From: Desulfobacterales bacterium
Lineage (GTDB): Bacteria > Desulfobacterota > Desulfobacteria > Desulfobacterales > JAHEIW01
Direction: 5' to 3'
Assembly (NCBI GenBank): GCA_030066985.1
Contig: JASJAN010000024.1
Span: 1 to 64,000, forward strand
Length of the DNA: 64,000 nt
Part shown: positions 1-64,000 of the stretch, piece by piece
Numbering within the stretch: position 1 is the stretch's first letter
Layout of the letters: each line of letters begins with the position of its first letter
Position numbers and translations under genes: made by a program
Notes under the pieces: model-generated
The model's input: only the letters and a program-made list of their open reading frames with translations
Databases searched by the model: none
Told to the model about the DNA's origin: nothing

Positions 1-729
1 ACCCACCACAGTGGTATGCGTAAATACGCGGATACGATCGTTTTGTTCAACCTGTTGGGCCACCTGCCGCGCGCGTTGCGCCAGAGACGTGCCGTTGCCG
101 CTGTCGGTGGTGCGGTAGTCAAAAAATCCGCCCAGCCACGGTCGGGTTTCCAGCAGAATCACCCGCAGTCCCTGCTCGGCCGCTGCCAGGGCTGCCGACA
201 TACCCGCCGGGCCTCCGCCAATAACACACACATCCGCTGCGGGATAAATTTCATCATAGCGACCAGGCATTTGAAAGTCGGGCGTAATTTTGCCCAGCCC
301 GGCAGCCTTGCGAACCTGTTTGAGCGCAATCGGCCAGATACGGGCCGGTTTGTGCATGGTGCGGTAATAAAAGCCCGCCGGCATGGCCCAGTCCAAACTG
401 TCCAAAAAGCCTTTCATATCCCATTCAGGTGAGCCCGAGACATTCTGGGGTTCAAGCTGCATACCGTCTGCCAGCAGCGTGGTCTCCGTGCAGACATTGG
501 GGGTGCCGTCAACCTGCATGCAGGTGTTGCTGCTTTCACCATCCAGGCTGTAAAGCCCGCGCGGGCGATGATATTTTAGACTGCGCGAAAAGATGCGGAT
601 GCCGTTGGCATACAGGGCCGAGGCCACCGTATCTCCGCTCAACCCTTTAAGCTTTTTTTTGCGGTACCTAAATTCCAGGGTTTTTTCTGGATGAATTCGC
701 AGGGTGGGCAGGTTTTCCAGCCTTTTCAT
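1..729 (-). CDS. soxA: Sarcosine oxidase alpha subunit, N-terminal part (cut by window edge)
   Basis: This gene reads leftwards from an ATG at 729 and runs off the window, leaving 243 residues. Residues about 1-100 resemble the ferredoxin-like Fer2_4 domain that opens heterotetrameric sarcosine oxidase alpha subunits. A Rossmann FAD/NAD-binding motif (VIGGGPAGMSAAL) follows near residue 168. The start overlaps the soxD stop by ATGA (726-729), so the two are translationally coupled. In the family, alpha works with beta, gamma and delta subunits to demethylate sarcosine to glycine, passing the methyl group to tetrahydrofolate. The THF-binding C-terminal half and any gamma subunit lie outside the window. 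The related opine/hydrogen cyanide synthase alpha subunits share this N-terminus, but the soxB-soxD neighbours favour sarcosine oxidase. Confidence 0.85.
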   Translation of the reverse strand, partial: MKRLENLPTLRIHPEKTLEFRYRKKKLKGLSGDTVASALYANGIRIFSRSLKYHRPRGLYSLDGESSNTCMQVDGTPNVCTETTLLADGMQLEPQNVSGSPEWDMKGFLDSLDWAMPAGFYYRTMHKPARIWPIALKQVRKAAGLGKITPDFQMPGRYDEIYPAADVCVIGGGPAGMSAALAAAEQGLRVILLETRPWLGGFFDYRTTDSGNGTSLAQRARQVAQQVEQNDRIRVFTHTTVVG

Positions 730-986
730 GATTGCGCCTCCGGTTCGTCCACCTCAAGGTTACAGGTTGTATCACGGTAAGTGGTAAACCATACACCACA
801 ACCATCTTTATGGCACCACCACTCTTTTTGGATGCCGGCCACACATTTGTTCATGTGCACATATTCGCACCAGGCCTGCGGCGTTAGATCCGCTTCATCG
901 GGCCGAGGTCCCTTTTCCTCTCCGCCATAGCGGAATTCATATCCGTTACGTTTGCCGCACACGGGGCAGGTCAGGGTTAATGCCAT
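726..986 (-). CDS. soxD: Sarcosine oxidase delta subunit
   Basis: This 86-residue protein is typical in length for SoxD. It has the zinc-binding pattern of the family: Cys7 and Cys10 (CPVC), His59 and Cys63, and the conserved EFRYGGE and RDTT motifs. SoxD is a small structural subunit of the cytoplasmic heterotetramer. A strong ribosome site (AAGGAG) sits 8 bases before the ATG. The gene is coupled to soxA by a 4-base overlap. It is separated from soxB by 200 bases that are largely filled by a palindromic repeat (1037-1187), so the otherwise compact operon seems to have received an insertion. Confidence 0.92.
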   Translation of the reverse strand: MALTLTCPVCGKRNGYEFRYGGEEKGPRPDEADLTPQAWCEYVHMNKCVAGIQKEWWCHKDGCGVWFTTYRDTTCNLEVDEPEAQS

Positions 987-1036
987 CTTGTCTTCTCCTT
1001 AAGTGAGCTAAAGTTAGAGAGCTATCTTACTACTTG

Positions 1037-1187
1037 AAACCTGAATTTGTATGAAAATAGATGAGAAATAAAAATGACTCTCATCCGATTTAGTATATAA
1101 ACAAAAATTATCGTTCTCCATTTTAGTTTGAAGCTATCGTAATCAAATAAATAAGATTCTCATCTATTTTCATACAAATTCAGGTTT
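1037..1187. repeat. 151-bp element with perfect 31-bp terminal inverted repeats
   Basis: The left arm is 1037-1067 and the right arm 1157-1187; they are exact reverse complements over 31 bases, with 89 AT-rich bases between. The right arm touches the soxB stop codon (TAA, complement of 1187-1189). There is no coding capacity. The form is that of a MITE or a large hairpin repeat. A related end motif (CCTGAAT-TTG-ATGAAAAT) is seen at about 37461 and 37704-37722 beside the glycyl radical enzyme stop codon. The transcript would form a long hairpin between soxB and soxD and could adjust subunit ratios (inference). Confidence 0.85.
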
Positions 1188-2410
1188 TAGTTATCTGGTG
1201 TATAGTTTACCAGCGCTGCCGTTTCCCCCATTAGCCGATTTTGTTCGAATCGGTTCAGGCTGAAAGGTTTGAGCCTCTCAGGGCAATTCCCGCTGGCCAT
1301 GAATTGCGCCATATATTTCCCGGTGGCCGCACAGGATTTGAAACCGAAATATCCCCAGCCACAATCCATATAATAGCCTTCGATCAGGTTGTTGCCATCC
1401 ATGATCGGCGCCATATCCGGGGTCATGTCCGCCAGCCCGCCCCAGTGGCGCATAAACTTGACCCCGCGCAGACAGGGCAGCATCTCTGAGAGGGCTTCGG
1501 CCTGATGCTTGATGTAATAGGCAGTGGTCTGGGTGGTGTAATTAGGCCAGGCGTCCATGTGGGCGCCGGTGGCGATTTCACCTTTCAGCGTTTGATTGGC
1601 GTAGCAATGATAGGTGCCGGATGACACCACATGGTCTAAAATCGGCTTCAGCGGCTGGGTGACCATGGCCTGAATGGTCAGGACACTGATCGGCAGCTTG
1701 ATGCCCAGCATCTGATAGGACAGCGCCGCAGAATATCCGCCGGCGGCATTTAACACCCGCGGCGTTTTAATGCGGCCTTTGTCGGTTTCAACAGAAACTA
1801 TTTTTTCGTTTTCAACGCCGATACCGGTCACTTCGGTTTGCTGGTGAATATGAACGCCGTGTTTGGCGGCCCCTTTTGCCAAGCCCCACACAATGGCATC
1901 ATGGCGTAAAATGCCGCCCGGCGGATGGTACATGGCACCGAAAATTGGATAGGTGATGTCCTTTGAAATATTCAGGGCCGGTACCAGCTCCTTGCACTGT
2001 TTGGCATCGACCAGATGGCTCTCAACTCCGTGGAACTGTGCGGTGGCCACGTTCATGCGCGCCGAATTCATGGCGGCTTCGCTGTGCATAAGGTTCAGAT
2101 TGCCACAGTTAAAAAACATCAAATTGTAATCAAGCTCTTTGGTGAGAATCGGCCACAGTTCAAGGGCTTCTTTGTACAGCGGGACATTTTGCTGGGTCCG
2201 TTGGTTGGCGCGCACAATGGCCGTATTGCGCCCTGAGCCGCCAAAACCCAGAAAGCGCTTTTCAATGACGGCCACATCCTTAATACCATGATCCCGGGCC
2301 AGGAAGTAAGCCGCGGCCAGGCCATGCAGCCCACCGCCGATGATCACGGCATCATAGCTTGACTTAAGCGCAGCCTGATCTCCCCAAAGGCGTTTGGATT
2401 TTCGCAACAT
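1187..2410 (-). CDS. soxB: Sarcosine oxidase beta subunit (FAD/FMN flavoprotein)
   Basis: This 407-residue DAO-fold protein matches the usual length of SoxB. An N-terminal FAD motif (GGGLHG, residues 25-30) is followed by the family signature GGSGRNT. The beta subunit holds the flavins and the sarcosine site, and with SoxD and SoxA it oxidises sarcosine to glycine. GAGGAC lies upstream of the ATG. The gene is divergent from the RpiR regulator at 2706, so the 295-base spacer should carry both promoters. In this anaerobe-like context the electron acceptor may be something other than oxygen, as ETF genes lie nearby; that is inference. Confidence 0.9.
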   Translation of the reverse strand: MLRKSKRLWGDQAALKSSYDAVIIGGGLHGLAAAYFLARDHGIKDVAVIEKRFLGFGGSGRNTAIVRANQRTQQNVPLYKEALELWPILTKELDYNLMFFNCGNLNLMHSEAAMNSARMNVATAQFHGVESHLVDAKQCKELVPALNISKDITYPIFGAMYHPPGGILRHDAIVWGLAKGAAKHGVHIHQQTEVTGIGVENEKIVSVETDKGRIKTPRVLNAAGGYSAALSYQMLGIKLPISVLTIQAMVTQPLKPILDHVVSSGTYHCYANQTLKGEIATGAHMDAWPNYTTQTTAYYIKHQAEALSEMLPCLRGVKFMRHWGGLADMTPDMAPIMDGNNLIEGYYMDCGWGYFGFKSCAATGKYMAQFMASGNCPERLKPFSLNRFEQNRLMGETAALVNYTPDN

Positions 2411-2539
2411 AGCAGTTCAGTCCTCATATTAAATTTGATGAAATGGTGGTTGTCCAATGATAGTTTTGGAAGGTATGACAATGAAACAAAAGATGTCAAG
2501 TAAAAAAATGCCATCAAAACACATTTTTTACAAAAATCC

Positions 2540-2568
2540 TTGACAAAAGCAATGATACACTTGATATT
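2540..2568 (+). promoter_or_regulatory. Possible sigma-70 promoter of the RpiR gene
   Basis: A perfect -35 TTGACA (2540-2545) is followed after 17 bases by GATATT (2563-2568), which matches the -10 consensus at 4 of 6 positions. It lies in the spacer between soxB and the RpiR gene and points to the latter. The string TTGACAAAAG recurs at 6846, within a palindrome upstream of the dimethylglycine dehydrogenase gene, so the sequence might instead belong to a regulator site. No other element was recognised in 2411-2705. Confidence 0.35.
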
Positions 2569-2705
2569 ACATGATATTTAGAGCTTCTTATTTTTTGGAG
2601 TCTTAACTTTTATAAATCCTTTGTGAAATTTTTCTTTCATTTTAAATGTTTCTTTCATCATTTAGCAAATAATGTGTGACCCTTTAAAGGGCAAGGACCA
2701 ACAAA

Positions 2706-3593
2706 ATGCCAGACCCGGCCAATCGACTGACCATGAAAAGCATTGTTGAGCAGCACCCTTCTCTGACGCCCAAAGCGCGCATTCTGGGTGAATATATTGT
2801 CAATCATCCGCGTAAGGCGGTCTTTATGACCACCAAAGAATTGGCCAATACCTGCCAGGTCAGCGAGGCCACCGTTGTTCGCTTTGTAAGCCAGCTGGGC
2901 TATGAAGGGTACGGTGCCTTTCAGCAGGCGCTGCGGGATTTTGTCGACCGGGAATTGACCATGCTCGAACGCGCTGATCTGGCAGCAACTGCCGGCGAAG
3001 GCATGGACCGCCTTCGGCAGGTCGTGTCTGAAGAAATGGATAATCTTAAGCAATTTTTCGAGACTGTTGATTTGACCACCCTACAAAAAGCGATCGATTA
3101 TCTCAGCCAAAGCCCGGCCGTGTATATCATCGGCTCACGTGTCTCTTATACTTTTGCCTACTATCTGGGCTGGTCGCTGACAAAAGTCAGGTCCGGGGTC
3201 CACATTTTAAAGGGCAGCGACAGCACCGCAATTGACTGGTTGACCATTTCCGAACCCGACAGTTTGGTGGTCATTATCGCCACCTCCCGCTATCCCAACG
3301 AACTGATTCGATTGGGCCGAACGGCACGCCATCTGGATCGAAAGCTGCTGGTGATTACCGACAGCTCCCTTTGCCCGCTGACCCAATTTGCCCATCTGAG
3401 CCTTGTGGCGCCGGCTAAAAACATCCCTTTCATTGGCAGTCCGACCACCATTGCCTGTATCATCAACTATCTGGTGCTCGAAATGGCCTCCCAGGACGGC
3501 AATCGACTCAAAGAGCATCAAGGAAAACTCGAACAGGCTTACCGCGAAAATGATGTCTTGTTCAACCTTCGCCGAGATGAAATATTGCCATGA
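2706..3593 (+). CDS. MurR/RpiR family transcriptional regulator
   Basis: This 295-residue protein has an N-terminal RpiR-type helix-turn-helix (about residues 1-77, including the TCQVSEATVVRFVSQLGYEG stretch). A SIS sugar-isomerase-like effector domain follows (about 125-260; YIIGSRVSYTFAYYL). The family senses phosphorylated sugars or other small metabolites. It is divergent from soxB, and its stop overlaps the start of the sigma-54 activator by ATGA, so the two regulators are co-expressed. A role in controlling sarcosine/betaine genes is inferred from position only. Confidence 0.85.
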   Translation: MPDPANRLTMKSIVEQHPSLTPKARILGEYIVNHPRKAVFMTTKELANTCQVSEATVVRFVSQLGYEGYGAFQQALRDFVDRELTMLERADLAATAGEGMDRLRQVVSEEMDNLKQFFETVDLTTLQKAIDYLSQSPAVYIIGSRVSYTFAYYLGWSLTKVRSGVHILKGSDSTAIDWLTISEPDSLVVIIATSRYPNELIRLGRTARHLDRKLLVITDSSLCPLTQFAHLSLVAPAKNIPFIGSPTTIACIINYLVLEMASQDGNRLKEHQGKLEQAYRENDVLFNLRRDEILP

Positions 3594-5092
3594 CGGATCG
3601 TACTGCAAAAAACACAAGGCCACAACCGCTGCAGCTGGAGGATGTCGATTATTTAAAAGTTTTTACAGATTTCGATGAGGGCGTCATCATGGCCGATACC
3701 GCCGGTGTGATCGTTTACTACAATGACGCCATGGCTAAAATCGACGATCTGGATCCGAGCTATCCGGTGGGTAAAAAAATCACCGAGGTTTACGATTTAA
3801 CCGAGGAAACCTCTGTGATCATGGAGTGCCTCAAAACCAGTCATCCGATCATCAATCGCCATTTCTTCTACCGCACCCGTATGGGAAAGGTGGCCAATAC
3901 CATTCACCGTGCCTTTCCGCTTTTCAGAGAAGGACGTCTGACCGGCGCTATCTGCCTGGTAAAAGACTATAACGTGCTGGAGGAAACCCTTTCCTCGGTG
4001 GCGATTCCCGAAAAGGAATCCAATCTCAAAAATGGCACCAACTATACCTTTGGCGACATTATCGGTGAAAACCCGACTTTTCTTAGAGCAGTCAATACCG
4101 CTGTGATGGCGGCCAACTCCCCATCGCCGGTCATGCTGTATGGTGAAACCGGAACCGGCAAAGAACTACTGGCCCAATCTATCCATAACCATAGCGCCCG
4201 CAACGAACGACGGTATATTCCGGTTAATTGTGCAGCCATTCCGGAAAACCTGCTCGAAGGCATTTTGTTCGGAACATCCAAAGGTGCCTTTACCGGGGCC
4301 ATGAACAAGCCAGGTCTTTTTGAGCGCGCCAGCGGCGGCACCCTTTTTCTGGATGAAGTCAATGCCATGTCCATTAACCTGCAAGCCAAAATCCTGAGGG
4401 TTCTGCAGGAAAAAAGAGTTCGTCGAGTGGGCGCATTAAAAGAAGTCGATATTGATCTGAAGATTATCAGTTCGGTCAATCAGGAGCCCCACCGCGCCAT
4501 CGAAGCCGGTACTTTGCGACCAGACCTATTTTACCGGCTTGGCGTGGTCTTCATTGCCATTCCGCCCCTGCGAGAAAAGCGTGATGATATTGAAAAGCTG
4601 ATTCGACATTTTTTAGATAAACACAGCCGCGCATTGGGCAAAGGCATCCCCCGTATATCTCCCGAGGTACTGGCGCTTTTCGATCGCTACCCCTGGCCCG
4701 GCAATGTGCGTGAGCTGGAGCACGTCATAGAAAGTGCGATGAACATGGTCCAACCCAATGAAGTCATATCCTTTAATCATCTCCACGGGCATTTCAGCGC
4801 TCAATTTGAAAATTGGCCTTCTGAGGGGCGTGCACCGGCAATCCCGCTAACAGAGATTTCCGGCCACCCAGCCGCAGATTCCAAAAGGATCCCTGCCCAA
4901 CAACTTGCCTCCAGCGTTGCCTCAAAAAGCCTTATGGAGATCCGGTCAGAAGGCGAAAAAACTGCGATTATCAATGCGCTGATCAACGCCAATGGCAATG
5001 TTTCCAAGGCCGCCGGTAGCATTGGCATTTCCAGACAACTGCTGCATTATAAAATGAAAAAATACCATCTGAATCGAGCCGATTTCTGTTAG
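3590..5092 (+). CDS. PAS domain sigma-54-dependent transcriptional activator
   Basis: This 500-residue bacterial enhancer-binding protein has a PAS sensor (about residues 20-130), a central AAA+ domain and a Fis-type DNA-binding helix-turn-helix at the C-terminus (about 460-495). The AAA+ domain contains Walker A GETGTGKE (185-192), a canonical GAFTGA loop (232-237) and Walker B GTLFLDE. It should remodel sigma-54 RNA polymerase. It has no receiver domain, so a small ligand sensed by the PAS domain is likely. A well-formed sigma-54 promoter lies 37 bases after its stop (5129-5144), ahead of the MttB-1 gene, and another at 7071-7086. These are the obvious targets by position. Confidence 0.9.
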   Translation: MTDRTAKNTRPQPLQLEDVDYLKVFTDFDEGVIMADTAGVIVYYNDAMAKIDDLDPSYPVGKKITEVYDLTEETSVIMECLKTSHPIINRHFFYRTRMGKVANTIHRAFPLFREGRLTGAICLVKDYNVLEETLSSVAIPEKESNLKNGTNYTFGDIIGENPTFLRAVNTAVMAANSPSPVMLYGETGTGKELLAQSIHNHSARNERRYIPVNCAAIPENLLEGILFGTSKGAFTGAMNKPGLFERASGGTLFLDEVNAMSINLQAKILRVLQEKRVRRVGALKEVDIDLKIISSVNQEPHRAIEAGTLRPDLFYRLGVVFIAIPPLREKRDDIEKLIRHFLDKHSRALGKGIPRISPEVLALFDRYPWPGNVRELEHVIESAMNMVQPNEVISFNHLHGHFSAQFENWPSEGRAPAIPLTEISGHPAADSKRIPAQQLASSVASKSLMEIRSEGEKTAIINALINANGNVSKAAGSIGISRQLLHYKMKKYHLNRADFC

Positions 5093-5128
5093 CCGGAAGG
5101 TCTTGGCTCGCGCGGTGATGTTTCAGAT

Positions 5129-5144
5129 TGGTACGCTATTTGCT
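5129..5144 (+). promoter_or_regulatory. Sigma-54 promoter upstream of MttB-1
   Basis: The sequence TGGTACGCTATTTGCT has the invariant GG-N10-GC spacing and close matches to both halves of the TGGCACG-N4-TTGCW consensus. Its -12 element is about 238 bases before the MttB-1 ATG, implying a long leader (5145-5381) in which no recognised riboswitch was seen. It sits directly after a sigma-54 activator gene. Confidence 0.75.
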
Positions 5145-5381
5145 GTGAATACGAGTGAAGATATCCACTGCGGGCCTTTTCAATTAAAGTCCGCCTGCCT
5201 CGAGGGGGGGCAAGTTCCAGCGCATTCGTCTTTTATCAAATTTCCCGTTTGATGTTTCGTCCGAACCGCTAGCGACGATGTCGCCAAACCTGCATTTCAG
5301 CGCTTTGATGAGCCGCCATCGAACCACCCTGAGAGGTTCAATCCCAATAGTTGGATCAGCCCACAAATAGGAGGAAAGACC

Positions 5382-6803
5382 ATGTATGATCGCATGCCGA
5401 CCTTAACCCAGGAGCAAATGACCAAAATCCATGATGCTGCCATCAATATCCTTTCCAGTGTCGGGGTGGCTTTTAATGAATCAGAATCCTTAGATATCTT
5501 TGCGAAAGCCAATTTTAAAGTTGATGGTAAGACGGTCTTTTTTTCAGAAAACGATGTGGCCCGGGCGTTGGAATCGGCGCCGCAGCACTTTAGCATTACG
5601 GCCCGCAATCCGGCCAAAAGCATCGCGGTGGGAGACGATGATTTTGCTTTCGCACCCGGCTATGGGGCGCCGTTTATCATCACACCTGAAGGCCAGAAAC
5701 GAGAGTCCACCATGGAAGATTATGACAATTTCTGCAAACTGGTACAGACGTCCAAATACATTGATATGAACGGGTTCATGATGGTGGAACCGTCTGATAT
5801 CCCCCCAGAGACGGCTCATCTGGATATGCTATTATCCAGCATTGTTCTATGTGATAAACCGTTTATGGGTAGCCCGGTCTCCAAGAAAGGCGCCCGGGAT
5901 GCCATCGAAATGGCCGGTCTGGTGTGGGGCGGTAAAGATCAGATTAAGGACACGCCGGTTATGGTTTCATTGATCAACTCCTTATCTCCGCTGCAGTTCT
6001 CGGAAGAAATGGCCGGTTCGCTGATCGAACTGGCGCGCTACGGACAGCCATGTGTTCTGGCCTCACTGGCCATGGCCGGGGCCTCCGGCCCTGTTGAGCT
6101 GGCGGGTATTCTGGCCATGCAAAATGCTGAAATCTTGGCCGGTTTGATATTGGCCCAGCTGGTCAGACCGGGTGCCCCCATCATCTACGGCTCCACCTCG
6201 TCACCCATGGATATGCGCACGGGCGGGTTATCTATTGGCGCTCCGGAACTGTCGATGCTGGTGTCCTGTACCGCGCAGATGGCACGCTTTTACAACCTGC
6301 CCAGTCGCAGCGGCGGGGGGCTGACGGATGCCAACTTTCCTGATGCCCAGGCCGGCGTTCAATCCGCAATGGCGCTGATCACCGCAGCGCGCAACGGTAT
6401 CAATTTTGTCCTGCACGCCTGCGGAATTTTAAGCGCTTATGTCGCCATGAGCTATGAGAAATTTATCATCGATGAAGAACTTTGCGGAACGGTAAAAAAA
6501 CTCATCCAATCCATTGACATTAATGATGAATCCATTGACCTGGAAACCATCAAAGAAGTCGGCATCGGTGGCAATTATTTGACCCAGCCCAAAACCTTTG
6601 AACTATGCCGCACGGCCTTTTTTCTGCCCGAATTGATGACCGTGCAGGATTATGACAGTTGGCAGGGCGCCGGCGGCAAACGCGCCGATGAGCGCGCCTC
6701 GGATGTGTTACATAAACGCTTGGCCAATTACGAAAAACCGGATATCGATTCGGCTATCGAGTCGGAATTATCCGAGTATGTGACGCGCCGCAAAGCCGGC
6801 TAA
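5382..6803 (+). CDS. MttB-type corrinoid methyltransferase, non-pyrrolysine (MttB-1)
   Basis: This 473-residue protein belongs to the trimethylamine methyltransferase (MttB) superfamily: an N-terminal helical part followed by a TIM-barrel with the family stretches GYGAPFI, GSPVSKKGA, LASLAMAGASGP and YGSTSSPMDMRTGG. The frame is open throughout, with no in-frame TAG, so it is of the pyrrolysine-free type that includes MtgB (glycine betaine), MtpB (proline betaine) and MtcB (carnitine). Such enzymes transfer a methyl group from a quaternary amine to a Co(I) corrinoid protein. AGGAGG lies just before the ATG. Its C-terminal motif (EYVTRRK) is shared with the truncated MttB-4 at the right end of the window. 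The substrate cannot be told from sequence. Confidence 0.88.
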   Translation: MYDRMPTLTQEQMTKIHDAAINILSSVGVAFNESESLDIFAKANFKVDGKTVFFSENDVARALESAPQHFSITARNPAKSIAVGDDDFAFAPGYGAPFIITPEGQKRESTMEDYDNFCKLVQTSKYIDMNGFMMVEPSDIPPETAHLDMLLSSIVLCDKPFMGSPVSKKGARDAIEMAGLVWGGKDQIKDTPVMVSLINSLSPLQFSEEMAGSLIELARYGQPCVLASLAMAGASGPVELAGILAMQNAEILAGLILAQLVRPGAPIIYGSTSSPMDMRTGGLSIGAPELSMLVSCTAQMARFYNLPSRSGGGLTDANFPDAQAGVQSAMALITAARNGINFVLHACGILSAYVAMSYEKFIIDEELCGTVKKLIQSIDINDESIDLETIKEVGIGGNYLTQPKTFELCRTAFFLPELMTVQDYDSWQGAGGKRADERASDVLHKRLANYEKPDIDSAIESELSEYVTRRKAG

Positions 6804-7156
6804 AGATCATTCATCGATCGGAAAAAAGAAAACTATTTTTACAAATTGACAAAAGATTTTTCTATTTGTCAAAAAATTTTAACATTTATGACAATCAATC
6901 CTGGCATGTGACGGTGTTTTAAATGTGGGCGTCAGGTGGCGGCAAAACCGATTTGGCTAGCGGATATTGTTCTGATATTATTATATAAAATTATTCTTGC
7001 CAAACATCATTATTCATGCTTTAAAAACGATCGGTAACCTATTTAAATACTAAATATAATTCATTTTTTTTGGTATGTTTGTTGCTCTTGTAACACGATG
7101 GGGGGTTCTTTAATACCTACCGGTAAGAACATTTACACCAAAGGAGATAAAATCCC
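6804..7156 (+). promoter_or_regulatory. Regulatory gap before the dimethylglycine dehydrogenase gene
   Basis: This AT-rich stretch of 353 bases has no gene. It holds a perfect 8-base inverted repeat, TTGACAAA (6846-6853) and TTTGTCAA (6865-6872), that could be an activator or RpiR site. It lies about 200 bases ahead of the sigma-54 promoter at 7071, an ordinary distance for an upstream activating sequence. No terminator for MttB-1 was recognised. Confidence 0.45.
7071..7086 (+). promoter_or_regulatory. Sigma-54 promoter upstream of the dimethylglycine dehydrogenase operon
   Basis: TGGTATGTTTGTTGCT has exact GG-N10-GC spacing and a TTGCT -12 half. Transcription would start near 7098, giving a short leader before AAAGGAGAT and the ATG at 7157. 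It would drive the dehydrogenase, etfB, etfA and probably the DgcB-like gene. Confidence 0.72.
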
Positions 7157-9574
7157 ATGAAAACACAGGCGAGAGTTGTTGTGATCGGTGGTGGTGCCAT
7201 CGGTACCAGCGTTCTGTATCATTTGGCCAAATACGGTTGGCAGGATGTTGTACTGGTGGAGAAGCATGAATTGACTTCCGGTTCAACCTGGTTGGCCGCT
7301 GGTAATTGCTCTTTTTATCATTCCAGTTATTATTGCACCCTGGTCAACATGAAAAGCATTGAGCTTTATCAAGAGCTGGAAGAAGAGACCGGTCAAACCA
7401 CCGGCTGGCACACCACTGGATCCATTCGCACCGCGGATAACCCGGATCGCATGGATGAATTGGGCTATTATTACAGCATGAACCGCTGTCTGGGGCTGGA
7501 CGTGCAGAAAGTCAGTCCGCAAGAGATTGCCGAACTGCATCCGTTGATGCACGTGGAAGGTCTGCTGGGGGGGCTTTACTGGCCTGACGATGGTGACGTG
7601 GATCCCAGCGGCATGTGTCAGGCGATGGCGATCGGCGCCAAAAAGAACGGGGCTGAAATTTACACCCATACCCAGGTGACCGGTATCAGCCAAAAGCCCA
7701 ACGACGAGTGGGTCGTCCATACCGACAAGGGGGATATCACCTGTGAAGCCGTGGTTAATGCCGGGGGCTTATGGGCACCGGAAGTGTCGGCCATGGTGGG
7801 TGTCGAGATTCCCTCCATTGCCATTGAGCATACCCATGTTCTTTTTGAGGCCATTGGTGCCGTCGAAGAACGGGAGCGCATGCTGCCTCTGGTGCGCGAT
7901 CCGGACCGCTCGATTTACATACGCCAGGAAATGGACAGCCTGATCCTCGGTATGTATGAGAAAGTTGGAAAGCAGTGGTTTCCGGAAGGCGTTCCCTGGG
8001 ATTATGCTCAAACCGAGCTGCCCGAGGATATCGAAAATGTGGCCGAAAACATTGAACACGGCATCTTTCGCTTTCCGATTTTAGGAGAAACCGGCTTTAA
8101 GCACGTCACCGTCGGCCCCATTACTTACACACCCAACGGCGACCCTTTGGTAGGGCCAGCCTATCCGTTGAAAAACTTTTTCCAGGCCTGTGGTTACAGC
8201 TTCGGCATTACACAGGCTGGCGGTATCGGTCACTACCTGGCCGGCTGGATCATGGAAGGCGAGCCCGAGATCGACATGTGGCACGTCGACAGCCGCCGTT
8301 TCGGTTCTTACGCCAACTGGGCCTATAACCATGAAAAAATCGCCGATACCTATCCGCGCCTGTACAGCATATTTTTCCCAAACGAATGGCGCGATGCCGC
8401 CCGACCCAACCGCACCAGCCCTATTTACGAATATCAGAAAGACGCCGGCGCTGTCTTTGGTGACTATTACGGCTGGGAGTGCCCCAATTATTTTACCAGC
8501 GATGAAGCCGACAACTACGAAACCCCCAGCTGGCGACGATCCAATGCCTTCAAGCATGTGGCTGAGGAGTGCCAGCATGTAATGAAACATGTCGGCCTGT
8601 TGGATCTCACCCGTTTTGCCAAAACCAAAATCAGCGGACCTGGCGCCGAAGACTGGCTCAACCGCTTGACTTGCCAGCGAGTGCCCACCCAGGATGGCCG
8701 TATCGCGCTGGCCCCGGTGCTGGACAAAAATGGCGCTTTTAAGACCGATATGACCATCACCAGAATCAAAGAAGGCCAATATTTTTGTGTGACCGCCAGC
8801 TTAGGCAAACGCCACGACCAGCACTGGTTGATATTGAATTTGCCCGAAGACGGTTCGGTCCAGATGAACGACCTCACCTACAAGCTGGGCTGTTTTGTTA
8901 TCGCCGGCCCCCAGAGTCGCAACCTCCTAACAAAAATTTCTCATGGCGATATCACCAACGAGGCCATGCCCTTTGTCACCAGCAAAGAAATTTTTGTGGG
9001 TCGGGTTAAGTGCCGCGTGAATCGCATGAACTACGTCGGCGAACTGGGGTATGAAATTTTCCATCCCATCGAAAGCCAGATTGCCGTGTTCCAGACCTTG
9101 ATGGAAGCCGGAGCGGAATTTGAGTTGAAAATGTTTGGCATGCATGCCATGGACTCCATGCGCCTGGAAAAAGGCTATATGGCCTGGAAATCAGAAATGA
9201 ACGTTCATCACTCGCCGCTGGAAACCAACCTGGCCTGGGCGGTTAAATGGGACAAGGATTTTATCGGCAAAGCGGCGCTGGAAAAAATCAAAGCTGAAGG
9301 GGTCAAACAACAGCTAGTGTGTATGGTGGTGGATGCTGAAGATTCCGATCCATGGGGCTACAATCCCATTTTTAATGGTCAGGAGCAGGTCGGCATGACC
9401 TCATCCGGCGGCTATGGTCACCGGGTGGAAAAAAGCATTGCTTTCGGTTATGTGCCACCCGACTTAACCGCGCCCGGCACTCAGCTGACGGTTGAAATAT
9501 TGGGTGATCAGCGGCCGGCCGAAGTTGTGGCCATGCCGCTATATGATCCCACCAACGAGAAAATGAAGGCCTGA
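7157..9574 (+). CDS. Dimethylglycine/sarcosine dehydrogenase-like flavoprotein
   Basis: This 805-residue protein has the DMGDH architecture: a DAO FAD domain (GGGAIG at residues 11-16), an FAO_M linker, and a C-terminal GcvT-like aminomethyl/THF domain (from about 450; motifs YVGELGYEIFHP and HAMDSMRLEKGY). Family members oxidise an N-methyl amine and hand the formaldehyde unit to tetrahydrofolate. Where mitochondrial DMGDH carries the histidine that binds FAD covalently (SGSTWH), this protein has Leu46 (SGSTWL), so FAD is probably non-covalent. etfB follows after 38 bases, fitting ETF as electron acceptor. The choice between dimethylglycine, sarcosine and another N-methyl substrate is open. 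Confidence 0.85.
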   Translation: MKTQARVVVIGGGAIGTSVLYHLAKYGWQDVVLVEKHELTSGSTWLAAGNCSFYHSSYYCTLVNMKSIELYQELEEETGQTTGWHTTGSIRTADNPDRMDELGYYYSMNRCLGLDVQKVSPQEIAELHPLMHVEGLLGGLYWPDDGDVDPSGMCQAMAIGAKKNGAEIYTHTQVTGISQKPNDEWVVHTDKGDITCEAVVNAGGLWAPEVSAMVGVEIPSIAIEHTHVLFEAIGAVEERERMLPLVRDPDRSIYIRQEMDSLILGMYEKVGKQWFPEGVPWDYAQTELPEDIENVAENIEHGIFRFPILGETGFKHVTVGPITYTPNGDPLVGPAYPLKNFFQACGYSFGITQAGGIGHYLAGWIMEGEPEIDMWHVDSRRFGSYANWAYNHEKIADTYPRLYSIFFPNEWRDAARPNRTSPIYEYQKDAGAVFGDYYGWECPNYFTSDEADNYETPSWRRSNAFKHVAEECQHVMKHVGLLDLTRFAKTKISGPGAEDWLNRLTCQRVPTQDGRIALAPVLDKNGAFKTDMTITRIKEGQYFCVTASLGKRHDQHWLILNLPEDGSVQMNDLTYKLGCFVIAGPQSRNLLTKISHGDITNEAMPFVTSKEIFVGRVKCRVNRMNYVGELGYEIFHPIESQIAVFQTLMEAGAEFELKMFGMHAMDSMRLEKGYMAWKSEMNVHHSPLETNLAWAVKWDKDFIGKAALEKIKAEGVKQQLVCMVVDAEDSDPWGYNPIFNGQEQVGMTSSGGYGHRVEKSIAFGYVPPDLTAPGTQLTVEILGDQRPAEVVAMPLYDPTNEKMKA

Positions 9575-9612
9575 TACACTATTGTTAACCGCATTAACAA
9601 AAGGATGAGATA

Positions 9613-10386
9613 ATGCAGATCTATGTGTGTGTAAAACATGTTCCGGATACCGCGGCGACCATCACTGTCGTCGATGAGGCCGGTTATAACGACACGGCCT
9701 GCAAGTTCATTATCAACCCGTATGATGAATACGCCGTGGAGGAGGCCGTTCAAAGGGTCGAAAAAGCCGGCAGCGGTGAAGTGGTTGTGGTCACCGTGGG
9801 TCCTGAAGCGGCAGTTTCAACTATGCGAGCGGCCATGGCCATGGGAGCCCATCGGGGTATCCACGTCAAGATACAAAGTCAGTTTTTAGACAGCACACTG
9901 ACAAGTCTGGCGCTTAAAGCCGCTATCGAGCAGGACGGAACGCCGAATATGATCTTTACCGGTCGAAACGCCGTGGACACTGAAGGTTTCCAAACCCAGT
10001 ATCGCCTGGCGGCAGCCATGAACCTGCCGGTGGTTAGCGAAGTCGTCAACCTTGATATCAATGACGGTCAGGCGACCGTCGAACGCGAGGTCGGCGGCGG
10101 AACTCGGGAAAAAATGGAGATGAAGCTGCCCTGCATTATCGGTGCCACCAAGGGTCTAAACGAACCGCGCTATCCAAAGTTTCCGGATATTATGAAAGCC
10201 AAAAAAAAAGAGATCAAAGAAGTGGAATTTGATCAACTGGGCTTGGATACATCCTTTGACCAAACCGAGCTGCTAAAGCTCGAAGCGGTCCCTGAAAGAT
10301 CCAGCGCTCAGGTCATGCAGGGCTCAGTACGCGAGCAGGTGATCGAACTGGTTCGGATTCTTAAAGAGGATGACAAAGTCCTTTGA
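9613..10386 (+). CDS. etfB: Electron transfer flavoprotein beta subunit
   Basis: At 257 residues it has the usual EtfB length. It begins IYVCVKHVPD, contains the AMP/FAD-binding GRNAVDTEGFQT stretch, and has the beta-subunit signature VEREVGGGTREKMEMKLPCIIGATKGLNEPRYP. With EtfA it carries electrons from the preceding dehydrogenase to the membrane. AAGGATGAG precedes the ATG. It sits between the dehydrogenase and etfA, as in the dimethylglycine (dgc) loci of aerobic bacteria. Confidence 0.95.
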   Translation: MQIYVCVKHVPDTAATITVVDEAGYNDTACKFIINPYDEYAVEEAVQRVEKAGSGEVVVVTVGPEAAVSTMRAAMAMGAHRGIHVKIQSQFLDSTLTSLALKAAIEQDGTPNMIFTGRNAVDTEGFQTQYRLAAAMNLPVVSEVVNLDINDGQATVEREVGGGTREKMEMKLPCIIGATKGLNEPRYPKFPDIMKAKKKEIKEVEFDQLGLDTSFDQTELLKLEAVPERSSAQVMQGSVREQVIELVRILKEDDKVL

Positions 10387-10438
10387 ATCAGGAGAATATT
10401 TTCTGTTTAAGGGAAGTTAAATATAGGAGACAATTCAG

Positions 10439-11401
10439 ATGGCCAAAATAGGTGTGTTCATCGAAACGGACAAAGATGAAATCAAAAAGACAAATTTCGG
10501 TCCCATCACTGCTGCGCGAGACGGCGGCAAAAATGAGGTGGTGGCATTACTATTGGGTGTCGATGCCGACTCGGTAAAAGATATCCTGGCTGAATATGGC
10601 GCCCAGAAAATTGTGCAGGTAACCGTCGACGGAGCGGACCTCTCATCCAGCCCGGATTTGCAGGCACGTGCCCTGGCGGATGTCATTCAGCATTTTGCCC
10701 TGGACGGACTGATCGGTTTGGCCAGCGCTAAGGGACGCGACGTGTTTGCGCGCTTAAGCGCCCTGTTAAACGTTACTCTGGCATCAGATTGTGTGGGCAT
10801 CAATTTTGAGGACAAGACCGTCCGCAAGTCCCACTTCTCGGGCAAAACCATCGCCACCATTAAACTCAAATCGGATCTGTTGCTATGCGCCCTGCGGCCA
10901 AATGTAATTGAAGCCGAAAAAGCCCCCACAGATGCGCAAGTCGAAAACTACGCCGCCAACGCGCAGGATCCGGGTTTGGTCAATTTATTGGAGGTCACAA
11001 AAGGGGACACTTCCAAAATGGACCTCACCGAGGCCGACGTCATCATCACCGGCGGCCGTCCTATCGATGCGGCCGAGAACTACAAAATGCTTGAAGAATG
11101 TGCCGAACTGTTGGGTGCTGCCGTGGGCGCCTCCCGCGCGGCCGTGGATGCTGGGTTTGCACCGCACTCCATGCAGGTGGGCCAGACAGGAAAAACTGTC
11201 AGCCCGAGACTGTATATCGGCTGCGGCCTGTCGGGCTCAGTTCAGCATTTTGCCGGCATGAAAACGTCAAAAGTTATTGTGGCGATCAATACCGACAAAG
11301 ATGCCCCTATTTTTCAAAAATGTGATTACGGTATTATTGCAGACATGTTCGAAGTGGTGCCGGTGCTCACGGAAGTTTTACGGGAGCAAGGCGGCAAATA
11401 A
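10439..11401 (+). CDS. etfA: Electron transfer flavoprotein alpha subunit
   Basis: The protein is 320 residues. An N-terminal alpha/beta domain is followed by the C-terminal FAD domain with classical motifs: SRAAVDAGF, QVGQTGKTVSPRLYIGCGLSGSVQH and VAINTDKDAPIF. It forms the heterodimer with EtfB, encoded 52 bases upstream. TAGGAGA precedes the ATG. The next gene, the DgcB-like reductase, is separated by a palindromic repeat but reads the same way. Confidence 0.95.
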   Translation: MAKIGVFIETDKDEIKKTNFGPITAARDGGKNEVVALLLGVDADSVKDILAEYGAQKIVQVTVDGADLSSSPDLQARALADVIQHFALDGLIGLASAKGRDVFARLSALLNVTLASDCVGINFEDKTVRKSHFSGKTIATIKLKSDLLLCALRPNVIEAEKAPTDAQVENYAANAQDPGLVNLLEVTKGDTSKMDLTEADVIITGGRPIDAAENYKMLEECAELLGAAVGASRAAVDAGFAPHSMQVGQTGKTVSPRLYIGCGLSGSVQHFAGMKTSKVIVAINTDKDAPIFQKCDYGIIADMFEVVPVLTEVLREQGGK

Positions 11402-11405
11402 AAAA

Positions 11406-11545
11406 GGTTTCAGGTGTCAGGTTTCGGGTGTCAGGGAACATACGACTGAAATCAGAAAGCAAAGCAAGCATGTGGTCATTATGGCCACTAAGTAACAAAA
11501 GCGCGAAACGGGACACCGAAGACCTGACACCTGACACCTGAAACC
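11406..11545. repeat. GTGTCAGG palindromic repeat, copy 1
   Basis: Perfect 16-base inverted ends (11406-11421 and 11530-11545; GGTTTCAGGTGTCAGG and its complement) enclose about 108 bases. The inside is clearly related to copy 2 at 51680-51800 (shared CAGGGAAC...GCAAAG...CACCGAAGACCTGACACCTGACAC pattern). Extra partial GACACC units continue to about 11572. It lies between etfA and the DgcB-like gene. Confidence 0.85.
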
Positions 11546-11647
11546 CGCTTTTGAGGGACACCCGACACCTGTGTTCCTTAAAAAGAAGAAATGAAAGACG
11601 CAAATCCAGTAAAACTTTCGGTCTGAAGAATTATCGAGGAACAATAG

Positions 11648-13651
11648 ATGCAAACATATGTGACCATTAAATCCATTGTCATCGCGCTGGCCCTGATCGG
11701 CGCATTTGGCTATTTCTTTGTACTTGCAGCACGTTTGTATCGCCTGATGCGATCGGTTGAGGGACAAACGGACTTTACGATTGATCGGATCGGTGAGCGG
11801 GTTAAGGTTTTTTTTACCGATGTACTGGGTCAATCCAACGTTCGCCGCAAGCCGCTGATCGGCACAGCGCATATGCTGATATTTTTTGGGTTTTTAGCTA
11901 TCCAACCCCATTCACTGATGCTCATGATCCAGGGGGTCTTTCCCGCTTTTGAGCCGGGCCATGCCATCCCGACCATTTACCGCGTGTATTTGTTTGTGGC
12001 CGATATCCTGGCCGCTCTGGTTCTGGTGGGATTTGCCTATGCCCTCTATCGGCGGGTAGTCGTGCGTCCCAGCTATCTATCCATGGGCTCGGATGCCAAT
12101 CTGATCATCCTGTTTACCTGCGTTATCGTGATCACATTTCATTTGATTAATGCTTTTTTAAGCCTTATGCCGGCAGCGGGATCCTTCAGTTATGCTGGCG
12201 CGTTTCCGGTATCTGAAAGGCTGGTGCCGCTGTTTAATCTGCAAAGCCTCTCACCGGCAGGTCTTCAAACCGGTTATGAGATCAGTTACTGGATCCACAT
12301 CGCCACGATTCTGGGCTTTCTGATTTACATCCCCGGTTCCAAACATCTGCATTTGCTGGCAGCCGTCCCCAATGTCTTTTTAAAACGCCTGGATCTGCCC
12401 AAAGCAATGGTTAAAACAGATATTGAAGATGAGGAGGCGGAAACCTTTGGGCTGGGTAAAGTGAGCGAACTGAATTGGAAAAACGTCCTCAATCTTTACG
12501 CCTGCACTGAATGCGGACGCTGTGAAGAGCAATGTCCTGCCAGCTGCACCGACAAACCGCTTTCGCCCAAAAATGTGATCCATGATTTTAAAGTTGATTT
12601 ATTGGCCCAGGCAGATGCCATCATGGCCCAAAACTTCGAAAAAATTGAACCGATTGTGCGGGAGGGGTCCCCTATTACCGGAGACGTCATCTGGTCGTGC
12701 ACCACCTGTCGCGGCTGTGAAGATATCTGTCCGGTAAACATCGAACAGCTTGATTTTATCCTTGAAACGCGCAAGCACCGCGTGCTCATGGAGGCGGATT
12801 TCCCACCGGAAATGCAGGAAACCTTCACCAACCTTGAAAACCAATTCAACCCGTGGGGCTTCAGCAGCGACAGCCGCGCCGATTGGTCTAAAGGCATGGA
12901 TGTACCCCTGATGGCGGACAAGCCGGACGCCGAATTGCTTTGGTTTGTCGGCTGTTCCGGATCCTTTGACGACCGTGGCAAAAAAATTGCCCAGGCCATG
13001 GCCCGGGTGCTGCAAAAAGCCGGTGTCAACTTTGCCATTCTGGGGCCGGAGGAGGCCTGCAACGGGGATGTGGCCCGCCGGGCCGGCAATGAATATATCG
13101 CTCAGATGCTGATGATGCAGAATGTCGAGGTGCTTAATCAGTACAAACCGAAAAAGATTCTGACCGGCTGCCCTCACTGTTACAACATGATTAAAAACGA
13201 ATACCCCCAATTCGATGCCAACTATGCCGTGGTACACCATACCGAGTTGCTGCTGGAACTGTTTCAACAGGACCGTTTAAAGGTATCCAACGGTCACCTG
13301 GCGGAGCTGGCCTATCACGACTCGTGTTATCTGGGACGCTGGAATGGCATTTATCAGGCGCCCCGGGATTTACTGTCTTCCATAAACGGCGGTGCAAAAC
13401 CAATAGAAATGCCTCGATCCGGGTCTAAAGGATTTTGCTGTGGCGCCGGCGGCGCTCGAATGTTTATGGAAGAAACCATCGGCAAACGCATCAATGAAGA
13501 GCGGGCCGAAGAAATAATCGCCACCGGCGCAAAAACCGTTGCAGTGGCCTGTCCGTTTTGTACCACCATGCTCAGAGACGGCATCCTGGAAAAAGAATCG
13601 GAGGTGCAGGTCAAGGACGTCGTCGAAATGATTGACGAGGCTACTTCCTGA
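11648..13651 (+). CDS. DgcB-like membrane FeS oxidoreductase (ETF:quinone link)
   Basis: This 667-residue protein has an N-terminal membrane part with about six helices (residues 8-240). Two [4Fe-4S] motifs follow (CTECGRCEEQCPASC and CTTCRGCEDICP), then the CCG-domain cysteines typical of HdrD/GlpC proteins (CNGD, GCPHC, DSCYLGR, CCGAGGARMF, ACPFC). The arrangement matches the ETF-linked FeS reductases, including DgcB of dimethylglycine catabolism. It probably passes electrons from reduced ETF to menaquinone. The gene order dehydrogenase-etfB-etfA-dgcB supports this. GAGGAA precedes the ATG. Confidence 0.85.
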   Translation: MQTYVTIKSIVIALALIGAFGYFFVLAARLYRLMRSVEGQTDFTIDRIGERVKVFFTDVLGQSNVRRKPLIGTAHMLIFFGFLAIQPHSLMLMIQGVFPAFEPGHAIPTIYRVYLFVADILAALVLVGFAYALYRRVVVRPSYLSMGSDANLIILFTCVIVITFHLINAFLSLMPAAGSFSYAGAFPVSERLVPLFNLQSLSPAGLQTGYEISYWIHIATILGFLIYIPGSKHLHLLAAVPNVFLKRLDLPKAMVKTDIEDEEAETFGLGKVSELNWKNVLNLYACTECGRCEEQCPASCTDKPLSPKNVIHDFKVDLLAQADAIMAQNFEKIEPIVREGSPITGDVIWSCTTCRGCEDICPVNIEQLDFILETRKHRVLMEADFPPEMQETFTNLENQFNPWGFSSDSRADWSKGMDVPLMADKPDAELLWFVGCSGSFDDRGKKIAQAMARVLQKAGVNFAILGPEEACNGDVARRAGNEYIAQMLMMQNVEVLNQYKPKKILTGCPHCYNMIKNEYPQFDANYAVVHHTELLLELFQQDRLKVSNGHLAELAYHDSCYLGRWNGIYQAPRDLLSSINGGAKPIEMPRSGSKGFCCGAGGARMFMEETIGKRINEERAEEIIATGAKTVAVACPFCTTMLRDGILEKESEVQVKDVVEMIDEATS

Positions 13652-13844
13652 GTAGAAATGACATTGTAAATAGGTCAAAAGTTTTGTACAAGCCACTAAT
13701 GTTGCGTCCCGGAAATCGTTAATAAATTAAGCGCGCGTTGCCGGTCATGTAGTTTTCTGAGAAACCACGCTAACCGCCATCACATTGGTGCTAAATCAAT
13801 AAGGTAGAGATTAAATCCCGTTCGCCGGGAGCAAAGGGGGACAC

Positions 13845-14642
13845 ATGATTATCGTGGGGGAGTTGATAAACGCCAGCCGTAAGCAAATTGCCGCGGCCAT
13901 CGAGAACCAGGATACGGCCACCATTCAAACCATTGCCAAAGATCAGCATGAAAATGGAGCAGATTACATAGATGTCAATGCAGGTGTTTTTGTTGGCAAG
14001 GAATCCGAATATTTACAATGGCTCACTGAAACCGTGCAGGCGGCTATAGAGACACCATGCTGCATCGACAGCCCTGACCCCAAGGCAATTGAGGCCGCAC
14101 TGACTGTCCACAAAGGCACCCCCATGATCAATTCTATCTCACTGGAAAAGGAGCGATATGAAGCGCTGTTGCCGATTGTCGCCGGTACGGATTTTAAGGT
14201 TGTGGCGCTTTGTATGAGCGATAAAGGCATGCCACAAACGACCGATGAGCGTATGGAGATCGCAAACGAGTTGGTCAATAACCTGGTTAAAAATAATGTG
14301 CCTGTGGAAAATATCTACGTTGATCCCCTGGTCCAACCGCTTTCCACGAATAACACCTTTGGGGTTGAATTTTTAAATTCGATTGAAAGCATTATAAAAA
14401 CATTTCCCGGGATTCACACGGTTTGTGGACTTTCGAATATCTCTTTCGGATTGCCCGAACGCAAATTTTTAAACCAGACGTTTATGGTAATGGCCATTAC
14501 CAAGGGATTAGACGGGGCCATCGTCAATCCTTTGGACCAAAAAATGATGGCCAACATCATTGCAGCTGAGGCATTGGCCGGCAACGACGAATGGTGTTCC
14601 GCTTACCTGGAGGCATACCGAGCCCAAAAGTTTGAATATTAG
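13845..14642 (+). CDS. Methyltetrahydrofolate:corrinoid methyltransferase (MtgA/AcsE-like)
   Basis: This 265-residue pterin-binding TIM barrel has GELIN near the start, DVNAG at about residue 44, DSPDP and the diagnostic CGLSNISFGLPER. The family moves methyl groups between tetrahydrofolate and a corrinoid protein. In glycine betaine systems the MtgA type forms methyl-THF from methylated MtgC. The corrinoid protein gene follows after 66 bases. GGGGGACAC precedes the ATG. This gene and the next would complete an MttB-type three-component system; which of the four MttB proteins feed it is unknown. Confidence 0.88.
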   Translation: MIIVGELINASRKQIAAAIENQDTATIQTIAKDQHENGADYIDVNAGVFVGKESEYLQWLTETVQAAIETPCCIDSPDPKAIEAALTVHKGTPMINSISLEKERYEALLPIVAGTDFKVVALCMSDKGMPQTTDERMEIANELVNNLVKNNVPVENIYVDPLVQPLSTNNTFGVEFLNSIESIIKTFPGIHTVCGLSNISFGLPERKFLNQTFMVMAITKGLDGAIVNPLDQKMMANIIAAEALAGNDEWCSAYLEAYRAQKFEY

Positions 14643-14708
14643 GATTCACGTTATCTATTTCTGCTGTTAATTAAATAAAAGCGCTTTCAAAAAAAGGAGG
14701 CACAAATC

Positions 14709-15347
14709 ATGAGTGAACTGCTTGGGAAAATGGCTGAGTCTTTGATTGCCGGTAACATCGATGACGTGGTGAACATGACCAAAGAAGCCCTGGATGCGGG
14801 AACAGCACCGGCAGATATATTGGATCAGGGGCTTTTGGCAGGCATGGATGTTGTGGGACAGCGCTTTAAGGCCGAAGAAATGTTCATTCCCGAAGTATTG
14901 CGGTGTGCCAAGTGCATGCACGGTGCCATGGAAATTTTGCGCCCCTTACTGGCAGAGACCGGGGCAGAGTCCATTGGTACGCTGATCATCGGCACGGTAA
15001 AAGGCGACCTGCATGACATCGGCAAGAATCTGGTGGGGATGATGTTTGAGGGAGCCGGCTTTAATGTTGTGGACCTGGGCATCGATAAAGAACCACAGGT
15101 GTTTGTGGATGCCATCAAAGAACACGATGCCAGACTCATCGGGATGTCGGCCCTGTTGACCACCACCATGCCGAAGATGGGCGAAACCATCAATGCGATC
15201 AAAGAAGCGGGGGTGCGTGATCAAGTCAAAATCTTAATCGGCGGCGCTCCGATAACTGCTGCATTTGCCGAAGAAATTGGTGCCGATGGCTATGCGTCAA
15301 ACGCAGCCAGCGCAGTTGAAAAGGGAAAAGAGTTGATCGGTCTATAG
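14709..15347 (+). CDS. Corrinoid (B12-binding) methyl carrier protein
   Basis: The protein is 212 residues. A four-helix cap domain (1-85) is followed by a Rossmann-like B12 domain with the motif DLHDIG (residues 100-105), whose His102 should be the lower cobalt ligand, then IGMSALLTTTM and the GGAP loop. It is the methyl shuttle between MttB-type and MtgA-type enzymes (MttC/MtgC family). It is the only corrinoid protein in the window, against four MttB genes, so it may serve several. No RACE-type corrinoid reactivator is encoded here. AAGGAGG precedes the ATG. Confidence 0.92.
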   Translation: MSELLGKMAESLIAGNIDDVVNMTKEALDAGTAPADILDQGLLAGMDVVGQRFKAEEMFIPEVLRCAKCMHGAMEILRPLLAETGAESIGTLIIGTVKGDLHDIGKNLVGMMFEGAGFNVVDLGIDKEPQVFVDAIKEHDARLIGMSALLTTTMPKMGETINAIKEAGVRDQVKILIGGAPITAAFAEEIGADGYASNAASAVEKGKELIGL

Positions 15348-15679
15348 TTTGCCGCCGGTTATCGAGATCCAAATAAAAGAGTTTTCGGTCGAATTTCTAC
15401 CGGCAATCAAGATGAGCGGTGCAATTCAGAACGAGAACAAACAGATCACGTGTCTCATCAGACCAACGGATCTGTGCAATCCGATGTCGACGAGCCGGCC
15501 GGATCAAAACACTGATCTGGTCGGCTCTCATTTTAGGTTGAGCCCGTTTGTCCGGTTGGGCCCGTTGAGTCCGCCCCCGGCGGATTAGGCCCGTTAACAA
15601 GGGATATCTATCTTACTTTGATTGCCGGCTAACGGGACAACGGGCAAACGGGCTTAACCGATGACGGAGGACGTCTGGC
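15348..15679. repeat. Gap with GCCCGTT palindromic repeat, copy 1
   Basis: The 332-base gap before the MFS gene contains a palindromic element at about 15536-15659. The left arm GGTTGAGCCCGTTTGTCCGG (15536-15555) and the right arm CGGGCAAACGGGCTTAACC (15641-15659) pair with few mismatches, and further GCCCGTT units lie inside. A second member lies at 27771-27846. A 79-codon open frame at 15349 has no family features and runs into the repeat, so I do not call it. Confidence 0.7.
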
Positions 15680-16918
15680 TTGAAAAAAAAGGGATGGTGG
15701 TCACCAGCCGGTTTGGTACTTTTTCTGACATGGCTTTTCTTCGGATTGTACTATATGAACCGGTTCAATTTCTCCCCCATGATTCCCCTCCTGAAAGCGG
15801 ATCTCAATATATCAAATGCCCAAGCCGGCTGGTTAATGGCGCTATTTTTTATCACCTATACCATTTTTCAACTGCCGGCAGGCTATCTGGCTGATCGTTT
15901 CGGTCCACGCAAAATTATATCAGGTGGTGCGCTGATCTCGATCATCGGCAACCTGATTTTCAGCCAAGGGTCGACTTTCCTGGTCCTTTCCATAGGGCAG
16001 TGTGTCAACGGCTTTGGTCAGGCTATGGGTTGGACGTCGGCTCTTAAATTGATTGTCAGCTGGTTCCCACGGTCAAAACGCGGCACCGCCATCGGGTTAT
16101 TTGCCACCTGTGTTACTGGAGGCAGCAGTGCCGGCATTCGGCTTTCCGGATACCTGGGTGATCATTTCGGCTGGCAGAGCGCTTTTATCGTGCCACCGGC
16201 ATTGATGGCCGCGGCTCTTCTGGTCTTTTGGATATTCGTCAGAGACCATCCCGCTGAAAAAGGGTTAGCTGGTTTTGATGACGAGATTGAGCTCGAGCAA
16301 AGGATTGATAATGACCCCAGGTCGCGCTTGATGGTGGTTTTAAGCAATCGTATGCTCTGGGTGATTGCTCTGGTTTATTTTTGTTTTGTCTATGTGCAGT
16401 TCGGCTGCCTGGTCTGGATTCCGGCTTTTTTGCAGGAAAGCTACGCCATGACGGTTGACCGCGCGAGCACAATTGCCGCTCTGGTTCTGCTACCAGGCGT
16501 TTTTGCTTCGCCGCTCGCCGGTTTTCTATCAGACCATTATTTTGGGGGAAGGCGCAAACCGCTGCTCCTTTTGGGCATGGCGCTGTTAACAGGCGCGACA
16601 TTTTTGCTGTCTCTGGGGGTTAGTCTCATTTTGGCGACAAGTCTGCTGGCAGTGGTCGGGTTAATGATTATCATGCCGGACATTCTGTTGGCCGCCTTTC
16701 CTTCGGATATTTTGTCGCGTAAATTAGCGGCCACGGGTATGGGTTTTTTGACAACCTTCACGAGCATGGCGGGGATCATCACCACCCCGCTTTCCGGTAA
16801 GATCGTGGATGTCTTTCAATCGTACGGAGCGGTTTTTCTCTCATTTGCCATTGCCGCTCTGGCGGGAACCATTTTGACCTTATTTATTCGGGAGAAAAAA
16901 TTTCACCCCAACACATAA
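15680..16918 (+). CDS. Major facilitator superfamily transporter
   Basis: This 412-residue protein has about 12 membrane helices and the MFS loop motif GYLADRFGPRKI between helices 2 and 3. It resembles the sugar-phosphate/anion:cation and oxalate-formate subfamilies, but the substrate is not evident. The start is TTG at 15680, chosen because GGAGG (15666-15670) lies 9 bases before it and the peptide then begins MKKKGWW. It is followed after 14 bases by the MttB-2 gene, so import of the MttB-2 substrate is a reasonable guess. Confidence 0.85.
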   Translation: MKKKGWWSPAGLVLFLTWLFFGLYYMNRFNFSPMIPLLKADLNISNAQAGWLMALFFITYTIFQLPAGYLADRFGPRKIISGGALISIIGNLIFSQGSTFLVLSIGQCVNGFGQAMGWTSALKLIVSWFPRSKRGTAIGLFATCVTGGSSAGIRLSGYLGDHFGWQSAFIVPPALMAAALLVFWIFVRDHPAEKGLAGFDDEIELEQRIDNDPRSRLMVVLSNRMLWVIALVYFCFVYVQFGCLVWIPAFLQESYAMTVDRASTIAALVLLPGVFASPLAGFLSDHYFGGRRKPLLLLGMALLTGATFLLSLGVSLILATSLLAVVGLMIIMPDILLAAFPSDILSRKLAATGMGFLTTFTSMAGIITTPLSGKIVDVFQSYGAVFLSFAIAALAGTILTLFIREKKFHPNT

Positions 16919-16932
16919 AAGGAGGCAAGCAA

Positions 16933-18369
16933 ATGCATCTCCAGCGACCCGAGTTATATTTTAAACCCAAAATGCAGGTAATCAATGATGCTCAAATCAA
17001 ACAAATTCACATGGCCACCCTCGAGGTCTTGGAACGCACCGGTATTAAAATGACCCATCCCCGCGGCCTGGAACTGCTGGACGGCGCCGGGGCCAAGGTG
17101 GACGGCGACCGCGTGCGGATCCCCGCCTGGCTGGTCGAAGATGCCATCCGCAAGGCGCCCTCCCGGGTGGTGCTCGGCAAACGCAATGGGGAACGTTCCG
17201 TCATTCTGGAAGGCGATAAATCCTGGTTTGGACCCAGCCTCGATTGCCTGGACTACCTGGACCCCCTGACCGATGAACGCACGCAATTTACCAGCGAGCA
17301 TTGCCGCATCACCGCTACTTTAGCCGACGCCCTGCCGAATTTTCAGTGGTCCATGACCATCGGCATGGCCGCCGATCAGCCGGCCGAGATCGCCGATAAG
17401 GTCATTGCACGGCAAGCGCTGACCTATTGTGAAAAACCGCTGGTGTTTTGCTGCAATGATGCCGAAAGCGAGCGTGCCATTTATGAAATGGCCCTTCTGA
17501 TTTGCGGCGGAAAAGAAAATTTTGACAAAGCGCCGACCATTGTTCAATACTCCGAGCCCATTTCACCGCTGGAGTATTATGATCCTGCGGTTGAAAAGAT
17601 GCTTTTTACGGTTGAGAACGGCATCCCGTTGATCAATTTCCCGGCGCCTCAGGCCTGCGGTTCAGGTCCGGCGACCTTCGCCGGTACGGTGGTTCAGGGC
17701 AGTGCCGAATCCCTGAGCGGACTGGTTCTGGCGCAAGCTGCCCGCCCTGGCGCCCCTTTTATTTACGGTGCGTTTGCCACCATCATGGACATGCAAACAA
17801 CGATTTTTTCCTATGGCGCCCCGGAATTGAGCATAATGGTCGGTGCGCTGGCGCAGATGGCACAGTATTACGAGCTGCCCTTCTTCGGCACCGCCGGTTG
17901 TTCAGATGCTAAATTCCCTGACGCCCAGGCCGCCACCGAAGCTGCACTGCAGATTTTCAGCTCCGCGGCCATCGGATCCAGCCTGGTCCATGACTGCAGC
18001 AGCTGGCTGGACCACGGATCACTCGTATCGCCCGCCTTTATGGTACTGGTCAACGAAATATTGCATAATGTCAATCAGTTCATGAAGGGGCTGCCGGTCA
18101 CCGACGAAACCCTGGCCCTGGATGTGATTGATCGGGTGGGCCCCGGTGGCCACTACCTGCAAGATGACCATACCTTAAGCCATTTCAAGGATGTGCGCTA
18201 CTCGAAGCTCTTTGAGCGCATGGTCTATGACCAGTGGAAAGAGGCAGGTGCGAAACGCTTTGAAGACCGGCTGCGCGAATTGACCCAAAAAGCCATGGAG
18301 CACCAGCCGGCACCGTTGGCGCCGGAAGTGGTCAAAGAGATCGATCAAATGCAAAAATCCTGGAAGTAG
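16933..18369 (+). CDS. MttB-type corrinoid methyltransferase (MttB-2)
   Basis: This 478-residue MttB-superfamily protein carries the same fold landmarks as MttB-1, such as YSEPISPLEYYD, YGAFATIMDMQTT and GCSDAKFPDAQAATEAALQ. It is clearly a different branch; the C-terminus (KEIDQMQKSWK) is unlike MttB-1 and MttB-4. There is no in-frame TAG. AAAGGAGG lies before the ATG. It follows the MFS gene closely and is followed by an iron-sulfur-flavoprotein-like gene. It probably demethylates a quaternary or tertiary amine, with the substrate unknown. Confidence 0.85.
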   Translation: MHLQRPELYFKPKMQVINDAQIKQIHMATLEVLERTGIKMTHPRGLELLDGAGAKVDGDRVRIPAWLVEDAIRKAPSRVVLGKRNGERSVILEGDKSWFGPSLDCLDYLDPLTDERTQFTSEHCRITATLADALPNFQWSMTIGMAADQPAEIADKVIARQALTYCEKPLVFCCNDAESERAIYEMALLICGGKENFDKAPTIVQYSEPISPLEYYDPAVEKMLFTVENGIPLINFPAPQACGSGPATFAGTVVQGSAESLSGLVLAQAARPGAPFIYGAFATIMDMQTTIFSYGAPELSIMVGALAQMAQYYELPFFGTAGCSDAKFPDAQAATEAALQIFSSAAIGSSLVHDCSSWLDHGSLVSPAFMVLVNEILHNVNQFMKGLPVTDETLALDVIDRVGPGGHYLQDDHTLSHFKDVRYSKLFERMVYDQWKEAGAKRFEDRLRELTQKAMEHQPAPLAPEVVKEIDQMQKSWK

Positions 18370-18420
18370 ATAGGTGTAAAACTCAGATTGTAAAAGTTTT
18401 GCATGAAAGGAGAACCGGCA

Positions 18421-18987
18421 ATGCAAATCAACGCGCTTTTAGGCAGCGCCAGGAAGAAAGGGAATACCGCAACTGTTCTGGGATGGGTAGAGGAAGAACT
18501 CAAATCACTGGGCCACGAGGTGGAACGAATCTACCTCAATAACAAGTCTATCGGGGGCTGTTTGGGATGTAACAAATGTCTGGAGAAACCCGATGGGATT
18601 GGTTGTGTGCAAAAGGACGATGCGATCGACATTATGGAACGAATGATCACTTCCGAAGCAGTCCTGTATGCTTCTCCGATCTATTTTTGGGGCTTTTCGG
18701 CCCAAATGAAAGCGCTTATCGACCGGGGCTACGCTATGGTTACCAACTACCGCAAACCGGGATGGACTTCTTTATTGAAAGGGAAACGCATCGGCCTACT
18801 GGTTACAGGGGAGGTCCAATACGAGCAGAACGCCGAAGGTATGTTTATGGCTTTCGATCGGCTTGTGGGCTATTATTTAGCCAAAAAATCGGGTGAATTG
18901 TATGTCGGTGGGTGCGGCATACACCCAGGGTTACCGGAAGGGGTCAAGGATAAAGCCATAGAACTGGCTCGATCTCTGGTAAGCTGA
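18421..18987 (+). CDS. Iron-sulfur flavoprotein-like NAD(P)H-dependent FMN reductase
   Basis: From ATG 18421 the protein has 188 residues. An ATG at 18403 is in frame, but AAAGGAGAA sits between the two and points to 18421. It has a flavodoxin fold with FMN loop GSARKKGNT (residues 8-16) and ASPIYFWGFSAQMKALIDR. Four cysteines (47, 50, 53 and 62) form a compact C-x2-C-x2-C-x8-C group like that of archaeal Isf, which binds a [4Fe-4S] cluster. It may supply low-potential electrons, possibly for reactivating corrinoid; that is inference from its place beside MttB-2. Confidence 0.75.
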   Translation: MQINALLGSARKKGNTATVLGWVEEELKSLGHEVERIYLNNKSIGGCLGCNKCLEKPDGIGCVQKDDAIDIMERMITSEAVLYASPIYFWGFSAQMKALIDRGYAMVTNYRKPGWTSLLKGKRIGLLVTGEVQYEQNAEGMFMAFDRLVGYYLAKKSGELYVGGCGIHPGLPEGVKDKAIELARSLVS

Positions 18988-19012
18988 ACCATTCCATCAG
19001 ATTTCTTAAAAG

Positions 19013-19044
19013 AAAGCGTGGATTTCTGGCTTCCACGCTTTTTA
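19013..19044 (+). terminator. Intrinsic terminator after the flavoprotein gene
   Basis: A perfect 10-base stem AAAGCGTGGA (19013-19022) and TCCACGCTTT (19032-19041) with a 9-base loop is followed by a T run. It closes the plus-strand operon before the convergent dehydrogenase gene and may act in both directions. Confidence 0.8.
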
Positions 19045-19163
19045 TTTATATGATTAGAAAACATGTTGTGGAGATGGAATGATGCATGGGTTGGCATCCG
19101 CCTGCGGCAGACTAATAATTTATTTAGCTGTCGTCCAATTCAATTTGATCGATCACCGCCAGG

Positions 19164-21608
19164 CTACATTCGCACCCGTTCGCTTTTGGGGTCATAGGGG
19201 GGCTCCAGATGAATTTTAATGGGATACATCTGGCCTTCGATATTGATTTCATACTTGCCGGAGGTTATCCATTCATCCGAAATGCCACCTGTTTTTTTTA
19301 GGTAGCACATGCCGATGGCACCATTGAGCACGTGCGAATATGATCCGTGGGTGTTTTCACTGACCAGCTCTCCGTTGCGGTAAATCGGCTCATCATGATA
19401 AATCAGCGGCTCGGGGTCTTCCAGCGTAAATATGACCAGCTTGCGCTCCAGCGGGGCTTTAAGCTGCTTTGCCAGTGCATCACGGCCGATGAAATTTTCT
19501 TTGTCCATTTTGACGCAAAATCCCAACCCCGCTTCAAAAGGGCTGTCGTCCGATGTAATGTCGGCGCCCCAGTGCTTGTAGCCCTTCTCCAGGCGCAGCG
19601 AGTCGAGCGCATGCAGTCCCACCAGTTTCAGGTCGAATTTCTCGCCGGCTTCTACCAAGGCATCAAACACATTGGTTGAAAATTCGGTCGGGATGTAAAG
19701 CTCCCATCCCAACTCACCAACAAATGACATTCGCACCGCCAGCGGTCGCGCATCAGCCAAGTCGATTTCCCGGGCGGTGGCAAAAGGAAAGGCCTCGTTG
19801 GATAGATCGGCATCGGTCAACTCTGCCAACAAGTCTCTGGCTTTCGGCCCCATAACCGCCAGCATGGTGAAACCGGAGGTCACATCGGTCAAAACCGCGT
19901 GAGTATCCTCATGGATGTGGCGCTGGATCCGGTCAAAATCCCGCGGCCCGGTTGCCCCCGGTGAGACGATAAAATATTTATCCGGCGCCAGACGGGTCAA
20001 CGTGATATCGGCTTCGATGCCGCCCCTTTCATTTAGCATCTGGGTATAGACGACTTTGCCGACCGGCACATCCACCTCATTGGCACACAGGGTCTGCACC
20101 ACCTGCATCGCATCGCGACCCTGAAGCAAAAAGTTGGCCATCGACGACAGGTCGTAAACACCGACATTTTCACGGATGGCCATGTGCTCGGCAGCCGAAT
20201 ATTCGAACCAGTTCTGTCGTCCCCAGGCATATTCATATTCAGCTTTGACGCCTTCAGGTGCAAACCAGTTGGCCCGCTCCCAGCCGGCCACAACCCCAAA
20301 GCAGGCGCCACGGGCTGCCAGGCGGTCGTGAAACGGTGTACAGCGAACATTGCGAGAGGTTTTGGGCTGTTTATACGGCCAGTGATCGGCATAAAGATTG
20401 CCGACCGCCTCGATGGTGCGGTTATACAGATAGCGGTGATTGGACTGCCAGGAATAAAAGCGCCGAATATCAACCGACGACAAATCTTCCTCCGGATAGC
20501 CCTGAACGATCCACTGCGCCAACGCGCGTCCGGCACCGCCGGCACTGGTGATTCCCACTGAATTCATTCCGGCGGCCACAAAAAAGTTTTTCACCCCGGG
20601 GGCCTCTCCGAGCATATAGGCGGTATCGGGTGTAAAGCTTTCGGGAACGGTGGTTAAGCTGATGATTTCGGCATCTTCAAAGGCGGGCACGCGCTTGATG
20701 GCATTGTTCATAAAAATCTCGCACTGGTCCCAGTCCTCCTGCAGCTGGGTATAGGCAAAATCTTCCGGTATTCCCTCCATGCCCCAGGGTTTGGCCACTG
20801 GCTCGAATCCGCCCATGAGCAAACCGCCCATTTCTTCTTTGATATAGATATAGCCGTCCATATCCCGCAAATAGGGCATGCCTTTGTAAGTGCCTTCAAT
20901 CGGATTGGTGGCAAGGTGCATATGCTCAGCCGCAAGTAGTGGAATGCTGACACCCACTATCTTGCCGACCTCTCGCGCCCACATACCTGCACAATTGACC
21001 AGATATTCACAGGCGATGTCCCCCTGATCGGTGCTGACACCGGCAATGGCACCTTTTTTAAGATGGATGTCGGTTACCTTGACCTGTTCAATCAGCTTGG
21101 CCCCACCCATGCGGGCACCCTTGGCCAGTGCCTGGGTTGTGTCTTCCGGATTGGCGAAGCCGTCATTGGGCTGAAACCAGGCCGCCACAAGATCATCAGT
21201 GTGGAGAAGCGGAAACAGTTTTTTAGTCTCTTCCAGACTGATTTCTTCCATCTCGATGCCAAATGCGTGCGCCATGGCCATCGAACGCGAAAATTCACTT
21301 TTACGTGCTTCGGTCTGCGCCACACGAATGGATCCTGGACGCTGGTAGCCGGTGGGCTGCCCCGTCTCTTCTTCCAGACTCGAATATAGATCCGCTCCGT
21401 AAACCGCCAGCTTGGTCAAGGCGCTGGTCGACCACAGCTGCCCCATAAGACCGGCTGCCGCCCAGGAGGTACCGGATGCAATCGTTTTACGCTCTAGCAG
21501 CACCACGTCTTTCCAGCCAAGTTTACAGAGATGGTAGGCAACACTGCAGCCAACAATACCGCCACCGATGATAACGACTTGAGCTTGGGTGGGTATTTTT
21601 GCGGGCAT
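19164..21608 (-). CDS. Dimethylglycine/sarcosine dehydrogenase-like flavoprotein, second copy
   Basis: From ATG 21608 this is 814 residues; an in-frame GTG at 21620 is part of the GTGGAGG ribosome site and is unlikely as the start. The architecture matches the 7157 protein: DAO FAD domain (GGGIVG, residues 15-20), linker, and a GcvT-like C-terminal domain (YIPTEF, HALDSLRLEKGYKHWG). The flavinylation histidine is replaced by Ala50 (SGTSWA). It stands alone on the minus strand with no ETF genes beside it, so it probably shares the EtfAB encoded near 10 kb. Its substrate likely differs from that of the first copy. Confidence 0.83.
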   Translation of the reverse strand: MPAKIPTQAQVVIIGGGIVGCSVAYHLCKLGWKDVVLLERKTIASGTSWAAAGLMGQLWSTSALTKLAVYGADLYSSLEEETGQPTGYQRPGSIRVAQTEARKSEFSRSMAMAHAFGIEMEEISLEETKKLFPLLHTDDLVAAWFQPNDGFANPEDTTQALAKGARMGGAKLIEQVKVTDIHLKKGAIAGVSTDQGDIACEYLVNCAGMWAREVGKIVGVSIPLLAAEHMHLATNPIEGTYKGMPYLRDMDGYIYIKEEMGGLLMGGFEPVAKPWGMEGIPEDFAYTQLQEDWDQCEIFMNNAIKRVPAFEDAEIISLTTVPESFTPDTAYMLGEAPGVKNFFVAAGMNSVGITSAGGAGRALAQWIVQGYPEEDLSSVDIRRFYSWQSNHRYLYNRTIEAVGNLYADHWPYKQPKTSRNVRCTPFHDRLAARGACFGVVAGWERANWFAPEGVKAEYEYAWGRQNWFEYSAAEHMAIRENVGVYDLSSMANFLLQGRDAMQVVQTLCANEVDVPVGKVVYTQMLNERGGIEADITLTRLAPDKYFIVSPGATGPRDFDRIQRHIHEDTHAVLTDVTSGFTMLAVMGPKARDLLAELTDADLSNEAFPFATAREIDLADARPLAVRMSFVGELGWELYIPTEFSTNVFDALVEAGEKFDLKLVGLHALDSLRLEKGYKHWGADITSDDSPFEAGLGFCVKMDKENFIGRDALAKQLKAPLERKLVIFTLEDPEPLIYHDEPIYRNGELVSENTHGSYSHVLNGAIGMCYLKKTGGISDEWITSGKYEINIEGQMYPIKIHLEPPYDPKSERVRM

Positions 21609-21702
21609 ATTTTCCTCCACGTTGTTGTTTGTCTAGTAAGGTGTTCTCTATATAATTATAAAATCCGGATCAACATTATTCGCCGTCTTATTTAAAACAC
21701 CA

Positions 21703-21852
21703 ACAAATTAAATTCCAAATTCCAAGCACCAAATTGCAAATAAAACTCAAATCTCAATTATTAAATGACCAAAACAGGTTTGAAATTTTGAATTTCGGTC
21801 ATTGGGATTTGTTTGATATTTGGGTTTTTGGGATTTGGGTTTTAAGAATTTT
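21703..21852. repeat. AATTCCAAGCACCAAAT palindromic repeat, copy 1
   Basis: This is an AT-rich, imperfect long palindrome in the 372-base gap between the two minus-strand genes. One side has AATTCCAAGCACCAAATTGC and the other ATTTGGGTTTTTGGGATTTG; ATGACC and GGTCAT lie near the middle. It is related to 32301-32445. The rest of the gap (21609-21980) shows nothing that I recognise. Confidence 0.75.
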
Positions 21853-21980
21853 GGCGTTTAGAACTTCCTCAATCATGAAAACCCTTCAGCTTAGAGATCG
21901 ATTAACTCCATTAATGCGACAGAATAGTAGAATATGATTAACATCCAAAATTAATCTTGCCAACATCTAATGATGTGGCC

Positions 21981-23612
21981 TCAGATTTTCTTTTTTGTGT
22001 GCATTTTGCGCAGCTCGTTTTTGAGGATCTTGCCGGTTTTGGTCATCGGCATCTGCCGGATGAACTCAACCTCGCGGGGATATGCATGGGCCTCCAGTTG
22101 AGATTTGACATGCTGCTGAATGCTTTCCTGTAGGACCGTATCCGGCTCGAACCCCTTTTTAAGAACGATATAGGCTTTAACGATCTCTCCTCTGATGTCA
22201 TCGGGAACGCCGATGACACCCACCAGTTTTACAGCCGCATGTTTCATCAGGCAATCTTCGACCTCACCGGGCCCAATGCGGTAGCCGCCACTTTCAATCA
22301 GTTCATCCTGCCGGCCCGTAAACCAGAAATGCCCGTTTTCATCCCTGACGCCGTAATCACCGGTGCGCATCCATTCACCACTAAATTTTTTGCGGGTGGC
22401 CTGGGGGTCGCCCCAATATTCGAGAAACATGACCGGATCCGGACATCGAACGGCAATTTCACCGAGTTCGCCTGCTTTGGCGACATCACCGTTAGCGGTT
22501 AAAATGTCAACCTGATGCCCGGGGACTGCTTTGCCGATGGCCCCCGGAACGACCTCCATCACTTCTGAACAAAACCCGATGACATAATCGCATTCGGTTT
22601 GACCATATTGCTCGTTTAATTCAACTCCCAGCGCCCTGCGGCTCCATTGATAAAGCTCCGCCCCTAAGGTTTCCCCACCGGCGGTGATGGATCGCAAACG
22701 AAGATCATATTTTTCTCTGGGATTTTCAACAGCGTGCATCATGAGTCGCAGAACCGTGGGAACTGCCATCATATTTCTGACACCGTATTTCGCCATCAGG
22801 GAAAAGGCTTCGTCAGGATCAAATTTCCGGGCTCTAAATGCCAGGACCGGATAACCGTGGTGCAGGGTCGGAAACAGGGTATCGTATGAGCCACCGATAT
22901 AAGCCCAATCGAGCGGCGTCCATACCAGATCGCCTTTTTGAGGAAAAAGATTATGATAGAATTCAAAACCGGGAAGAATCCCCAACAGAATACGATGTGC
23001 ATGCAGCGTGCCCTTGGGAGGACCTGTCGTACCGGAAGTGTAAATGATCAGGGCCGGATCATCAGCGCGCGTTTGAACAGGCTTGAAATGCGGGCGGCCT
23101 TTTTGGACACACTCCCAGAAATCCAAAATCCCGGGCAGTCCGGCAGAATCGACCACCAGAATGAGCATCAGCGCAGGCAAGCGCTCCTTGATTTCCAGAA
23201 TCTTTGCTAAATTGGCGCTATCTGTGATCACTGCTTTGGCAGCACTGTTATCCAATCGATATTCGATTGCCAGGGATCCGAAAAGGGTTAGCAACGGTAA
23301 GGCGATGCCGCCAAGTTTATAAATGGCGATATGAGAGATTAACGTTTCCGGACATTGCGGCAACAGGATGCCGACCCGATCCCCTTTTTCAATGCCATGA
23401 GCCCTGAGTGCATTCGCCAATTGATTCGAGCGCGTTTTCAAATCCCTAAACGAGTACCGCTGCTCTTTTCCGCCCGGTGCTAAATAGATAAGGGCCAAAC
23501 GGTCCTTTTTATCTGCCCATTTATCGCAGACATCCACTCCCACATTATAGAACTCGGGAATGTGCCAGGAAAACTGATCATAAATTTGAGCATAGGTCTT
23601 GCCCGTCAGCAT
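21981..23612 (-). CDS. AMP-forming acyl-CoA synthetase, copy A
   Basis: This 543-residue adenylate-forming ligase carries the phosphate loop YTSGTTGPPKG (191-201), the motif NEQYGQTE, the hinge (TGDYGVRDENGHFWFTGRQDE) and a C-terminal catalytic lysine (Lys528 in TKTGKIL). It is related throughout to the ligase at 51899. It lies downstream of a crotonase gene and is transcribed with it. It would activate a carboxylic acid to its CoA ester. CaiC-like ligases for betaine-type acids are possible in this setting, but substrate assignment is inference. Confidence 0.85.
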   Translation of the reverse strand: MLTGKTYAQIYDQFSWHIPEFYNVGVDVCDKWADKKDRLALIYLAPGGKEQRYSFRDLKTRSNQLANALRAHGIEKGDRVGILLPQCPETLISHIAIYKLGGIALPLLTLFGSLAIEYRLDNSAAKAVITDSANLAKILEIKERLPALMLILVVDSAGLPGILDFWECVQKGRPHFKPVQTRADDPALIIYTSGTTGPPKGTLHAHRILLGILPGFEFYHNLFPQKGDLVWTPLDWAYIGGSYDTLFPTLHHGYPVLAFRARKFDPDEAFSLMAKYGVRNMMAVPTVLRLMMHAVENPREKYDLRLRSITAGGETLGAELYQWSRRALGVELNEQYGQTECDYVIGFCSEVMEVVPGAIGKAVPGHQVDILTANGDVAKAGELGEIAVRCPDPVMFLEYWGDPQATRKKFSGEWMRTGDYGVRDENGHFWFTGRQDELIESGGYRIGPGEVEDCLMKHAAVKLVGVIGVPDDIRGEIVKAYIVLKKGFEPDTVLQESIQQHVKSQLEAHAYPREVEFIRQMPMTKTGKILKNELRKMHTKKKI

Positions 23613-23633
23613 CGCTACCTCTCCAATCTATCA

Positions 23634-24416
23634 TTATCGCGTGTCTGACTTCTTTTTCATTTTGGCCAATTTCTGGGCCACAAATTTTTCTTGGTTGCCA
23701 GATGTGACACAGGTCAACAAATGCTGTGCCTCAAGCGCCAAAATTTGCTCGAAACTGGCATGCAGTCCCTCATCTAGGGCGATACGCGAAAGTTTAAGGG
23801 ACATCGGTGAGTTCTGGCCGATGCGTTCACACATGTTCATGGCTGTTTCCTGAAGTTGGGTGTCGGTAACAACCTGGTTGACCAGACCGATCTGCAAGGC
23901 CTGTTGCGCATCGATAATGTCACCGGTAAAGACCAACTCCTTTGCTTTGCCCAATCCCACCAGTTGCGAAATGAGTTTTGTGCCGGCACCGGTAATCGTA
24001 AGCCCCACACCGGTTTCAGGGAAGCCAAATTTGGCATCTTGGGCGGCGATCCGAATGTCGCAGCTCAAAGCAAACTCCAGCCCACCGCCAACCGCGTATC
24101 CCCTGATGGCCGCGATCAACGGTTTGCCCAACTGCAGGATGACCCGTTGGACTTCCTGGAGAGCATTTATTTCTTTTTCCCATTGGGATGGGCTTTTGCC
24201 TGCCTTTGTTTCTTTGAGGTCTTCACCAGCACAAAAGGACTTGCCGGCACCGCCTAAAATGACTGCGACAACGTTTTCATCTTCGCGGGCCACATGCAAC
24301 TGGCGGATCAAACGCTTCAGCAAATCCGGGTTGATGGCATTCAGCCGCTCGGGCCGGTTAAGGGTTATAATGCCAACGTTTTGTTCTCGGCGAAATAGTA
24401 CCGCTTCTTCTTTCAC
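23634..24416 (-). CDS. Enoyl-CoA hydratase/crotonase family protein, copy A
   Basis: This 260-residue crotonase-fold protein starts at GTG 24416 behind AAAAGGAG. The oxyanion-hole segments are SFCAGEDL and GYAVGGGLE. Both glutamates used by hydratases are present (GGGLEFALSCD and FGFPETG). Hydration of an enoyl-CoA is therefore plausible, with carnitinyl-CoA dehydratase (CaiD) among the relatives. The ligase gene follows after 21 bases, forming a two-gene unit duplicated at 51899-54393. Confidence 0.83.
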   Translation of the reverse strand: MKEEAVLFRREQNVGIITLNRPERLNAINPDLLKRLIRQLHVAREDENVVAVILGGAGKSFCAGEDLKETKAGKSPSQWEKEINALQEVQRVILQLGKPLIAAIRGYAVGGGLEFALSCDIRIAAQDAKFGFPETGVGLTITGAGTKLISQLVGLGKAKELVFTGDIIDAQQALQIGLVNQVVTDTQLQETAMNMCERIGQNSPMSLKLSRIALDEGLHASFEQILALEAQHLLTCVTSGNQEKFVAQKLAKMKKKSDTR

Positions 24417-24538
24417 TTTTCATTCTCCTTTTAATCTAAACTGAGCACCTGCCCTTAGTATCTGGTAGAACTGGTCCATATGGCTAACGGCGCCATATAT
24501 AAGTAAAGCCTGCGGTTATCGACCAGGCAATGGTAATG

Positions 24539-25528
24539 TCATTCATTCCAGGCCGCCTTAAAAAGGCGAACCAAATTCTCACCTAAGATCTTTTGGGTGT
24601 CTGATTCAGTAAATCTCCTGGCCAGCAGGGCCTCGGTCAGGTTGGGAAAGTCAGACGAGTTTTGAATGCCTTGCGGGTTGCGAATGGGAAAATCCAATTC
24701 CATGGCTGGACCCCGTTTGGATTTGCCCGACAAAAGCCAGTCAAAGAATTCCCTCGGTTGGCCTTCGGTGAAGTCGGTTCCAATGGCAACATGGTCGATG
24801 CCCACCATTTCAACCAGGTACTCAATGACATCGATAAAATCCGCAATAGTGGAAGCGTTGCCAGCCGGAAGAAACGGTGGAAACACCGTTGTACCGATAA
24901 CACCGCCCTTTTTAGCAAGGGCTTTTATGGCATCATCAGGCTTGTTGCGCGGGTGAGGGCGCAGGCTGTAAGGATTGGCATGCGTGAATACCACTGGTTT
25001 AGCAGATGCGTCGATGGCATCCATAGTGGTTCGATAACCCACATGCGACAGATCTATAAGGATGCCCAAGCGATTCATCTCCTCGATGACTTCCAATCCG
25101 AATCGGGTCAACCCGGCGTCAATACGCTCCAGACAGCCTTGGCCGACAAGATTGGCCTCCATATAGGTTAACTGAATAACCTTAACACCCAGTGTGTGAA
25201 AAATGGTTAGCAGACCGATGTCGTCTTCAATCGCCGTTGTATTTTGAAATCCGTAGATAATACCCGTTTTGCTGGCTTTTTTGGCCGCCTGGATATCCGC
25301 AGTGTTACCGACCGGCATAATGAGGTCGGCATATTGGCTTAACAGTCGATCCCATTCGATGATATTGGCAATGGTCTGGCGGAAGTTCTCTAGAATCGAC
25401 ACCGTACAGTTAACGGCGGTCAACCCGCCCTGCCGCATGTTCTGAAAAACAGCTTCACACCAGTTGCTGATTTGCAGCGCATCGATAATAATGGCTGCAT
25501 CATGGACTGTTCGACTTCCGCTGTGCAT
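24539..25528 (-). CDS. M19 (membrane dipeptidase)-like protein with altered metal site
   Basis: This 329-residue protein shows the M19 fold through LIDLSHVG, VVFTHANPYSLRPHPRNKPDD and HVAIGTDFTEG. The N-terminal HxD metal motif of renal dipeptidase is replaced by DALQIS, and the bridging glutamate region (GVEGG in the family) reads GFQNT. The later histidines and the aspartate remain. It may bind one metal or act on something other than dipeptides. TAAAGGAG precedes the ATG. It lies upstream of the crotonase gene on the same strand, about 120 bases away. Confidence 0.7.
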   Translation of the reverse strand: MHSGSRTVHDAAIIIDALQISNWCEAVFQNMRQGGLTAVNCTVSILENFRQTIANIIEWDRLLSQYADLIMPVGNTADIQAAKKASKTGIIYGFQNTTAIEDDIGLLTIFHTLGVKVIQLTYMEANLVGQGCLERIDAGLTRFGLEVIEEMNRLGILIDLSHVGYRTTMDAIDASAKPVVFTHANPYSLRPHPRNKPDDAIKALAKKGGVIGTTVFPPFLPAGNASTIADFIDVIEYLVEMVGIDHVAIGTDFTEGQPREFFDWLLSGKSKRGPAMELDFPIRNPQGIQNSSDFPNLTEALLARRFTESDTQKILGENLVRLFKAAWNE

Positions 25529-25663
25529 ACCAATTGACTCCTTTACTTAAATAGCTTACAAAAACGTACCCGGTTGTATGTTTAAAATAGGATAAACAGT
25601 TATGCAACGTTTTTTGACGGATGGGTGATGTTCAAAAGACAAAGTAGAGGGGTAATCCTTTAA

Positions 25664-26260
25664 ATGAAGAAGATCCGAATCACTGGCATCGTCGGCAGCC
25701 CGCGGCTTAAGAAAAACACGGACGCTCTTGTTCGACAGACATTGGAGGGATGCCGCAGCGAAGGCGCCTCGGTTGATACGATCTATCTCAACCGGCTAGA
25801 TATCAAACCTTGCCAGGCCCACAAAGTCCAGGATGGTAAGGGCTGTATTGTAAGAGATGATATGGATGCTGTCTATGAGATCTTCGAAGCCTCAGACGGA
25901 CTCGTCTTGGGTACACCTGTTTACTACAATTCGGTTTCGAGCCAGATGAAATTGATGATCGATCGATCCTATTGCCTCGCCAAGGCGGTGCCGCTGGGCC
26001 CGGGTAAGCGCACATATGTCACGGCGGTTAAAAAGGCCAAAAAAGGGGTCGTCATCTCAGTGGGCGGTAGTGGAACTAAACCAGACTGCGTTCTGCCGAT
26101 ATTCGATATCTGGTCAAAAGAAGTCAATTTGGATATCATTGATACGCTGTGTGTGAGCGAAGCTCAACTGGGAAGACTGCCGATGGACAGCGACCAAACG
26201 GCAAAGGCGGCATTTGAAAAAGGCAAAAACCTGATGAGCCTTTTGCTGAATAATCCGTAG
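25664..26260 (+). CDS. Flavodoxin-fold NAD(P)H-dependent FMN reductase
   Basis: The protein is 198 residues with the FMN loop GSPRLKKNTD (11-20) and LGTPVYYNSVSSQMKLMIDRSY. It is a paralogue of the 18421 protein. It keeps only the outer cysteines of the iron-sulfur motif (Cys50 and Cys61), with the middle two replaced (CQAH), so no [4Fe-4S] cluster is expected. It is encoded 28 bases before MttB-3 and presumably is part of the same operon. Confidence 0.75.
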   Translation: MKKIRITGIVGSPRLKKNTDALVRQTLEGCRSEGASVDTIYLNRLDIKPCQAHKVQDGKGCIVRDDMDAVYEIFEASDGLVLGTPVYYNSVSSQMKLMIDRSYCLAKAVPLGPGKRTYVTAVKKAKKGVVISVGGSGTKPDCVLPIFDIWSKEVNLDIIDTLCVSEAQLGRLPMDSDQTAKAAFEKGKNLMSLLLNNP

Positions 26261-26288
26261 GCAATCATATAAGGAAAGGAATCCTACC

Positions 26289-27770
26289 ATGCCAAGACAA
26301 TTTAAAGCCGGTTTTCATAACATCTCAGGTTTTAGATTAAAGTCGCTGACTGACAGCGAAGTGGATTTCATTCATCAGGCAACACTGCAGGTATTTCAGC
26401 ATACCGGCCTCAAGGTTTATAGCGACGAGGCCATAGATATATTTCATGGTTCCGGAGCTGCCGTGGAAAAATTTGAGGACCATGCGGTCGTAAAAATTCC
26501 GCCGGTTATTGTCGAAGACTGTATCCGACAGGCGCCCCGCACGTTCGGGTGCTATGGAAGGGATCGCGAGGACGACTTTATCCTCGAACCGTCACTGGTC
26601 AGTTTAAGTTGTGCCGGGGGCTGTGTCAACGTTATCGATCCATATACGCTGGAGCACCGGCCGGCCATGAAAAAGGACTGTGGTAACATTGCCCGGATTT
26701 GTGATTCCCTGGATGAAATCGGTGTGCTGCTGAGGCCCTGTATTCCCAATGATGTGCCCGCAGATATATATCCGCTCCATGCTCTGGAAGCGATTCTGAC
26801 GAATACTTCGAAACACACCTTGATCGGTCCGGATAATGTTAAAAATCTACGTAGAATGATGCAACTCGGAGCGGCCTGTGCCGGTGACATGAAAACATTT
26901 AAAGAGCGGCCCATTTTTAGTGCTACCGTCTGCCCCACGAGTCCGCTTGTGCTGACGAAAAATGCTTGTGAAATGATTGTAGAGGCTGCCCGACAGGGAG
27001 TCGGGCTTTTGGTCGTTCCAATGGCTCTGGCCGGTGCAATTTCTCCGGCAACCGTTGCAGGCACTCTGGTAACAACGAATGCTGAGATATTGGGCAGTAT
27101 CATTCTGGCTCAGCTGACGGCCAGGGGAGCGTCATGCATCTATGGAAATCTGAGCACAATTATGGACATGAAAACGGGGAATGCTGCGGTGGGTGCGCCT
27201 GAATTAGCACGGGTGGCTGCGGGGACAACCCGATTGGCCAAATATTACGGTCTTCCCTGCTTGGCAGGTGCAGCCATGTCCGACAGCAAAATCCCGGATG
27301 CCCAGGCCGCCTATGAATCTGCTCTTAGTATAATGCTAACCAGTTTGGCCGGCGCAAACATTATATTCGGTATGGGCGCACTTGATCATTTATTGACGAT
27401 TGATTGTGCTAAATTGATTATGGACGCTGAATTGGAAAGAATGGTGATGAATATCCTTGGCGGCATTGATGTCTCGGAAGATTCGGTCGCCCTGGATGTC
27501 ATTCACCGGGTCGGGCCGGCCGGAGAATTCATGACCCAAGAGCATACCTATGATCACATGCGCGATTTTTCTCAAAATAAATTATATGACCGGCGCTCAC
27601 GCGATGTCTGGCTCGAGAAGGGCGCCAGAGACCTGACCGAATGCGCATACGAAAAAGCCCGCTATGTCATTGAAAACCACAATCCCAAACCACTTCCCGA
27701 GGGGGCTTCCGCAGCCATGCAGGCAATTACGGCGGAACATGAGGCCGAGCTTGGTATCCGCCAGGTTTAA
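26289..27770 (+). CDS. MttB-type corrinoid methyltransferase (MttB-3)
   Basis: This 493-residue member of the MttB superfamily has landmarks including CPTSPLVLTKNACEMI, MALAGAISPATVAGTL, YGNLSTIMDMKTGNAAVGAPE and AAMSDSKIPDAQAAYES. The frame is open with no in-frame TAG. AAGGAAAGGA precedes the ATG. It is paired with a small flavoprotein, as is MttB-2, a repeated two-gene arrangement. The substrate is unknown. A palindromic repeat begins directly after its stop codon. Confidence 0.85.
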   Translation: MPRQFKAGFHNISGFRLKSLTDSEVDFIHQATLQVFQHTGLKVYSDEAIDIFHGSGAAVEKFEDHAVVKIPPVIVEDCIRQAPRTFGCYGRDREDDFILEPSLVSLSCAGGCVNVIDPYTLEHRPAMKKDCGNIARICDSLDEIGVLLRPCIPNDVPADIYPLHALEAILTNTSKHTLIGPDNVKNLRRMMQLGAACAGDMKTFKERPIFSATVCPTSPLVLTKNACEMIVEAARQGVGLLVVPMALAGAISPATVAGTLVTTNAEILGSIILAQLTARGASCIYGNLSTIMDMKTGNAAVGAPELARVAAGTTRLAKYYGLPCLAGAAMSDSKIPDAQAAYESALSIMLTSLAGANIIFGMGALDHLLTIDCAKLIMDAELERMVMNILGGIDVSEDSVALDVIHRVGPAGEFMTQEHTYDHMRDFSQNKLYDRRSRDVWLEKGARDLTECAYEKARYVIENHNPKPLPEGASAAMQAITAEHEAELGIRQV

Positions 27771-27846
27771 TCAGGTTGAGCCCGTTAGCCCGTATAATTA
27801 AAATTAGACATTTTCCTTTTTTAACCGGCTCAACGGGCTAACCTGA
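27771..27846. repeat. GCCCGTT palindromic repeat, copy 2
   Basis: TCAGGTTGAGCCCGTTAGCC (from 27771) pairs with GGCTCAACGGGCTAACCTGA (27827-27846), allowing two bulges, around an AT-rich centre. It begins at the base after the MttB-3 stop codon and may serve as its transcription terminator. Confidence 0.75.
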
Positions 27847-27950
27847 AAAGGTGATCTACTGATTTGAAAATGGCTTCAAGTTTTATAAATTTTATATGTT
27901 CACAAAAGAATGAGATGACAAAAACCTGCGTTGATATAGATGTGCTGTTT

Positions 27951-29135
27951 TTATATGATGATGAGCTCAGTTGTTGCAGTGGACAGCACTTCAGGGCCGG
28001 CTTCCGTCACCAGAACATTGGATTCAATATTAAAATGCCCGTAGTGTGTGGCAACGGTGGGCTCAATCGTCACAACCATACCGGCCTGCAGCTCGGTATC
28101 ATCAAAGAGCGCAATATGGGGAGGCTCGGTGGTGGCCATTCCGATTCCATGGCCAACCCGCCCGGCCTGGTTTGACTGGGCCGAAGAGCAGTCGCCCTCA
28201 CCCCAGAAATCCTTCAATCCGGCTTTTTCAAATTCCTGATTGCATAATCGGGAAAGATCGGAGGCCCTGATACCGGGGCGGATGGCCGCCACCACGGTAT
28301 TGCTGATGCCATTTACACTGTCATACATCTTCTTTTGCTCGGATGAAGGCTCACCAATGGCGGCAATCCGCGAGAAATCGGAAGAATATCCATTAACTTT
28401 GCAACCGGTGTCAATCCAGAGCAAGTTACCGGCTTCCAGAATATGCTCGCTGGGATTGGGTAAAAATCCACTTTCATAATTATGCGGCCCGGAATTGCTC
28501 AGGGTCCATACGGCCGTGCCACCCAATTCGACGGCGGTGTCATATACAAGCGTAGCGGCATCTTTTTCCGTCATTCCCGGTTTGACGCTACGAAAACATT
28601 TCTCAAAGGCCTGGCTGCTGATCGAACAGGCTTTACGCATGCATTCCACTTCCGCCTCTGATTTGACCATCCGCACGCCCCATAAAAGATCGGATGCATC
28701 GAGAAAATCGGCTCCGGGGAGCTCTTGGGTAATTCTGACAAAATCATTGTAAGGCAACCCCAGGCGCTGTTCGTTCCCCAGTTCGGCACCAATTCGTCCG
28801 GCATTCAAGCCCAGCCCCTCAAAGACATCCTTTAGTATGTCAAACGGTATGGCGCCAAAAGATGCATACGTCCGTATATCATCCACCCAGGACTCGCGCC
28901 GCTGAGAGTGTTCGAAAAAATCGTGCACGATCAATACCGGATCACCTTTTTGCGGCAGCACCATAATCGTCGGTCTGGAAAAAGAAAAATCTCCGTGACC
29001 GCCGCTAAAATAGGTAAAGTTGCTGGCTTCAGTGATGAACAGAGCATCCAGACCTTCCGCCGCCATTATATTTCGGGCCCTTTCCCACCGGTTATCATAC
29101 TCTGTTTTGGCAAAACGCTTATATTCTAAACTCAT
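27951..29135 (-). CDS. M24 (pita-bread) family peptidase/creatinase-like protein
   Basis: From ATG 29135 it is 394 residues; AAAGGAGG lies 8 bases before it, whereas the in-frame TTG at 29141 is too close. A creatinase_N domain (1-155) precedes the pita-bread domain. All five metal ligands are present: Asp242, Asp253, His329 (GHGIG), Glu358 and Glu371. That favours a metalloenzyme such as Xaa-Pro dipeptidase, ectoine hydrolase or the DMSP lyase DddP over true creatinase, which is metal-free. Divergent from the DUF1638-hydantoinase gene at 29402. The specific substrate cannot be assigned. Confidence 0.75.
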   Translation of the reverse strand: MSLEYKRFAKTEYDNRWERARNIMAAEGLDALFITEASNFTYFSGGHGDFSFSRPTIMVLPQKGDPVLIVHDFFEHSQRRESWVDDIRTYASFGAIPFDILKDVFEGLGLNAGRIGAELGNEQRLGLPYNDFVRITQELPGADFLDASDLLWGVRMVKSEAEVECMRKACSISSQAFEKCFRSVKPGMTEKDAATLVYDTAVELGGTAVWTLSNSGPHNYESGFLPNPSEHILEAGNLLWIDTGCKVNGYSSDFSRIAAIGEPSSEQKKMYDSVNGISNTVVAAIRPGIRASDLSRLCNQEFEKAGLKDFWGEGDCSSAQSNQAGRVGHGIGMATTEPPHIALFDDTELQAGMVVTIEPTVATHYGHFNIESNVLVTEAGPEVLSTATTELIII

Positions 29136-29226
29136 GAGCAAAGCCTCCTTTGCTGAATGTCACCATTTCGTTAATTGAAAAATATTGTATAAAACAAGAT
29201 CAATACACCACCTGTCTTATCGAAAT

Positions 29227-29251
29227 GCAAGATGTTTTGATCTTGCGTTTT
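29227..29251 (+). terminator. Terminator-like hairpin inside a divergent intergenic region
   Basis: GCAAGAT (29227-29233) and ATCTTGC (29240-29246) form a perfect 7-base stem with a 6-base loop followed by GTTTTT on the plus strand. It lies between two genes that point away from each other, so it does not end either one. It may terminate a small transcript or act as an attenuator in the leader of the 29402 gene. A further palindrome, GCTGAAT (29258-29264) and ATTCAGC (29270-29276), lies just downstream and looks like an operator. Confidence 0.45.
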
Positions 29252-29401
29252 TATCTCGCTGAATCAGACATTCAGCTCAATGGCGCCAACCAGCAATGCC
29301 ACGGGATTTGCGGTTGAAATACGTGCAAAAGTTCATTAGTATACACCTGATTATTGCATGAAAATGAATAAGTAATCCAGCTTACAGCAAAGGCGCAATC
29401 C

Positions 29402-32242
29402 TTGAAAGATAAAACCCCATTCGTCATCGCGTGCGCTGTCCTGGCACTTGATATCAAATACGCAGCTGAGCAATTGGGCACGAACATCGGCACCAAGTTT
29501 CTGCAAGGCGGCCTTCACAATCGTCCCAACCGGTTGCGTGAAAAACTGCAGGCCGCAATCGACGAAATTTCAGCCAGTGACCGGTGTGACCGTATCATCA
29601 TCGGATACGGTATCTGCGGCCGCGGAACCGTCGGCATCCAGAGCCGGGATATCCCCCTGGTGCTGCCGAAGGTCCATGACTGCATTGCACTTTTCTTAGG
29701 AGGGGATGCGGCCTATCGACAAGAATTCAAAAAATACCCGGGCACCTATTATATATCAGCCGGCTGGCATGAAGAAAAAACCGAGCCCATTTCCCAACAA
29801 AAACAGTCGGCCTATTATGGCAGCGAAAAACTGAATTATAAAGAATTGGCTGAAAAATATGGTGCGCACGATGCTGAGGAAACCATCAGATTTCTGAGCA
29901 CCTGGCAAAAAAATTATCAAAGAGCCGCTTTCATCGAAACCGGGGCAAAGCTTTCACCCAAGTATGAAAAGTACGCCCGGGAAATGGCAAAAGAATACGG
30001 CTGGAGATACGAAAAACTCGTCGGTGACCAGATGCTGATCAAAGCGCTTTTGACCGCCGATGAGACCACCGAAGAAATCTTGTTGGTGCCCCCCAACCAC
30101 GTCATCGACTTCGATGCCATGCAATCCACCCTTGCCGCCAACCCGATATGGCTACCGGATGAAAGTCGGCCGGCGCAAACCGAAGTTACGGTAATGGATA
30201 AAGGTCACCATCATGCCGACGAACCACCGTATCTGGAAATCGGGTTGGGAATCGATGCTGGCGGCACTTATACCGATACGGTTATCTACGACTTTCACCG
30301 GGATCGGACCGTTAGCAAAAGCAAGGCACTGACCACCAAATGGGATTTCACCGTGGGTATTAACAATGCCCTGGCAACCCTGGATCAAGAAAAGCTGCAG
30401 AATGTGGAAATGGTGTCCTTATCCACCACCCTGGCAACCAATGCGATTGTTGAAGACGAAGGTCAAAGAGTCGGTATGATTATCATGCCGGCCTATGGCC
30501 GTTTCGATCCCGACGATATCCCGTATAAGCCCAAGGCCGTAATTTCGGGACAGCTGGAAATCACGGGAAAGGAAATCTGTCCGGTGGATGAAAAAGAGGT
30601 CCAACAGGTTGTGCGCCGCATGGTGGCAAAAGACAGGGTCAAAGCCTTTGCGGTCTCCGGCTACGCGGGCGCCATCAATCCGGCCCATGAACTGAAGGTC
30701 AAACAAATCATCCGACAGGAGACCGGGCTGTTTGTCACCTGTGGCCATGAACTATCACAGATTCTGAACTTTCAGACGCGCGCACATACAGCGATGCTGA
30801 ACGCCCGCATCATCCCCAAACTGACCCAATTACTGCTGGATTTGGAGAAGGTGCTCGCAGAGCAAAACATTGCAGCGCCCATTGTGGTTGTGAAAGGGGA
30901 TGGCACCCTGATGAGCGCAGCCATGGCCAAAGAACGACCCGTTGAGACGATTCTGTCAGGTCCAGCGGCAAGTGTGGCCGGCGCCCGGCATTTAACGGGC
31001 TTAAAAAACGCATTGGTGGTGGATATGGGTGGCACCACAACAGATACGGCAGCCCTGGTGGATGACGCCGTCAGTATCTGTGAAACCGGATCCAACGTCG
31101 GCGGCCACAAGACCCATGTAAAAGCGCTGGAGATCCGTACGGTCGGTCTGGGCGGTGACAGCCTGATTCAATACGAAAGAGGAGAGTTTCACCTCGGACC
31201 CCGTCGGGTAGCGCCCATCGCCTGGCTGGGGGCCATGTACCCCGGAACGGAAAAGGCACTGGATTTTCTTAACCTGCACCTGGATCGCTACACCCTGTCC
31301 ACCCAGGACATGCAAATTCTGGCCCTGACCGGCTCGGCAGACCATCTGGACCTGACACCTTTAGAGCAAAAAATCCTGACGCTCGTTCAATCAAGACCGT
31401 ATTCGATTGACGAGCTTCTCAAACGAACCGACTCATTGGTGGAAATGAGCTTAAATCTCGACCGTCTGGAAAAGCTCTTTATTGTTCAACGCTGTGGTTT
31501 AACCCTCACTGATCTTTTACATGTGACCGACAGGTTTAAGCGCTGGGATAAAAAGGCAGCCGAACGTTTCTGTCAGATGTTCTCCCGGCTGACCAAAATG
31601 GACATCCCCCAAATGGCAGACCACCTTGTGAACATGGGCGTTACACGTCTTACGCTGGAATTGTTAAAACGACAGCTGGATGATGAGGTCAATCCTGATG
31701 CCCTTCACACCTGCCCGGTCTGCCAGACCCTGGTAAAACATTTACTCATGGGCGGAAGCCATCCGTATAAGGTTCGAATTGATCTGAATCGGCCGGTGGT
31801 CGGTATTGGCGCTCCGATCCACTTTTTTTTACCCCTGGCCGCAAAAGCCCTGGGCACTGAAGCGGTGTTACCTCAAGACGCAGATGTCGCCAATGCCATC
31901 GGCGCAATCACCAGCAATGTAGTGGTCAAACGCCAGCTGCGTGTCATTCCGGATGAAGAAGGGGGGTTCTTGATCGAGGGCTTGGCCGGCAAGCGACATT
32001 TTAAAAAATTCGAAGATGCCGATGCTTTTGCGCGCGAAAAGTTGCTGCAGAGGGTCCGGGAACTGGCGCGCGCCGCCGGCACCAGCGCTCAGGCAGTCAC
32101 ACTCAAAATCGAAGACAAGATTCCTAAGACCGCGGACGGAAAACAAATCTTTTTGGGCCGAACCATTCATGCGAATCTGACCGGCCGCCCGGATATTGTT
32201 GTTAAGGCGAATCTGCAGGGTAAAACAGTCCCCGCCAATTAG
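29402..32242 (+). CDS. DUF1638 domain fused to a hydantoinase/oxoprolinase (HyuA-like) ATPase
   Basis: This 946-residue protein starts at TTG behind AAAGG. Residues about 1-245 match DUF1638 (IIIGYGICGRGTVGI, KVHDCIALFLGGD). From about 275 it is a hydantoinase/oxoprolinase A protein with actin-like ATPase motifs (GLGIDAGGTYTDTVIYD and VVDMGGTTTDTAAL). A HyuB partner is absent nearby. HyuA-type proteins hydrolyse cyclic amides with ATP, including N-methylhydantoin on the route to sarcosine. The same fold occurs in ATP-dependent corrinoid activators, though the [2Fe-2S] domain of RACE proteins is absent here. A CPVCQ cysteine pair lies near residue 775. The function is not established. Confidence 0.75.
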   Translation: MKDKTPFVIACAVLALDIKYAAEQLGTNIGTKFLQGGLHNRPNRLREKLQAAIDEISASDRCDRIIIGYGICGRGTVGIQSRDIPLVLPKVHDCIALFLGGDAAYRQEFKKYPGTYYISAGWHEEKTEPISQQKQSAYYGSEKLNYKELAEKYGAHDAEETIRFLSTWQKNYQRAAFIETGAKLSPKYEKYAREMAKEYGWRYEKLVGDQMLIKALLTADETTEEILLVPPNHVIDFDAMQSTLAANPIWLPDESRPAQTEVTVMDKGHHHADEPPYLEIGLGIDAGGTYTDTVIYDFHRDRTVSKSKALTTKWDFTVGINNALATLDQEKLQNVEMVSLSTTLATNAIVEDEGQRVGMIIMPAYGRFDPDDIPYKPKAVISGQLEITGKEICPVDEKEVQQVVRRMVAKDRVKAFAVSGYAGAINPAHELKVKQIIRQETGLFVTCGHELSQILNFQTRAHTAMLNARIIPKLTQLLLDLEKVLAEQNIAAPIVVVKGDGTLMSAAMAKERPVETILSGPAASVAGARHLTGLKNALVVDMGGTTTDTAALVDDAVSICETGSNVGGHKTHVKALEIRTVGLGGDSLIQYERGEFHLGPRRVAPIAWLGAMYPGTEKALDFLNLHLDRYTLSTQDMQILALTGSADHLDLTPLEQKILTLVQSRPYSIDELLKRTDSLVEMSLNLDRLEKLFIVQRCGLTLTDLLHVTDRFKRWDKKAAERFCQMFSRLTKMDIPQMADHLVNMGVTRLTLELLKRQLDDEVNPDALHTCPVCQTLVKHLLMGGSHPYKVRIDLNRPVVGIGAPIHFFLPLAAKALGTEAVLPQDADVANAIGAITSNVVVKRQLRVIPDEEGGFLIEGLAGKRHFKKFEDADAFAREKLLQRVRELARAAGTSAQAVTLKIEDKIPKTADGKQIFLGRTIHANLTGRPDIVVKANLQGKTVPAN

Positions 32243-32300
32243 TTTCATGTTCCTCAAAGATGTTACCCGCGTAAGGGGGAATATTTGAGTCCATTTTTTT

Positions 32301-32445
32301 CTTGAATTGAGAAAATCCCAAGCACCAATTTACAAAAAACAAATAAATCACAATGACCAAAATTCAAAATCGCAAAAGTTTTGATCATTGCAAAATTGAG
32401 ATTTGGGATTTGTTTGTAATTTGGTGCTCGGAGCTTGGAATTTTA
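32301..32445. repeat. AATTCCAAGCACCAAAT palindromic repeat, copy 2
   Basis: This long imperfect palindrome has AAATCCCAAGCACCAATTTAC (about 32313) facing GTAATTTGGTGCTCGGAGCTTGG (to 32438), with AATGACC and GATCATT inside. It is related to 21703-21852. It fills the gap between the convergent hydantoinase-fusion and DMT transporter genes. Confidence 0.75.
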
Positions 32446-32495
32446 TTTTCTGAAATTTGGGGTGGTCAGCTATAATAAAAAAGCACATTTCGATA

Positions 32496-33413
32496 TTAAT
32501 TACTTCCTTTTGTAGTCTCACGGGTAATTAAGATGATGCCCGTAATGACAAGTGCGGCACCTATCAATTGGGTAAGTGAAAGCCGTTCGCCCAATAATAT
32601 GGCAGCCAGGAAGATTGTTAAAATTGGCTCTGTGTTTAGCAACATTGATGTTTTGACCGGCCCAATAATTTCAAGACCAATCAGTAATGTGATGTAGCCA
32701 ACGGTCAACGCCAAGCTAGCGACACCCAGCTTGAGCCAACCCACCGCGGCAATCGATGCTCCCGTTCCGCCGCTGATGAGCATGAAAGCCACAAATAGGA
32801 TTGTGCCGATCGTCAGGCAATGCACATTGACTGCCTGTGGATCGACGTTGCGTATCGTCAGGCTGCTGACGGCAACAAATGAGGCCGCACCTAGCGCTGC
32901 TAAAAAAGCAAACGCAAAGCCGCGCCAGTTGTGGCCCGCCAAAGACTGAATTTCCAGAGCAAAGGCAAGACCGATGAATGCGATCGTGATCGCTATCATT
33001 CGAAGAGCAGTGATGGGTTCTTTTTCAGTAAATCGAGCGATTAACGCAACCAGGAACGGAGAGGTATAAAAAATCAGAACGGCCAAACTAACCGGGATAT
33101 ACTGGGTTGCGCTCAGATATCCAAAGCCCATCATAAATACCGATATACCCAGGGCCAGGCCGGCATAGCGTTCCCGCGGCGGCAATACTAATTTTTTGCC
33201 ACGGATCTTAAGAAACAGAATCAGAAGAGTGATTGTCACCGAATGGCGCACGGCATTAATTGTTGGCACATCGATGCCATCCCGATAGGCCATATTGGAG
33301 ATTACAATATTAATCGTAAACCCGGTGGCGGATAATAAAATCAGGCCGACACCGATCCACTTTGCGGCGCCGCTCGGGATTGTCTCAAATGAATTCGCTG
33401 GTCTGGGTCTCAT
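32496..33413 (-). CDS. DMT-superfamily (EamA) membrane transporter
   Basis: This 305-residue protein has ten predicted membrane helices in two EamA repeats (about 17-150 and 165-297); the second ends with LGERLSLTQLIGAALVITGIIL, typical of the RhaT/YdcZ-like drug/metabolite group. It probably exports or imports a small metabolite across the inner membrane. No clear ribosome site precedes the ATG. It stands alone, convergent with the preceding gene and divergent from the sigma-54 activator. Confidence 0.82.
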   Translation of the reverse strand: MRPRPANSFETIPSGAAKWIGVGLILLSATGFTINIVISNMAYRDGIDVPTINAVRHSVTITLLILFLKIRGKKLVLPPRERYAGLALGISVFMMGFGYLSATQYIPVSLAVLIFYTSPFLVALIARFTEKEPITALRMIAITIAFIGLAFALEIQSLAGHNWRGFAFAFLAALGAASFVAVSSLTIRNVDPQAVNVHCLTIGTILFVAFMLISGGTGASIAAVGWLKLGVASLALTVGYITLLIGLEIIGPVKTSMLLNTEPILTIFLAAILLGERLSLTQLIGAALVITGIILITRETTKGSN

Positions 33414-33778
33414 ATGGGCTTATGATCTTAATCGTTTCAAATTACCTTATTAAGTAAAATATTCTCATCTCATGTAAAATAGTAATCAGTCAAGGATGCC
33501 ATCACGTATAAAAAAATATCAATAGCTTGAATTTTGACATGAATGATCGCAGTTGAAATCATCGCTTGTTTTAAAATCGAAACATTAGCGATTCCGTCAC
33601 ATAAACCGATACGCTCATCGGTTGCAAAAAATTCTAAAATTCCATATGTTGACGCAGTGACCCGTACATCAATACATTATGCTGGCACCGAAGAGCAGAT
33701 TGATCGGTTCTGCCCCCACCTTTCCCGATCGCAGAACCTGTCTTTGATCTGAAGATTTCAGAGTCAAAGGAGTTCAAC
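33414..33778. other. Divergent gap between transporter and sigma-54 activator
   Basis: The 365-base gap should hold the promoters of both genes. AAAGGAG (ending about 33771) serves the activator at 33779. A TGGCAC-like string at 33680 looks like sigma-54, but its GG-GC spacing is 9 rather than 10. A 69-codon open frame at 33543 has no features of a real gene. Nothing else was recognised. Confidence 0.4.
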
Positions 33779-35536
33779 ATGCCAAAAGCCCCCAATTACG
33801 AACAATTTTTGCAATTCAGCAACCATGGTGTCATTGCTACGGATAAGGACGGCCGCATCCTGTTTGTGAACAAGCGGGCCAGAGAAATCCTTAAATTTAT
33901 AAAAACCAAGATGATCGGGGTTAACATCGCAAAACTATTGCCGAAAACCAGTGAATTGGTGGCCCAATGCCTGGCAACCGGCAAACCCCAGTTGGAAAGC
34001 CAAATCCAGGGAAGACGAGTCAATCTCATTGTCAACATCAATTCCATAAGAGAGGGCAAAACCGTTACCGGTTGTGTTTGTAACTTCCTGCGTCTGGATG
34101 AATTTGAATCAACGGCCTGGAAACTGGAGTCCTTTGATTTAGTGGATCGACAATTTAAGACTGTTTTCGAATCTTCTTCAGACGGGATTTGGATCTGTGA
34201 CAAAAACGGACGGGTGGTTCTGATCAATCGGGCTTCAGAGCGGCTGGGGGGCATTAAAAGAGAGGACATTGTCGGAACAAAGGTTTCAGATCTGGTTAAA
34301 AAAAAGAGGCTATACAGCAATTATGTCACCGATGAAGTCATTGAAACCAAACGTGTGGTCAGCCAGCTGCAACATGTAAGAAACACGAAAAAAACGGTGC
34401 TTTGCACGGGCATACCCGTTTTCGATCGAAACGATAAATTGTCAATGGTGGTAATCAATGAAAGGGACATCACCCAATTAGAAGCGCTCAAAGTACAGTT
34501 AGAGGAGACGCGTAAAGAAAAAGACCGCTATAAAACAGAGCTGACCGAACTGAGCATGCTCGAATTGAAAAGACAAAAAATTGTCGCCGAAAGCGACCAA
34601 ATGCGCGACATTTTAAAGACCGCAATAAAACTGGCGCACCTGGAGGTCACTGATATCCTGCTTTTAGGAGAATCGGGCACCGGCAAAGGGCTTTTGGCCA
34701 AATTCATTCACAACAACAGCCAACGAAAAAAGAAACCGTTTATTCAAATTAATTGTGCGGCCTTACCCGAAAACCTCCTGGAAGCGGAGCTGTTCGGTTA
34801 TGAAAAAGGCGCCTTCTCAGGTGCCGACGAACAAGGTAAACCCGGGCTGTTCGAGCTGGCCCATGAAGGTACGCTATTCTTGGATGAAATCGGCGAGCTG
34901 CCCTTCTCGGTGCAGGCCAAGCTGCTGAAATACCTGGACGATCATAAGGTCCAGCGTTTAGGGGGCATCAAAGCCAAACCCATTGACTGCATCATTATTG
35001 CAGCCACCAACCAGGATATCGAAAAATTTGTACGGCAAAAAAAGTTCCGCAAGGACTTGTTTTATCGGCTTAACATTTTAACCATTAAAATTCCGCCCCT
35101 GCGCGAGCGCCCGGAGGATATCTTCGAATTGGCCAACAGCTTTTTGCACCATTATAACCGGAAGTATAAGCAAAAGAAAAAACTCAACCCCCTGGCATTA
35201 TCCTTATTACAAGGCTATTCTTTTGCCGGAAATGTCCGCGAACTCAAAAATATTATTAAAAAAGCGGTGGTCATGAGTGAAGGGGATGTGATCGATACGG
35301 TCATACTGAGCAGTATCGGCAAAGAGGTGATAGAAGACCGCTGGGAAGTGAGGGGCGCGGATAAAAAAATTAACAATCTGGTGGACATGCTTGCGGCGCT
35401 CGAAAAGGAGATGCTTAAAAATGCCATGCGGCACTGCAAATCAACGCGCGAGATGGCCCAGTTTCTCAATATCAGCCAGCCAACGGTCGTGCGTAAACTG
35501 AAGAAGCACAGTCTGCCGCCGCCAATCCACCAATAA
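33779..35536 (+). CDS. Tandem-PAS sigma-54-dependent transcriptional activator
   Basis: This 585-residue protein has two PAS domains (about 8-110 and 122-235), a short coiled linker (235-262), an AAA+ domain and a Fis-type helix-turn-helix (about 550-580; SQPTVVRKLKKH). Walker A is GESGTGKG (297-304) and Walker B GTLFLDEIGE (from 364). The sigma-54 contact loop reads GAFSGA (344-349) instead of GAFTGA, a conservative change that can be tolerated. It lacks a receiver domain. It is a candidate to act at the paired sigma-54 promoters at 43478 and 45817, or at other sites. Confidence 0.88.
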   Translation: MPKAPNYEQFLQFSNHGVIATDKDGRILFVNKRAREILKFIKTKMIGVNIAKLLPKTSELVAQCLATGKPQLESQIQGRRVNLIVNINSIREGKTVTGCVCNFLRLDEFESTAWKLESFDLVDRQFKTVFESSSDGIWICDKNGRVVLINRASERLGGIKREDIVGTKVSDLVKKKRLYSNYVTDEVIETKRVVSQLQHVRNTKKTVLCTGIPVFDRNDKLSMVVINERDITQLEALKVQLEETRKEKDRYKTELTELSMLELKRQKIVAESDQMRDILKTAIKLAHLEVTDILLLGESGTGKGLLAKFIHNNSQRKKKPFIQINCAALPENLLEAELFGYEKGAFSGADEQGKPGLFELAHEGTLFLDEIGELPFSVQAKLLKYLDDHKVQRLGGIKAKPIDCIIIAATNQDIEKFVRQKKFRKDLFYRLNILTIKIPPLRERPEDIFELANSFLHHYNRKYKQKKKLNPLALSLLQGYSFAGNVRELKNIIKKAVVMSEGDVIDTVILSSIGKEVIEDRWEVRGADKKINNLVDMLAALEKEMLKNAMRHCKSTREMAQFLNISQPTVVRKLKKHSLPPPIHQ

Positions 35537-35581
35537 TCGTAACCCAGAATATGCGTACAAATAGATGGAGCATCTTTTTAA

Positions 35582-36496
35582 GTGCTTGACGGATTCAAAA
35601 CCGAAAAACGCAAGGTGGCAACCGGGATTCAGATCGCCTTCCGTGTTGGCGGCGCTGGTCCACCGCTTTTGCTGTTGCACGGTTATCCACAAACCCATCT
35701 GATGTGGGCCAAGATCGCACCACGCCTGGCAGCGCATTTTACGGTGGTTATGAGCGATTTGCGGGGTTATGGAGACAGTGACAAACCGCAAAGCGATCCG
35801 CGGCATGCGACTTACAGCTTTCGGGCCATGGCTCAAGATCAGGTCGGTCTCATGGAAACCCTTGGCCACCAACAATTTGCGGTCGCCGGTCATGACCGCG
35901 GTGCCAGGGTAACGCATCGAATGTGCCTGGACTATGCGGATCGAGTGACAAAAGCGGCTGTGCTGGATATTGCACCGACCCTGACCCTGTATGAGCAAAC
36001 GGACATGTCTTTTGCAATGGGATATTACGAATGGTTTATATTGCCCCAACCAGAGCCGTTTCCGGAGAGACTTATTGGTGCCGATCCGAAATTCTATCTT
36101 CAATATGAGTTGCTGGGCTGGTCGCAGAACAAAGAATCGGACATCGCGAGCATATTCAATCCTGAATGCCTGGCGGAATACGAGCGCTGCTTTTGTGACG
36201 CCCAAACGATTCACGCCACCTGCGAAGACTATCGTGCGGCAGCCTCTATTGATCTGGAACACGACCGCCAAGACCTTCAAGCGGGCAGGAAAATTCAGTG
36301 CCCTCTCCTGGTCCTTTGGGGCGATGCCAACCGCATACTGCGCAAATTCGATCTGCTGGACTGCTGGCGTGAGGCTTCTGACAACACTGTGGAAGGTCGA
36401 GGTTTGCCCTGCGGCCATTATTTACCGGAAGAAGCACCGCAGGAAGTCTTCGAGGCGTTTGAATCATTTTTTAAAAATGAGGTATTTCCAGTTTGA
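35582..36496 (+). CDS. Alpha/beta hydrolase, fluoroacetate dehalogenase-like
   Basis: This 304-residue hydrolase starts at GTG. It follows the fluoroacetate dehalogenase pattern closely: nucleophile Asp105 in GHDRGAR, with Arg106 and Arg109 that bind carboxylate; acid Asp129; base His279; Trp151 and Tyr217 of the halide pocket. The pocket histidine (HW in the characterised enzymes) is replaced by Glu150 (YYEW), which should weaken halide binding. It may therefore be a haloacetate dehalogenase of altered specificity or an esterase/epoxide hydrolase. It lies 45 bases after the activator gene and converges on the glycyl-radical activase with about one base between them. Confidence 0.75.
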   Translation: MLDGFKTEKRKVATGIQIAFRVGGAGPPLLLLHGYPQTHLMWAKIAPRLAAHFTVVMSDLRGYGDSDKPQSDPRHATYSFRAMAQDQVGLMETLGHQQFAVAGHDRGARVTHRMCLDYADRVTKAAVLDIAPTLTLYEQTDMSFAMGYYEWFILPQPEPFPERLIGADPKFYLQYELLGWSQNKESDIASIFNPECLAEYERCFCDAQTIHATCEDYRAAASIDLEHDRQDLQAGRKIQCPLLVLWGDANRILRKFDLLDCWREASDNTVEGRGLPCGHYLPEEAPQEVFEAFESFFKNEVFPV

Positions 36497-36497
36497 C

Positions 36498-37457
36498 CTA
36501 ACCGACCACTGTCAGCTTCGGTGGGAGGGGCTGGGGGGCGTAGCCGCTGTCGGCGGTGATGCAGGATACCCCTTCGGCGGTTATCAGGTCCCGCAACATC
36601 TCCATGGTGTCGTCATCCGGAGGCTGGATATGAGGCAGCTGGTAATCCAGTCCCAGTGCATCATATTTGGAGAGGCCCAGCCTGTGATACGGCAGCAATT
36701 CAATGCCTAAAACACCGGGCAGCTTATCACGAGCAAATTTGGCGGTGGCCATGATGTTCTCTTGGCTGTCATTAATCGACGGTATGACCGGAATCCTGAT
36801 CACCATGGGAATATCGAGCTGCGCAATTTTTTTTGCATTTTCTAGAATGGATTTGTTGGATACGCCGGTGATCTCTTTATGTTTTTTGGCATCCATGTGC
36901 TTGATGTCGAATAAGAAAAAATCAGCCCGCCGGACGGTATCTTCAACAGATCCCCAGCGAAAGAACCCACAGGTTTCTATGGCTGTGTGAATGCCTAATT
37001 TTTGACATTCTTCGATAACCGCCTTTAAAAAATCCGGCTGGGTTAGCGGTTCGCCACCACTGAAGGTAACGCCTCCAGAGGACCTCCGATAAAAAACCAT
37101 ATCCCTTTTGATGACCTGCATGAGCTCAGTCGCTGACATTTCCTTACCCAGCCAATCGCGCGCGCTCGAATGGCAGACCTTGATACATTCGCCGCACTGG
37201 ACACAGATACCATCAGAATAAGCACCGTCTTTGGCAGGAATCGCAACGCCTTCCGGGCACTCCCGTTCGCAAGCATGGCAGGCGACACACCGCAAGGGAA
37301 AGATCCCGATTTGCGGCAGGCGATTCTGCGATTCGGGATTGGCGCACCAAGGACAATGCAGGGGGCAGCCTTTCAGAAAGACCACTGTCCGGGTACCGGG
37401 CCCGTCCGACACCGACCAGCGCTGAATTTCAATCACGATATTCTTCATTATTAGCAA
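36498..37457 (-). CDS. Glycyl radical enzyme activating protein (radical SAM)
   Basis: This 319-residue radical SAM protein has the CxxxCxxC motif (GCPLHCPWC, about residue 30) and an inserted two-cluster ferredoxin segment (CVACHACERECP and CVQCGECIKVC, about residues 57-110), as in activases of the glycerol dehydratase/CutD/HpdA class rather than PflA. SAM-site stretches such as TFSGGEPLTQP are intact. It should install the glycyl radical on the enzyme encoded just upstream at 40152-37723, in the same direction with 265 bases between. An ATG at 37457 is used; ATG 37445 is also possible. Confidence 0.9.
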   Translation of the reverse strand: MLIMKNIVIEIQRWSVSDGPGTRTVVFLKGCPLHCPWCANPESQNRLPQIGIFPLRCVACHACERECPEGVAIPAKDGAYSDGICVQCGECIKVCHSSARDWLGKEMSATELMQVIKRDMVFYRRSSGGVTFSGGEPLTQPDFLKAVIEECQKLGIHTAIETCGFFRWGSVEDTVRRADFFLFDIKHMDAKKHKEITGVSNKSILENAKKIAQLDIPMVIRIPVIPSINDSQENIMATAKFARDKLPGVLGIELLPYHRLGLSKYDALGLDYQLPHIQPPDDDTMEMLRDLITAEGVSCITADSGYAPQPLPPKLTVVG

Positions 37458-37460
37458 TTA

Positions 37461-37722
37461 CCTGAATTTTGCACGAGTTGGAGGCTTTCATATGCAAGGC
37501 ACTTAAGGGTGAGGCTATAGTGAACTATGCCTCACCCTTAATAATCCGCCTGAGGCGGACCGATGGAAGCCTCCGGCTCGCCCATAGGGTGAAAATTAAT
37601 GAGATAGAATGTTATTCATACCTTATACTTTACGTATATTATGGTTTACGTCGCTGTGTCGTTTAACCTAATGGTATAAGAAACGATTAAAGTTTCTTAT
37701 TAATTTTCATGCAAGATTCAGG
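37461..37722. repeat. Inverted-repeat region between glycyl radical enzyme and activase
   Basis: CCTGAATTTTGCACGA (from 37461) and TCATGCAAGATTCAGG (to 37722) form imperfect inverted ends. The right end touches the glycyl radical enzyme stop codon and resembles the end of the 1037-1187 element. Inside are the palindrome CCGCCTGAGGCGG (37547-37559) and a perfect hairpin ATAAGAAAC-N7-GTTTCTTAT near 37676-37700. The hairpin may act as a processing or partial termination site between the two genes. Confidence 0.6.
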
Positions 37723-40152
37723 TTAAAGGGTTTCATGCGTTGTCCGGCGTATAATCTCATTCTGTACCTGTTCGGAAAGATCATTAAAAAGCGCACAATA
37801 GCCAGCGACACGAATCACCATGTCCCGATAGTTATCCGGATTTTTTTGGGCATCCCGCAGGGTTTCAGGACTGATGACGTTGAACTGACAGTGATAGCCG
37901 CCGAGTTCAAAATAGGACCGAATCAGATTGGCCATGCCGGCCAGACCGCGCTGGCCCTCGATGGCAGAGGGCAGCAGCTTGAGGTTGAGCAGGGTGCCAC
38001 CGGGATGTAGCTCATGGTTGACTTTGGCTTCAGAGCGCATAGCGGCGGTGGGGCCGCTGGTATCCGTTCCCGGATGCGGCGAGCAACCCTCGGCCAGGGG
38101 CTGAGTTGCTTTCCTTCCGCAGGGCAACGCACCCACCACCGAGCCGGTGGGGATGTTATAGGTCAGCCCCATAATGGCGCTGTGGAAGGGATTGCCTAAA
38201 GTATCTTTGTAACGGCTCAGCCCTTTGTCATTATAGTCCGTCATCTCCACCTGCAGACGATCGACATAATCATCATCATTGCCGAACTTGGGAGAGTTCT
38301 TGAGCAGCTCTTGGATTTCCTCATGGCCGACAAAGTTGTCATCCAGGGCCTTAATCAGCTGATCCATAGTGATGTTTTTTTCTTCAAAAACATTCTTTTT
38401 GATGGCCGCCAGGCCGTTGGCACAGTCGGCGGCACCCACGACAATCCAACCGGGACCGACATTATAACGCGCACCGCCGTCTACCAGGTCTTTGCCGCTT
38501 TCCATACAGCCTTCCACCAGCAGCGAAAGGTAGGGGCGGTGGACCATTTTACGATGCAGACGGTGCTCAATGACGGTTGAGACCGCACAGTGCTTCATAA
38601 TGTGATCGACCTGATTAAAAAAGGTTTCTTTCAGTTCTTCAAAAGACGTAAACTCACGCGGATCTTTGGTAGGCAAACCCATCTGCTCATCGGTGAGGCG
38701 GCTGCGCCCCTGATTAAGCGTCCATTCCAGGGCAGCGGCCATATTGTAACCACCGGCATCGGTCCATTCGTAGACCTTGCGATGATGGGGTACGACACAG
38801 CCCAGCAAGGTCCACTCGCGGGCATCATCGGGCCGCAGCCCGGCATACATCATCATCTGGGTGCCCACCCGATCGTTGTGAAAGGCCGGAAAGCCGATGC
38901 CTTTACGGGACAAGGCGCAGCAGGCCAGTAAAAATTCTTCCGGTGTATCCGGATGAATGATGACGCTCAAAGAGGGTTGCGGCAGCGCCACCTGCGCAGT
39001 GGCTTCGACGGCCATAAAGCTGATATCATTGACGGCATCACTGCCATCGATGTTGCGGCCCCCGACACTCAGATTGGTAAATCCACTGTAACCGGCGTAA
39101 TAACGGCTGCCGTTTTTGGGTAACAGCCAGATGAGCTCGGCAATTTTGATCCAGACGCAGTTAATGATTTCCTGGGCAAATTTCTGATTGATCGCGCCGG
39201 ATTTTAGGTCTGCCTGATAAAACGGATTCATATACATGTCAAAGCGCCCGATATTGAAAGCCGGACAATTTTCAGACAGAAAACAACCCAGCATCACAAA
39301 CCAGAGCATTTGAGCGGCTTCCCAAAAATTGCGCGGCGAAAATTCCGGTACCCGGCGGCAGTTGGCGGCGATGGCTTCCAGCTCCTTTTTGCGAACAGGA
39401 TCCTTTTCTTTTAGGGCCAATTCCTCTGCATGCAGGGCATAACGTTGGCCCAGCGTTATGATCCCCTCACAGGCCTCAATAGCCGCCTGGTAATAATCGA
39501 TTTTATCCAGATCATCGACATTGGTATAATCCAGGGTTGCTAGTTTTTCTTTGGCCTCATCACAGATGGCCCGGAATCCTTTGGGGAAAATGATATCTTG
39601 AAAATCAGGCGTAATCTCTCCCACATGGCTGCGCCATTTCATTTCGGTGTCCAAAATATCAGTATTGACACCGATTTTGAGGGTATCTTCAGGAAACTGC
39701 GCCAAAGCGTTCTCTTCAATCGATTTGCCTTTCCAGTAGGGAATAATTTCTTCGACAAACAGGCGCTCCTGTTCCGGATCAATATAATAGGGATCGCGCG
39801 GTCGGGTTTGAATGCTGTCCAGCTCCTTGCCCAGCCACTGCCAGGAAATTTCAGGGACCAGGGCACCCATTCGGCGCCCCGAGCCATGGGTTCCCACGAT
39901 CAATTCGTCCTCAAAGATGTTTAGCGTGATGGTTTCACAGGCCAGCCGAAAGGCTTTGGCCAGACGCACAGGCGTAGCCTGGCCTTCGGTTTTTTTGTAG
40001 GATCGGGTAAACGCCAGGGCGCGCTCCATACAGATGGTCGGCTTTGAATCCAAATAGGCATTTTTCAACCGCTGGGTTCGCGTTTCCCCCTTTAAACCAC
40101 GAGCCGATTCACGTGCATCATTCGTTAAATCAATGGCTTCCTGTGCTGGCAT
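37723..40152 (-). CDS. Glycyl radical enzyme of the PFL/dehydratase family, atypical active site
   Basis: This 809-residue protein is of typical length for the glycerol dehydratase/CutC/HpdB/HypD class. The C-terminal glycyl loop RVAGY puts the radical on Gly784. The thiyl residue is Cys452 in GCVVP, where lyases and dehydratases of this class have GCVEP; the general-base glutamate is thus Val454. Choline, glycerol, hydroxyproline and isethionate lyase activities of the standard kind are therefore unlikely. It is paired with its own activase. The setting suggests an amine or aromatic-acid substrate, but that is a guess. The promoter is overlapped by a palindrome at 40194-40205. Confidence 0.85.
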   Translation of the reverse strand: MPAQEAIDLTNDARESARGLKGETRTQRLKNAYLDSKPTICMERALAFTRSYKKTEGQATPVRLAKAFRLACETITLNIFEDELIVGTHGSGRRMGALVPEISWQWLGKELDSIQTRPRDPYYIDPEQERLFVEEIIPYWKGKSIEENALAQFPEDTLKIGVNTDILDTEMKWRSHVGEITPDFQDIIFPKGFRAICDEAKEKLATLDYTNVDDLDKIDYYQAAIEACEGIITLGQRYALHAEELALKEKDPVRKKELEAIAANCRRVPEFSPRNFWEAAQMLWFVMLGCFLSENCPAFNIGRFDMYMNPFYQADLKSGAINQKFAQEIINCVWIKIAELIWLLPKNGSRYYAGYSGFTNLSVGGRNIDGSDAVNDISFMAVEATAQVALPQPSLSVIIHPDTPEEFLLACCALSRKGIGFPAFHNDRVGTQMMMYAGLRPDDAREWTLLGCVVPHHRKVYEWTDAGGYNMAAALEWTLNQGRSRLTDEQMGLPTKDPREFTSFEELKETFFNQVDHIMKHCAVSTVIEHRLHRKMVHRPYLSLLVEGCMESGKDLVDGGARYNVGPGWIVVGAADCANGLAAIKKNVFEEKNITMDQLIKALDDNFVGHEEIQELLKNSPKFGNDDDYVDRLQVEMTDYNDKGLSRYKDTLGNPFHSAIMGLTYNIPTGSVVGALPCGRKATQPLAEGCSPHPGTDTSGPTAAMRSEAKVNHELHPGGTLLNLKLLPSAIEGQRGLAGMANLIRSYFELGGYHCQFNVISPETLRDAQKNPDNYRDMVIRVAGYCALFNDLSEQVQNEIIRRTTHETL

Positions 40153-40193
40153 GACTGACCTCCTTTATATGGCAATGTGGGTCTATTTTTATA

Positions 40194-40225
40194 CTTGTAT
40201 ACAAGAATACAGGTTGGCTTGTCAA
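40194..40225 (-). promoter_or_regulatory. Promoter and palindromic operator of the glycyl radical enzyme gene
   Basis: On the minus strand TTGACA (complement of 40220-40225) is followed after 18 bases by TATACA (complement of 40196-40201). The perfect 12-base palindrome CTTGTATACAAG (40194-40205) covers the -10 region. TTGTATACAA is the kind of site bound by FCD-type GntR repressors, and one such gene is present at 55914. Repression relieved by a substrate is the natural reading. Confidence 0.55.
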
Positions 40226-41112
40226 GCCATTTTTGGCACAAATTAGCTGGCTTAATACCGATAAAAAAATGGCGAATATCTCTATCCGCCACGTACAGAT
40301 TTATACTAAAAATAGAAAAAATTAACTTAATTTGGGCATTACCTCTAAAATTACGGTTATCACCTATGACCATCATCACAATCATTTATACTTTTCATCA
40401 GCACACCTAACAAATTTTTATGCATCCCAAATTTCACACTTAGCACGTAGTCCACAATTTAAGTTAGGTCTAAATTTGTTTTATTAGATGATGAAATTTA
40501 AAATATAGGTCTATTACAAAGATACAATTAAGTGGGGTACTGAACCGTGCAACAAGAGAAATAATTACTTGGTGATGCACTTTGAGATAATTTTCTTCAA
40601 GATTTTATTAAATTTCGAATACTTAAGTGATGAACGCAACTAACTTCTGTTCAAATTTCGCCTACCTCTTATTTTTTTAATATCTCTATTAAAAAAATTA
40701 ATACTTAGCTACCTGGCATCCATTTATTCCAAAATAAAGAATGACATAATTTATATTAATTACAATAGTTTATGATAGGACAGATACCAAATAAAATTGC
40801 GTGGCTGCTGGCATAAAGATTGCTAACTTCTTAAGCAGGGATTTTAAAGGATGCGAAATAATTTGGATTTTTCGCCTTTGAACTATTCGTAACAATAGCA
40901 ATTTAGGGATTGCAGGCATTATTTATAAAATTATTAGGAGAAAGATTGACCAGTGGGATGTCAAATAGGACCGTCTGTTTATTTTATCAGCTCTGTAATT
41001 CCAATTAATGTGGAAATCATATAATCTCATGGATGTTTTAGTTGCAAAAGGCGCGTTTCTTCTTCTGACAATATACGCACTAGTTTTTGTTTTGAATATC
41101 TTAAAGGATTTG
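40226..41112. other. AT-rich gap without recognised genes
   Basis: This stretch of nearly 900 bases is distinctly richer in A and T than its surroundings. Open frames at 40125 (minus) and 40177 (plus) overlap the promoter of the glycyl radical enzyme and look fortuitous. AGGAG at 40936 precedes only very short frames. No RNA gene, repeat or attachment site was recognised. Confidence 0.5.
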
Positions 41113-41544
41113 GTGAAGAAGAGATTTAAGGCCGAAAAAATTGAGACACGAAAAATTCTAATGAAAGAAAGACTGTCTTTGAGAAATCAAAAGGGATTCA
41201 CTCTAATCGAGTTAACTTCTGTTATGATCATAATGGGTGTAATGAGCTCGGTGGCTATAAAAAAAGTTGATTTTATAACAGATACTGCGAGTTCACAAGC
41301 TTTGGCTATATCTGTGAAGGAACTTAATGTTAGGGAAAGTATGGCTTGGTCTAACATGAAAATATCAAATGATGGGTATACAACAGATGCGGATGTCTTT
41401 GCCGCTTTAGACAAGGATCTGGGTGCAAAATTTAAATGGAATCCAGGACCGACAATCGATGGTGGAACGCTTCACTGTGAATCGGAATCGATTGTTCTTA
41501 ATCGAATCCATTCTACAACCTCAGCTGCAGGTAAATGGGAATAA
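41113..41544 (+). CDS. Type IV pilin-like (prepilin N-terminal methylation motif) protein
   Basis: The prepilin signal KGFTLIELTSVMIIMGVMSSVAI is clear, with cleavage expected between Gly and Phe, a glutamate at +5 and a hydrophobic helix. I place the start at GTG 41113 because AAAGGA lies just before it, giving a basic leader of 28 residues and 143 residues in all. ATG 41161 would give a 10-residue shorter-type leader, and the frame stays open to ATG 41008 with an extra hydrophobic segment. The mature part is small, like minor pilins or pseudopilins. No pilus machinery is nearby, so it is an orphan. Confidence 0.6.
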   Translation: MKKRFKAEKIETRKILMKERLSLRNQKGFTLIELTSVMIIMGVMSSVAIKKVDFITDTASSQALAISVKELNVRESMAWSNMKISNDGYTTDADVFAALDKDLGAKFKWNPGPTIDGGTLHCESESIVLNRIHSTTSAAGKWE

Positions 41545-41682
41545 TTTTCCGTTATTCGTATATTTGGTTACTCAATCCACACCTTGGCTGAATTTTAGAC
41601 TGACGTTATTTGATAAATATTATAAAGGCCAATATTGTTTATATTAGCGAAAGAAACCACTCAAAAAAGGCGATACTTCAAG

Positions 41683-41722
41683 ACCGGCTTCAGGTTTTAA
41701 TATTTTTTGATGCCGGTTTTTT
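41683..41722 (+). terminator. Intrinsic terminator downstream of the pilin-like gene
   Basis: ACCGGC (41683-41688) pairs with GCCGGT (41712-41717), extended by A/T pairs with one mismatch, around a 23-base loop and followed by a run of T. It lies about 140 bases after the pilin-like stop. Confidence 0.6.
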
Positions 41723-42118
41723 ATTAGTTAAATTCAAGATCCAATCTGGAAACTTAAGAATTGCCAAATGAAATATGAAAAAAAATTAGCGGAATTACAA
41801 TGACTCGATTCAGGCACGAAATCTATATTTCGAAAAGGTTTGAAAAATTGAATATTTGTGGTTGAAAATTAAAATGGAAAAAACTGCCATTGAGAAGGTT
41901 CTATAACACTATCAAAGCCATTTTAGCTCTGCGCCGAAATAAACATCAATTTGACCGAATTTCGCTTTTGCTAATTTTTCCATCCTTTTTTTGATTGATC
42001 GTATAAGCTATCTCTATTGTGATTGCATTTAATGTTTCTTTACCTCATTGAAAGAAAAAATTCGTAGAACTTTCAGATGATATAGCAAAAGCGTTGTCAC
42101 GCATCAAAATGATCTGTT
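41723..42118. other. AT-rich gap without recognised genes
   Basis: About 400 bases between the pilin terminator and the end of the small minus-strand gene at 42119. I see no open frame of note, no repeat and no RNA gene. Confidence 0.45.
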
Positions 42119-42487
42119 TTACAAAGACAACAACTGATTCAAACAATATTTTATGTGCTTTTGAGCGATATCTATCTCGTCGATCCATCCTTGATCTGGA
42201 GTTGAATTTGGATCCACTGAAATACGCTTTGAAGCTTCAAATATTGCTGGTAAATAAAATTCTTGTTCAACATTACCGATTTGTTTTTGACCTGCTCTTA
42301 TGGAACTTTGTTTTAAATCTGAATGAAGGCGCTTTTTCAAATCCTTTAAAATTGACTGGGCTTTTTTTTCGTCAGTACTGCGAAGCGGTAGATTTCCCTC
42401 AACCAATAATAGTATCTGTTCCATCATATCACTGTATAATCGCAATCTATTTAAACATTCATATTTATTAAAGCCTATCTTTTTCAT
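42119..42487 (-). CDS. Hypothetical protein, 122 residues
   Basis: I do not recognise a family. The protein is soluble, charged and probably helical throughout, with no signal peptide or membrane segment. A frame of similar length lies on the opposite strand (42094-42471); I favour this one because it follows the FHA gene on the same strand after 65 bases and has an ordinary soluble composition, whereas the other is irregular and hydrophobic. It may work with the FHA protein, for example as part of a phosphoprotein signalling unit; that is inference. Confidence 0.5.
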   Translation of the reverse strand: MKKIGFNKYECLNRLRLYSDMMEQILLLVEGNLPLRSTDEKKAQSILKDLKKRLHSDLKQSSIRAGQKQIGNVEQEFYLPAIFEASKRISVDPNSTPDQGWIDEIDIAQKHIKYCLNQLLSL

Positions 42488-42552
42488 AGCATGTCAGTTA
42501 CTTTCAGAGTTTGACGAGACAACACCCACTAATGAATAAGTATACGTCCAAA

Positions 42553-42897
42553 TTAAGTTTTCATTTTAACAGTTTTATCTCCAAAATCATGCGTCTTCCT
42601 ACTGCTCTCTTTATTATAATGAATTACTAAAGTATGCTTTCCCACGGTTATAATATCATTATGGTTTAAATTAGCTCTCGAAATCTTTTCATCATTGAGG
42701 AATGTGCCGTTTGTACTGTTTAGATCCTCGAGAGCATATTGATCTTTTTGCTCTATAAGCCTTGCATGCTGTTTAGAAACCGTAAGGTTATCGATTTGAA
42801 TATCAGTATTAGGGCTTCGACCAATAATTATTTCAGGCTTTTCTGTTTCGATTTTTTTTAGGACTCTATCTTTAAAACTTAATTCTAATTTTATCAT
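42553..42897 (-). CDS. FHA domain protein
   Basis: These 114 residues are almost entirely one forkhead-associated domain. The phosphothreonine-binding landmarks are all present: Gly26-Arg27 (IIIGRSP), Ser41-x-x-His44 (VSKQHARL) and STNGTF (61-66). It should bind a phosphorylated partner in the cytoplasm. No Ser/Thr kinase or phosphatase is encoded in the window. The FHA and the 122-residue gene form a small minus-strand unit within the AT-rich stretch. Confidence 0.85.
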   Translation of the reverse strand: MIKLELSFKDRVLKKIETEKPEIIIGRSPNTDIQIDNLTVSKQHARLIEQKDQYALEDLNSTNGTFLNDEKISRANLNHNDIITVGKHTLVIHYNKESSRKTHDFGDKTVKMKT

Positions 42898-43385
42898 TGC
42901 GAACTTCTATACCCATAAAAAATTAGTGCATCTTTTGCTGGATCAACCCATCAGTGCAAATTGTATTTTGTCACGCCAATCGTAAATCTTCCTTTATAGG
43001 TAATTTATCATGTTTTGTCGTGATTTGCGAGTTTGAATAACCATACCATCTTTGTGTTTGCCGGGTACCCGATTTTTTAAATTGTACATTCGGTGCAATT
43101 ATTTAAACATTGGACTTTGCAATCCACATTTTTGCTGAATTGTAGCGGCTATGAAGTGACAACTGCTAATTATTGCATATATCTTTTAAAAACCTTGAAT
43201 ATTTTCAAATATCAAACTGCAGCTTTCTATAACACTTTTAAACTTTAAGAGATTTCTGGAAAAGTGCGAAAATCATATCGTCAATGGAATTCTAACTTGC
43301 TTCGCAATTCGCCGAATTCAAATGGGGACGATGTCATTAATGTGACTTAATCCTAAGGCGATTTTACTTGACTGCCACATTCATT
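42898..43385. other. AT-rich gap without recognised genes
   Basis: This is about 490 bases between the FHA gene and the regulatory module of the flavoprotein gene. It has no open frame above 60 codons and no repeat that I could see. Confidence 0.45.
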
Positions 43386-43493
43386 TGATTCATATCTGAA
43401 TCACTTTTCCCTTCCCGCTTTGACGGTCTTCCAATTAAGCGATTGAAATAAAATAACTTTATTATTTCTTTAATTGTTGGTTCAAATTTTGCT
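43386..43493 (+). promoter_or_regulatory. Sigma-54 promoter with upstream palindrome (module 1)
   Basis: The promoter TGGTTCAAATTTTGCT (43478-43493) has exact GG-N10-GC spacing. The 18-base palindrome TGATTCATATCTGAATCA (43386-43403) ends 74 bases before it and looks like an activator site. The same pair occurs before the racemase gene (45726-45832) at nearly the same distance. Transcription would begin near 43505, which fits the flavoprotein start at 43528 and rules out the in-frame upstream start at 43474. Confidence 0.75.
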
Positions 43494-43527
43494 CTTCCTT
43501 TTCTTGAACAAACAAAAAGGAATTCAA

Positions 43528-44940
43528 ATGACAGATTGGGACGAAAAAACAGATATCATCGTTATTGGCAGCGGTTTAGCCGGGCTGGCTGCCGCCATTG
43601 AAGCCGCTCAGACCGGCGCTGCGGTTATCGTCATTGAAAAAATGAAAGTGATCGGCGGCAACACACGCATCTCTGACGGGGGTTTAGCGGCACCTGGCAA
43701 CTACCTGCAAAAGGAACACGGAATAGCGGATTCAGCGGAATTGTTTTATGATGACATGCTGCGCGCGGGTTTGGGCCTGAATCATCCGCACCTCGTCAGA
43801 ATCGTGGCTGAACGAGCGGCAGAAACCATCGAGTGGACCCGCCAGAAGCTGGGTGTCCAATACCTGGACCGACTCGACCGCTTCGGGGGACATTCTGCGG
43901 CCCGCTGCCTGACCACGAAGGGTCATGTGGGAGCGGACATTATCAAAGCCCAAACAGCCAAACTAAAGGAACTGGGTGTCGACATCCGCACCCGCTGCCT
44001 GCTGAAAAACTTCATTGTCGATCGTGACGGAACAACCGTATGCGGTATTAACATCCAGGCCAATTACCAGTTTCCCGATGAAAACAGCGGAACTGCAAAA
44101 AATATGGGTGCCAATCGCGCCATCATTTTGGCCACGGGTGGGTTTGGCAACGATTTGTCATTTTGCCGGCTCCAGCAACCGGGGTTGGACGAAACGATTC
44201 AATCAACCAACCACCGGGGAGCGTCCTCAGAAGGAATGGTGGCCGCTTTGCGTATCGGGGCCCTTCCGGTACATCTGTCCTGGATCCAAATGGGGCCATG
44301 GGGGTGCCCGGATGAAAAGGGATACGGCAAAGGGGCCCGTTTTGCTTCTTACAGCGTTTTCCCGGCGGGTATTCTGATCGATCCGGCCACCGGCAGCCGT
44401 TTTGTCAATGAATGGGGCGATCGCCGCCACCGGACTGAAGCCATGTTGCGCGCCGGTCATGCCTGTATTGGCATCGTTGACAGCAACGGCGCTGAAAAGG
44501 ATCCGGCAAGCCTCAGGGATTGTCTCAAACGCGGCAAGGTCAAGGGCTTTGAGAATTTAGCGGACCTTTCGGACGCCTTTGGGATGCCATCTGCGCCATT
44601 GAGCAAAACGTTCAATGATTACAACAATGCGATTGCAGCCGGCCAACCGGACGTGTTCGGCAAGCCCCTGGGCCCGGATACCCCGCCATTGGAAAAACCG
44701 CCCTTTTATGCCATGCGGCTGTGGCCGAAACTGCATTACACACCGGGCGGCATCGGCATTAATTCCAAGGCCCAGGTAATTAATCTTAAGGGCCAGCCGA
44801 TTCCGCGGCTGTTTGCCGCCGGCGAAGTCAGCGGTGGCATTCACGGCGCCAGTCGTTTGGGTAGCTGCTCCCTGACCGAATGCCTCGTATTTGGGCGAAT
44901 TGCGGGCCAATCGGCCGCTGCTACCAAACAACGGACTTAA
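43528..44940 (+). CDS. FAD-dependent oxidoreductase, fumarate reductase flavoprotein family
   Basis: From ATG 43528 (AAGGAA just before it) the protein has 470 residues. It carries the FAD Rossmann motif VIGSGLAGLAAAIEA near residue 12, the GGNTRISDGGL stretch, and the C-terminal FAD motif GASRLGSCSLTECLVFGR. This is the FAD_binding_2 family that includes fumarate reductases, 3-ketosteroid dehydrogenases and tricarballylate dehydrogenases. It is cytoplasmic with no heme or FMN domain. It probably reduces or dehydrogenates a carbon-carbon bond of an unknown acid. It is the first gene behind sigma-54 module 1. Confidence 0.82.
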   Translation: MTDWDEKTDIIVIGSGLAGLAAAIEAAQTGAAVIVIEKMKVIGGNTRISDGGLAAPGNYLQKEHGIADSAELFYDDMLRAGLGLNHPHLVRIVAERAAETIEWTRQKLGVQYLDRLDRFGGHSAARCLTTKGHVGADIIKAQTAKLKELGVDIRTRCLLKNFIVDRDGTTVCGINIQANYQFPDENSGTAKNMGANRAIILATGGFGNDLSFCRLQQPGLDETIQSTNHRGASSEGMVAALRIGALPVHLSWIQMGPWGCPDEKGYGKGARFASYSVFPAGILIDPATGSRFVNEWGDRRHRTEAMLRAGHACIGIVDSNGAEKDPASLRDCLKRGKVKGFENLADLSDAFGMPSAPLSKTFNDYNNAIAAGQPDVFGKPLGPDTPPLEKPPFYAMRLWPKLHYTPGGIGINSKAQVINLKGQPIPRLFAAGEVSGGIHGASRLGSCSLTECLVFGRIAGQSAAATKQRT

Positions 44941-45047
44941 AGACGCCCTTTACAGAGGCCAAAACGAGTTGGTGTACATCAAATTTAGAATAGCGAGTCG
45001 ATTAAACCACCTGAGAGATTATTGGTATTGGAGGATTTGAGGTCATC

Positions 45048-45698
45048 ATGAAAGAAAAAGCAAAAACAGCATGTTTATGCAAAAAAATGGGATGCTGGCG
45101 CGGCGATGACAAAGGGATTCCATCCTATTGTCAGGCCAACCATTATCTTAAAGAAATCGAAAGGGCCGATAAAGCCTATGCGGCGCCGGAGGTGGTCGAT
45201 ATTTACAGCGCCGCATGCGTTGTCGGCAAAAAAAATGACGGTTACCGGCCGCGAATCGAGGAGGCGCTGGATTTCGTCAAGGAAATGAAGTTTTCAAAAG
45301 TGGGATTCGCTGCCTGTGTTGCTTTTGGCGCGGAGCTGGCTTTAATCCGGCGGCTGTTTGAGAAAGACGGCATTGAGGTTTTTAGTGCCGGTTGCCAGAT
45401 CGGCCGGAGCTCTGCCACCGATCGGGGATTGCCGCATTTAGAAGCATATCCGGACAACTCAACCTGCCATCCCATTGCCCAGGCCGAAATTCTGAACAAA
45501 GTAAAAACCCAAATAAACTTTATTATCGGGCTATGCATGGGACACGACATTTTATTCACCCGCTATTCCAAGGCGCCGGTATCCACATTGATTGTTAAGG
45601 ATCGACTGCTGGGGAACAACCCGGCTGCAGCGATCTACGGCTGGCATGCACGCAGGTCGCTGTTTAAAATCCGTCGCAGTGATGATGAAATCGTTTGA
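45048..45698 (+). CDS. DUF1847 family cysteine-rich protein
   Basis: This 216-residue protein matches DUF1847, thought to bind metal. An N-terminal cysteine cluster (Cys9, Cys11, Cys16 and Cys28) is followed by further conserved cysteines (SAGCQIGR, STCHPIAQA, LCMGHD). Its function is not established. A good ribosome site (GGAGG) precedes the ATG. It lies 107 bases after the flavoprotein, probably in the same transcript, and before sigma-54 module 2. Confidence 0.75.
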   Translation: MKEKAKTACLCKKMGCWRGDDKGIPSYCQANHYLKEIERADKAYAAPEVVDIYSAACVVGKKNDGYRPRIEEALDFVKEMKFSKVGFAACVAFGAELALIRRLFEKDGIEVFSAGCQIGRSSATDRGLPHLEAYPDNSTCHPIAQAEILNKVKTQINFIIGLCMGHDILFTRYSKAPVSTLIVKDRLLGNNPAAAIYGWHARRSLFKIRRSDDEIV

Positions 45699-45725
45699 CA
45701 GATGAGTCGCTGCGATGCGTTTGCT

Positions 45726-45832
45726 TGATTCATATCTGCATCGCTGCCCGTCCAGCTCTATCCAATATTTTATATAACTATATGAAATCTCATCTTTTTA
45801 TTTTTATACCGATTGTTGGCTCAAATTTTGCT
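45726..45832 (+). promoter_or_regulatory. Sigma-54 promoter with upstream palindrome (module 2)
   Basis: The promoter TGGCTCAAATTTTGCT (45817-45832) differs from module 1 by one base. The upstream site TGATTCATATCTGCATCG (45726-45743) keeps 16 of 18 bases of the module 1 palindrome and lies 73 bases away, against 74 in module 1. The intervening sequence is not conserved to the same degree. GCGATGC (45711) and GCATCGC flank this site as a second inverted pair. Transcription would start near 45844, ahead of the racemase ATG at 45890. Confidence 0.75.
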
Positions 45833-45889
45833 CTTCATTCTTTTTTGGCAGATCGATTCGTATCATCATAAATTCGGAGGAGGATTTTT

Positions 45890-46624
45890 ATGATTTACAA
45901 AGCCAATAAGGGACAAACCAGTTACGGAGAGGCGATCGGCATCATTCTGATGGAAAGCTTCATGCCGTTTCCACCCGGCTGCCCTGGAAATGCCACAACC
46001 TTTTCTTTTCCGGTCAGATATGCCAACGTCAAAGGCGCCAATATGGAAAAATTGGTCTATCAAGGTGACCCGGAACTGCTGCAGCCGTTCATCGATGCCG
46101 GTTGGGATCTGGTCAACGAAGGTGTCAAGGCGATTACCGGTAACTGCGGATTTATGATTCTCTATCATGACGTGATGGCCAGGGAATTTCCGGTTCCGGT
46201 GTTTATGTCCAGTCTATTGCAGCTGCCGTTTATCTCTCGCATGCTCAAGCCCGGTGAGAAGATTGGCATCATTACCGCCAGCGCTAAAACCTTAACGCCC
46301 AAACATTTGCAGATCGCCACCAACGGTGCTGATATCCCGCTGGCCATCGCCGGTATGGAAGAACAAAAGCATTTTTATGATGCAATTCATGCCGAAGCCG
46401 GCGAACTCGACTTTGATGCCGTTGAAGCGGAAGTCGTTCAGGTGACCCAAAACCTGATCGAAAAGGAAGACAACATCAAAGCCATATTACTTGAATGTAC
46501 CGATCTTCCGCCCTACGCGGCTGCCACTCAGGAAGCGGTGGGTCTGCCCGTTTTTGATTTTACGACCATGATCAATTATGTATATTCGGGCCTCGTCCGC
46601 AGGAGGTTCGAAGGATACTGCTAA
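45890..46624 (+). CDS. Aspartate/glutamate racemase superfamily protein
   Basis: This 244-residue protein has the two cysteines expected of cofactor-independent racemases, Cys86 in GNCGF and Cys203 in LECTDLPP, each in its usual half of the pseudo-symmetric fold. Relatives include hydantoin racemase, maleate isomerase and arylmalonate decarboxylase, so racemase, isomerase or decarboxylase activity are all possible. GGAGGAGG precedes the ATG. It is first behind sigma-54 module 2 and is followed by the ALDH-like gene after 70 bases. Confidence 0.78.
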   Translation: MIYKANKGQTSYGEAIGIILMESFMPFPPGCPGNATTFSFPVRYANVKGANMEKLVYQGDPELLQPFIDAGWDLVNEGVKAITGNCGFMILYHDVMAREFPVPVFMSSLLQLPFISRMLKPGEKIGIITASAKTLTPKHLQIATNGADIPLAIAGMEEQKHFYDAIHAEAGELDFDAVEAEVVQVTQNLIEKEDNIKAILLECTDLPPYAAATQEAVGLPVFDFTTMINYVYSGLVRRRFEGYC

Positions 46625-46694
46625 GCTAATACCTGTAAAAAAACATCAAACCTATAAGGTCTTCAAAAAAGCAAACCGTGTAAAGGAGGACTCC

Positions 46695-48161
46695 ATGTCT
46701 GACAAAGTCTACCAAAAAAAAGCATTCATCGGGGGTGAATGGGTCGAATCGGAAAGCGGCGAGCGTTTCGAAGTCCACTATCCAGGCGATGGCAGCGTGA
46801 TCGGTACAGTACCGGCCTGCACCCGCAACGACGCCCAGAAAGCCATCGATGCGGCCATTGAAGGGCAAAAAGCCCTGGCAAAACTATCACTGGTCAAACG
46901 AATCGAACTGCTGCACAAAGCCACCGAGTTGGCCAAGAAGAGAGATGAAGAATCATCCCGTCTCACCTGTCTGGAATCCGGCAAGCCCATTCAGCAGGCC
47001 GTCTGGGAGGGAAGCACCATTGATGGGTATAGCTGGAGCAACTTTCATGTGGCGGCCGCCAATATTAAATCGCACCGCGGCAAGACCCTGCCCAATGTGA
47101 CTGAAGATTCCAACAATAAACGTCTAATCCATATTTTCGAACCGGTGGGGGTGGTAGTCAATATTTCAACCTTCAGCTATCCGTCTGAAATGCCCAATTG
47201 TACCATTCCCTATGCCCTGGCGGTGGGCAATAGTGTGATTGTAAAACCGTCGTCCGGATCGCCATTCAGCAGTATTATTATTGCAGAGGTTCTTGAAGAA
47301 GCCGGCTTTCCCCCGGGCAGCATCAACGTGTTGACCGGCGCCGGCGAAGAAGTCGGCGTCGAACTGTGCTCAAATTCCGGCACCCAGGCCATCGGCCTGT
47401 TCGGCCAGGAGCCCACCGGCGAAAAAGTGGCAAAGACTGCGGCTATGAAAAAGCTGTTGTTTGCCATCGTGTCCAATAACCCGTTGATCGTCATGGATGA
47501 TGCCAACATCGAAGCCGCTGTGGAAGCCGCCGTGGGGGGATGCTATGCGCATAACGGACAGTCGCCGATATCCACCCGCAGAATATTGCTCCACAAAGAT
47601 GTCCATCAGGATTTTGTCAACCGCTTTGTCGAAAGGACCCAGGCGCTCAATTTGGCGGACCCGCTGGATGAAAAAGCGGATGTCGGGCCCGTACACAACA
47701 GCAAGGTGCTTGAAGTCGCCCTGGCCCACCTGGAGGATGCCCGTCAAAAAGGCGGCAAGTTCTTAACCGGTGGCAACAATCCCAAAGGGCTGTATCTGGA
47801 GCCCACCATTATTGACGAGGCCACCGGCGACATGCTCGTCACCCAGGAACCCACACCGGGACCGATCGCGCCGATCATGACGTTTGACAACATCGATCAG
47901 GCCGTGGAGCTGGCCAATTCAACCCGGTTCGGATTTCAGATCGGCGCGTTTACCAGCGGTCTGGCAAATGCCTATCATCTGGCCGAAAACATCCAGGCTG
48001 GAAGCGTGTATATCAACGAAGCCACCAATTGCTGGGATGAAATGGCGCCTTTCGGGGGGGTTAAGAAAAGCGGCATCGGCCGCATGCTGTCGGATTGGAC
48101 CTTCGATGAATTGAGCCAGATCAAAATGATTTTATTTGATCTGGGTAAAGTAAAACAATAA
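46695..48161 (+). CDS. Aldehyde dehydrogenase-fold protein lacking catalytic residues
   Basis: AAAGGAGG before ATG 46695 fixes the start, giving 488 residues, the full ALDH length. The fold landmarks are there (KPSSGSP at 184-190, PFGGVKKSGIGR near 452). The catalytic ones are not: the nucleophile cysteine of GQxC is Pro291 (GQSP), the general-base glutamate of ELGG is Ala257 (FAIVSNNP), and the oxyanion asparagine of PWNFP is Ser161 (TFSYP). The NAD loop is also unusual (GLFGQEPTGE). Cys283 is the nearest other cysteine. Ordinary aldehyde oxidation is therefore unlikely. Its place directly before an AOR suggests a scaffold, substrate-binding or new catalytic role. Confidence 0.85.
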   Translation: MSDKVYQKKAFIGGEWVESESGERFEVHYPGDGSVIGTVPACTRNDAQKAIDAAIEGQKALAKLSLVKRIELLHKATELAKKRDEESSRLTCLESGKPIQQAVWEGSTIDGYSWSNFHVAAANIKSHRGKTLPNVTEDSNNKRLIHIFEPVGVVVNISTFSYPSEMPNCTIPYALAVGNSVIVKPSSGSPFSSIIIAEVLEEAGFPPGSINVLTGAGEEVGVELCSNSGTQAIGLFGQEPTGEKVAKTAAMKKLLFAIVSNNPLIVMDDANIEAAVEAAVGGCYAHNGQSPISTRRILLHKDVHQDFVNRFVERTQALNLADPLDEKADVGPVHNSKVLEVALAHLEDARQKGGKFLTGGNNPKGLYLEPTIIDEATGDMLVTQEPTPGPIAPIMTFDNIDQAVELANSTRFGFQIGAFTSGLANAYHLAENIQAGSVYINEATNCWDEMAPFGGVKKSGIGRMLSDWTFDELSQIKMILFDLGKVKQ

Positions 48162-48230
48162 CCCCAGGTCTTTATCAAAAAAGGCGTCAATATTAGGCAA
48201 CCGCAATGGTTTTGTACAAAGGAGATGTCA

Positions 48231-50204
48231 ATGGGTTACATGCGTGGTGGAACCATTTTACGAATCGACCTGAGCTCGGGCTCAATCGCCAGAGAACCAA
48301 CCGCTGAGTACGAACGCTTGTGGATCGGCGCACGAGGATTAAATTCCCGAATTCTGTATAACGAAACCGGCCCGGAGGTCGATCCGCTGGATCCGGCGAA
48401 TGTGCTGATGTTGAGCCTTGGCCCATTCACCGGCACCATGGTGCCCGGCTCCGGCCGGGTGGAGGTCGCTGCAAAATCGCCTGTCAACGGTATTCAGGGC
48501 ATGGGCAACATGGGCGGCTACTGGGGGCCTGAATTAAAATATGCGGGCTATGACAGCATCGTTCTAAACGGCAAAGCGCAGCGTCCGGTTTACATTGCCA
48601 TTCATAATGATGAGGTCACAATAAAAGACGCCACACATCTTTGGGGCATGGACACCTATCAAACCCAGGACGCCATCCGACAGGAACTGGGTGATCCCGA
48701 GGTTGAAGTCGTTTGTATCGGGCCGGCCGGCGAACGGATGATCCCTTATGCCTCCATTCATAATCGCCTTGGCAATGCCGCCGGGCGGACCGGCATGGGG
48801 TGTGTCATGGGCTCTAAAAATCTGAAGGCCATTGCCGTGCGGGGAACCAAGGGCGTGGCCATCGCAGAGCCCGAGCGATTTTTTGAACTGTGCCTGGAGG
48901 CCTTACAGGTCCAAAAACCCCAGCTGGGAATGGCCAAAACCATCGATCTGGCCGACAACGATCCTCCGTCGTGGGGGCTGACGCTGGGAAACTATGAGGC
49001 TACCGAATGGGAAAAACAAAAGGAACTCAAAGACGGACATAAACCTTTCTGGGAAAATCATAAAAACCGCCAGGGAGAAGGCATCACCGGATGCTTCAAC
49101 TGCCAGGTGCGCTGCATGGATTACTATGAGCTTCCTGAATGGGGCCCGCTGGTGGCCAGCTGCAACCTGTATGCATCAACCACCTGGGTCATGAAAGATC
49201 CGGATATGAAGTCCTGGTATGGGTTTGTGTCCAAATGTCAGCGCCAGGGAATCGATTCCACCTCGGTTTCGCGCATGATTGCCTGGGCCATGGAGCTCTA
49301 CGAACAGGGCAAGATTACCGCAAAAGATACGGATGGCATTCAGCTTAACTGGGGAGATCAGGATGCCATCAGCCAGATGGTCGACAAGATCATCAAGCAA
49401 GAAGGCTTTGGTGAGGTGCTGGCCAGCAATCCGGCCGAAGCCGCCCAAAAAATCGGCGGTGACGTGGAAGAAGCCTTGCAGATAAAGGGCCTGCCGCTGG
49501 GGGGCACCAACGTGATGAATTTCCGAGCCCGCACAATCGGTGCGGTGGTCAATCCCAGAGGCGGCGATGAATATCGCGCCCGGGTCGGGTCCTTCGACAA
49601 TCTCGGCAGCGGTAAAGACGCCGGCATGACCGGCATGTCCAACCCGGACAGCTGGGAGGCCAAATCCGCCATGGCCATCATCGACGCGGCCCTGGAAAAA
49701 AAGAAACAGGCCGGGGAAGAACCGGTGATTGGCCAGTTTGATTATGAAGCCCGGGGGGCGCTGGCCGCATTGGGCCAAAAAATCTCAACCATCAGCGATA
49801 CCCTGGGGCAGTGCAAGTGGAACACCATATTTCTGAATATCGGCATCAGCATCGAATTCCAGGCCAATGCCCTTTCGGCCGGAGAAGGCCGGGAGACCAA
49901 CATCGAAGAGCTCCTGGAAGCAGCAGCGCGCATTTCCTGCCAGGAAAGGGCCTATGCCGTGCGCGAGGGGATGACCAAAGATGCGGACACTCTGCCTAAA
50001 AAATTGCTCAATTATTCGATGGCAGGCACCTATCCGGAAGACCAGGTCACGCCAGAAGATCTGGAACAAATGAAAAAGGATTATTATCAGGCCATGGGCT
50101 GGGATGTTAAAACCGGTATTCCAACCCTTGCGACCCTGCGGGCACTCAACTTGGAAGATGTGGCATCTGATTTGATCAAGCAAGGGAAACTGAAGTCTGA
50201 ATAA
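48231..50204 (+). CDS. Aldehyde:ferredoxin oxidoreductase family protein (AOR-1)
   Basis: ATG 48231 has GGAG 6 bases before it; the in-frame ATG at 48225 touches the ribosome site. The 657-residue protein has the AOR N-domain with the pterin-binding GRTGMGCVMGSKNLKAI stretch. The [4Fe-4S] ligands Cys288, Cys291 and Cys295 (CFNCQVRC) have a fourth cysteine late in the chain (GQCKW). AORs hold a tungsto- or molybdo-bispterin and interconvert aldehydes and acids using ferredoxin. It is followed by a QueG-like FeS protein and a four-cluster ferredoxin, likely electron partners. Confidence 0.88.
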   Translation: MGYMRGGTILRIDLSSGSIAREPTAEYERLWIGARGLNSRILYNETGPEVDPLDPANVLMLSLGPFTGTMVPGSGRVEVAAKSPVNGIQGMGNMGGYWGPELKYAGYDSIVLNGKAQRPVYIAIHNDEVTIKDATHLWGMDTYQTQDAIRQELGDPEVEVVCIGPAGERMIPYASIHNRLGNAAGRTGMGCVMGSKNLKAIAVRGTKGVAIAEPERFFELCLEALQVQKPQLGMAKTIDLADNDPPSWGLTLGNYEATEWEKQKELKDGHKPFWENHKNRQGEGITGCFNCQVRCMDYYELPEWGPLVASCNLYASTTWVMKDPDMKSWYGFVSKCQRQGIDSTSVSRMIAWAMELYEQGKITAKDTDGIQLNWGDQDAISQMVDKIIKQEGFGEVLASNPAEAAQKIGGDVEEALQIKGLPLGGTNVMNFRARTIGAVVNPRGGDEYRARVGSFDNLGSGKDAGMTGMSNPDSWEAKSAMAIIDAALEKKKQAGEEPVIGQFDYEARGALAALGQKISTISDTLGQCKWNTIFLNIGISIEFQANALSAGEGRETNIEELLEAAARISCQERAYAVREGMTKDADTLPKKLLNYSMAGTYPEDQVTPEDLEQMKKDYYQAMGWDVKTGIPTLATLRALNLEDVASDLIKQGKLKSE

Positions 50205-50210
50205 ATGTAG

Positions 50211-50939
50211 ATGGAACTAAAAACTGAAATTAAGCAAACAGCCAAAGAAGCTGGATTTCAATTCTGCGGCGTTTCAGACCTTAAGAAAGTGGAAAAGGTC
50301 GATTTTCCTCCCGGCCGGGGGCTCAAAAAGCCATCGGCAGTGATGCCGCAGGCCAGGTCTTTGATTGTGCTGGGATATGTCGTCTGGGATGAATCTTTAA
50401 ATGTTGAAGCTGTCAAGGACAATTCCTCCGAATATATCTGCCTTTACTATGAAATAATGGAGTCGCGTGCCTGGCGCTTCATTCAGCGGCTAAGAGAGAA
50501 GAAAAATTTTAATGCGCTGCCGACACAGTCCATTCACATAAAACCGGCCGCCATGCTGGCAGGTCTTGGCTTCATCGGCCACAACACCCAGGTCATCACA
50601 CCGGAATACGGTGGACGGGCGCGCTGGATCGGGGTTCTCACGGATATTGAGATTGAGCCGGATGAACCTTTCAAGCGTGATCTTTGCGCCGAGCAGCCGC
50701 TTTGCCAGAAAAGGTCCCGCTGCGTGCTGGCCTGCCCGTACAAGGCGATCATACCCGGTCCGTCACAGGGTGTTCCACCGGGCGAAAAGGTCAAATACGA
50801 TCGCTGTGTCGTAACGCATAAGCGCGATGAGGTTCTTGATCAAAAGTGGGAAAAATTTATCCGGCGCATCTCAGACAATGGGTTTATGGCCTGCACCCGA
50901 TGTAATCTGGCTTGTCCGTATGGTAAAACTGTTGAATAA
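50211..50939 (+). CDS. QueG-like double [4Fe-4S] protein
   Basis: This 242-residue protein resembles the C-terminal half of epoxyqueuosine reductase and of reductive-dehalogenase-like proteins. It has MLAGLGFIGHNTQVITPEYGG and then two ferredoxin-type clusters (CQKRSRCVLACP and CTRCNLACP, combined with CAEQPLC and a later Cys). Corrinoid binding, as in QueG, is possible but not shown by a visible motif. It is encoded 6 bases after AOR-1 and probably works with it rather than in tRNA modification. No strong ribosome site was seen, consistent with coupling. Confidence 0.72.
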   Translation: MELKTEIKQTAKEAGFQFCGVSDLKKVEKVDFPPGRGLKKPSAVMPQARSLIVLGYVVWDESLNVEAVKDNSSEYICLYYEIMESRAWRFIQRLREKKNFNALPTQSIHIKPAAMLAGLGFIGHNTQVITPEYGGRARWIGVLTDIEIEPDEPFKRDLCAEQPLCQKRSRCVLACPYKAIIPGPSQGVPPGEKVKYDRCVVTHKRDEVLDQKWEKFIRRISDNGFMACTRCNLACPYGKTVE

Positions 50940-50988
50940 AAATAGGATCACAAGAGGATTCAAAGTCAGTTCAGATAAATTTTAATTC

Positions 50989-51064
50989 AAACCTGTCTCA
51001 AAAATAGTAGATCAAGCTCAAGGGTCCGCCTCCGGCTGATTAGATGCATTTTTGAGATAGGTTT
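50989..51064. repeat. Short inverted repeat ahead of the ferredoxin gene
   Basis: AAACCTGTCTCAAAAAT (50989-51005) and ATTTTTGAGATAGGTTT (51048-51064) are 17-base arms with one mismatch and 42 bases between. The right arm ends 18 bases before the ferredoxin ATG. It could be a small mobile repeat or an mRNA hairpin. Confidence 0.7.
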
Positions 51065-51082
51065 TAGAATGGAGACAGATAA

Positions 51083-51619
51083 ATGGGAAACGTAATCGTT
51101 ATCTACCCCGAAAAGTGCAGCGGATGCCAGATGTGCGAGGTCAGCTGCTCTCTGAGAAATATGAAAGAATGCAATCCGGAACGATCGCGGATTCGGGCCA
51201 TCAAATCCGAAGAAAACGGACAATATCAGTTCATCCCGTCCACCTGCATGCAGTGTGAAACAGCGATGTGCGAGCTGGTCTGCCCGGTAAATGCCATCAG
51301 CCGCGACCCGCAAACAGGCGCCCGCATCATCAGTGAAAAAAAATGTATCGGCTGCAGCTCCTGCAGCTATGCCTGCCCTTTCGGGGCCTGTTTCGTCGAC
51401 CGCAATCTAGGCAAATCCATTGTCTGCAACCAGTGCGATGGCGACCCGACCTGTGTCAAGGTATGCCCGTCCGGTGCGCTTGAATATGTCAATACCGAGC
51501 AGGTCAATATCAGTCTCAAACGCGCTGCGGCCCAGCGTATTTTATACGCCAGAGAATTGATTCAAGAATTACCCGTACCGCAGCAGCAGCAGGACCTTCC
51601 GGGCAAGGAGCTGTGCTAG
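51083..51619 (+). CDS. Four-cluster [4Fe-4S] ferredoxin (HycB/DMSO reductase B type)
   Basis: The protein is 178 residues with four cysteine quartets: CSGCQMCEVSC, CMQCETAMCELVCP, CIGCSSCSYACP and CNQCDGDPTCVKVCP. This is the electron-transfer subunit type that serves molybdenum/tungsten oxidoreductases. It most likely accepts electrons from AOR-1. GGAGAC precedes the ATG. There is no signal peptide, so it is cytoplasmic. Confidence 0.88.
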   Translation: MGNVIVIYPEKCSGCQMCEVSCSLRNMKECNPERSRIRAIKSEENGQYQFIPSTCMQCETAMCELVCPVNAISRDPQTGARIISEKKCIGCSSCSYACPFGACFVDRNLGKSIVCNQCDGDPTCVKVCPSGALEYVNTEQVNISLKRAAAQRILYARELIQELPVPQQQQDLPGKELC

Positions 51620-51679
51620 GCTTATATTTCACAATAATGTTATTAAAGTTGGGTAGCCCATTTGAGTTGAGCTTTCTAA

Positions 51680-51800
51680 GGTGTCAGGGAACTTAGGACT
51701 AAAAGCTGAAAGCAACCAAAATATATGGCCGTTATGCCGACTGAGTAGCAAAGGCTCGACATTGGCCACCGAAGACCTGACACCTGACACCCGAAACCTG
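51680..51800. repeat. GTGTCAGG palindromic repeat, copy 2
   Basis: Starting with GGTGTCAGGGAAC and ending with GACCTGACACCTGACACCCGAAACC, it shares its interior with copy 1 at 11406 but lacks the outer GGTTTCA on the left. It lies in the 279-base gap before the ligase gene. A further small repeat (GCGAAGC-N8-GCGAAGC, near 51838) follows it. Confidence 0.75.
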
Positions 51801-51898
51801 AACACTTATGGTGAACCCAGAACCCTGCTCGCCGCGGCGAAGCTTGCTAAAGCGAAGCCGGGAACCTCTGAACCTTATCTGGAAATAAGGAGGCAGCT

Positions 51899-53557
51899 AT
51901 GGTCTGGCAGGGAGATACCTACGAAGACATATGCCGGAATTTCAAATGGGAGTTTCCGGAATTTTTCAACATTGGTGTCGATATCTGTGACAAATGGGCT
52001 GATGATAAAAACCGCGTAGCACTTATCTATCTCGATGAAAATGACGTCGAGCACAAAATCACCTACTGGGAATTAAAAAACGCCTCCAATCGACTCGCCA
52101 ATGCACTGCGGGTATGGGGTGTCGAGCGCGAGGATCGCATCGGCATACTGATGGCGCCCGCCCCGGAGACGTTGATTTCCCATATTGCCGTTTACAAACT
52201 GGGCGCCATCCTGGTGCCCATGATTCAACTATTCGGCCCCCTCGCCATCGAATACCGTCTTAAAAACAGCGGCGCCAGAGGCGTGATTGTTGACCGCAAA
52301 AATCTGCCGAAGATATTAGAGATTAAAGATCGTCTTCCAGATCTGAAACTGATTGTCGCCGTGGATGCGCAAAAGGATAAAGATAAGGATATCTTAGACT
52401 TTGAGGAAACCTTAGAAAAGGGCAGCCGCTATTTTACACCGGTAGCCACCAAACCGGATGATCCGGCTTTAATTATTTATACTTCAGGAACCACAGGCCC
52501 GCCCAAAGGCGCACTTCACGGCCATCGGCTGATGATTGCCGAAGCCACCAATACCGGTTTTTCTCTGGACTTGTTTCCCCAGAAAGGTGATTTGCTGTGG
52601 ACCCATTGTGACTGGGCTTATATCGCAGGGTCGTTTACCGCCCTGTATCCAACCATGCATTACGGGCATGCCATCGTAGAATACGCCAAAACTGGCAGAT
52701 TTGACGCCGAAAAGGCTTTTACCGTCATTTCTAAATATGGCGTCACGGCCATATTTGCCATTGCCACAGCCTTTCGCATAATGATGCATGCGGTCAAAAA
52801 CCCCAAAGAGCGTTTTGATCTGGATGAACTCAGATCCATCACTGTGGGCGGTGAGAACATGGGCAAAGATCTGTATGAATGGGGCCAAAAGGCACTTGGG
52901 GTTAAATTCAACGAAAATTACGGCATGACCGAATGCGATTTTATGGTTGCCAATTGTTCAAGAATAATGGACGTCCACCCGGGTTCCATGGGCCGCGCTA
53001 TTCCCGGCCATATTGTCGAAGTCATCGATGAGCAGGGCAATGTCCAGCCACCCGACACGTACGGTGAATTTGCGATCAAGCGACCGGATCCGAGCATCTT
53101 TCTCGGATACTGGGGCGATCCGGAAGCCACCGAGAATCGATTTATCGGTGATTGGTTCCGCACCGGAGATTACGGCACCAAAGATGAAAGCGGTTATTTT
53201 TGGTTTACCGGCCGCAAGGATTACGTCATTGAAAGCGGCGGCTACCGCATCGGACCCGGCGAAGTCGAGGATGCGCTGGTCAAGCATGCGGCCGTCAAAC
53301 TTGCCTCCGTTATCGGGGTGCCGGATGAAATCCGGGGTGAAATCGTAAAAGCCTTTATTGTGCCCGAGCCGGATGTGACGATAGACAAAGCGCTCGAGGA
53401 AGACATCAAACAGCACGTCAAAGGCCGGTTGGAGGCCCACGCCTATCCGCGCGAAATCGAATTTCTGGCGGAGATGCCGATGACCGACACCGGCAAGATC
53501 ATGAAAAATGAGCTGTTGAAACTGGATGAGAAACGTCGGGCCAAGGCAAAGGCATAA
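51899..53557 (+). CDS. AMP-forming acyl-CoA synthetase, copy B
   Basis: This 552-residue ligase parallels copy A (21981) along its whole length; both share IGVD-CDKWAD near the start and PETLISHIA-YKLG. The phosphate loop is YTSGTTGPPKG (194-204), and the catalytic lysine is Lys533 (TDTGKIM). AAGGAGG precedes the ATG. A crotonase gene follows after 11 bases, the same two-gene unit as on the minus strand. It would activate an acid, possibly the AOR-1 product or a related compound; that is inference. Confidence 0.85.
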   Translation: MVWQGDTYEDICRNFKWEFPEFFNIGVDICDKWADDKNRVALIYLDENDVEHKITYWELKNASNRLANALRVWGVEREDRIGILMAPAPETLISHIAVYKLGAILVPMIQLFGPLAIEYRLKNSGARGVIVDRKNLPKILEIKDRLPDLKLIVAVDAQKDKDKDILDFEETLEKGSRYFTPVATKPDDPALIIYTSGTTGPPKGALHGHRLMIAEATNTGFSLDLFPQKGDLLWTHCDWAYIAGSFTALYPTMHYGHAIVEYAKTGRFDAEKAFTVISKYGVTAIFAIATAFRIMMHAVKNPKERFDLDELRSITVGGENMGKDLYEWGQKALGVKFNENYGMTECDFMVANCSRIMDVHPGSMGRAIPGHIVEVIDEQGNVQPPDTYGEFAIKRPDPSIFLGYWGDPEATENRFIGDWFRTGDYGTKDESGYFWFTGRKDYVIESGGYRIGPGEVEDALVKHAAVKLASVIGVPDEIRGEIVKAFIVPEPDVTIDKALEEDIKQHVKGRLEAHAYPREIEFLAEMPMTDTGKIMKNELLKLDEKRRAKAKA

Positions 53558-53568
53558 GGAGGGTGGTA

Positions 53569-54393
53569 ATGAAGACACAATTAATCCAAAGTCACGTTGA
53601 AGATTGTATCGGGTGGATCGCGCTCAACAACACCCGACGCAAAAATGCCCTTCATAACACCATGTATGAAGCGATACTGCAACTGCTCGACGACTATGAA
53701 AAAGATGAACAGGTCAGAACTATTGTGATTAAAGGCAATGAGGGTAATTTTTCAGCGGGCTATGATCTGACCCAGGGATTACCGGATCCGTATCGCGATT
53801 TTGTCAAAGATCTTTCCAGCGCCACAGCCAAACGACTCTGGTATTGCAAGAAGCCAACCATATCCATGGTCGAAGGCTACTGCCTGGGGGGCGGTTTTGA
53901 ACTGGCGATGGGGTCTGATCTGGTCTACGCGGCCGAGGATGCGGCCCTGGGGGAGCCGGAAATCGACTTTTTTTTTACACCCGATTACAACAGCATTCCC
54001 TGTCTGTCGTTGGCCAGAAAAGCCAAAGAGATGATCCTGCTGGGCAGCGTCATCAGCGGCACGGAGGCGGCGGCCGTCGGGTTGGTGAACAAGGCGTTTC
54101 CAGATGAGCAACTGCAATCAGAAGTGGTAAAAACCTGCCATCGGATTGCGAGTCTGCCGTCAGAGACGGTAGCAGTGGCCAAAGTCGGTCTGAACGGTGC
54201 TTTAGATGCGCAGGGATTTAAAAATGCCATTGAGTATGGCGAGGAGATTTCGATTTACAACGGATTGCTGAGTAAAACCAATCCCAATTGCCAATTGTTT
54301 TACAAAACGGCAAAGGAAAAGGGCCTTAAAGAAGCCATCAAATTGGTCCGGGATTATACCCAATCAGGGCAAAAAGATTGGAAAAAGGAGTAA
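53569..54393 (+). CDS. Enoyl-CoA hydratase/crotonase family protein, copy B
   Basis: ATG 53569 lies 6 bases behind AAGGAGGG, so I prefer it to GTG 53563; the protein is then 274 residues. The oxyanion segments are NFSAGYDL and GYCLGGGFE, and both hydratase glutamates are present (GGGFELAMGSD and LGEPEI). It pairs with ligase copy B. The segment after the second glutamate (DFFFTPDYN) is unusual, so the substrate may differ from that of copy A. A palindromic element starts at its stop codon. Confidence 0.82.
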   Translation: MKTQLIQSHVEDCIGWIALNNTRRKNALHNTMYEAILQLLDDYEKDEQVRTIVIKGNEGNFSAGYDLTQGLPDPYRDFVKDLSSATAKRLWYCKKPTISMVEGYCLGGGFELAMGSDLVYAAEDAALGEPEIDFFFTPDYNSIPCLSLARKAKEMILLGSVISGTEAAAVGLVNKAFPDEQLQSEVVKTCHRIASLPSETVAVAKVGLNGALDAQGFKNAIEYGEEISIYNGLLSKTNPNCQLFYKTAKEKGLKEAIKLVRDYTQSGQKDWKKE

Positions 54394-54577
54394 AGCAGTT
54401 TCAAAATTACCTTGCCTCTAAATTGCGGCTTTTGTAAAGCGCTAAGCTTGTTCCGCGAAATCTTGAAAACTCGGGCTTATGCCCTCAAACAGTTCAAGAT
54501 TTAACGCTCCACCTCACTAAGCGCTTTTTGACAAAAGTCCGCAATACTGGCGACAAAGTAATTTTGAAACTGCTTTA
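54391..54577. repeat. 187-bp palindromic element starting at a stop codon
   Basis: Perfect 20-base ends (54391-54410 and 54558-54577) are reverse complements, and the left end includes the TAA of the crotonase gene. Inner arms (ATTGCGGCTTTTGTAAAGCGCT and AGCGCTTTTTGACAAAAGTCCGCAAT) also pair. Transcribed, it would fold into one long hairpin. There is no coding capacity. Confidence 0.85.
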
Positions 54578-54607
54578 TTTGAAGAGAGAAAATGAGGAAA
54601 ATGCGGC

Positions 54608-55660
54608 GTGATTGGTGAATTTTTAGCTTTTGCGGAAGGCCCCCTGCTGTGGATTGTGTTTATTCTGTTCGGTATGGGTCTAATTTTGAGAACGGTTTTT
54701 TTTGTGCTCAGCATCTTGCGCCCACACCGATCTTTAGAGCGGCGCCCTATCTTTGATGCGCGCCCTTTTCTAATTGCTCGCCTGTTGCTCCCGTTCCACA
54801 ATGCCTTTGTGAAAAAGCCATTGTATACCCTGCTGCGCTACGGTTTTCACCTCTGTCTTTTCGTTATACCCATCTGGCTGGCCGGCCATGTCAGCCTCTG
54901 GGAGGAGTCCCGCTTCGAATGGTATTGGGCGCCGCTGCCCGACAACTGGGCCGATGGACTGACATTGTTCGTATTGGCGGCCTGCAGCTATTTTCTGGTG
55001 CGCCGAATCATTCTGGGCATCAAGCGCAAAAACGCCTCCACTAAAGATGTTCTGTTTATCATCTTGACGGCCCTGCCCTTTTTAACCGGCTATTTTTACA
55101 CCCACGGCAATTTAGACCATATCCCGTTTTTCGAAACCTACATGTGGTATTTTCATGTCTTGAGCGCTGAGGCCATGTTGCTGATGATCGTTATCCTGTT
55201 CTTGCGAACCCGCTTAACGGCCGATCGATGCACCGGATGCGCGGCCTGTGAACTCAATTGCCCCACCGGAACACTGGAAGCAGCAGACAGCCATCAACAG
55301 CGGGTGTTCAGCTATTCTCACTACCAATGCATTGCTTGCGGGACCTGTGTGGAGGTCTGCCCGGAGAATGCCGCCGAATTGCGGCATGAAATCAATTTCG
55401 CTCACCTATATCGAATTTTTGCCAAACGCCCGATCCGGTCTGTTGAGCTGTCAACCTGCGAAAGCTGCGGTGTCCTAATCGCACCCCAGCCGCAGATGCA
55501 GAAACTGCAGGATGTGGCGGCCGCCTATGAGATTGAAGGCGAAATGCTAAATTGCTGCAGCCGCTGCAAAAAAATCGCAGCTCAACAAAGCCATCTATTC
55601 CCCCAGAGCTGGCAGCTGCCGGTTGATCGTCAACCGCAAGACAGCCAGCCGGTTAAATGA
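54608..55660 (+). CDS. Membrane protein with a two-cluster ferredoxin domain
   Basis: This 350-residue protein starts at GTG behind GAGGAAAA. About five membrane helices (residues 5-200) resemble a NarI/HdrE-like membrane part. A ferredoxin domain follows, with CTGCAACELNCP and CIACGTCVEVCP (about 207-255), then a tail with four more cysteines (CESCG and CCSRCK) that may bind zinc or another cluster. It could pass electrons from the AOR/ferredoxin system to the quinone pool. No catalytic partner is encoded directly next to it. Confidence 0.7.
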   Translation: MIGEFLAFAEGPLLWIVFILFGMGLILRTVFFVLSILRPHRSLERRPIFDARPFLIARLLLPFHNAFVKKPLYTLLRYGFHLCLFVIPIWLAGHVSLWEESRFEWYWAPLPDNWADGLTLFVLAACSYFLVRRIILGIKRKNASTKDVLFIILTALPFLTGYFYTHGNLDHIPFFETYMWYFHVLSAEAMLLMIVILFLRTRLTADRCTGCAACELNCPTGTLEAADSHQQRVFSYSHYQCIACGTCVEVCPENAAELRHEINFAHLYRIFAKRPIRSVELSTCESCGVLIAPQPQMQKLQDVAAAYEIEGEMLNCCSRCKKIAAQQSHLFPQSWQLPVDRQPQDSQPVK

Positions 55661-55913
55661 TTTAACGTCATTTCAACCCCTCCTTTCTACCGGTGTACGG
55701 TGTTTTTGAAGCGCTCATTTTGCAATAGTGACTACAAAGCGGTTTTTTGATTAGCCTTCGTCTATGGCCACAGCGGGATGAGTCAACGACCACGCGCACA
55801 GCGGGTGGCTTGGTTGACTTTTGTTAAGACCTTGTTTATGTTCAGCATCGAATCGGTTCTGTTTCGGTTTTCATGATGACAAACACTTTGCTGCGCGCAG
55901 ATGCACAATTCTT

Positions 55914-56564
55914 ATGAAAATACCCCTGCAAGAATTTGCCTATCAAAAATGCCAGGAGCTCATCGGATCCGGTGAACTCATTCCGGGTAAGCTCTATAGT
56001 GAATCGGCAATGTCCAAGCAGTTGGGCATTTCCAGAACGCCGTTGAGAACGGCTCTGCAGCAACTTGAAAAAGAAGGGTTGATCATCAGGCTCCCGCAGC
56101 GGGGTTTTTATGTCTATGAATTTAAGGAAAAAGATATTGAGGAGCTATTTGCCATCCGCAAAGCCATAGAAGGCTACGCCGTTGAGCACATCGCCAAGAC
56201 CCGGGCCGAGGCGGATTTAAAAAAGGCCAGGCAACATCTGTCCGCGCAAGAAGACGCCCGCCAATCCGATGATTATTCGATCTTTATTCGGGAGGATCGA
56301 AAATTTCATGAAAACCTGGTCAAGGCTTTAGATAACAAGCGCCTGGTCATGATCTATTCCGACTTGCGGCAGTCCATTGAGTTGATCGGCTTGAAGCGCT
56401 TCAAGATGAACAGCCAGCGCAATCAATCTATTAGCGAGCATAAAGCCATCATGAAGGCCATCGAAAACGGCGATCCTTTAACCGCCCGCGAAGCAGTGTA
56501 CAATCATCTGGACATGGCAATGATATCGCTGAAGAAGTATCTCAAATCCATTGACCAGCTTTAA
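55914..56564 (+). CDS. GntR family (FCD-type) transcriptional regulator
   Basis: From ATG 55914 the protein has 216 residues. The in-frame upstream extension to 55821 lacks family features, so I discount it, though no good ribosome site is visible at either start. An N-terminal winged helix (SESAMSKQLGISRTPLRTAL, LEKEGLIIRLPQRGFYV) is followed by a helical FCD ligand domain (about 75-210) of the FadR type that often binds metal and organic acids. It converges on AOR-2. The palindrome CTTGTATACAAG at the glycyl radical enzyme promoter suits this family, but the link is inference. Confidence 0.82.
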   Translation: MKIPLQEFAYQKCQELIGSGELIPGKLYSESAMSKQLGISRTPLRTALQQLEKEGLIIRLPQRGFYVYEFKEKDIEELFAIRKAIEGYAVEHIAKTRAEADLKKARQHLSAQEDARQSDDYSIFIREDRKFHENLVKALDNKRLVMIYSDLRQSIELIGLKRFKMNSQRNQSISEHKAIMKAIENGDPLTAREAVYNHLDMAMISLKKYLKSIDQL

Positions 56565-56573
56565 AGCCTCTTC

Positions 56574-58472
56574 TTAAAGGCATTCATTTAATCCCAGGCT
56601 CTTTAGTTTGTCGGGGCTGGGAATACCATTGGAACCCCATCCGCGAATGTCATAGTATTCAGCCAACATGGTATCCAACTGGGGTATGTTCTTGCCTGCC
56701 GGCCCCGCACCCCGCGTCGTCTTCAGGAAGCGGTCAGGCAAGGTATCATCTTTGGCGCTGATGCCTAAGCGCACGCCGATCATGCGCTGCAAGTTAAAAA
56801 TGCGCTCCCCCGTCTGATAAAATTCAGCCAGCTCCACATCCCAACCGGTGGCAATGTTTAGGAAATCCAGATATGAAGGCGGCTGCAGCGGCGGGCGCCC
56901 AAAACAGTCGGTGCTGTTGGTGAACAAACACAGGGTTAGTGAATTCAGCAGACAAATAAAATCCTGTGCTTTGGCCGTCAATTTACCCTGCCCCTCCACT
57001 TGATAGGGGCTAAGGCGTTCGGTGGCCACCCAGTGGGAAATATCGGCTCCATCCAGGTCTTCTTTGACGGAGTAATCGTAATAGATCGACGTAAACCCGG
57101 ACATGTGGCTGGCACCGAAGGTGGAGGTCGCATTCTCAAGGGCAGCGCCGTTGTAGGCCCGGGGGTCATGCGCGGCAATTTCAAGCCCCTTGCCCTGCAT
57201 TGCAAAGCGCTCTGCGCCGGCACCGATGGTTTTGGCCGCCTGGCGGGTTCCTTCCGCCAGGATGTCGGCCAACTGCCCGTCGCGGAAAGCGATCTTTTTG
57301 ACCAGCGCCAGCATGGCTTCGGCATTACCCCAGCTCAGATCAAGACCTTCCAGCATTTCGGCTTTGATGAGCCCGGCCTCAGCGCATTCGATGGCAAAGG
57401 CCAGGGTTGCCCCCAGCGAAATAGAGTCAAGGCCGTACTGATTGCAGTAATCATAGGCCAGATGAACAGCGTCATAGTCTGCAATCAGACATTGGGTGCC
57501 GATGGGACATAACGCTTCCCAGACCGTATGCCGTTTGCCTTGCGGGTTCAGCCGGGACTCCACGCAACTGGTGCGGCACCCGAAACAAAAATCATATTTA
57601 GCGCTTTCCGACAGTACGTCGACAATGGTGTCATCGACTTCTTTGAACTCCCCGGCGGCCCAGTTTTTAATGGGGGCCCGTCCCATCTGCCAGAGGCTGT
57701 CCCAAAGCTCTCTGCCTTTTGTTCGGCGGATCTCATGGGTAATTTTTCCCTTGGGAAAATAGTGTTCAACGCTGGCCTTCAAGGCTTTTTTATCGGCAAC
57801 CTTTACCGCACCTGAACTGCAAACCGCGACCCCTTTGAGCTTTTTATACCCCATCAGGGCACCAAACCCGCAGCGGGCCGCCGCCCGGCCCCGTTTGCCG
57901 TCATTCATCACACATGCAAATTTAACCAGGTTTTCACCGGCTTGACCAATGGCGGCCGTACTGAGTTTACTGCCTTCCAGTTCCTTGAGCGCATCCTCGA
58001 ATTCATAGCAGTCCATGCCCCAAAACGGTTCAGCGTCTCTGAGCTCAACGCGATCTGCTGAGATAAACAGATATTGGGGCGCACGGGCCTGCCCCCGTAT
58101 AACAACGCCGTGATAGCCAGCGGATCGCAGTCGAAAGGCCCAGTGCCCGCCGGAATGCGCTTCACCGTATATACCGGTCAACGGCGACAGCCCCGCCACA
58201 ATATGCCGGCCGCCATAGGGAACTGCGCCGGTCAAAGGGCCGGTCATGAAGATCAGCGGATTTTCGCCGGATAACGCCGGGGTTTCAGCGGAGGTTTCAT
58301 GCCAGATGATCTTGGCTGCCAATCCGGCACCGCCCAGATATTTGCGGGCCACATCGGCTTTGACATAAACGGTCTCGATAGCGCCGTTGTCCAGGTCAAC
58401 GATAAGCAAGCGGTGTGAAAATCCCTCACCCGGCTTCTCTGCATAAATTTGCTCTTGCGGTTTTGCTGCCAT
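56574..58472 (-). CDS. Aldehyde:ferredoxin oxidoreductase family protein (AOR-2)
   Basis: AGGAGAAAT before ATG 58472 sets the start (632 residues); an upstream in-frame start at 58505 is unlikely. It is a full AOR with GRAAARCGFGALMGYKKLKG, the cluster cysteines Cys296, Cys299 and Cys303 (CFGCRTSC) and a late cysteine (LTLCLFTNS). It is a distant paralogue of AOR-1. It reads in the same direction as the liv genes but is separated from livM by a repeat-bearing gap. The ferredoxin partner is not adjacent. Confidence 0.87.
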   Translation of the reverse strand: MAAKPQEQIYAEKPGEGFSHRLLIVDLDNGAIETVYVKADVARKYLGGAGLAAKIIWHETSAETPALSGENPLIFMTGPLTGAVPYGGRHIVAGLSPLTGIYGEAHSGGHWAFRLRSAGYHGVVIRGQARAPQYLFISADRVELRDAEPFWGMDCYEFEDALKELEGSKLSTAAIGQAGENLVKFACVMNDGKRGRAAARCGFGALMGYKKLKGVAVCSSGAVKVADKKALKASVEHYFPKGKITHEIRRTKGRELWDSLWQMGRAPIKNWAAGEFKEVDDTIVDVLSESAKYDFCFGCRTSCVESRLNPQGKRHTVWEALCPIGTQCLIADYDAVHLAYDYCNQYGLDSISLGATLAFAIECAEAGLIKAEMLEGLDLSWGNAEAMLALVKKIAFRDGQLADILAEGTRQAAKTIGAGAERFAMQGKGLEIAAHDPRAYNGAALENATSTFGASHMSGFTSIYYDYSVKEDLDGADISHWVATERLSPYQVEGQGKLTAKAQDFICLLNSLTLCLFTNSTDCFGRPPLQPPSYLDFLNIATGWDVELAEFYQTGERIFNLQRMIGVRLGISAKDDTLPDRFLKTTRGAGPAGKNIPQLDTMLAEYYDIRGWGSNGIPSPDKLKSLGLNECL

Positions 58473-58570
58473 GGTTATTTCTCCTATTCGAAAGGCGACA
58501 TTCAATAAGTAAAGTCCGGAGAGGTAATCGATAGCAGGCAGGAAAAATTTGGAAAGTCTATCTTTATTTA

Positions 58571-58648
58571 GGTTTCAGGTGTCAGGTGTCAGTGTTCAGC
58601 AATCGACCAGTAGACGTTTCAGCATTGTCAAACCTGACACCTGAAACC
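58571..58648. repeat. GTGTCAGG palindromic repeat, copy 3
   Basis: It has perfect 16-base ends identical to copy 1 (GGTTTCAGGTGTCAGG at 58571-58586 and its complement at 58633-58648), but a shorter, unrelated centre of 46 bases. It lies between AOR-2 and livM. Confidence 0.85.
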
Positions 58649-58720
58649 ATAGACATGGCATTGTTTGTAACAATATAAAATAACTTTTGAAAAATTGATG
58701 CGGCACATGCCACCAAACGA

Positions 58721-59740
58721 TCAGGTGGTTAGCCACCTCACCGTCGGATTATCCTTGTATTTGTCCACCAGATAGCGAAAAAACTGGGCCATCCCGCCGG
58801 CATAGAAGATCATGATTAAAATCAGGATGAGACCATAAATGAGCAAGTTGATCCCCGGCAGATAGTCAAAATTGGATCGCAGCATTTCCGTAAACCAGAT
58901 AAACGGAAAGGAAACGGCAAATCCGCCCCACAGGGTTCCCCGGCCACCGATATAGGCGATCACCAGAAACTCAACCGTTTTGGCGGTGTGCAAGAACTCG
59001 GGCGTCAGAATACCGATGAAGTGGGCGTAAAAGGCCCCGATGAATCCGGCCAGCGCACAGGAGACAGTAAAATTGAGGATACGGTACTTTGTGGGATTGA
59101 TGCCCGAGGTCTTGGCAGCGTCCATGTTCTGACCGATCGCCTTGAAGGCCAGGCCAATGTGGGAGCGCGCCATTCGCTTCAGAATAAACCATGTCAACAG
59201 CGACACACCCAGCACCGGATACCAATAATAAAGGTTGGAGACCCCGGGTTCAAAAAAATAAGGCACCGGCAGCCCCAACATGCCGCGTGTCAGCCAGACC
59301 ATCTTGATGGCCAGACCCATCAGGGCAATCCCGATGAACCAGGTCAGGCAGATGGCAAACATTCCCCGCATGCGCAGGCTGATGGCACCGGTAAAAAAAC
59401 CCAGCAGCGCCGATGCAAAGGCCCCGCAGAGCATGGCCACCGGAAGCGGAATGCCCCAATGGGTGGCTGTAAGGGCCGAGGTATAGGCACCTAAGCCAAC
59501 GAAAGCGGCAAACCCAAAATTGACCACTGCAATGTAACCGGCACTGAAATCAAAGGCCATCGCCCCGGCGCCCATAATGGCCGCCAGGATGAACCATCGG
59601 ACCAAATAATCCTGGTTAAAGGGCGGAAAGAGCGGAACGACCATCAGGATGATAAACCCGATAGCCCCCAGGGGGGTCAGGCACAGATAGTCTAAGAATT
59701 TAGCAATCCCCTTCTTTTGCACATCGTATTCATTGGCCAT
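58721..59740 (-). CDS. livM: Branched-chain amino acid-type ABC transporter permease LivM
   Basis: From ATG 59740 (GAGGAAG upstream) the protein has 339 residues, with about nine to ten membrane helices and the LivM permease signature (FKAIGQNMDAAKTSGINPTKYR). It is the last liv gene of the minus-strand set K-G-F-H-M. With LivH it forms the membrane channel. In this island the system may take up betaines or amides rather than leucine; that is inference from neighbours. Confidence 0.88.
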   Translation of the reverse strand: MANEYDVQKKGIAKFLDYLCLTPLGAIGFIILMVVPLFPPFNQDYLVRWFILAAIMGAGAMAFDFSAGYIAVVNFGFAAFVGLGAYTSALTATHWGIPLPVAMLCGAFASALLGFFTGAISLRMRGMFAICLTWFIGIALMGLAIKMVWLTRGMLGLPVPYFFEPGVSNLYYWYPVLGVSLLTWFILKRMARSHIGLAFKAIGQNMDAAKTSGINPTKYRILNFTVSCALAGFIGAFYAHFIGILTPEFLHTAKTVEFLVIAYIGGRGTLWGGFAVSFPFIWFTEMLRSNFDYLPGINLLIYGLILILIMIFYAGGMAQFFRYLVDKYKDNPTVRWLTT

Positions 59741-59755
59741 AATCACTTCCTCTTC

Positions 59756-60847
59756 TTATTGATCCCAGATCGTTCTGACTTTGGTCGCAAAGATGCCGGA
59801 CGGTCGAAAAATGAGGATAAGCGAAATCAGCAACACCGGCACCACCGCCTCCCAGCCTTCACCGAAATAGCTGCGCGTCACCACCTGAAAAAGCGCAATC
59901 ATAAAACCCCCCGGAATGGAGCCGGCCACATTGCCAAATCCCACCAGAATGATAATAAACCAGGAGTTATACAACGGCATGACGCCCACGGTCGGATAGG
60001 ACGGAAACATAAACAGCAGGCTGGCGCCGGCCAGGCCGGCCAGGCCGCAACTCAAGGCAAAGGTCATGATATGAACGGCATCAACCGAAATGCCCACTAT
60101 GCGGGCGCCGTCCTCATCCTGGGATACCGCCCGAATGGTTTTGCCGGAAGTTGAGAACATCATAAACATGTAGAACCCGATCATGGTCAGGATGGCGATG
60201 AAAAAGGCGCAGATCCGGTCCATCGAGATATAGACACCTAAAATCGGCACTGACGGTAAATCCCAGAAGGCCAGAATCCCTTTATAGTTAGCCCCAAAGC
60301 CAAGCTGATGGACGTTTTGAAAAATGATCGAAAGACCGATGGTAATCAAAAAGCAGTTGAGCAACCACCCCTCACGGTTGCGCATGCGCAGCTGTTTGAA
60401 CACCAGCCGCTCAGTGAGAACGCCTAAAAATGCACACATCAATGCTCCGGCCAAGATAGCGATCAGGGGGCCCACATACACCATGAAGGATTCCGGGTTA
60501 TCCAGCGTGTATTTGCTGATCGGCAGCATCACAAAATAGGCGGTCAACGAACCGGCCATGAAATATTCGCCGTGGGCAAAGCCGGCAATGTTCATGACGC
60601 TGAAGAGCAATGCCAGGCCGATGGCCATCAACGCCCACATCCCGCCGGTGATCACCGTATTCACCAGGATATAGGGTCCCTTGTGGATGGAAGCCACAAG
60701 GGCAACTAAAACGGTTATACTAATGGTCATACCCGCTGCCGAGAATAACCACCGAGTCACTTTCTGTGCCGTGGAATCGCTGATTTCTTGCTCAACTTTA
60801 TCGATGGCCGATTCATCAATTGTTGATTCGGTTGCAGTATTTGCCAT
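59756..60847 (-). CDS. livH: Branched-chain amino acid-type ABC transporter permease LivH
   Basis: GAGGAGG before ATG 60847 gives 363 residues. It has an N-terminal cytoplasmic extension of about 40 residues, longer than usual, then membrane helices with the LivH features FAHGEYFMAGSLTAYF and RAVSQDEDGARIVGISVDAVH. It pairs with LivM. The gene follows livF directly and precedes livM by 15 bases. Confidence 0.88.
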   Translation of the reverse strand: MANTATESTIDESAIDKVEQEISDSTAQKVTRWLFSAAGMTISITVLVALVASIHKGPYILVNTVITGGMWALMAIGLALLFSVMNIAGFAHGEYFMAGSLTAYFVMLPISKYTLDNPESFMVYVGPLIAILAGALMCAFLGVLTERLVFKQLRMRNREGWLLNCFLITIGLSIIFQNVHQLGFGANYKGILAFWDLPSVPILGVYISMDRICAFFIAILTMIGFYMFMMFSTSGKTIRAVSQDEDGARIVGISVDAVHIMTFALSCGLAGLAGASLLFMFPSYPTVGVMPLYNSWFIIILVGFGNVAGSIPGGFMIALFQVVTRSYFGEGWEAVVPVLLISLILIFRPSGIFATKVRTIWDQ

Positions 60848-60865
60848 GAAACTGCTCCTCCTCAT

Positions 60866-61573
60866 TTAATGTCCCAAGTAGATCTTTCTGACATGATCGT
60901 CGTCAGCCAGGTCCTCACTCTTGCCGTCTAATACAATTTTACCCTTCTCAAGAATGTAGGCCCGTGAGGTATTCTTGAGGGTTTTGCCGACGTTTTGTTC
61001 CACTAAAAGAATCGTGGCGCCCCGTTCGTTAAGGGCCCGCAGGGCTTTGAAAACCTCGTTGGTCAGCATGGGCGCCAGACCCAGGGACGGTTCATCCACC
61101 AGCAGCAGGCTCGGACCGGACATCATCCCCCGGCCGATGGCCATCATCTTGCGTTCGCCGCCGCTCAAGGTTCCGGCATACTGGTTTTGTCTTTCATAAA
61201 GCCGCGGAAAAAGCTCATATACAAATTCCAGGTGTTCTTCCTGCTTGGCGGGATCCTTGACCGTAAACGCCCCCATCTCGAGATTTTCCTTGACGGTCAT
61301 GTTCACAAAGAGATTCAGTTCCTCGGAAATATAGGCAACACCCTTGCGGCAGACCAGGTGTCCTTCCAGCCCGCCGATATCATCACCCTTAAAAATGACG
61401 TTGCCCCCCTGAGGCTCGAGCAAACCCGATATGGTCTTGAGCGTCGTCGATTTTCCGGCTCCGTTCGGTCCGATCAGGGCCACAAATTCGCCTTCCTCGA
61501 CATGAAAGGAGACGTCCCATAGCACCTGCAAAAAACCATAACCTGAATCAAGATGCTTGACTTCTAATAGCAC
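60866..61573 (-). CDS. livF: Branched-chain amino acid-type ABC transporter ATPase LivF
   Basis: This 235-residue ATPase starts at GTG behind GGGAGGG. It has Walker A GPNGAGKST near residue 37, the signature LSGGERKMMAIGRGM, Walker B LLLVDEPSLGLAP and the switch histidine replaced by VEQN, as is usual in LivF. It powers LivHM together with LivG, encoded 15 bases upstream. Confidence 0.92.
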   Translation of the reverse strand: MLLEVKHLDSGYGFLQVLWDVSFHVEEGEFVALIGPNGAGKSTTLKTISGLLEPQGGNVIFKGDDIGGLEGHLVCRKGVAYISEELNLFVNMTVKENLEMGAFTVKDPAKQEEHLEFVYELFPRLYERQNQYAGTLSGGERKMMAIGRGMMSGPSLLLVDEPSLGLAPMLTNEVFKALRALNERGATILLVEQNVGKTLKNTSRAYILEKGKIVLDGKSEDLADDDHVRKIYLGH

Positions 61574-61588
61574 TTTTCCCTCCCCTGC

Positions 61589-62323
61589 TTAGTCTTCCTC
61601 AACCCCGAGATAGGCTTCAATCACCTTTGGATCTTGTGATACCTCTTTGGTCGGTCCTTCGGCAATCTTGTTGCCGAAATTGATCACCGCCAATCGTTCG
61701 CATAATCCCATGATCACGTCCATGATGTGCTCCACCATCAGAATCGTAATGCCTTGATCGCGTATCTTCGCGATAATATTCATCAAGGGCTCGAGCTCGC
61801 GCTCGGTCAGGCCGCTGGCCAGCTCATCCAGCAGCATCACTTTGGGTTGGCTCGCCAGCGCCCGGGCCAGGTCCAAGCGCTTCAACTGGACCGTATTCAA
61901 TTTCTCCGATATCGTATCTTCGGGCAGAGCAAACTCGACAAAGTTGAGTTGCTCACGGGCATGGGCGACCGGATCTTTGACTTTGGGATTATTGCCAAAA
62001 ACTGCGGCCACCATAACGTTATCAAGGACGGATAATTTGGGAAATGGTACGGGGATCTGGAAAGTTCGGGACAGGCCCCGGTGGCACATCTCTTCAGGTG
62101 AGCAAGTTGTGGTTTCCTCCTCCATAAAATGAACCGACCCTGAAGTGGCGTTATTCAGCCCGGCGAGGGCATTGAGCAAGGTGGTTTTACCGGCGCCGTT
62201 AGGACCGATCAGTCCCATGATTTCACCCTCTTTAACAGTCATGGTGACCCGGTTAACTGCCACTAGACCGCCAAAGCGCTTGGTCAATTCCTTGGTTTGA
62301 ATGACAACATTATTGTTAGCCAT
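61589..62323 (-). CDS. livG: Branched-chain amino acid-type ABC transporter ATPase LivG
   Basis: This 244-residue ATPase has Walker A GPNGAGKTT near residue 38, Walker B VMLLDELASGL, the switch MVEHIMDVIM and the LivG C-terminal EAYLGVEED. The ABC signature reads LNTVQLKRLDLARAL, so the usual LSxGQ is degenerate (NTVQL); this may lower ATPase rates or show divergence. It lies between livK and livF, and a hairpin separates it from livK. Confidence 0.9.
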   Translation of the reverse strand: MANNNVVIQTKELTKRFGGLVAVNRVTMTVKEGEIMGLIGPNGAGKTTLLNALAGLNNATSGSVHFMEEETTTCSPEEMCHRGLSRTFQIPVPFPKLSVLDNVMVAAVFGNNPKVKDPVAHAREQLNFVEFALPEDTISEKLNTVQLKRLDLARALASQPKVMLLDELASGLTERELEPLMNIIAKIRDQGITILMVEHIMDVIMGLCERLAVINFGNKIAEGPTKEVSQDPKVIEAYLGVEED

Positions 62324-62361
62324 ATGTCCCCACTACAATGTGCAGCATATTAATAAAAATA

Positions 62362-62390
62362 GGGGAGGGGCGATGATTTGCCCCTTCCCC
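62362..62390 (-). terminator. Hairpin between livK and livG
   Basis: GGGGAGGGGC (62362-62371) pairs with GCCCCTTCCCC (62380-62390), one bulge and an 8-base loop. Read on the minus strand it is followed by TATTTTTATT. Such partial terminators between a binding protein and its permease genes let the binding protein be made in excess. Confidence 0.7.
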
Positions 62391-62407
62391 GGGTCAATTA
62401 TTGGCTT

Positions 62408-63661
62408 TTATTTGGGTACCATGAAGTCCATTTCTTTTTCGGCCAGCGGAAAGATGGTGTAAGCCTTGCCGCCTTTGTATTGGATAACCGGCATGAACCA
62501 ATGGTCGCCATCCGTCACCGGATCCGGATAGAGATCAGGAGTGAACTTGTACTCCTTCATCATAATGGCGCCGTCGTTAACGCCATAGGTCAGCTTGCCG
62601 GTGGCCATCTCCTCAAGCATGACTTTGTGGATAGATGCGCTGTCCAGTTTGCCTTCTCTTTCAAGGGTACGGTTAAGAACCTTGAGAAACATACCGGCTG
62701 CATCGTAGGAAATACCACCAGCTGAGGCGGCTGGTTTAAACTTATATGTTTTCTCAAACTTCTGGCGATAGGCTTCGGAGCGGGGGCCCCATTTGACATT
62801 CATGTCAACGATGCCATTGGAGCTTCTGCCGGTCAGCTGGTACCATTCCCCTACCCATCCCAGACCATCGACGATCAGAAGGGAGTTCAAACCGACCTCG
62901 CGGGCCTGTTTGATAAAAGCGGAAACGGATGCGGCGGCGGTGTTGGTGATGGTCACCAGCGGAACGCCGGCCTTTTTATACTTGGTCAGCAGGGGATAAA
63001 AATCGGTCTGGCCAATCTGCATATAGTCTTCCTCTTTGATTGTCCAGCCATAATCTTTGATGTTCTGCTTGGCAGCCACAATCCAATCCCGTCCCCAGTC
63101 GGTTTCTTCGGCCGAAACACCCACGAGTTTATTACCGGGTTTCCAGGTTGTATTCTTTGAGGCCCAGTTGACGAAATCAAAATAGAGCTTCGCGGACAGC
63201 GCCGGATAGGACCAGAATTTGAACCAGTAACCTTTATATTGCTCATTGCCGCGGATCTTATCGGTGATGGTTTTGGCGGCACCCATGGAACCCATATGGG
63301 GAATCTTATATTTGACGGACTGATCGACACAGGCCATGGCCACCGAGCTGTGCCACCCGCCCAGACCGACCTGCATGCCTTTTCTTTCGATGGCTTCAAC
63401 GTAGGCATTGGTCGCTTTGGCCGGGTCACTCTGGGAATCGATGAAAATGATTTTCAGTTTGTAGTCGCCGACCTTGTTGCCCGCCTCTTCCAGCTTCATC
63501 AGCAGGCTGTTTTTAATACTGGCACCGGATTGAGCCGCCGGACCGGTGAACGGTCCCATCAAACCAACCACGAGCTCCTTTTCCGCGCCTGCATTCACTG
63601 CCACAAATGACATCAGAAAAAATGCAGCAATAACGATTGATAGAAAGCGTTTTGTGCGCAT
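62408..63661 (-). CDS. livK: ABC transporter substrate-binding protein LivK-like
   Basis: AAAAGGAGG before ATG 63661 sets the start and gives 417 residues. A signal peptide (MRTKRFLSIVIAAFFLMSFV) should be cut after NAGA. The mature part is a type I periplasmic binding fold (VVGLMGPFTGPAAQSGASIKN), as for amide/urea/branched-chain amino acid receptors. No lipobox was seen, so it is a free periplasmic protein. It is first of the liv set and follows the MttB-4 gene on the same strand, which hints at uptake of an MttB-4 substrate. Confidence 0.9.
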   Translation of the reverse strand: MRTKRFLSIVIAAFFLMSFVAVNAGAEKELVVGLMGPFTGPAAQSGASIKNSLLMKLEEAGNKVGDYKLKIIFIDSQSDPAKATNAYVEAIERKGMQVGLGGWHSSVAMACVDQSVKYKIPHMGSMGAAKTITDKIRGNEQYKGYWFKFWSYPALSAKLYFDFVNWASKNTTWKPGNKLVGVSAEETDWGRDWIVAAKQNIKDYGWTIKEEDYMQIGQTDFYPLLTKYKKAGVPLVTITNTAAASVSAFIKQAREVGLNSLLIVDGLGWVGEWYQLTGRSSNGIVDMNVKWGPRSEAYRQKFEKTYKFKPAASAGGISYDAAGMFLKVLNRTLEREGKLDSASIHKVMLEEMATGKLTYGVNDGAIMMKEYKFTPDLYPDPVTDGDHWFMPVIQYKGGKAYTIFPLAEKEMDFMVPK

Positions 63662-63830
63662 CGTGAATCCTCCTTTTGCTATGTCCTCGGTTAATGAAAT
63701 GTATGCTGAGCATCTATCCATCCCAAAACAAATCGCACGTATAATTAAGGATATGGCGGCTGAGCACATTTCTTTCCAAATTCAATATCAATGATTGCTG
63801 TGGGTATCACCTCCTTTTCATGATTTACTT

Positions 63831-64000
63831 TTATTCATTTTTGCGTCTCGTCACGTATTCGGTAAGCATCTGTTCGATATCTGAATCTATGTCAGGTTTT
63901 ACGTATTCTGCAAGTCTTTGTTCTAGCAGCGCCGTGGCTGATTCCTTCAGCGTTTTTTTGCCGGCATTCGCCCAGGATTCGTAATCAACGCGGCTCATCA
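63831..64000 (-). CDS. MttB-type methyltransferase, C-terminal end only (MttB-4)
   Basis: Reading leftwards from the window edge to a TAA at 63831-63833, the last 56 codons are open. Their product contains YESWANAGKKT, KPDIDSDIE and the ending EYVTRRKNE. MttB-1 ends in the same way (YDSWQGAGGKR, KPDIDSAIE, EYVTRRKAG), so this is the 3' end of a fourth MttB-superfamily gene closely related to MttB-1. The start lies outside the window. The livK gene follows after about 170 bases. Confidence 0.82.
   Translation of the reverse strand, partial: MSRVDYESWANAGKKTLKESATALLEQRLAEYVKPDIDSDIEQMLTEYVTRRKNE

Follow-up and report, generated by a model that had tools for sequence, protein, structure and literature searches.

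Aldehyde dehydrogenases (ALDHs) form a very well studied family, of which the window, i.e., the whole stretch of 64,000 nucleotides that was analysed, encodes a free-standing member that lacks the whole catalytic set and is under strong selection. Its gene is co-inherited with that of a tungsten-type enzyme, which itself seems to have been stripped of its aldehyde-oxidising residues and to have gained a cysteine or selenocysteine (Sec) ligand. The loss, the conservation and the co-inheritance are firm, the mechanism being what we infer from them. Taken together, the losses, the selection and the fixed neighbours indicate that the ALDH-like protein probably has a new job. If both of these nominal “aldehyde” enzymes have indeed departed from aldehyde oxidation, as it seems, they would provide a new lead on the Cys-liganded relatives of the AOR family, and family-based annotation would mislabel both genes as aldehyde-oxidising.

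An ALDH fold without its catalytic residues

The open reading frame at 46695..48161 (+ strand) comprises 488 codons followed by TAA, and its ATG is preceded by an AGGAGG ribosome-binding site (46684..46689, +), so that the length, frame and ribosome site are intact, as a previous sequence-only reading had stated. A single Pfam match to PF00171 (residues 16-479, 2.9e-124) covers nearly the whole protein. The AlphaFold model, built with a 37-sequence alignment, has a mean pLDDT of 93.4 and a pTM of 0.92, and its top structural match, with a Z of 58.3, is an ALDH of Pyrobaculum with bound NADP, onto which 474 residues superpose with an rmsd of 1.8; structural alignment with 4h73 gives 31% identity. 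The protein is thus predicted to fold like any complete ALDH, which, together with the PF00171 match, places it in the ALDH superfamily. Fold libraries do not separate pseudo from active ALDHs, the best 50 rows of each being ALDH-family entries. Similarly, the best 25 of 43 scores against NCBIfam ALDH models all fall below the cut-offs, as do the listed scores of the canonical Chloroflexi sister described below; hence a score below the cut-off is not discriminating.

It had been proposed from the sequence that Pro291, Ala257 and Ser161 replace the catalytic cysteine, glutamate and asparagine, respectively. Alignment with two solved ALDHs and 58 others confirms these replacements, S161, A257 and P291 occupying the columns of Asn169, Glu268 and Cys302 (ALDH2 numbering). 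A species-wide scan gave 68 loci outside the clade, 54 of which make up the 58 controls together with L002, L003, L004 and L007; L005 was left out, and the other 14 loci of the scan were excluded as short, redundant or weak (L048, L060, L063, L067, L068, L070, L073, L075 and L077-L082). The nucleophile Cys302, present in 58/58 controls, is Pro in all six members of the clade to which the protein belongs (codons 286-296, HNGQSPISTRR, 47550..47582, +). The general base Glu268, present in 56 of the 58 controls, is Ala in 6/6, and the control alignment places Val/Ser at Gly270/Gly271 in the same segment (codons 257-260, A-I-V-S, 47463..47474, +), Gly270 being found in all 58 controls and in none of the six members, which carry Val. 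The oxyanion Asn169 (58/58 controls) is Ser in 6/6, within a segment that also holds the new invariant residues Glu165 and Cys169 (codons 157-169, I-S-T-F-S161-Y-P-S-E165-M-P-N-C169, 47163..47201, +).

The losses extend to the nicotinamide side of the pocket, where Glu399 (58/58 controls) and Phe401 (57/58) are replaced, in the control alignment, by P/A/V and by P/M, respectively, with neither residue retained in any of the six members (codons 386-388, P-T-P, 47850..47858, +). On the adenine side, Lys192 and Gly245 are each retained in 6/6, while Ser246 and Thr247 have become Gln and Glu in 6/6. The roles of Lys192, Glu268, Cys302, Glu399 and Phe401 in ALDHs are those given in the sections of PMC8160307 drawn on here. 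Of the 57 columns in which 90% or more of the controls agree, the whole clade retains 41 and lacks 12, and the remaining 4 differ between its members; by our reading, 11 of the 12 common losses lie within or beside the catalytic and nicotinamide segments, A57 being the exception. The losses go beyond the three residues named in the sequence-only reading, Glu399, Phe401 and Gly270/271 being gone as well. A shifted alignment restoring a Cys/Glu pair, which had been named as the result that would speak against the losses, was looked for and rejected: conserved motifs flank the sites, and no saving shift exists in either alignment.

Distribution, selection and known ALDH pseudoenzymes

Five relatives, 67-97% identical and with the same losses, form a clade of six with the window's protein: L011 (97%), L015 from a Desulfosarcina MAG (73-74%), L013 from a Desulfococcus MAG (71%), L012 from a Desulfobacula MAG (67%) and L014 from the isolate Desulforhopalus singaporensis DSM 12130 (67%). 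The sample is thus one of six genomes, with two that are 97% alike, four MAGs and one isolate (D. singaporensis). The searches covered 146 relatives, 389 genomes of the class, 395 of the phylum, 389 of the order and 242 of the class of G770, which are overlapping draws from larger groups, plus one scan of contigs from 84,980 species, in which exact short peptides were required. In the class, phylum and order searches, as in the class search for the AOR described below, the best few first-look candidates of each genome were scored, usually 4; for both reasons, further members may have escaped.

The match in G006 (38%) and those in two Chloroflexi MAGs (51-52%) keep the catalytic residues. In a tree built from 36 of 64 alignment rows, the six members form one clade (support 100/100), to which the canonical pair from Chloroflexi is sister (100/99). 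The branch leading to the six has a length of 0.61, versus 0.24 for that leading to the sister, which is consistent with a burst of change. The frame is open in the window and in five other assemblies, and in G358 it is split over two contigs by an assembly break inside the gene, the contig with the AOR starting with the last codons of the ALDH-like gene.

Comparison of the window's gene with that of L011 gave 101 synonymous and 18 non-synonymous differences, i.e., a dN/dS of 0.042, a value taken from this pair only, more distant pairs being near synonymous saturation and set aside. In the same pair, the neighbouring racemase and AOR genes gave 0.046 and 0.067, so that the ALDH-like gene is held equally tight. 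Purifying selection on the gene is strong. Because the same changes are found in five relatives and dN/dS is 0.042, neither chance nor decay accounts for the losses, and decay, which had been put forward, together with substitutions confined to this one sequence, as a way in which the original observation could fail, is rejected. The losses have a single origin and were followed by constraint. The occurrence of the same losses in six genomes at 67-97% identity supports the earlier suggestion that the gene encodes a conserved pseudoenzyme or a protein with a new activity.

The protein resembles canonical bacterial ALDHs (lactaldehyde, betaine aldehyde and semialdehyde dehydrogenases, PF00171) in its fold, its length, the 41 conserved positions, Lys192 and Gly245, and is 51-52% identical to the canonical Chloroflexi ALDHs; it differs from them in that Cys302, Glu268, Asn169, Glu399, Phe401 and Gly270/271 are all replaced. 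Luo et al. reportedly described, in 2016, an ALDH-superfamily domain of unknown function in PutA, which has the ALDH fold without ALDH function. That domain is a fused part of the longer PutA protein, in contrast to the protein described here, which is free-standing, matches no other Pfam family and is encoded beside an AOR-family gene. As the sequence-only reading had pointed out, ALDH-fold proteins without the cysteine exist: human ALDH16A1 is a pseudoenzyme in which the whole catalytic triad is missing, and ALDH16 is the only pseudoenzyme named in the parts of two ALDH reviews used here (PMC10650815, PMC8160307). The window's protein shares the absence of the triad with ALDH16A1. However, ALDH16 has a large second, non-functional cofactor-binding domain according to the relevant section of PMC8160307, whereas the present protein has no second C-terminal domain, consisting of 488 amino acids with a single PF00171 stretch, and belongs to a gene cluster of an anaerobe. 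The titles and abstract openings of the open-access literature yielded no free-standing bacterial ALDH pseudoenzyme beside an AOR, most subscription journals being outside this scope. ALDH pseudoenzymes are already known from ALDH16A1; a free-standing bacterial family with these losses and an AOR partnership did not turn up and is, to this extent, new.

The racemase-ALDH-AOR cluster and its AOR-like enzyme

The gene order racemase - ALDH-like - AOR-like is found in 6/6 genomes. The first gene (45890..46624, +) encodes an Asp/Glu/hydantoin racemase-like protein that scores above the NCBIfam cut-off of the PRK07475 subfamily. Its orthologue lies directly upstream of the ALDH-like gene in all six genomes, the five others being 73-95% identical to that of the window, and the cysteines of the GNCG and ECTD motifs are retained in 6/6. 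The third gene (48225..50204, +) encodes an AOR/WOR-family tungsten (or molybdenum) enzyme and follows the ALDH-like gene after 10, 22, 52, 63, 63 or 119 bases, depending on the genome. The homologues with the same losses therefore always adjoin racemase and AOR-like genes, which the sequence-only reading had asked about. Its placement of the gene between a racemase-like gene and an AOR holds for the order, but the neighbour is not a classical AOR, since Glu313 and His448 are missing and Cys or TGA stands at the position of the BamB ligand.

A sigma-54-type -24/-12 promoter-like site (TGGC...TTGC, 45817..45832, +), which agrees with the consensus at 10 of 11 letters, lies 73 bases ahead of the racemase gene. 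The best such site within 400 bases upstream of the racemase reaches 9 or 10 of 11 in 6/6 genomes, a level of 9 that is also reached by 91 of 1200 shuffles; for L015 the scanned stretch included the first 9 bases of the gene, whose start had been placed that far downstream of the true one. In L012, L013 and L015, a sigma-54 activator resembling the one at 33779-35536 of the window is encoded upstream of the racemase. Downstream of the AOR-like gene, a QueG/reductive-dehalogenase-like 4Fe-4S protein (50211..50939, +), for which both scores are below the family cut-offs, precedes a multi-cluster 4Fe-4S electron-transfer protein (ferredoxin; 51083..51619, +), assigned from profile matches and neighbourhood. 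The QueG-like gene is absent from the corresponding place in L012 and L014, where a ferredoxin 77-79% identical to that of the window directly follows the AOR. It is possible that the ferredoxin is the small subunit of the AOR-like enzyme.

AOR orthologues (at least 64%) were found in six of ten genomes tested, which are exactly those with the ALDH-like gene. In the four comparison genomes without one, the best matches reach 38% in G001, of the same genus, and in G006, and the two Chloroflexi gave no match at 1e-60. Among 291 genomes of the class, an AOR orthologue at 1e-130 was found in three, all of which also have the ALDH-like gene; G358 and G379 hold the AOR yet are missing from these matches, the best few candidates per genome having been scored. 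In G258, a fragment of a second AOR, 58% identical over 173 residues, lies at the end of a contig.

Cys313 of the AOR-like protein aligns with Cys322 of BamB and is Cys in four genomes and an in-frame TGA in two (L012 and L014). Cys or TGA in the BamB-ligand column is found in 6/6 AOR-like proteins versus 0/15 other AORs, a contrast that depends on the alignment, as 3 of the 15 (L101, L102 and the window's second AOR) have a Cys within 3 columns of the ligand column. L101, which is BamB-like at the ligand site, may represent a further Cys-ligand type. The column of His448 holds Glu in 6/6 AOR-like proteins and His in 14/15 others, and that of Glu313, which lies in a gappy stretch, holds Ala (5) or Val (1) in the AOR-like proteins and Glu in 9/15 others. 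According to the part of PMC12096430 consulted, Cys322 of BamB ligates tungsten and has a counterpart in the YdhV clade alone, and the second-shell residues by which AORs oxidise aldehydes are missing from BamB. The partner is similar to BamB in both respects, and its absence of both Glu313 and His448 sets it apart from classical AORs. Since these two residues are lost and Cys or TGA occupies the ligand position, the AOR-like partner, too, probably no longer oxidises aldehydes.

In overall sequence, the partner scores higher with AOR 9mqx (305.8 bits) and 1aor (281.6 bits) than with BamB (268.0 bits), and two relatives have TGA at the ligand position; its membership of the YdhV clade is only putative. 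Assignment to YdhV through NCBIfam PRK09849 was dropped, as two ordinary AORs, from G002 and from the window's genome, score 247-250 bits versus 264 for the partner. YdhV-type (Class V) enzymes have no assigned activity reported in the part of PMC13328260 used, and the main text of this WOR classification contains no mention of a racemase and refers to aldehyde dehydrogenase once, in an unrelated context.

The two TGA-containing genes beside the ALDH-like gene (L012:7440-9392 and L014:11481-13436), in which TGA stands at the Cys313 position, probably encode Sec, i.e., a selenocysteine tungsten enzyme. Both genomes have SelB above the cut-off, as do five of six others searched (7/8 in total), so that its presence is not telling. 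A similar hairpin, looked at as a candidate SECIS, follows both TGAs, its folding being no better than that of shuffles (z -1.2 and -1.6 over 56 nt; 0.2 and 0.3 over 71 nt). Two further AOR-family genes were observed: one in the Desulfobacula MAG G379 (contig C94:7575-9470), 29% identical and with one in-frame TGA, and the window's second AOR (56574-58505, -), which lies some 6 kb beyond the first and has kept the His of the His448 column.

The rebuilt pocket, its possible functions and the wider window

Pocket windows were placed according to the ALDH2 structure. Within them, 47 of 55 sites are invariant in the clade versus 206 of 430 elsewhere (odds 6.4), compared with 40 of 52 versus 229 of 418 (odds 2.75) in six canonical ALDHs, which are six of eight proteins that we picked for similar divergence; these windows and the set of 15 catalytic and nicotinamide sites were likewise of our choosing, and sites are not independent, so that p-values are only a guide. 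Identity to the Chloroflexi sister L016 is 1/15 at the catalytic and nicotinamide sites, 22/51 at other pocket sites and 229/415 at the remaining sites. At 12 of these 15 sites the replacements are themselves fixed in the clade; on the other side of the argument, this set is less uniform here than in the canonical six, where 15/15 are invariant, and the columns of Glu399 and Phe401 are among those that vary. Because conservation of the pocket exceeds that in the canonical set, the comparison points, on balance, to a pocket that was rebuilt and then mostly frozen, and hence to an old active site that took on a new function instead of decaying.

Given these observations, and with confidence a little short of even, we tentatively consider the protein to be no longer an NAD-dependent aldehyde dehydrogenase but a ligand-binding pseudoenzyme, partner of a metalloenzyme with a BamB/YdhV-like active site. 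The rebuilt pocket would bind a small carbonyl or carboxylate compound without oxidising it, of which the racemase would supply the right stereoisomer. The ferredoxin would feed the Cys/Sec-liganded tungsten enzyme for a low-potential step on the compound, and the ALDH-like protein would hold, shield or hand over the substrate or intermediate, or form a subunit of a putative complex. It could also bind a nucleotide, given that Lys192 and Gly245 are kept.

A pocket frozen with new Cys, Glu and His residues would be equally compatible with catalysis and with mere binding. Glu165 and Cys169 are present in 6/6 members, at a distance of four residues from each other and shortly after the position that the oxyanion Asn used to occupy. 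Cys169 is Ile in both sisters; in the other 56 controls, the common residues of this column, of which Cys is not one, are Arg (24), Trp (18), His, Leu and Gly (3 of each) and Ala (2). Glu165 is Asp in both sisters, with Ala or Leu commonest among the other controls. Cys446, which is Tyr in both sisters, is found in 5/5 members in the alignment and in the separate fragment L097. These residues and the unusual conservation of the pocket windows would suit a new enzyme with a relocated active site, built on Glu165 and Cys169, perhaps with Cys446, His118 and His286, and acting as a non-NAD lyase, isomerase, hydratase or acyl-transfer enzyme. However, invariance alone is no proof of catalysis, as conserved cysteines also bind ligands or pack, and the predicted helix is broken at 169-170 in the AlphaFold model; we regard such an enzyme as rather unlikely, if a serious contender. 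An extended form is considerably more doubtful: the ALDH scaffold would carry a new class of enzyme, with Cys169/Glu165, and perhaps Cys446, in the former substrate tunnel, and would act in series with the two-cysteine racemase and a Sec/Cys tungsten AOR no longer oxidising aldehydes, on a chiral carbonyl derived from methylated amines in an anaerobic pathway.

About as improbable is a structural or scaffolding pseudoenzyme, in which the fold would serve oligomerisation or assembly of a complex with the AOR-like protein and the pocket would be ligand-free. Precedents for such a role are the second domain of ALDH16 and, in some PutA proteins, the ALDH-like domain, and it would account for the fold kept despite the loss of the catalytic set and for the strict adjacency to the AOR-like gene, but an unused pocket would be expected to drift, whereas conservation is higher in the pocket windows than in the remainder of the protein. 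That the protein is still an aldehyde dehydrogenase using substitute residues could be argued from the unchanged fold and the presence of Lys192 and Gly245, yet it is very improbable, with Cys302, Glu268, Asn169, Glu399, Phe401 and Gly270/271 gone together in 6/6. A pseudogene, or a local sequencing or assembly error, would explain the odd residues and nothing else, and has a negligible chance, being already refuted by open frames in the window and five assemblies, the same losses and the dN/dS of 0.042.

The ligand-binding partner that we favour is encoded in a window that also has genes for MttB-family methyltransferases, DMGDH-like oxidases, enoyl-CoA hydratases, acyl-CoA synthetases and a glycyl radical enzyme (GRE) of CutC-like type, and in L012 and L014 MttB-family genes lie on the same stretch as the ALDH-like gene; a role of the cluster in the breakdown of methylated amines is plausible. 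Three MttB-family proteins are encoded in the window (5382-6803, 16933-18369 and 26289-27770, +), of which only the third passes the TIGR02369 trimethylamine cut-off; the first and second may therefore act on other methylated amines. In Chloroflexi, a DMGDH-like FAD enzyme follows the canonical sister ALDH (L016:6040-8526 and L017:1522-4029) and is 51-52% identical to the protein at 19164-21620 of the window. From this arrangement, the ancestral partner of the ALDH may have been an amine oxidase.

The GRE (37723-40152, -) scores 720 bits against a cut-off of 1050. Since its motif is GCVVP instead of the GCVEP of CutC, it is probably not a choline lyase. It was rejected as a part of the core system and is considered context only, lying 6.5 kb upstream in the window, with no match to it at E 1e-150 in G358 (completeness 92) or G379 (completeness 81). 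Close relatives (82-96%) occur in G002, G258 (82%) and G770, and L014 encodes an 83% relative about 4 kb from the racemase as well as a second GRE (57-58%) directly beside it. Elsewhere in the window, a large protein (29402-32242, +) has hydantoinase/oxoprolinase-type matches from about residue 280, its approximately 280 N-terminal residues having no NCBIfam match. By eye, an N-terminal motif of prepilin type (GFTLIELTSVMIIMG) and an FHA-like protein were seen at 41008-41544 and 42553-42897, between the GRE and the racemase cluster.
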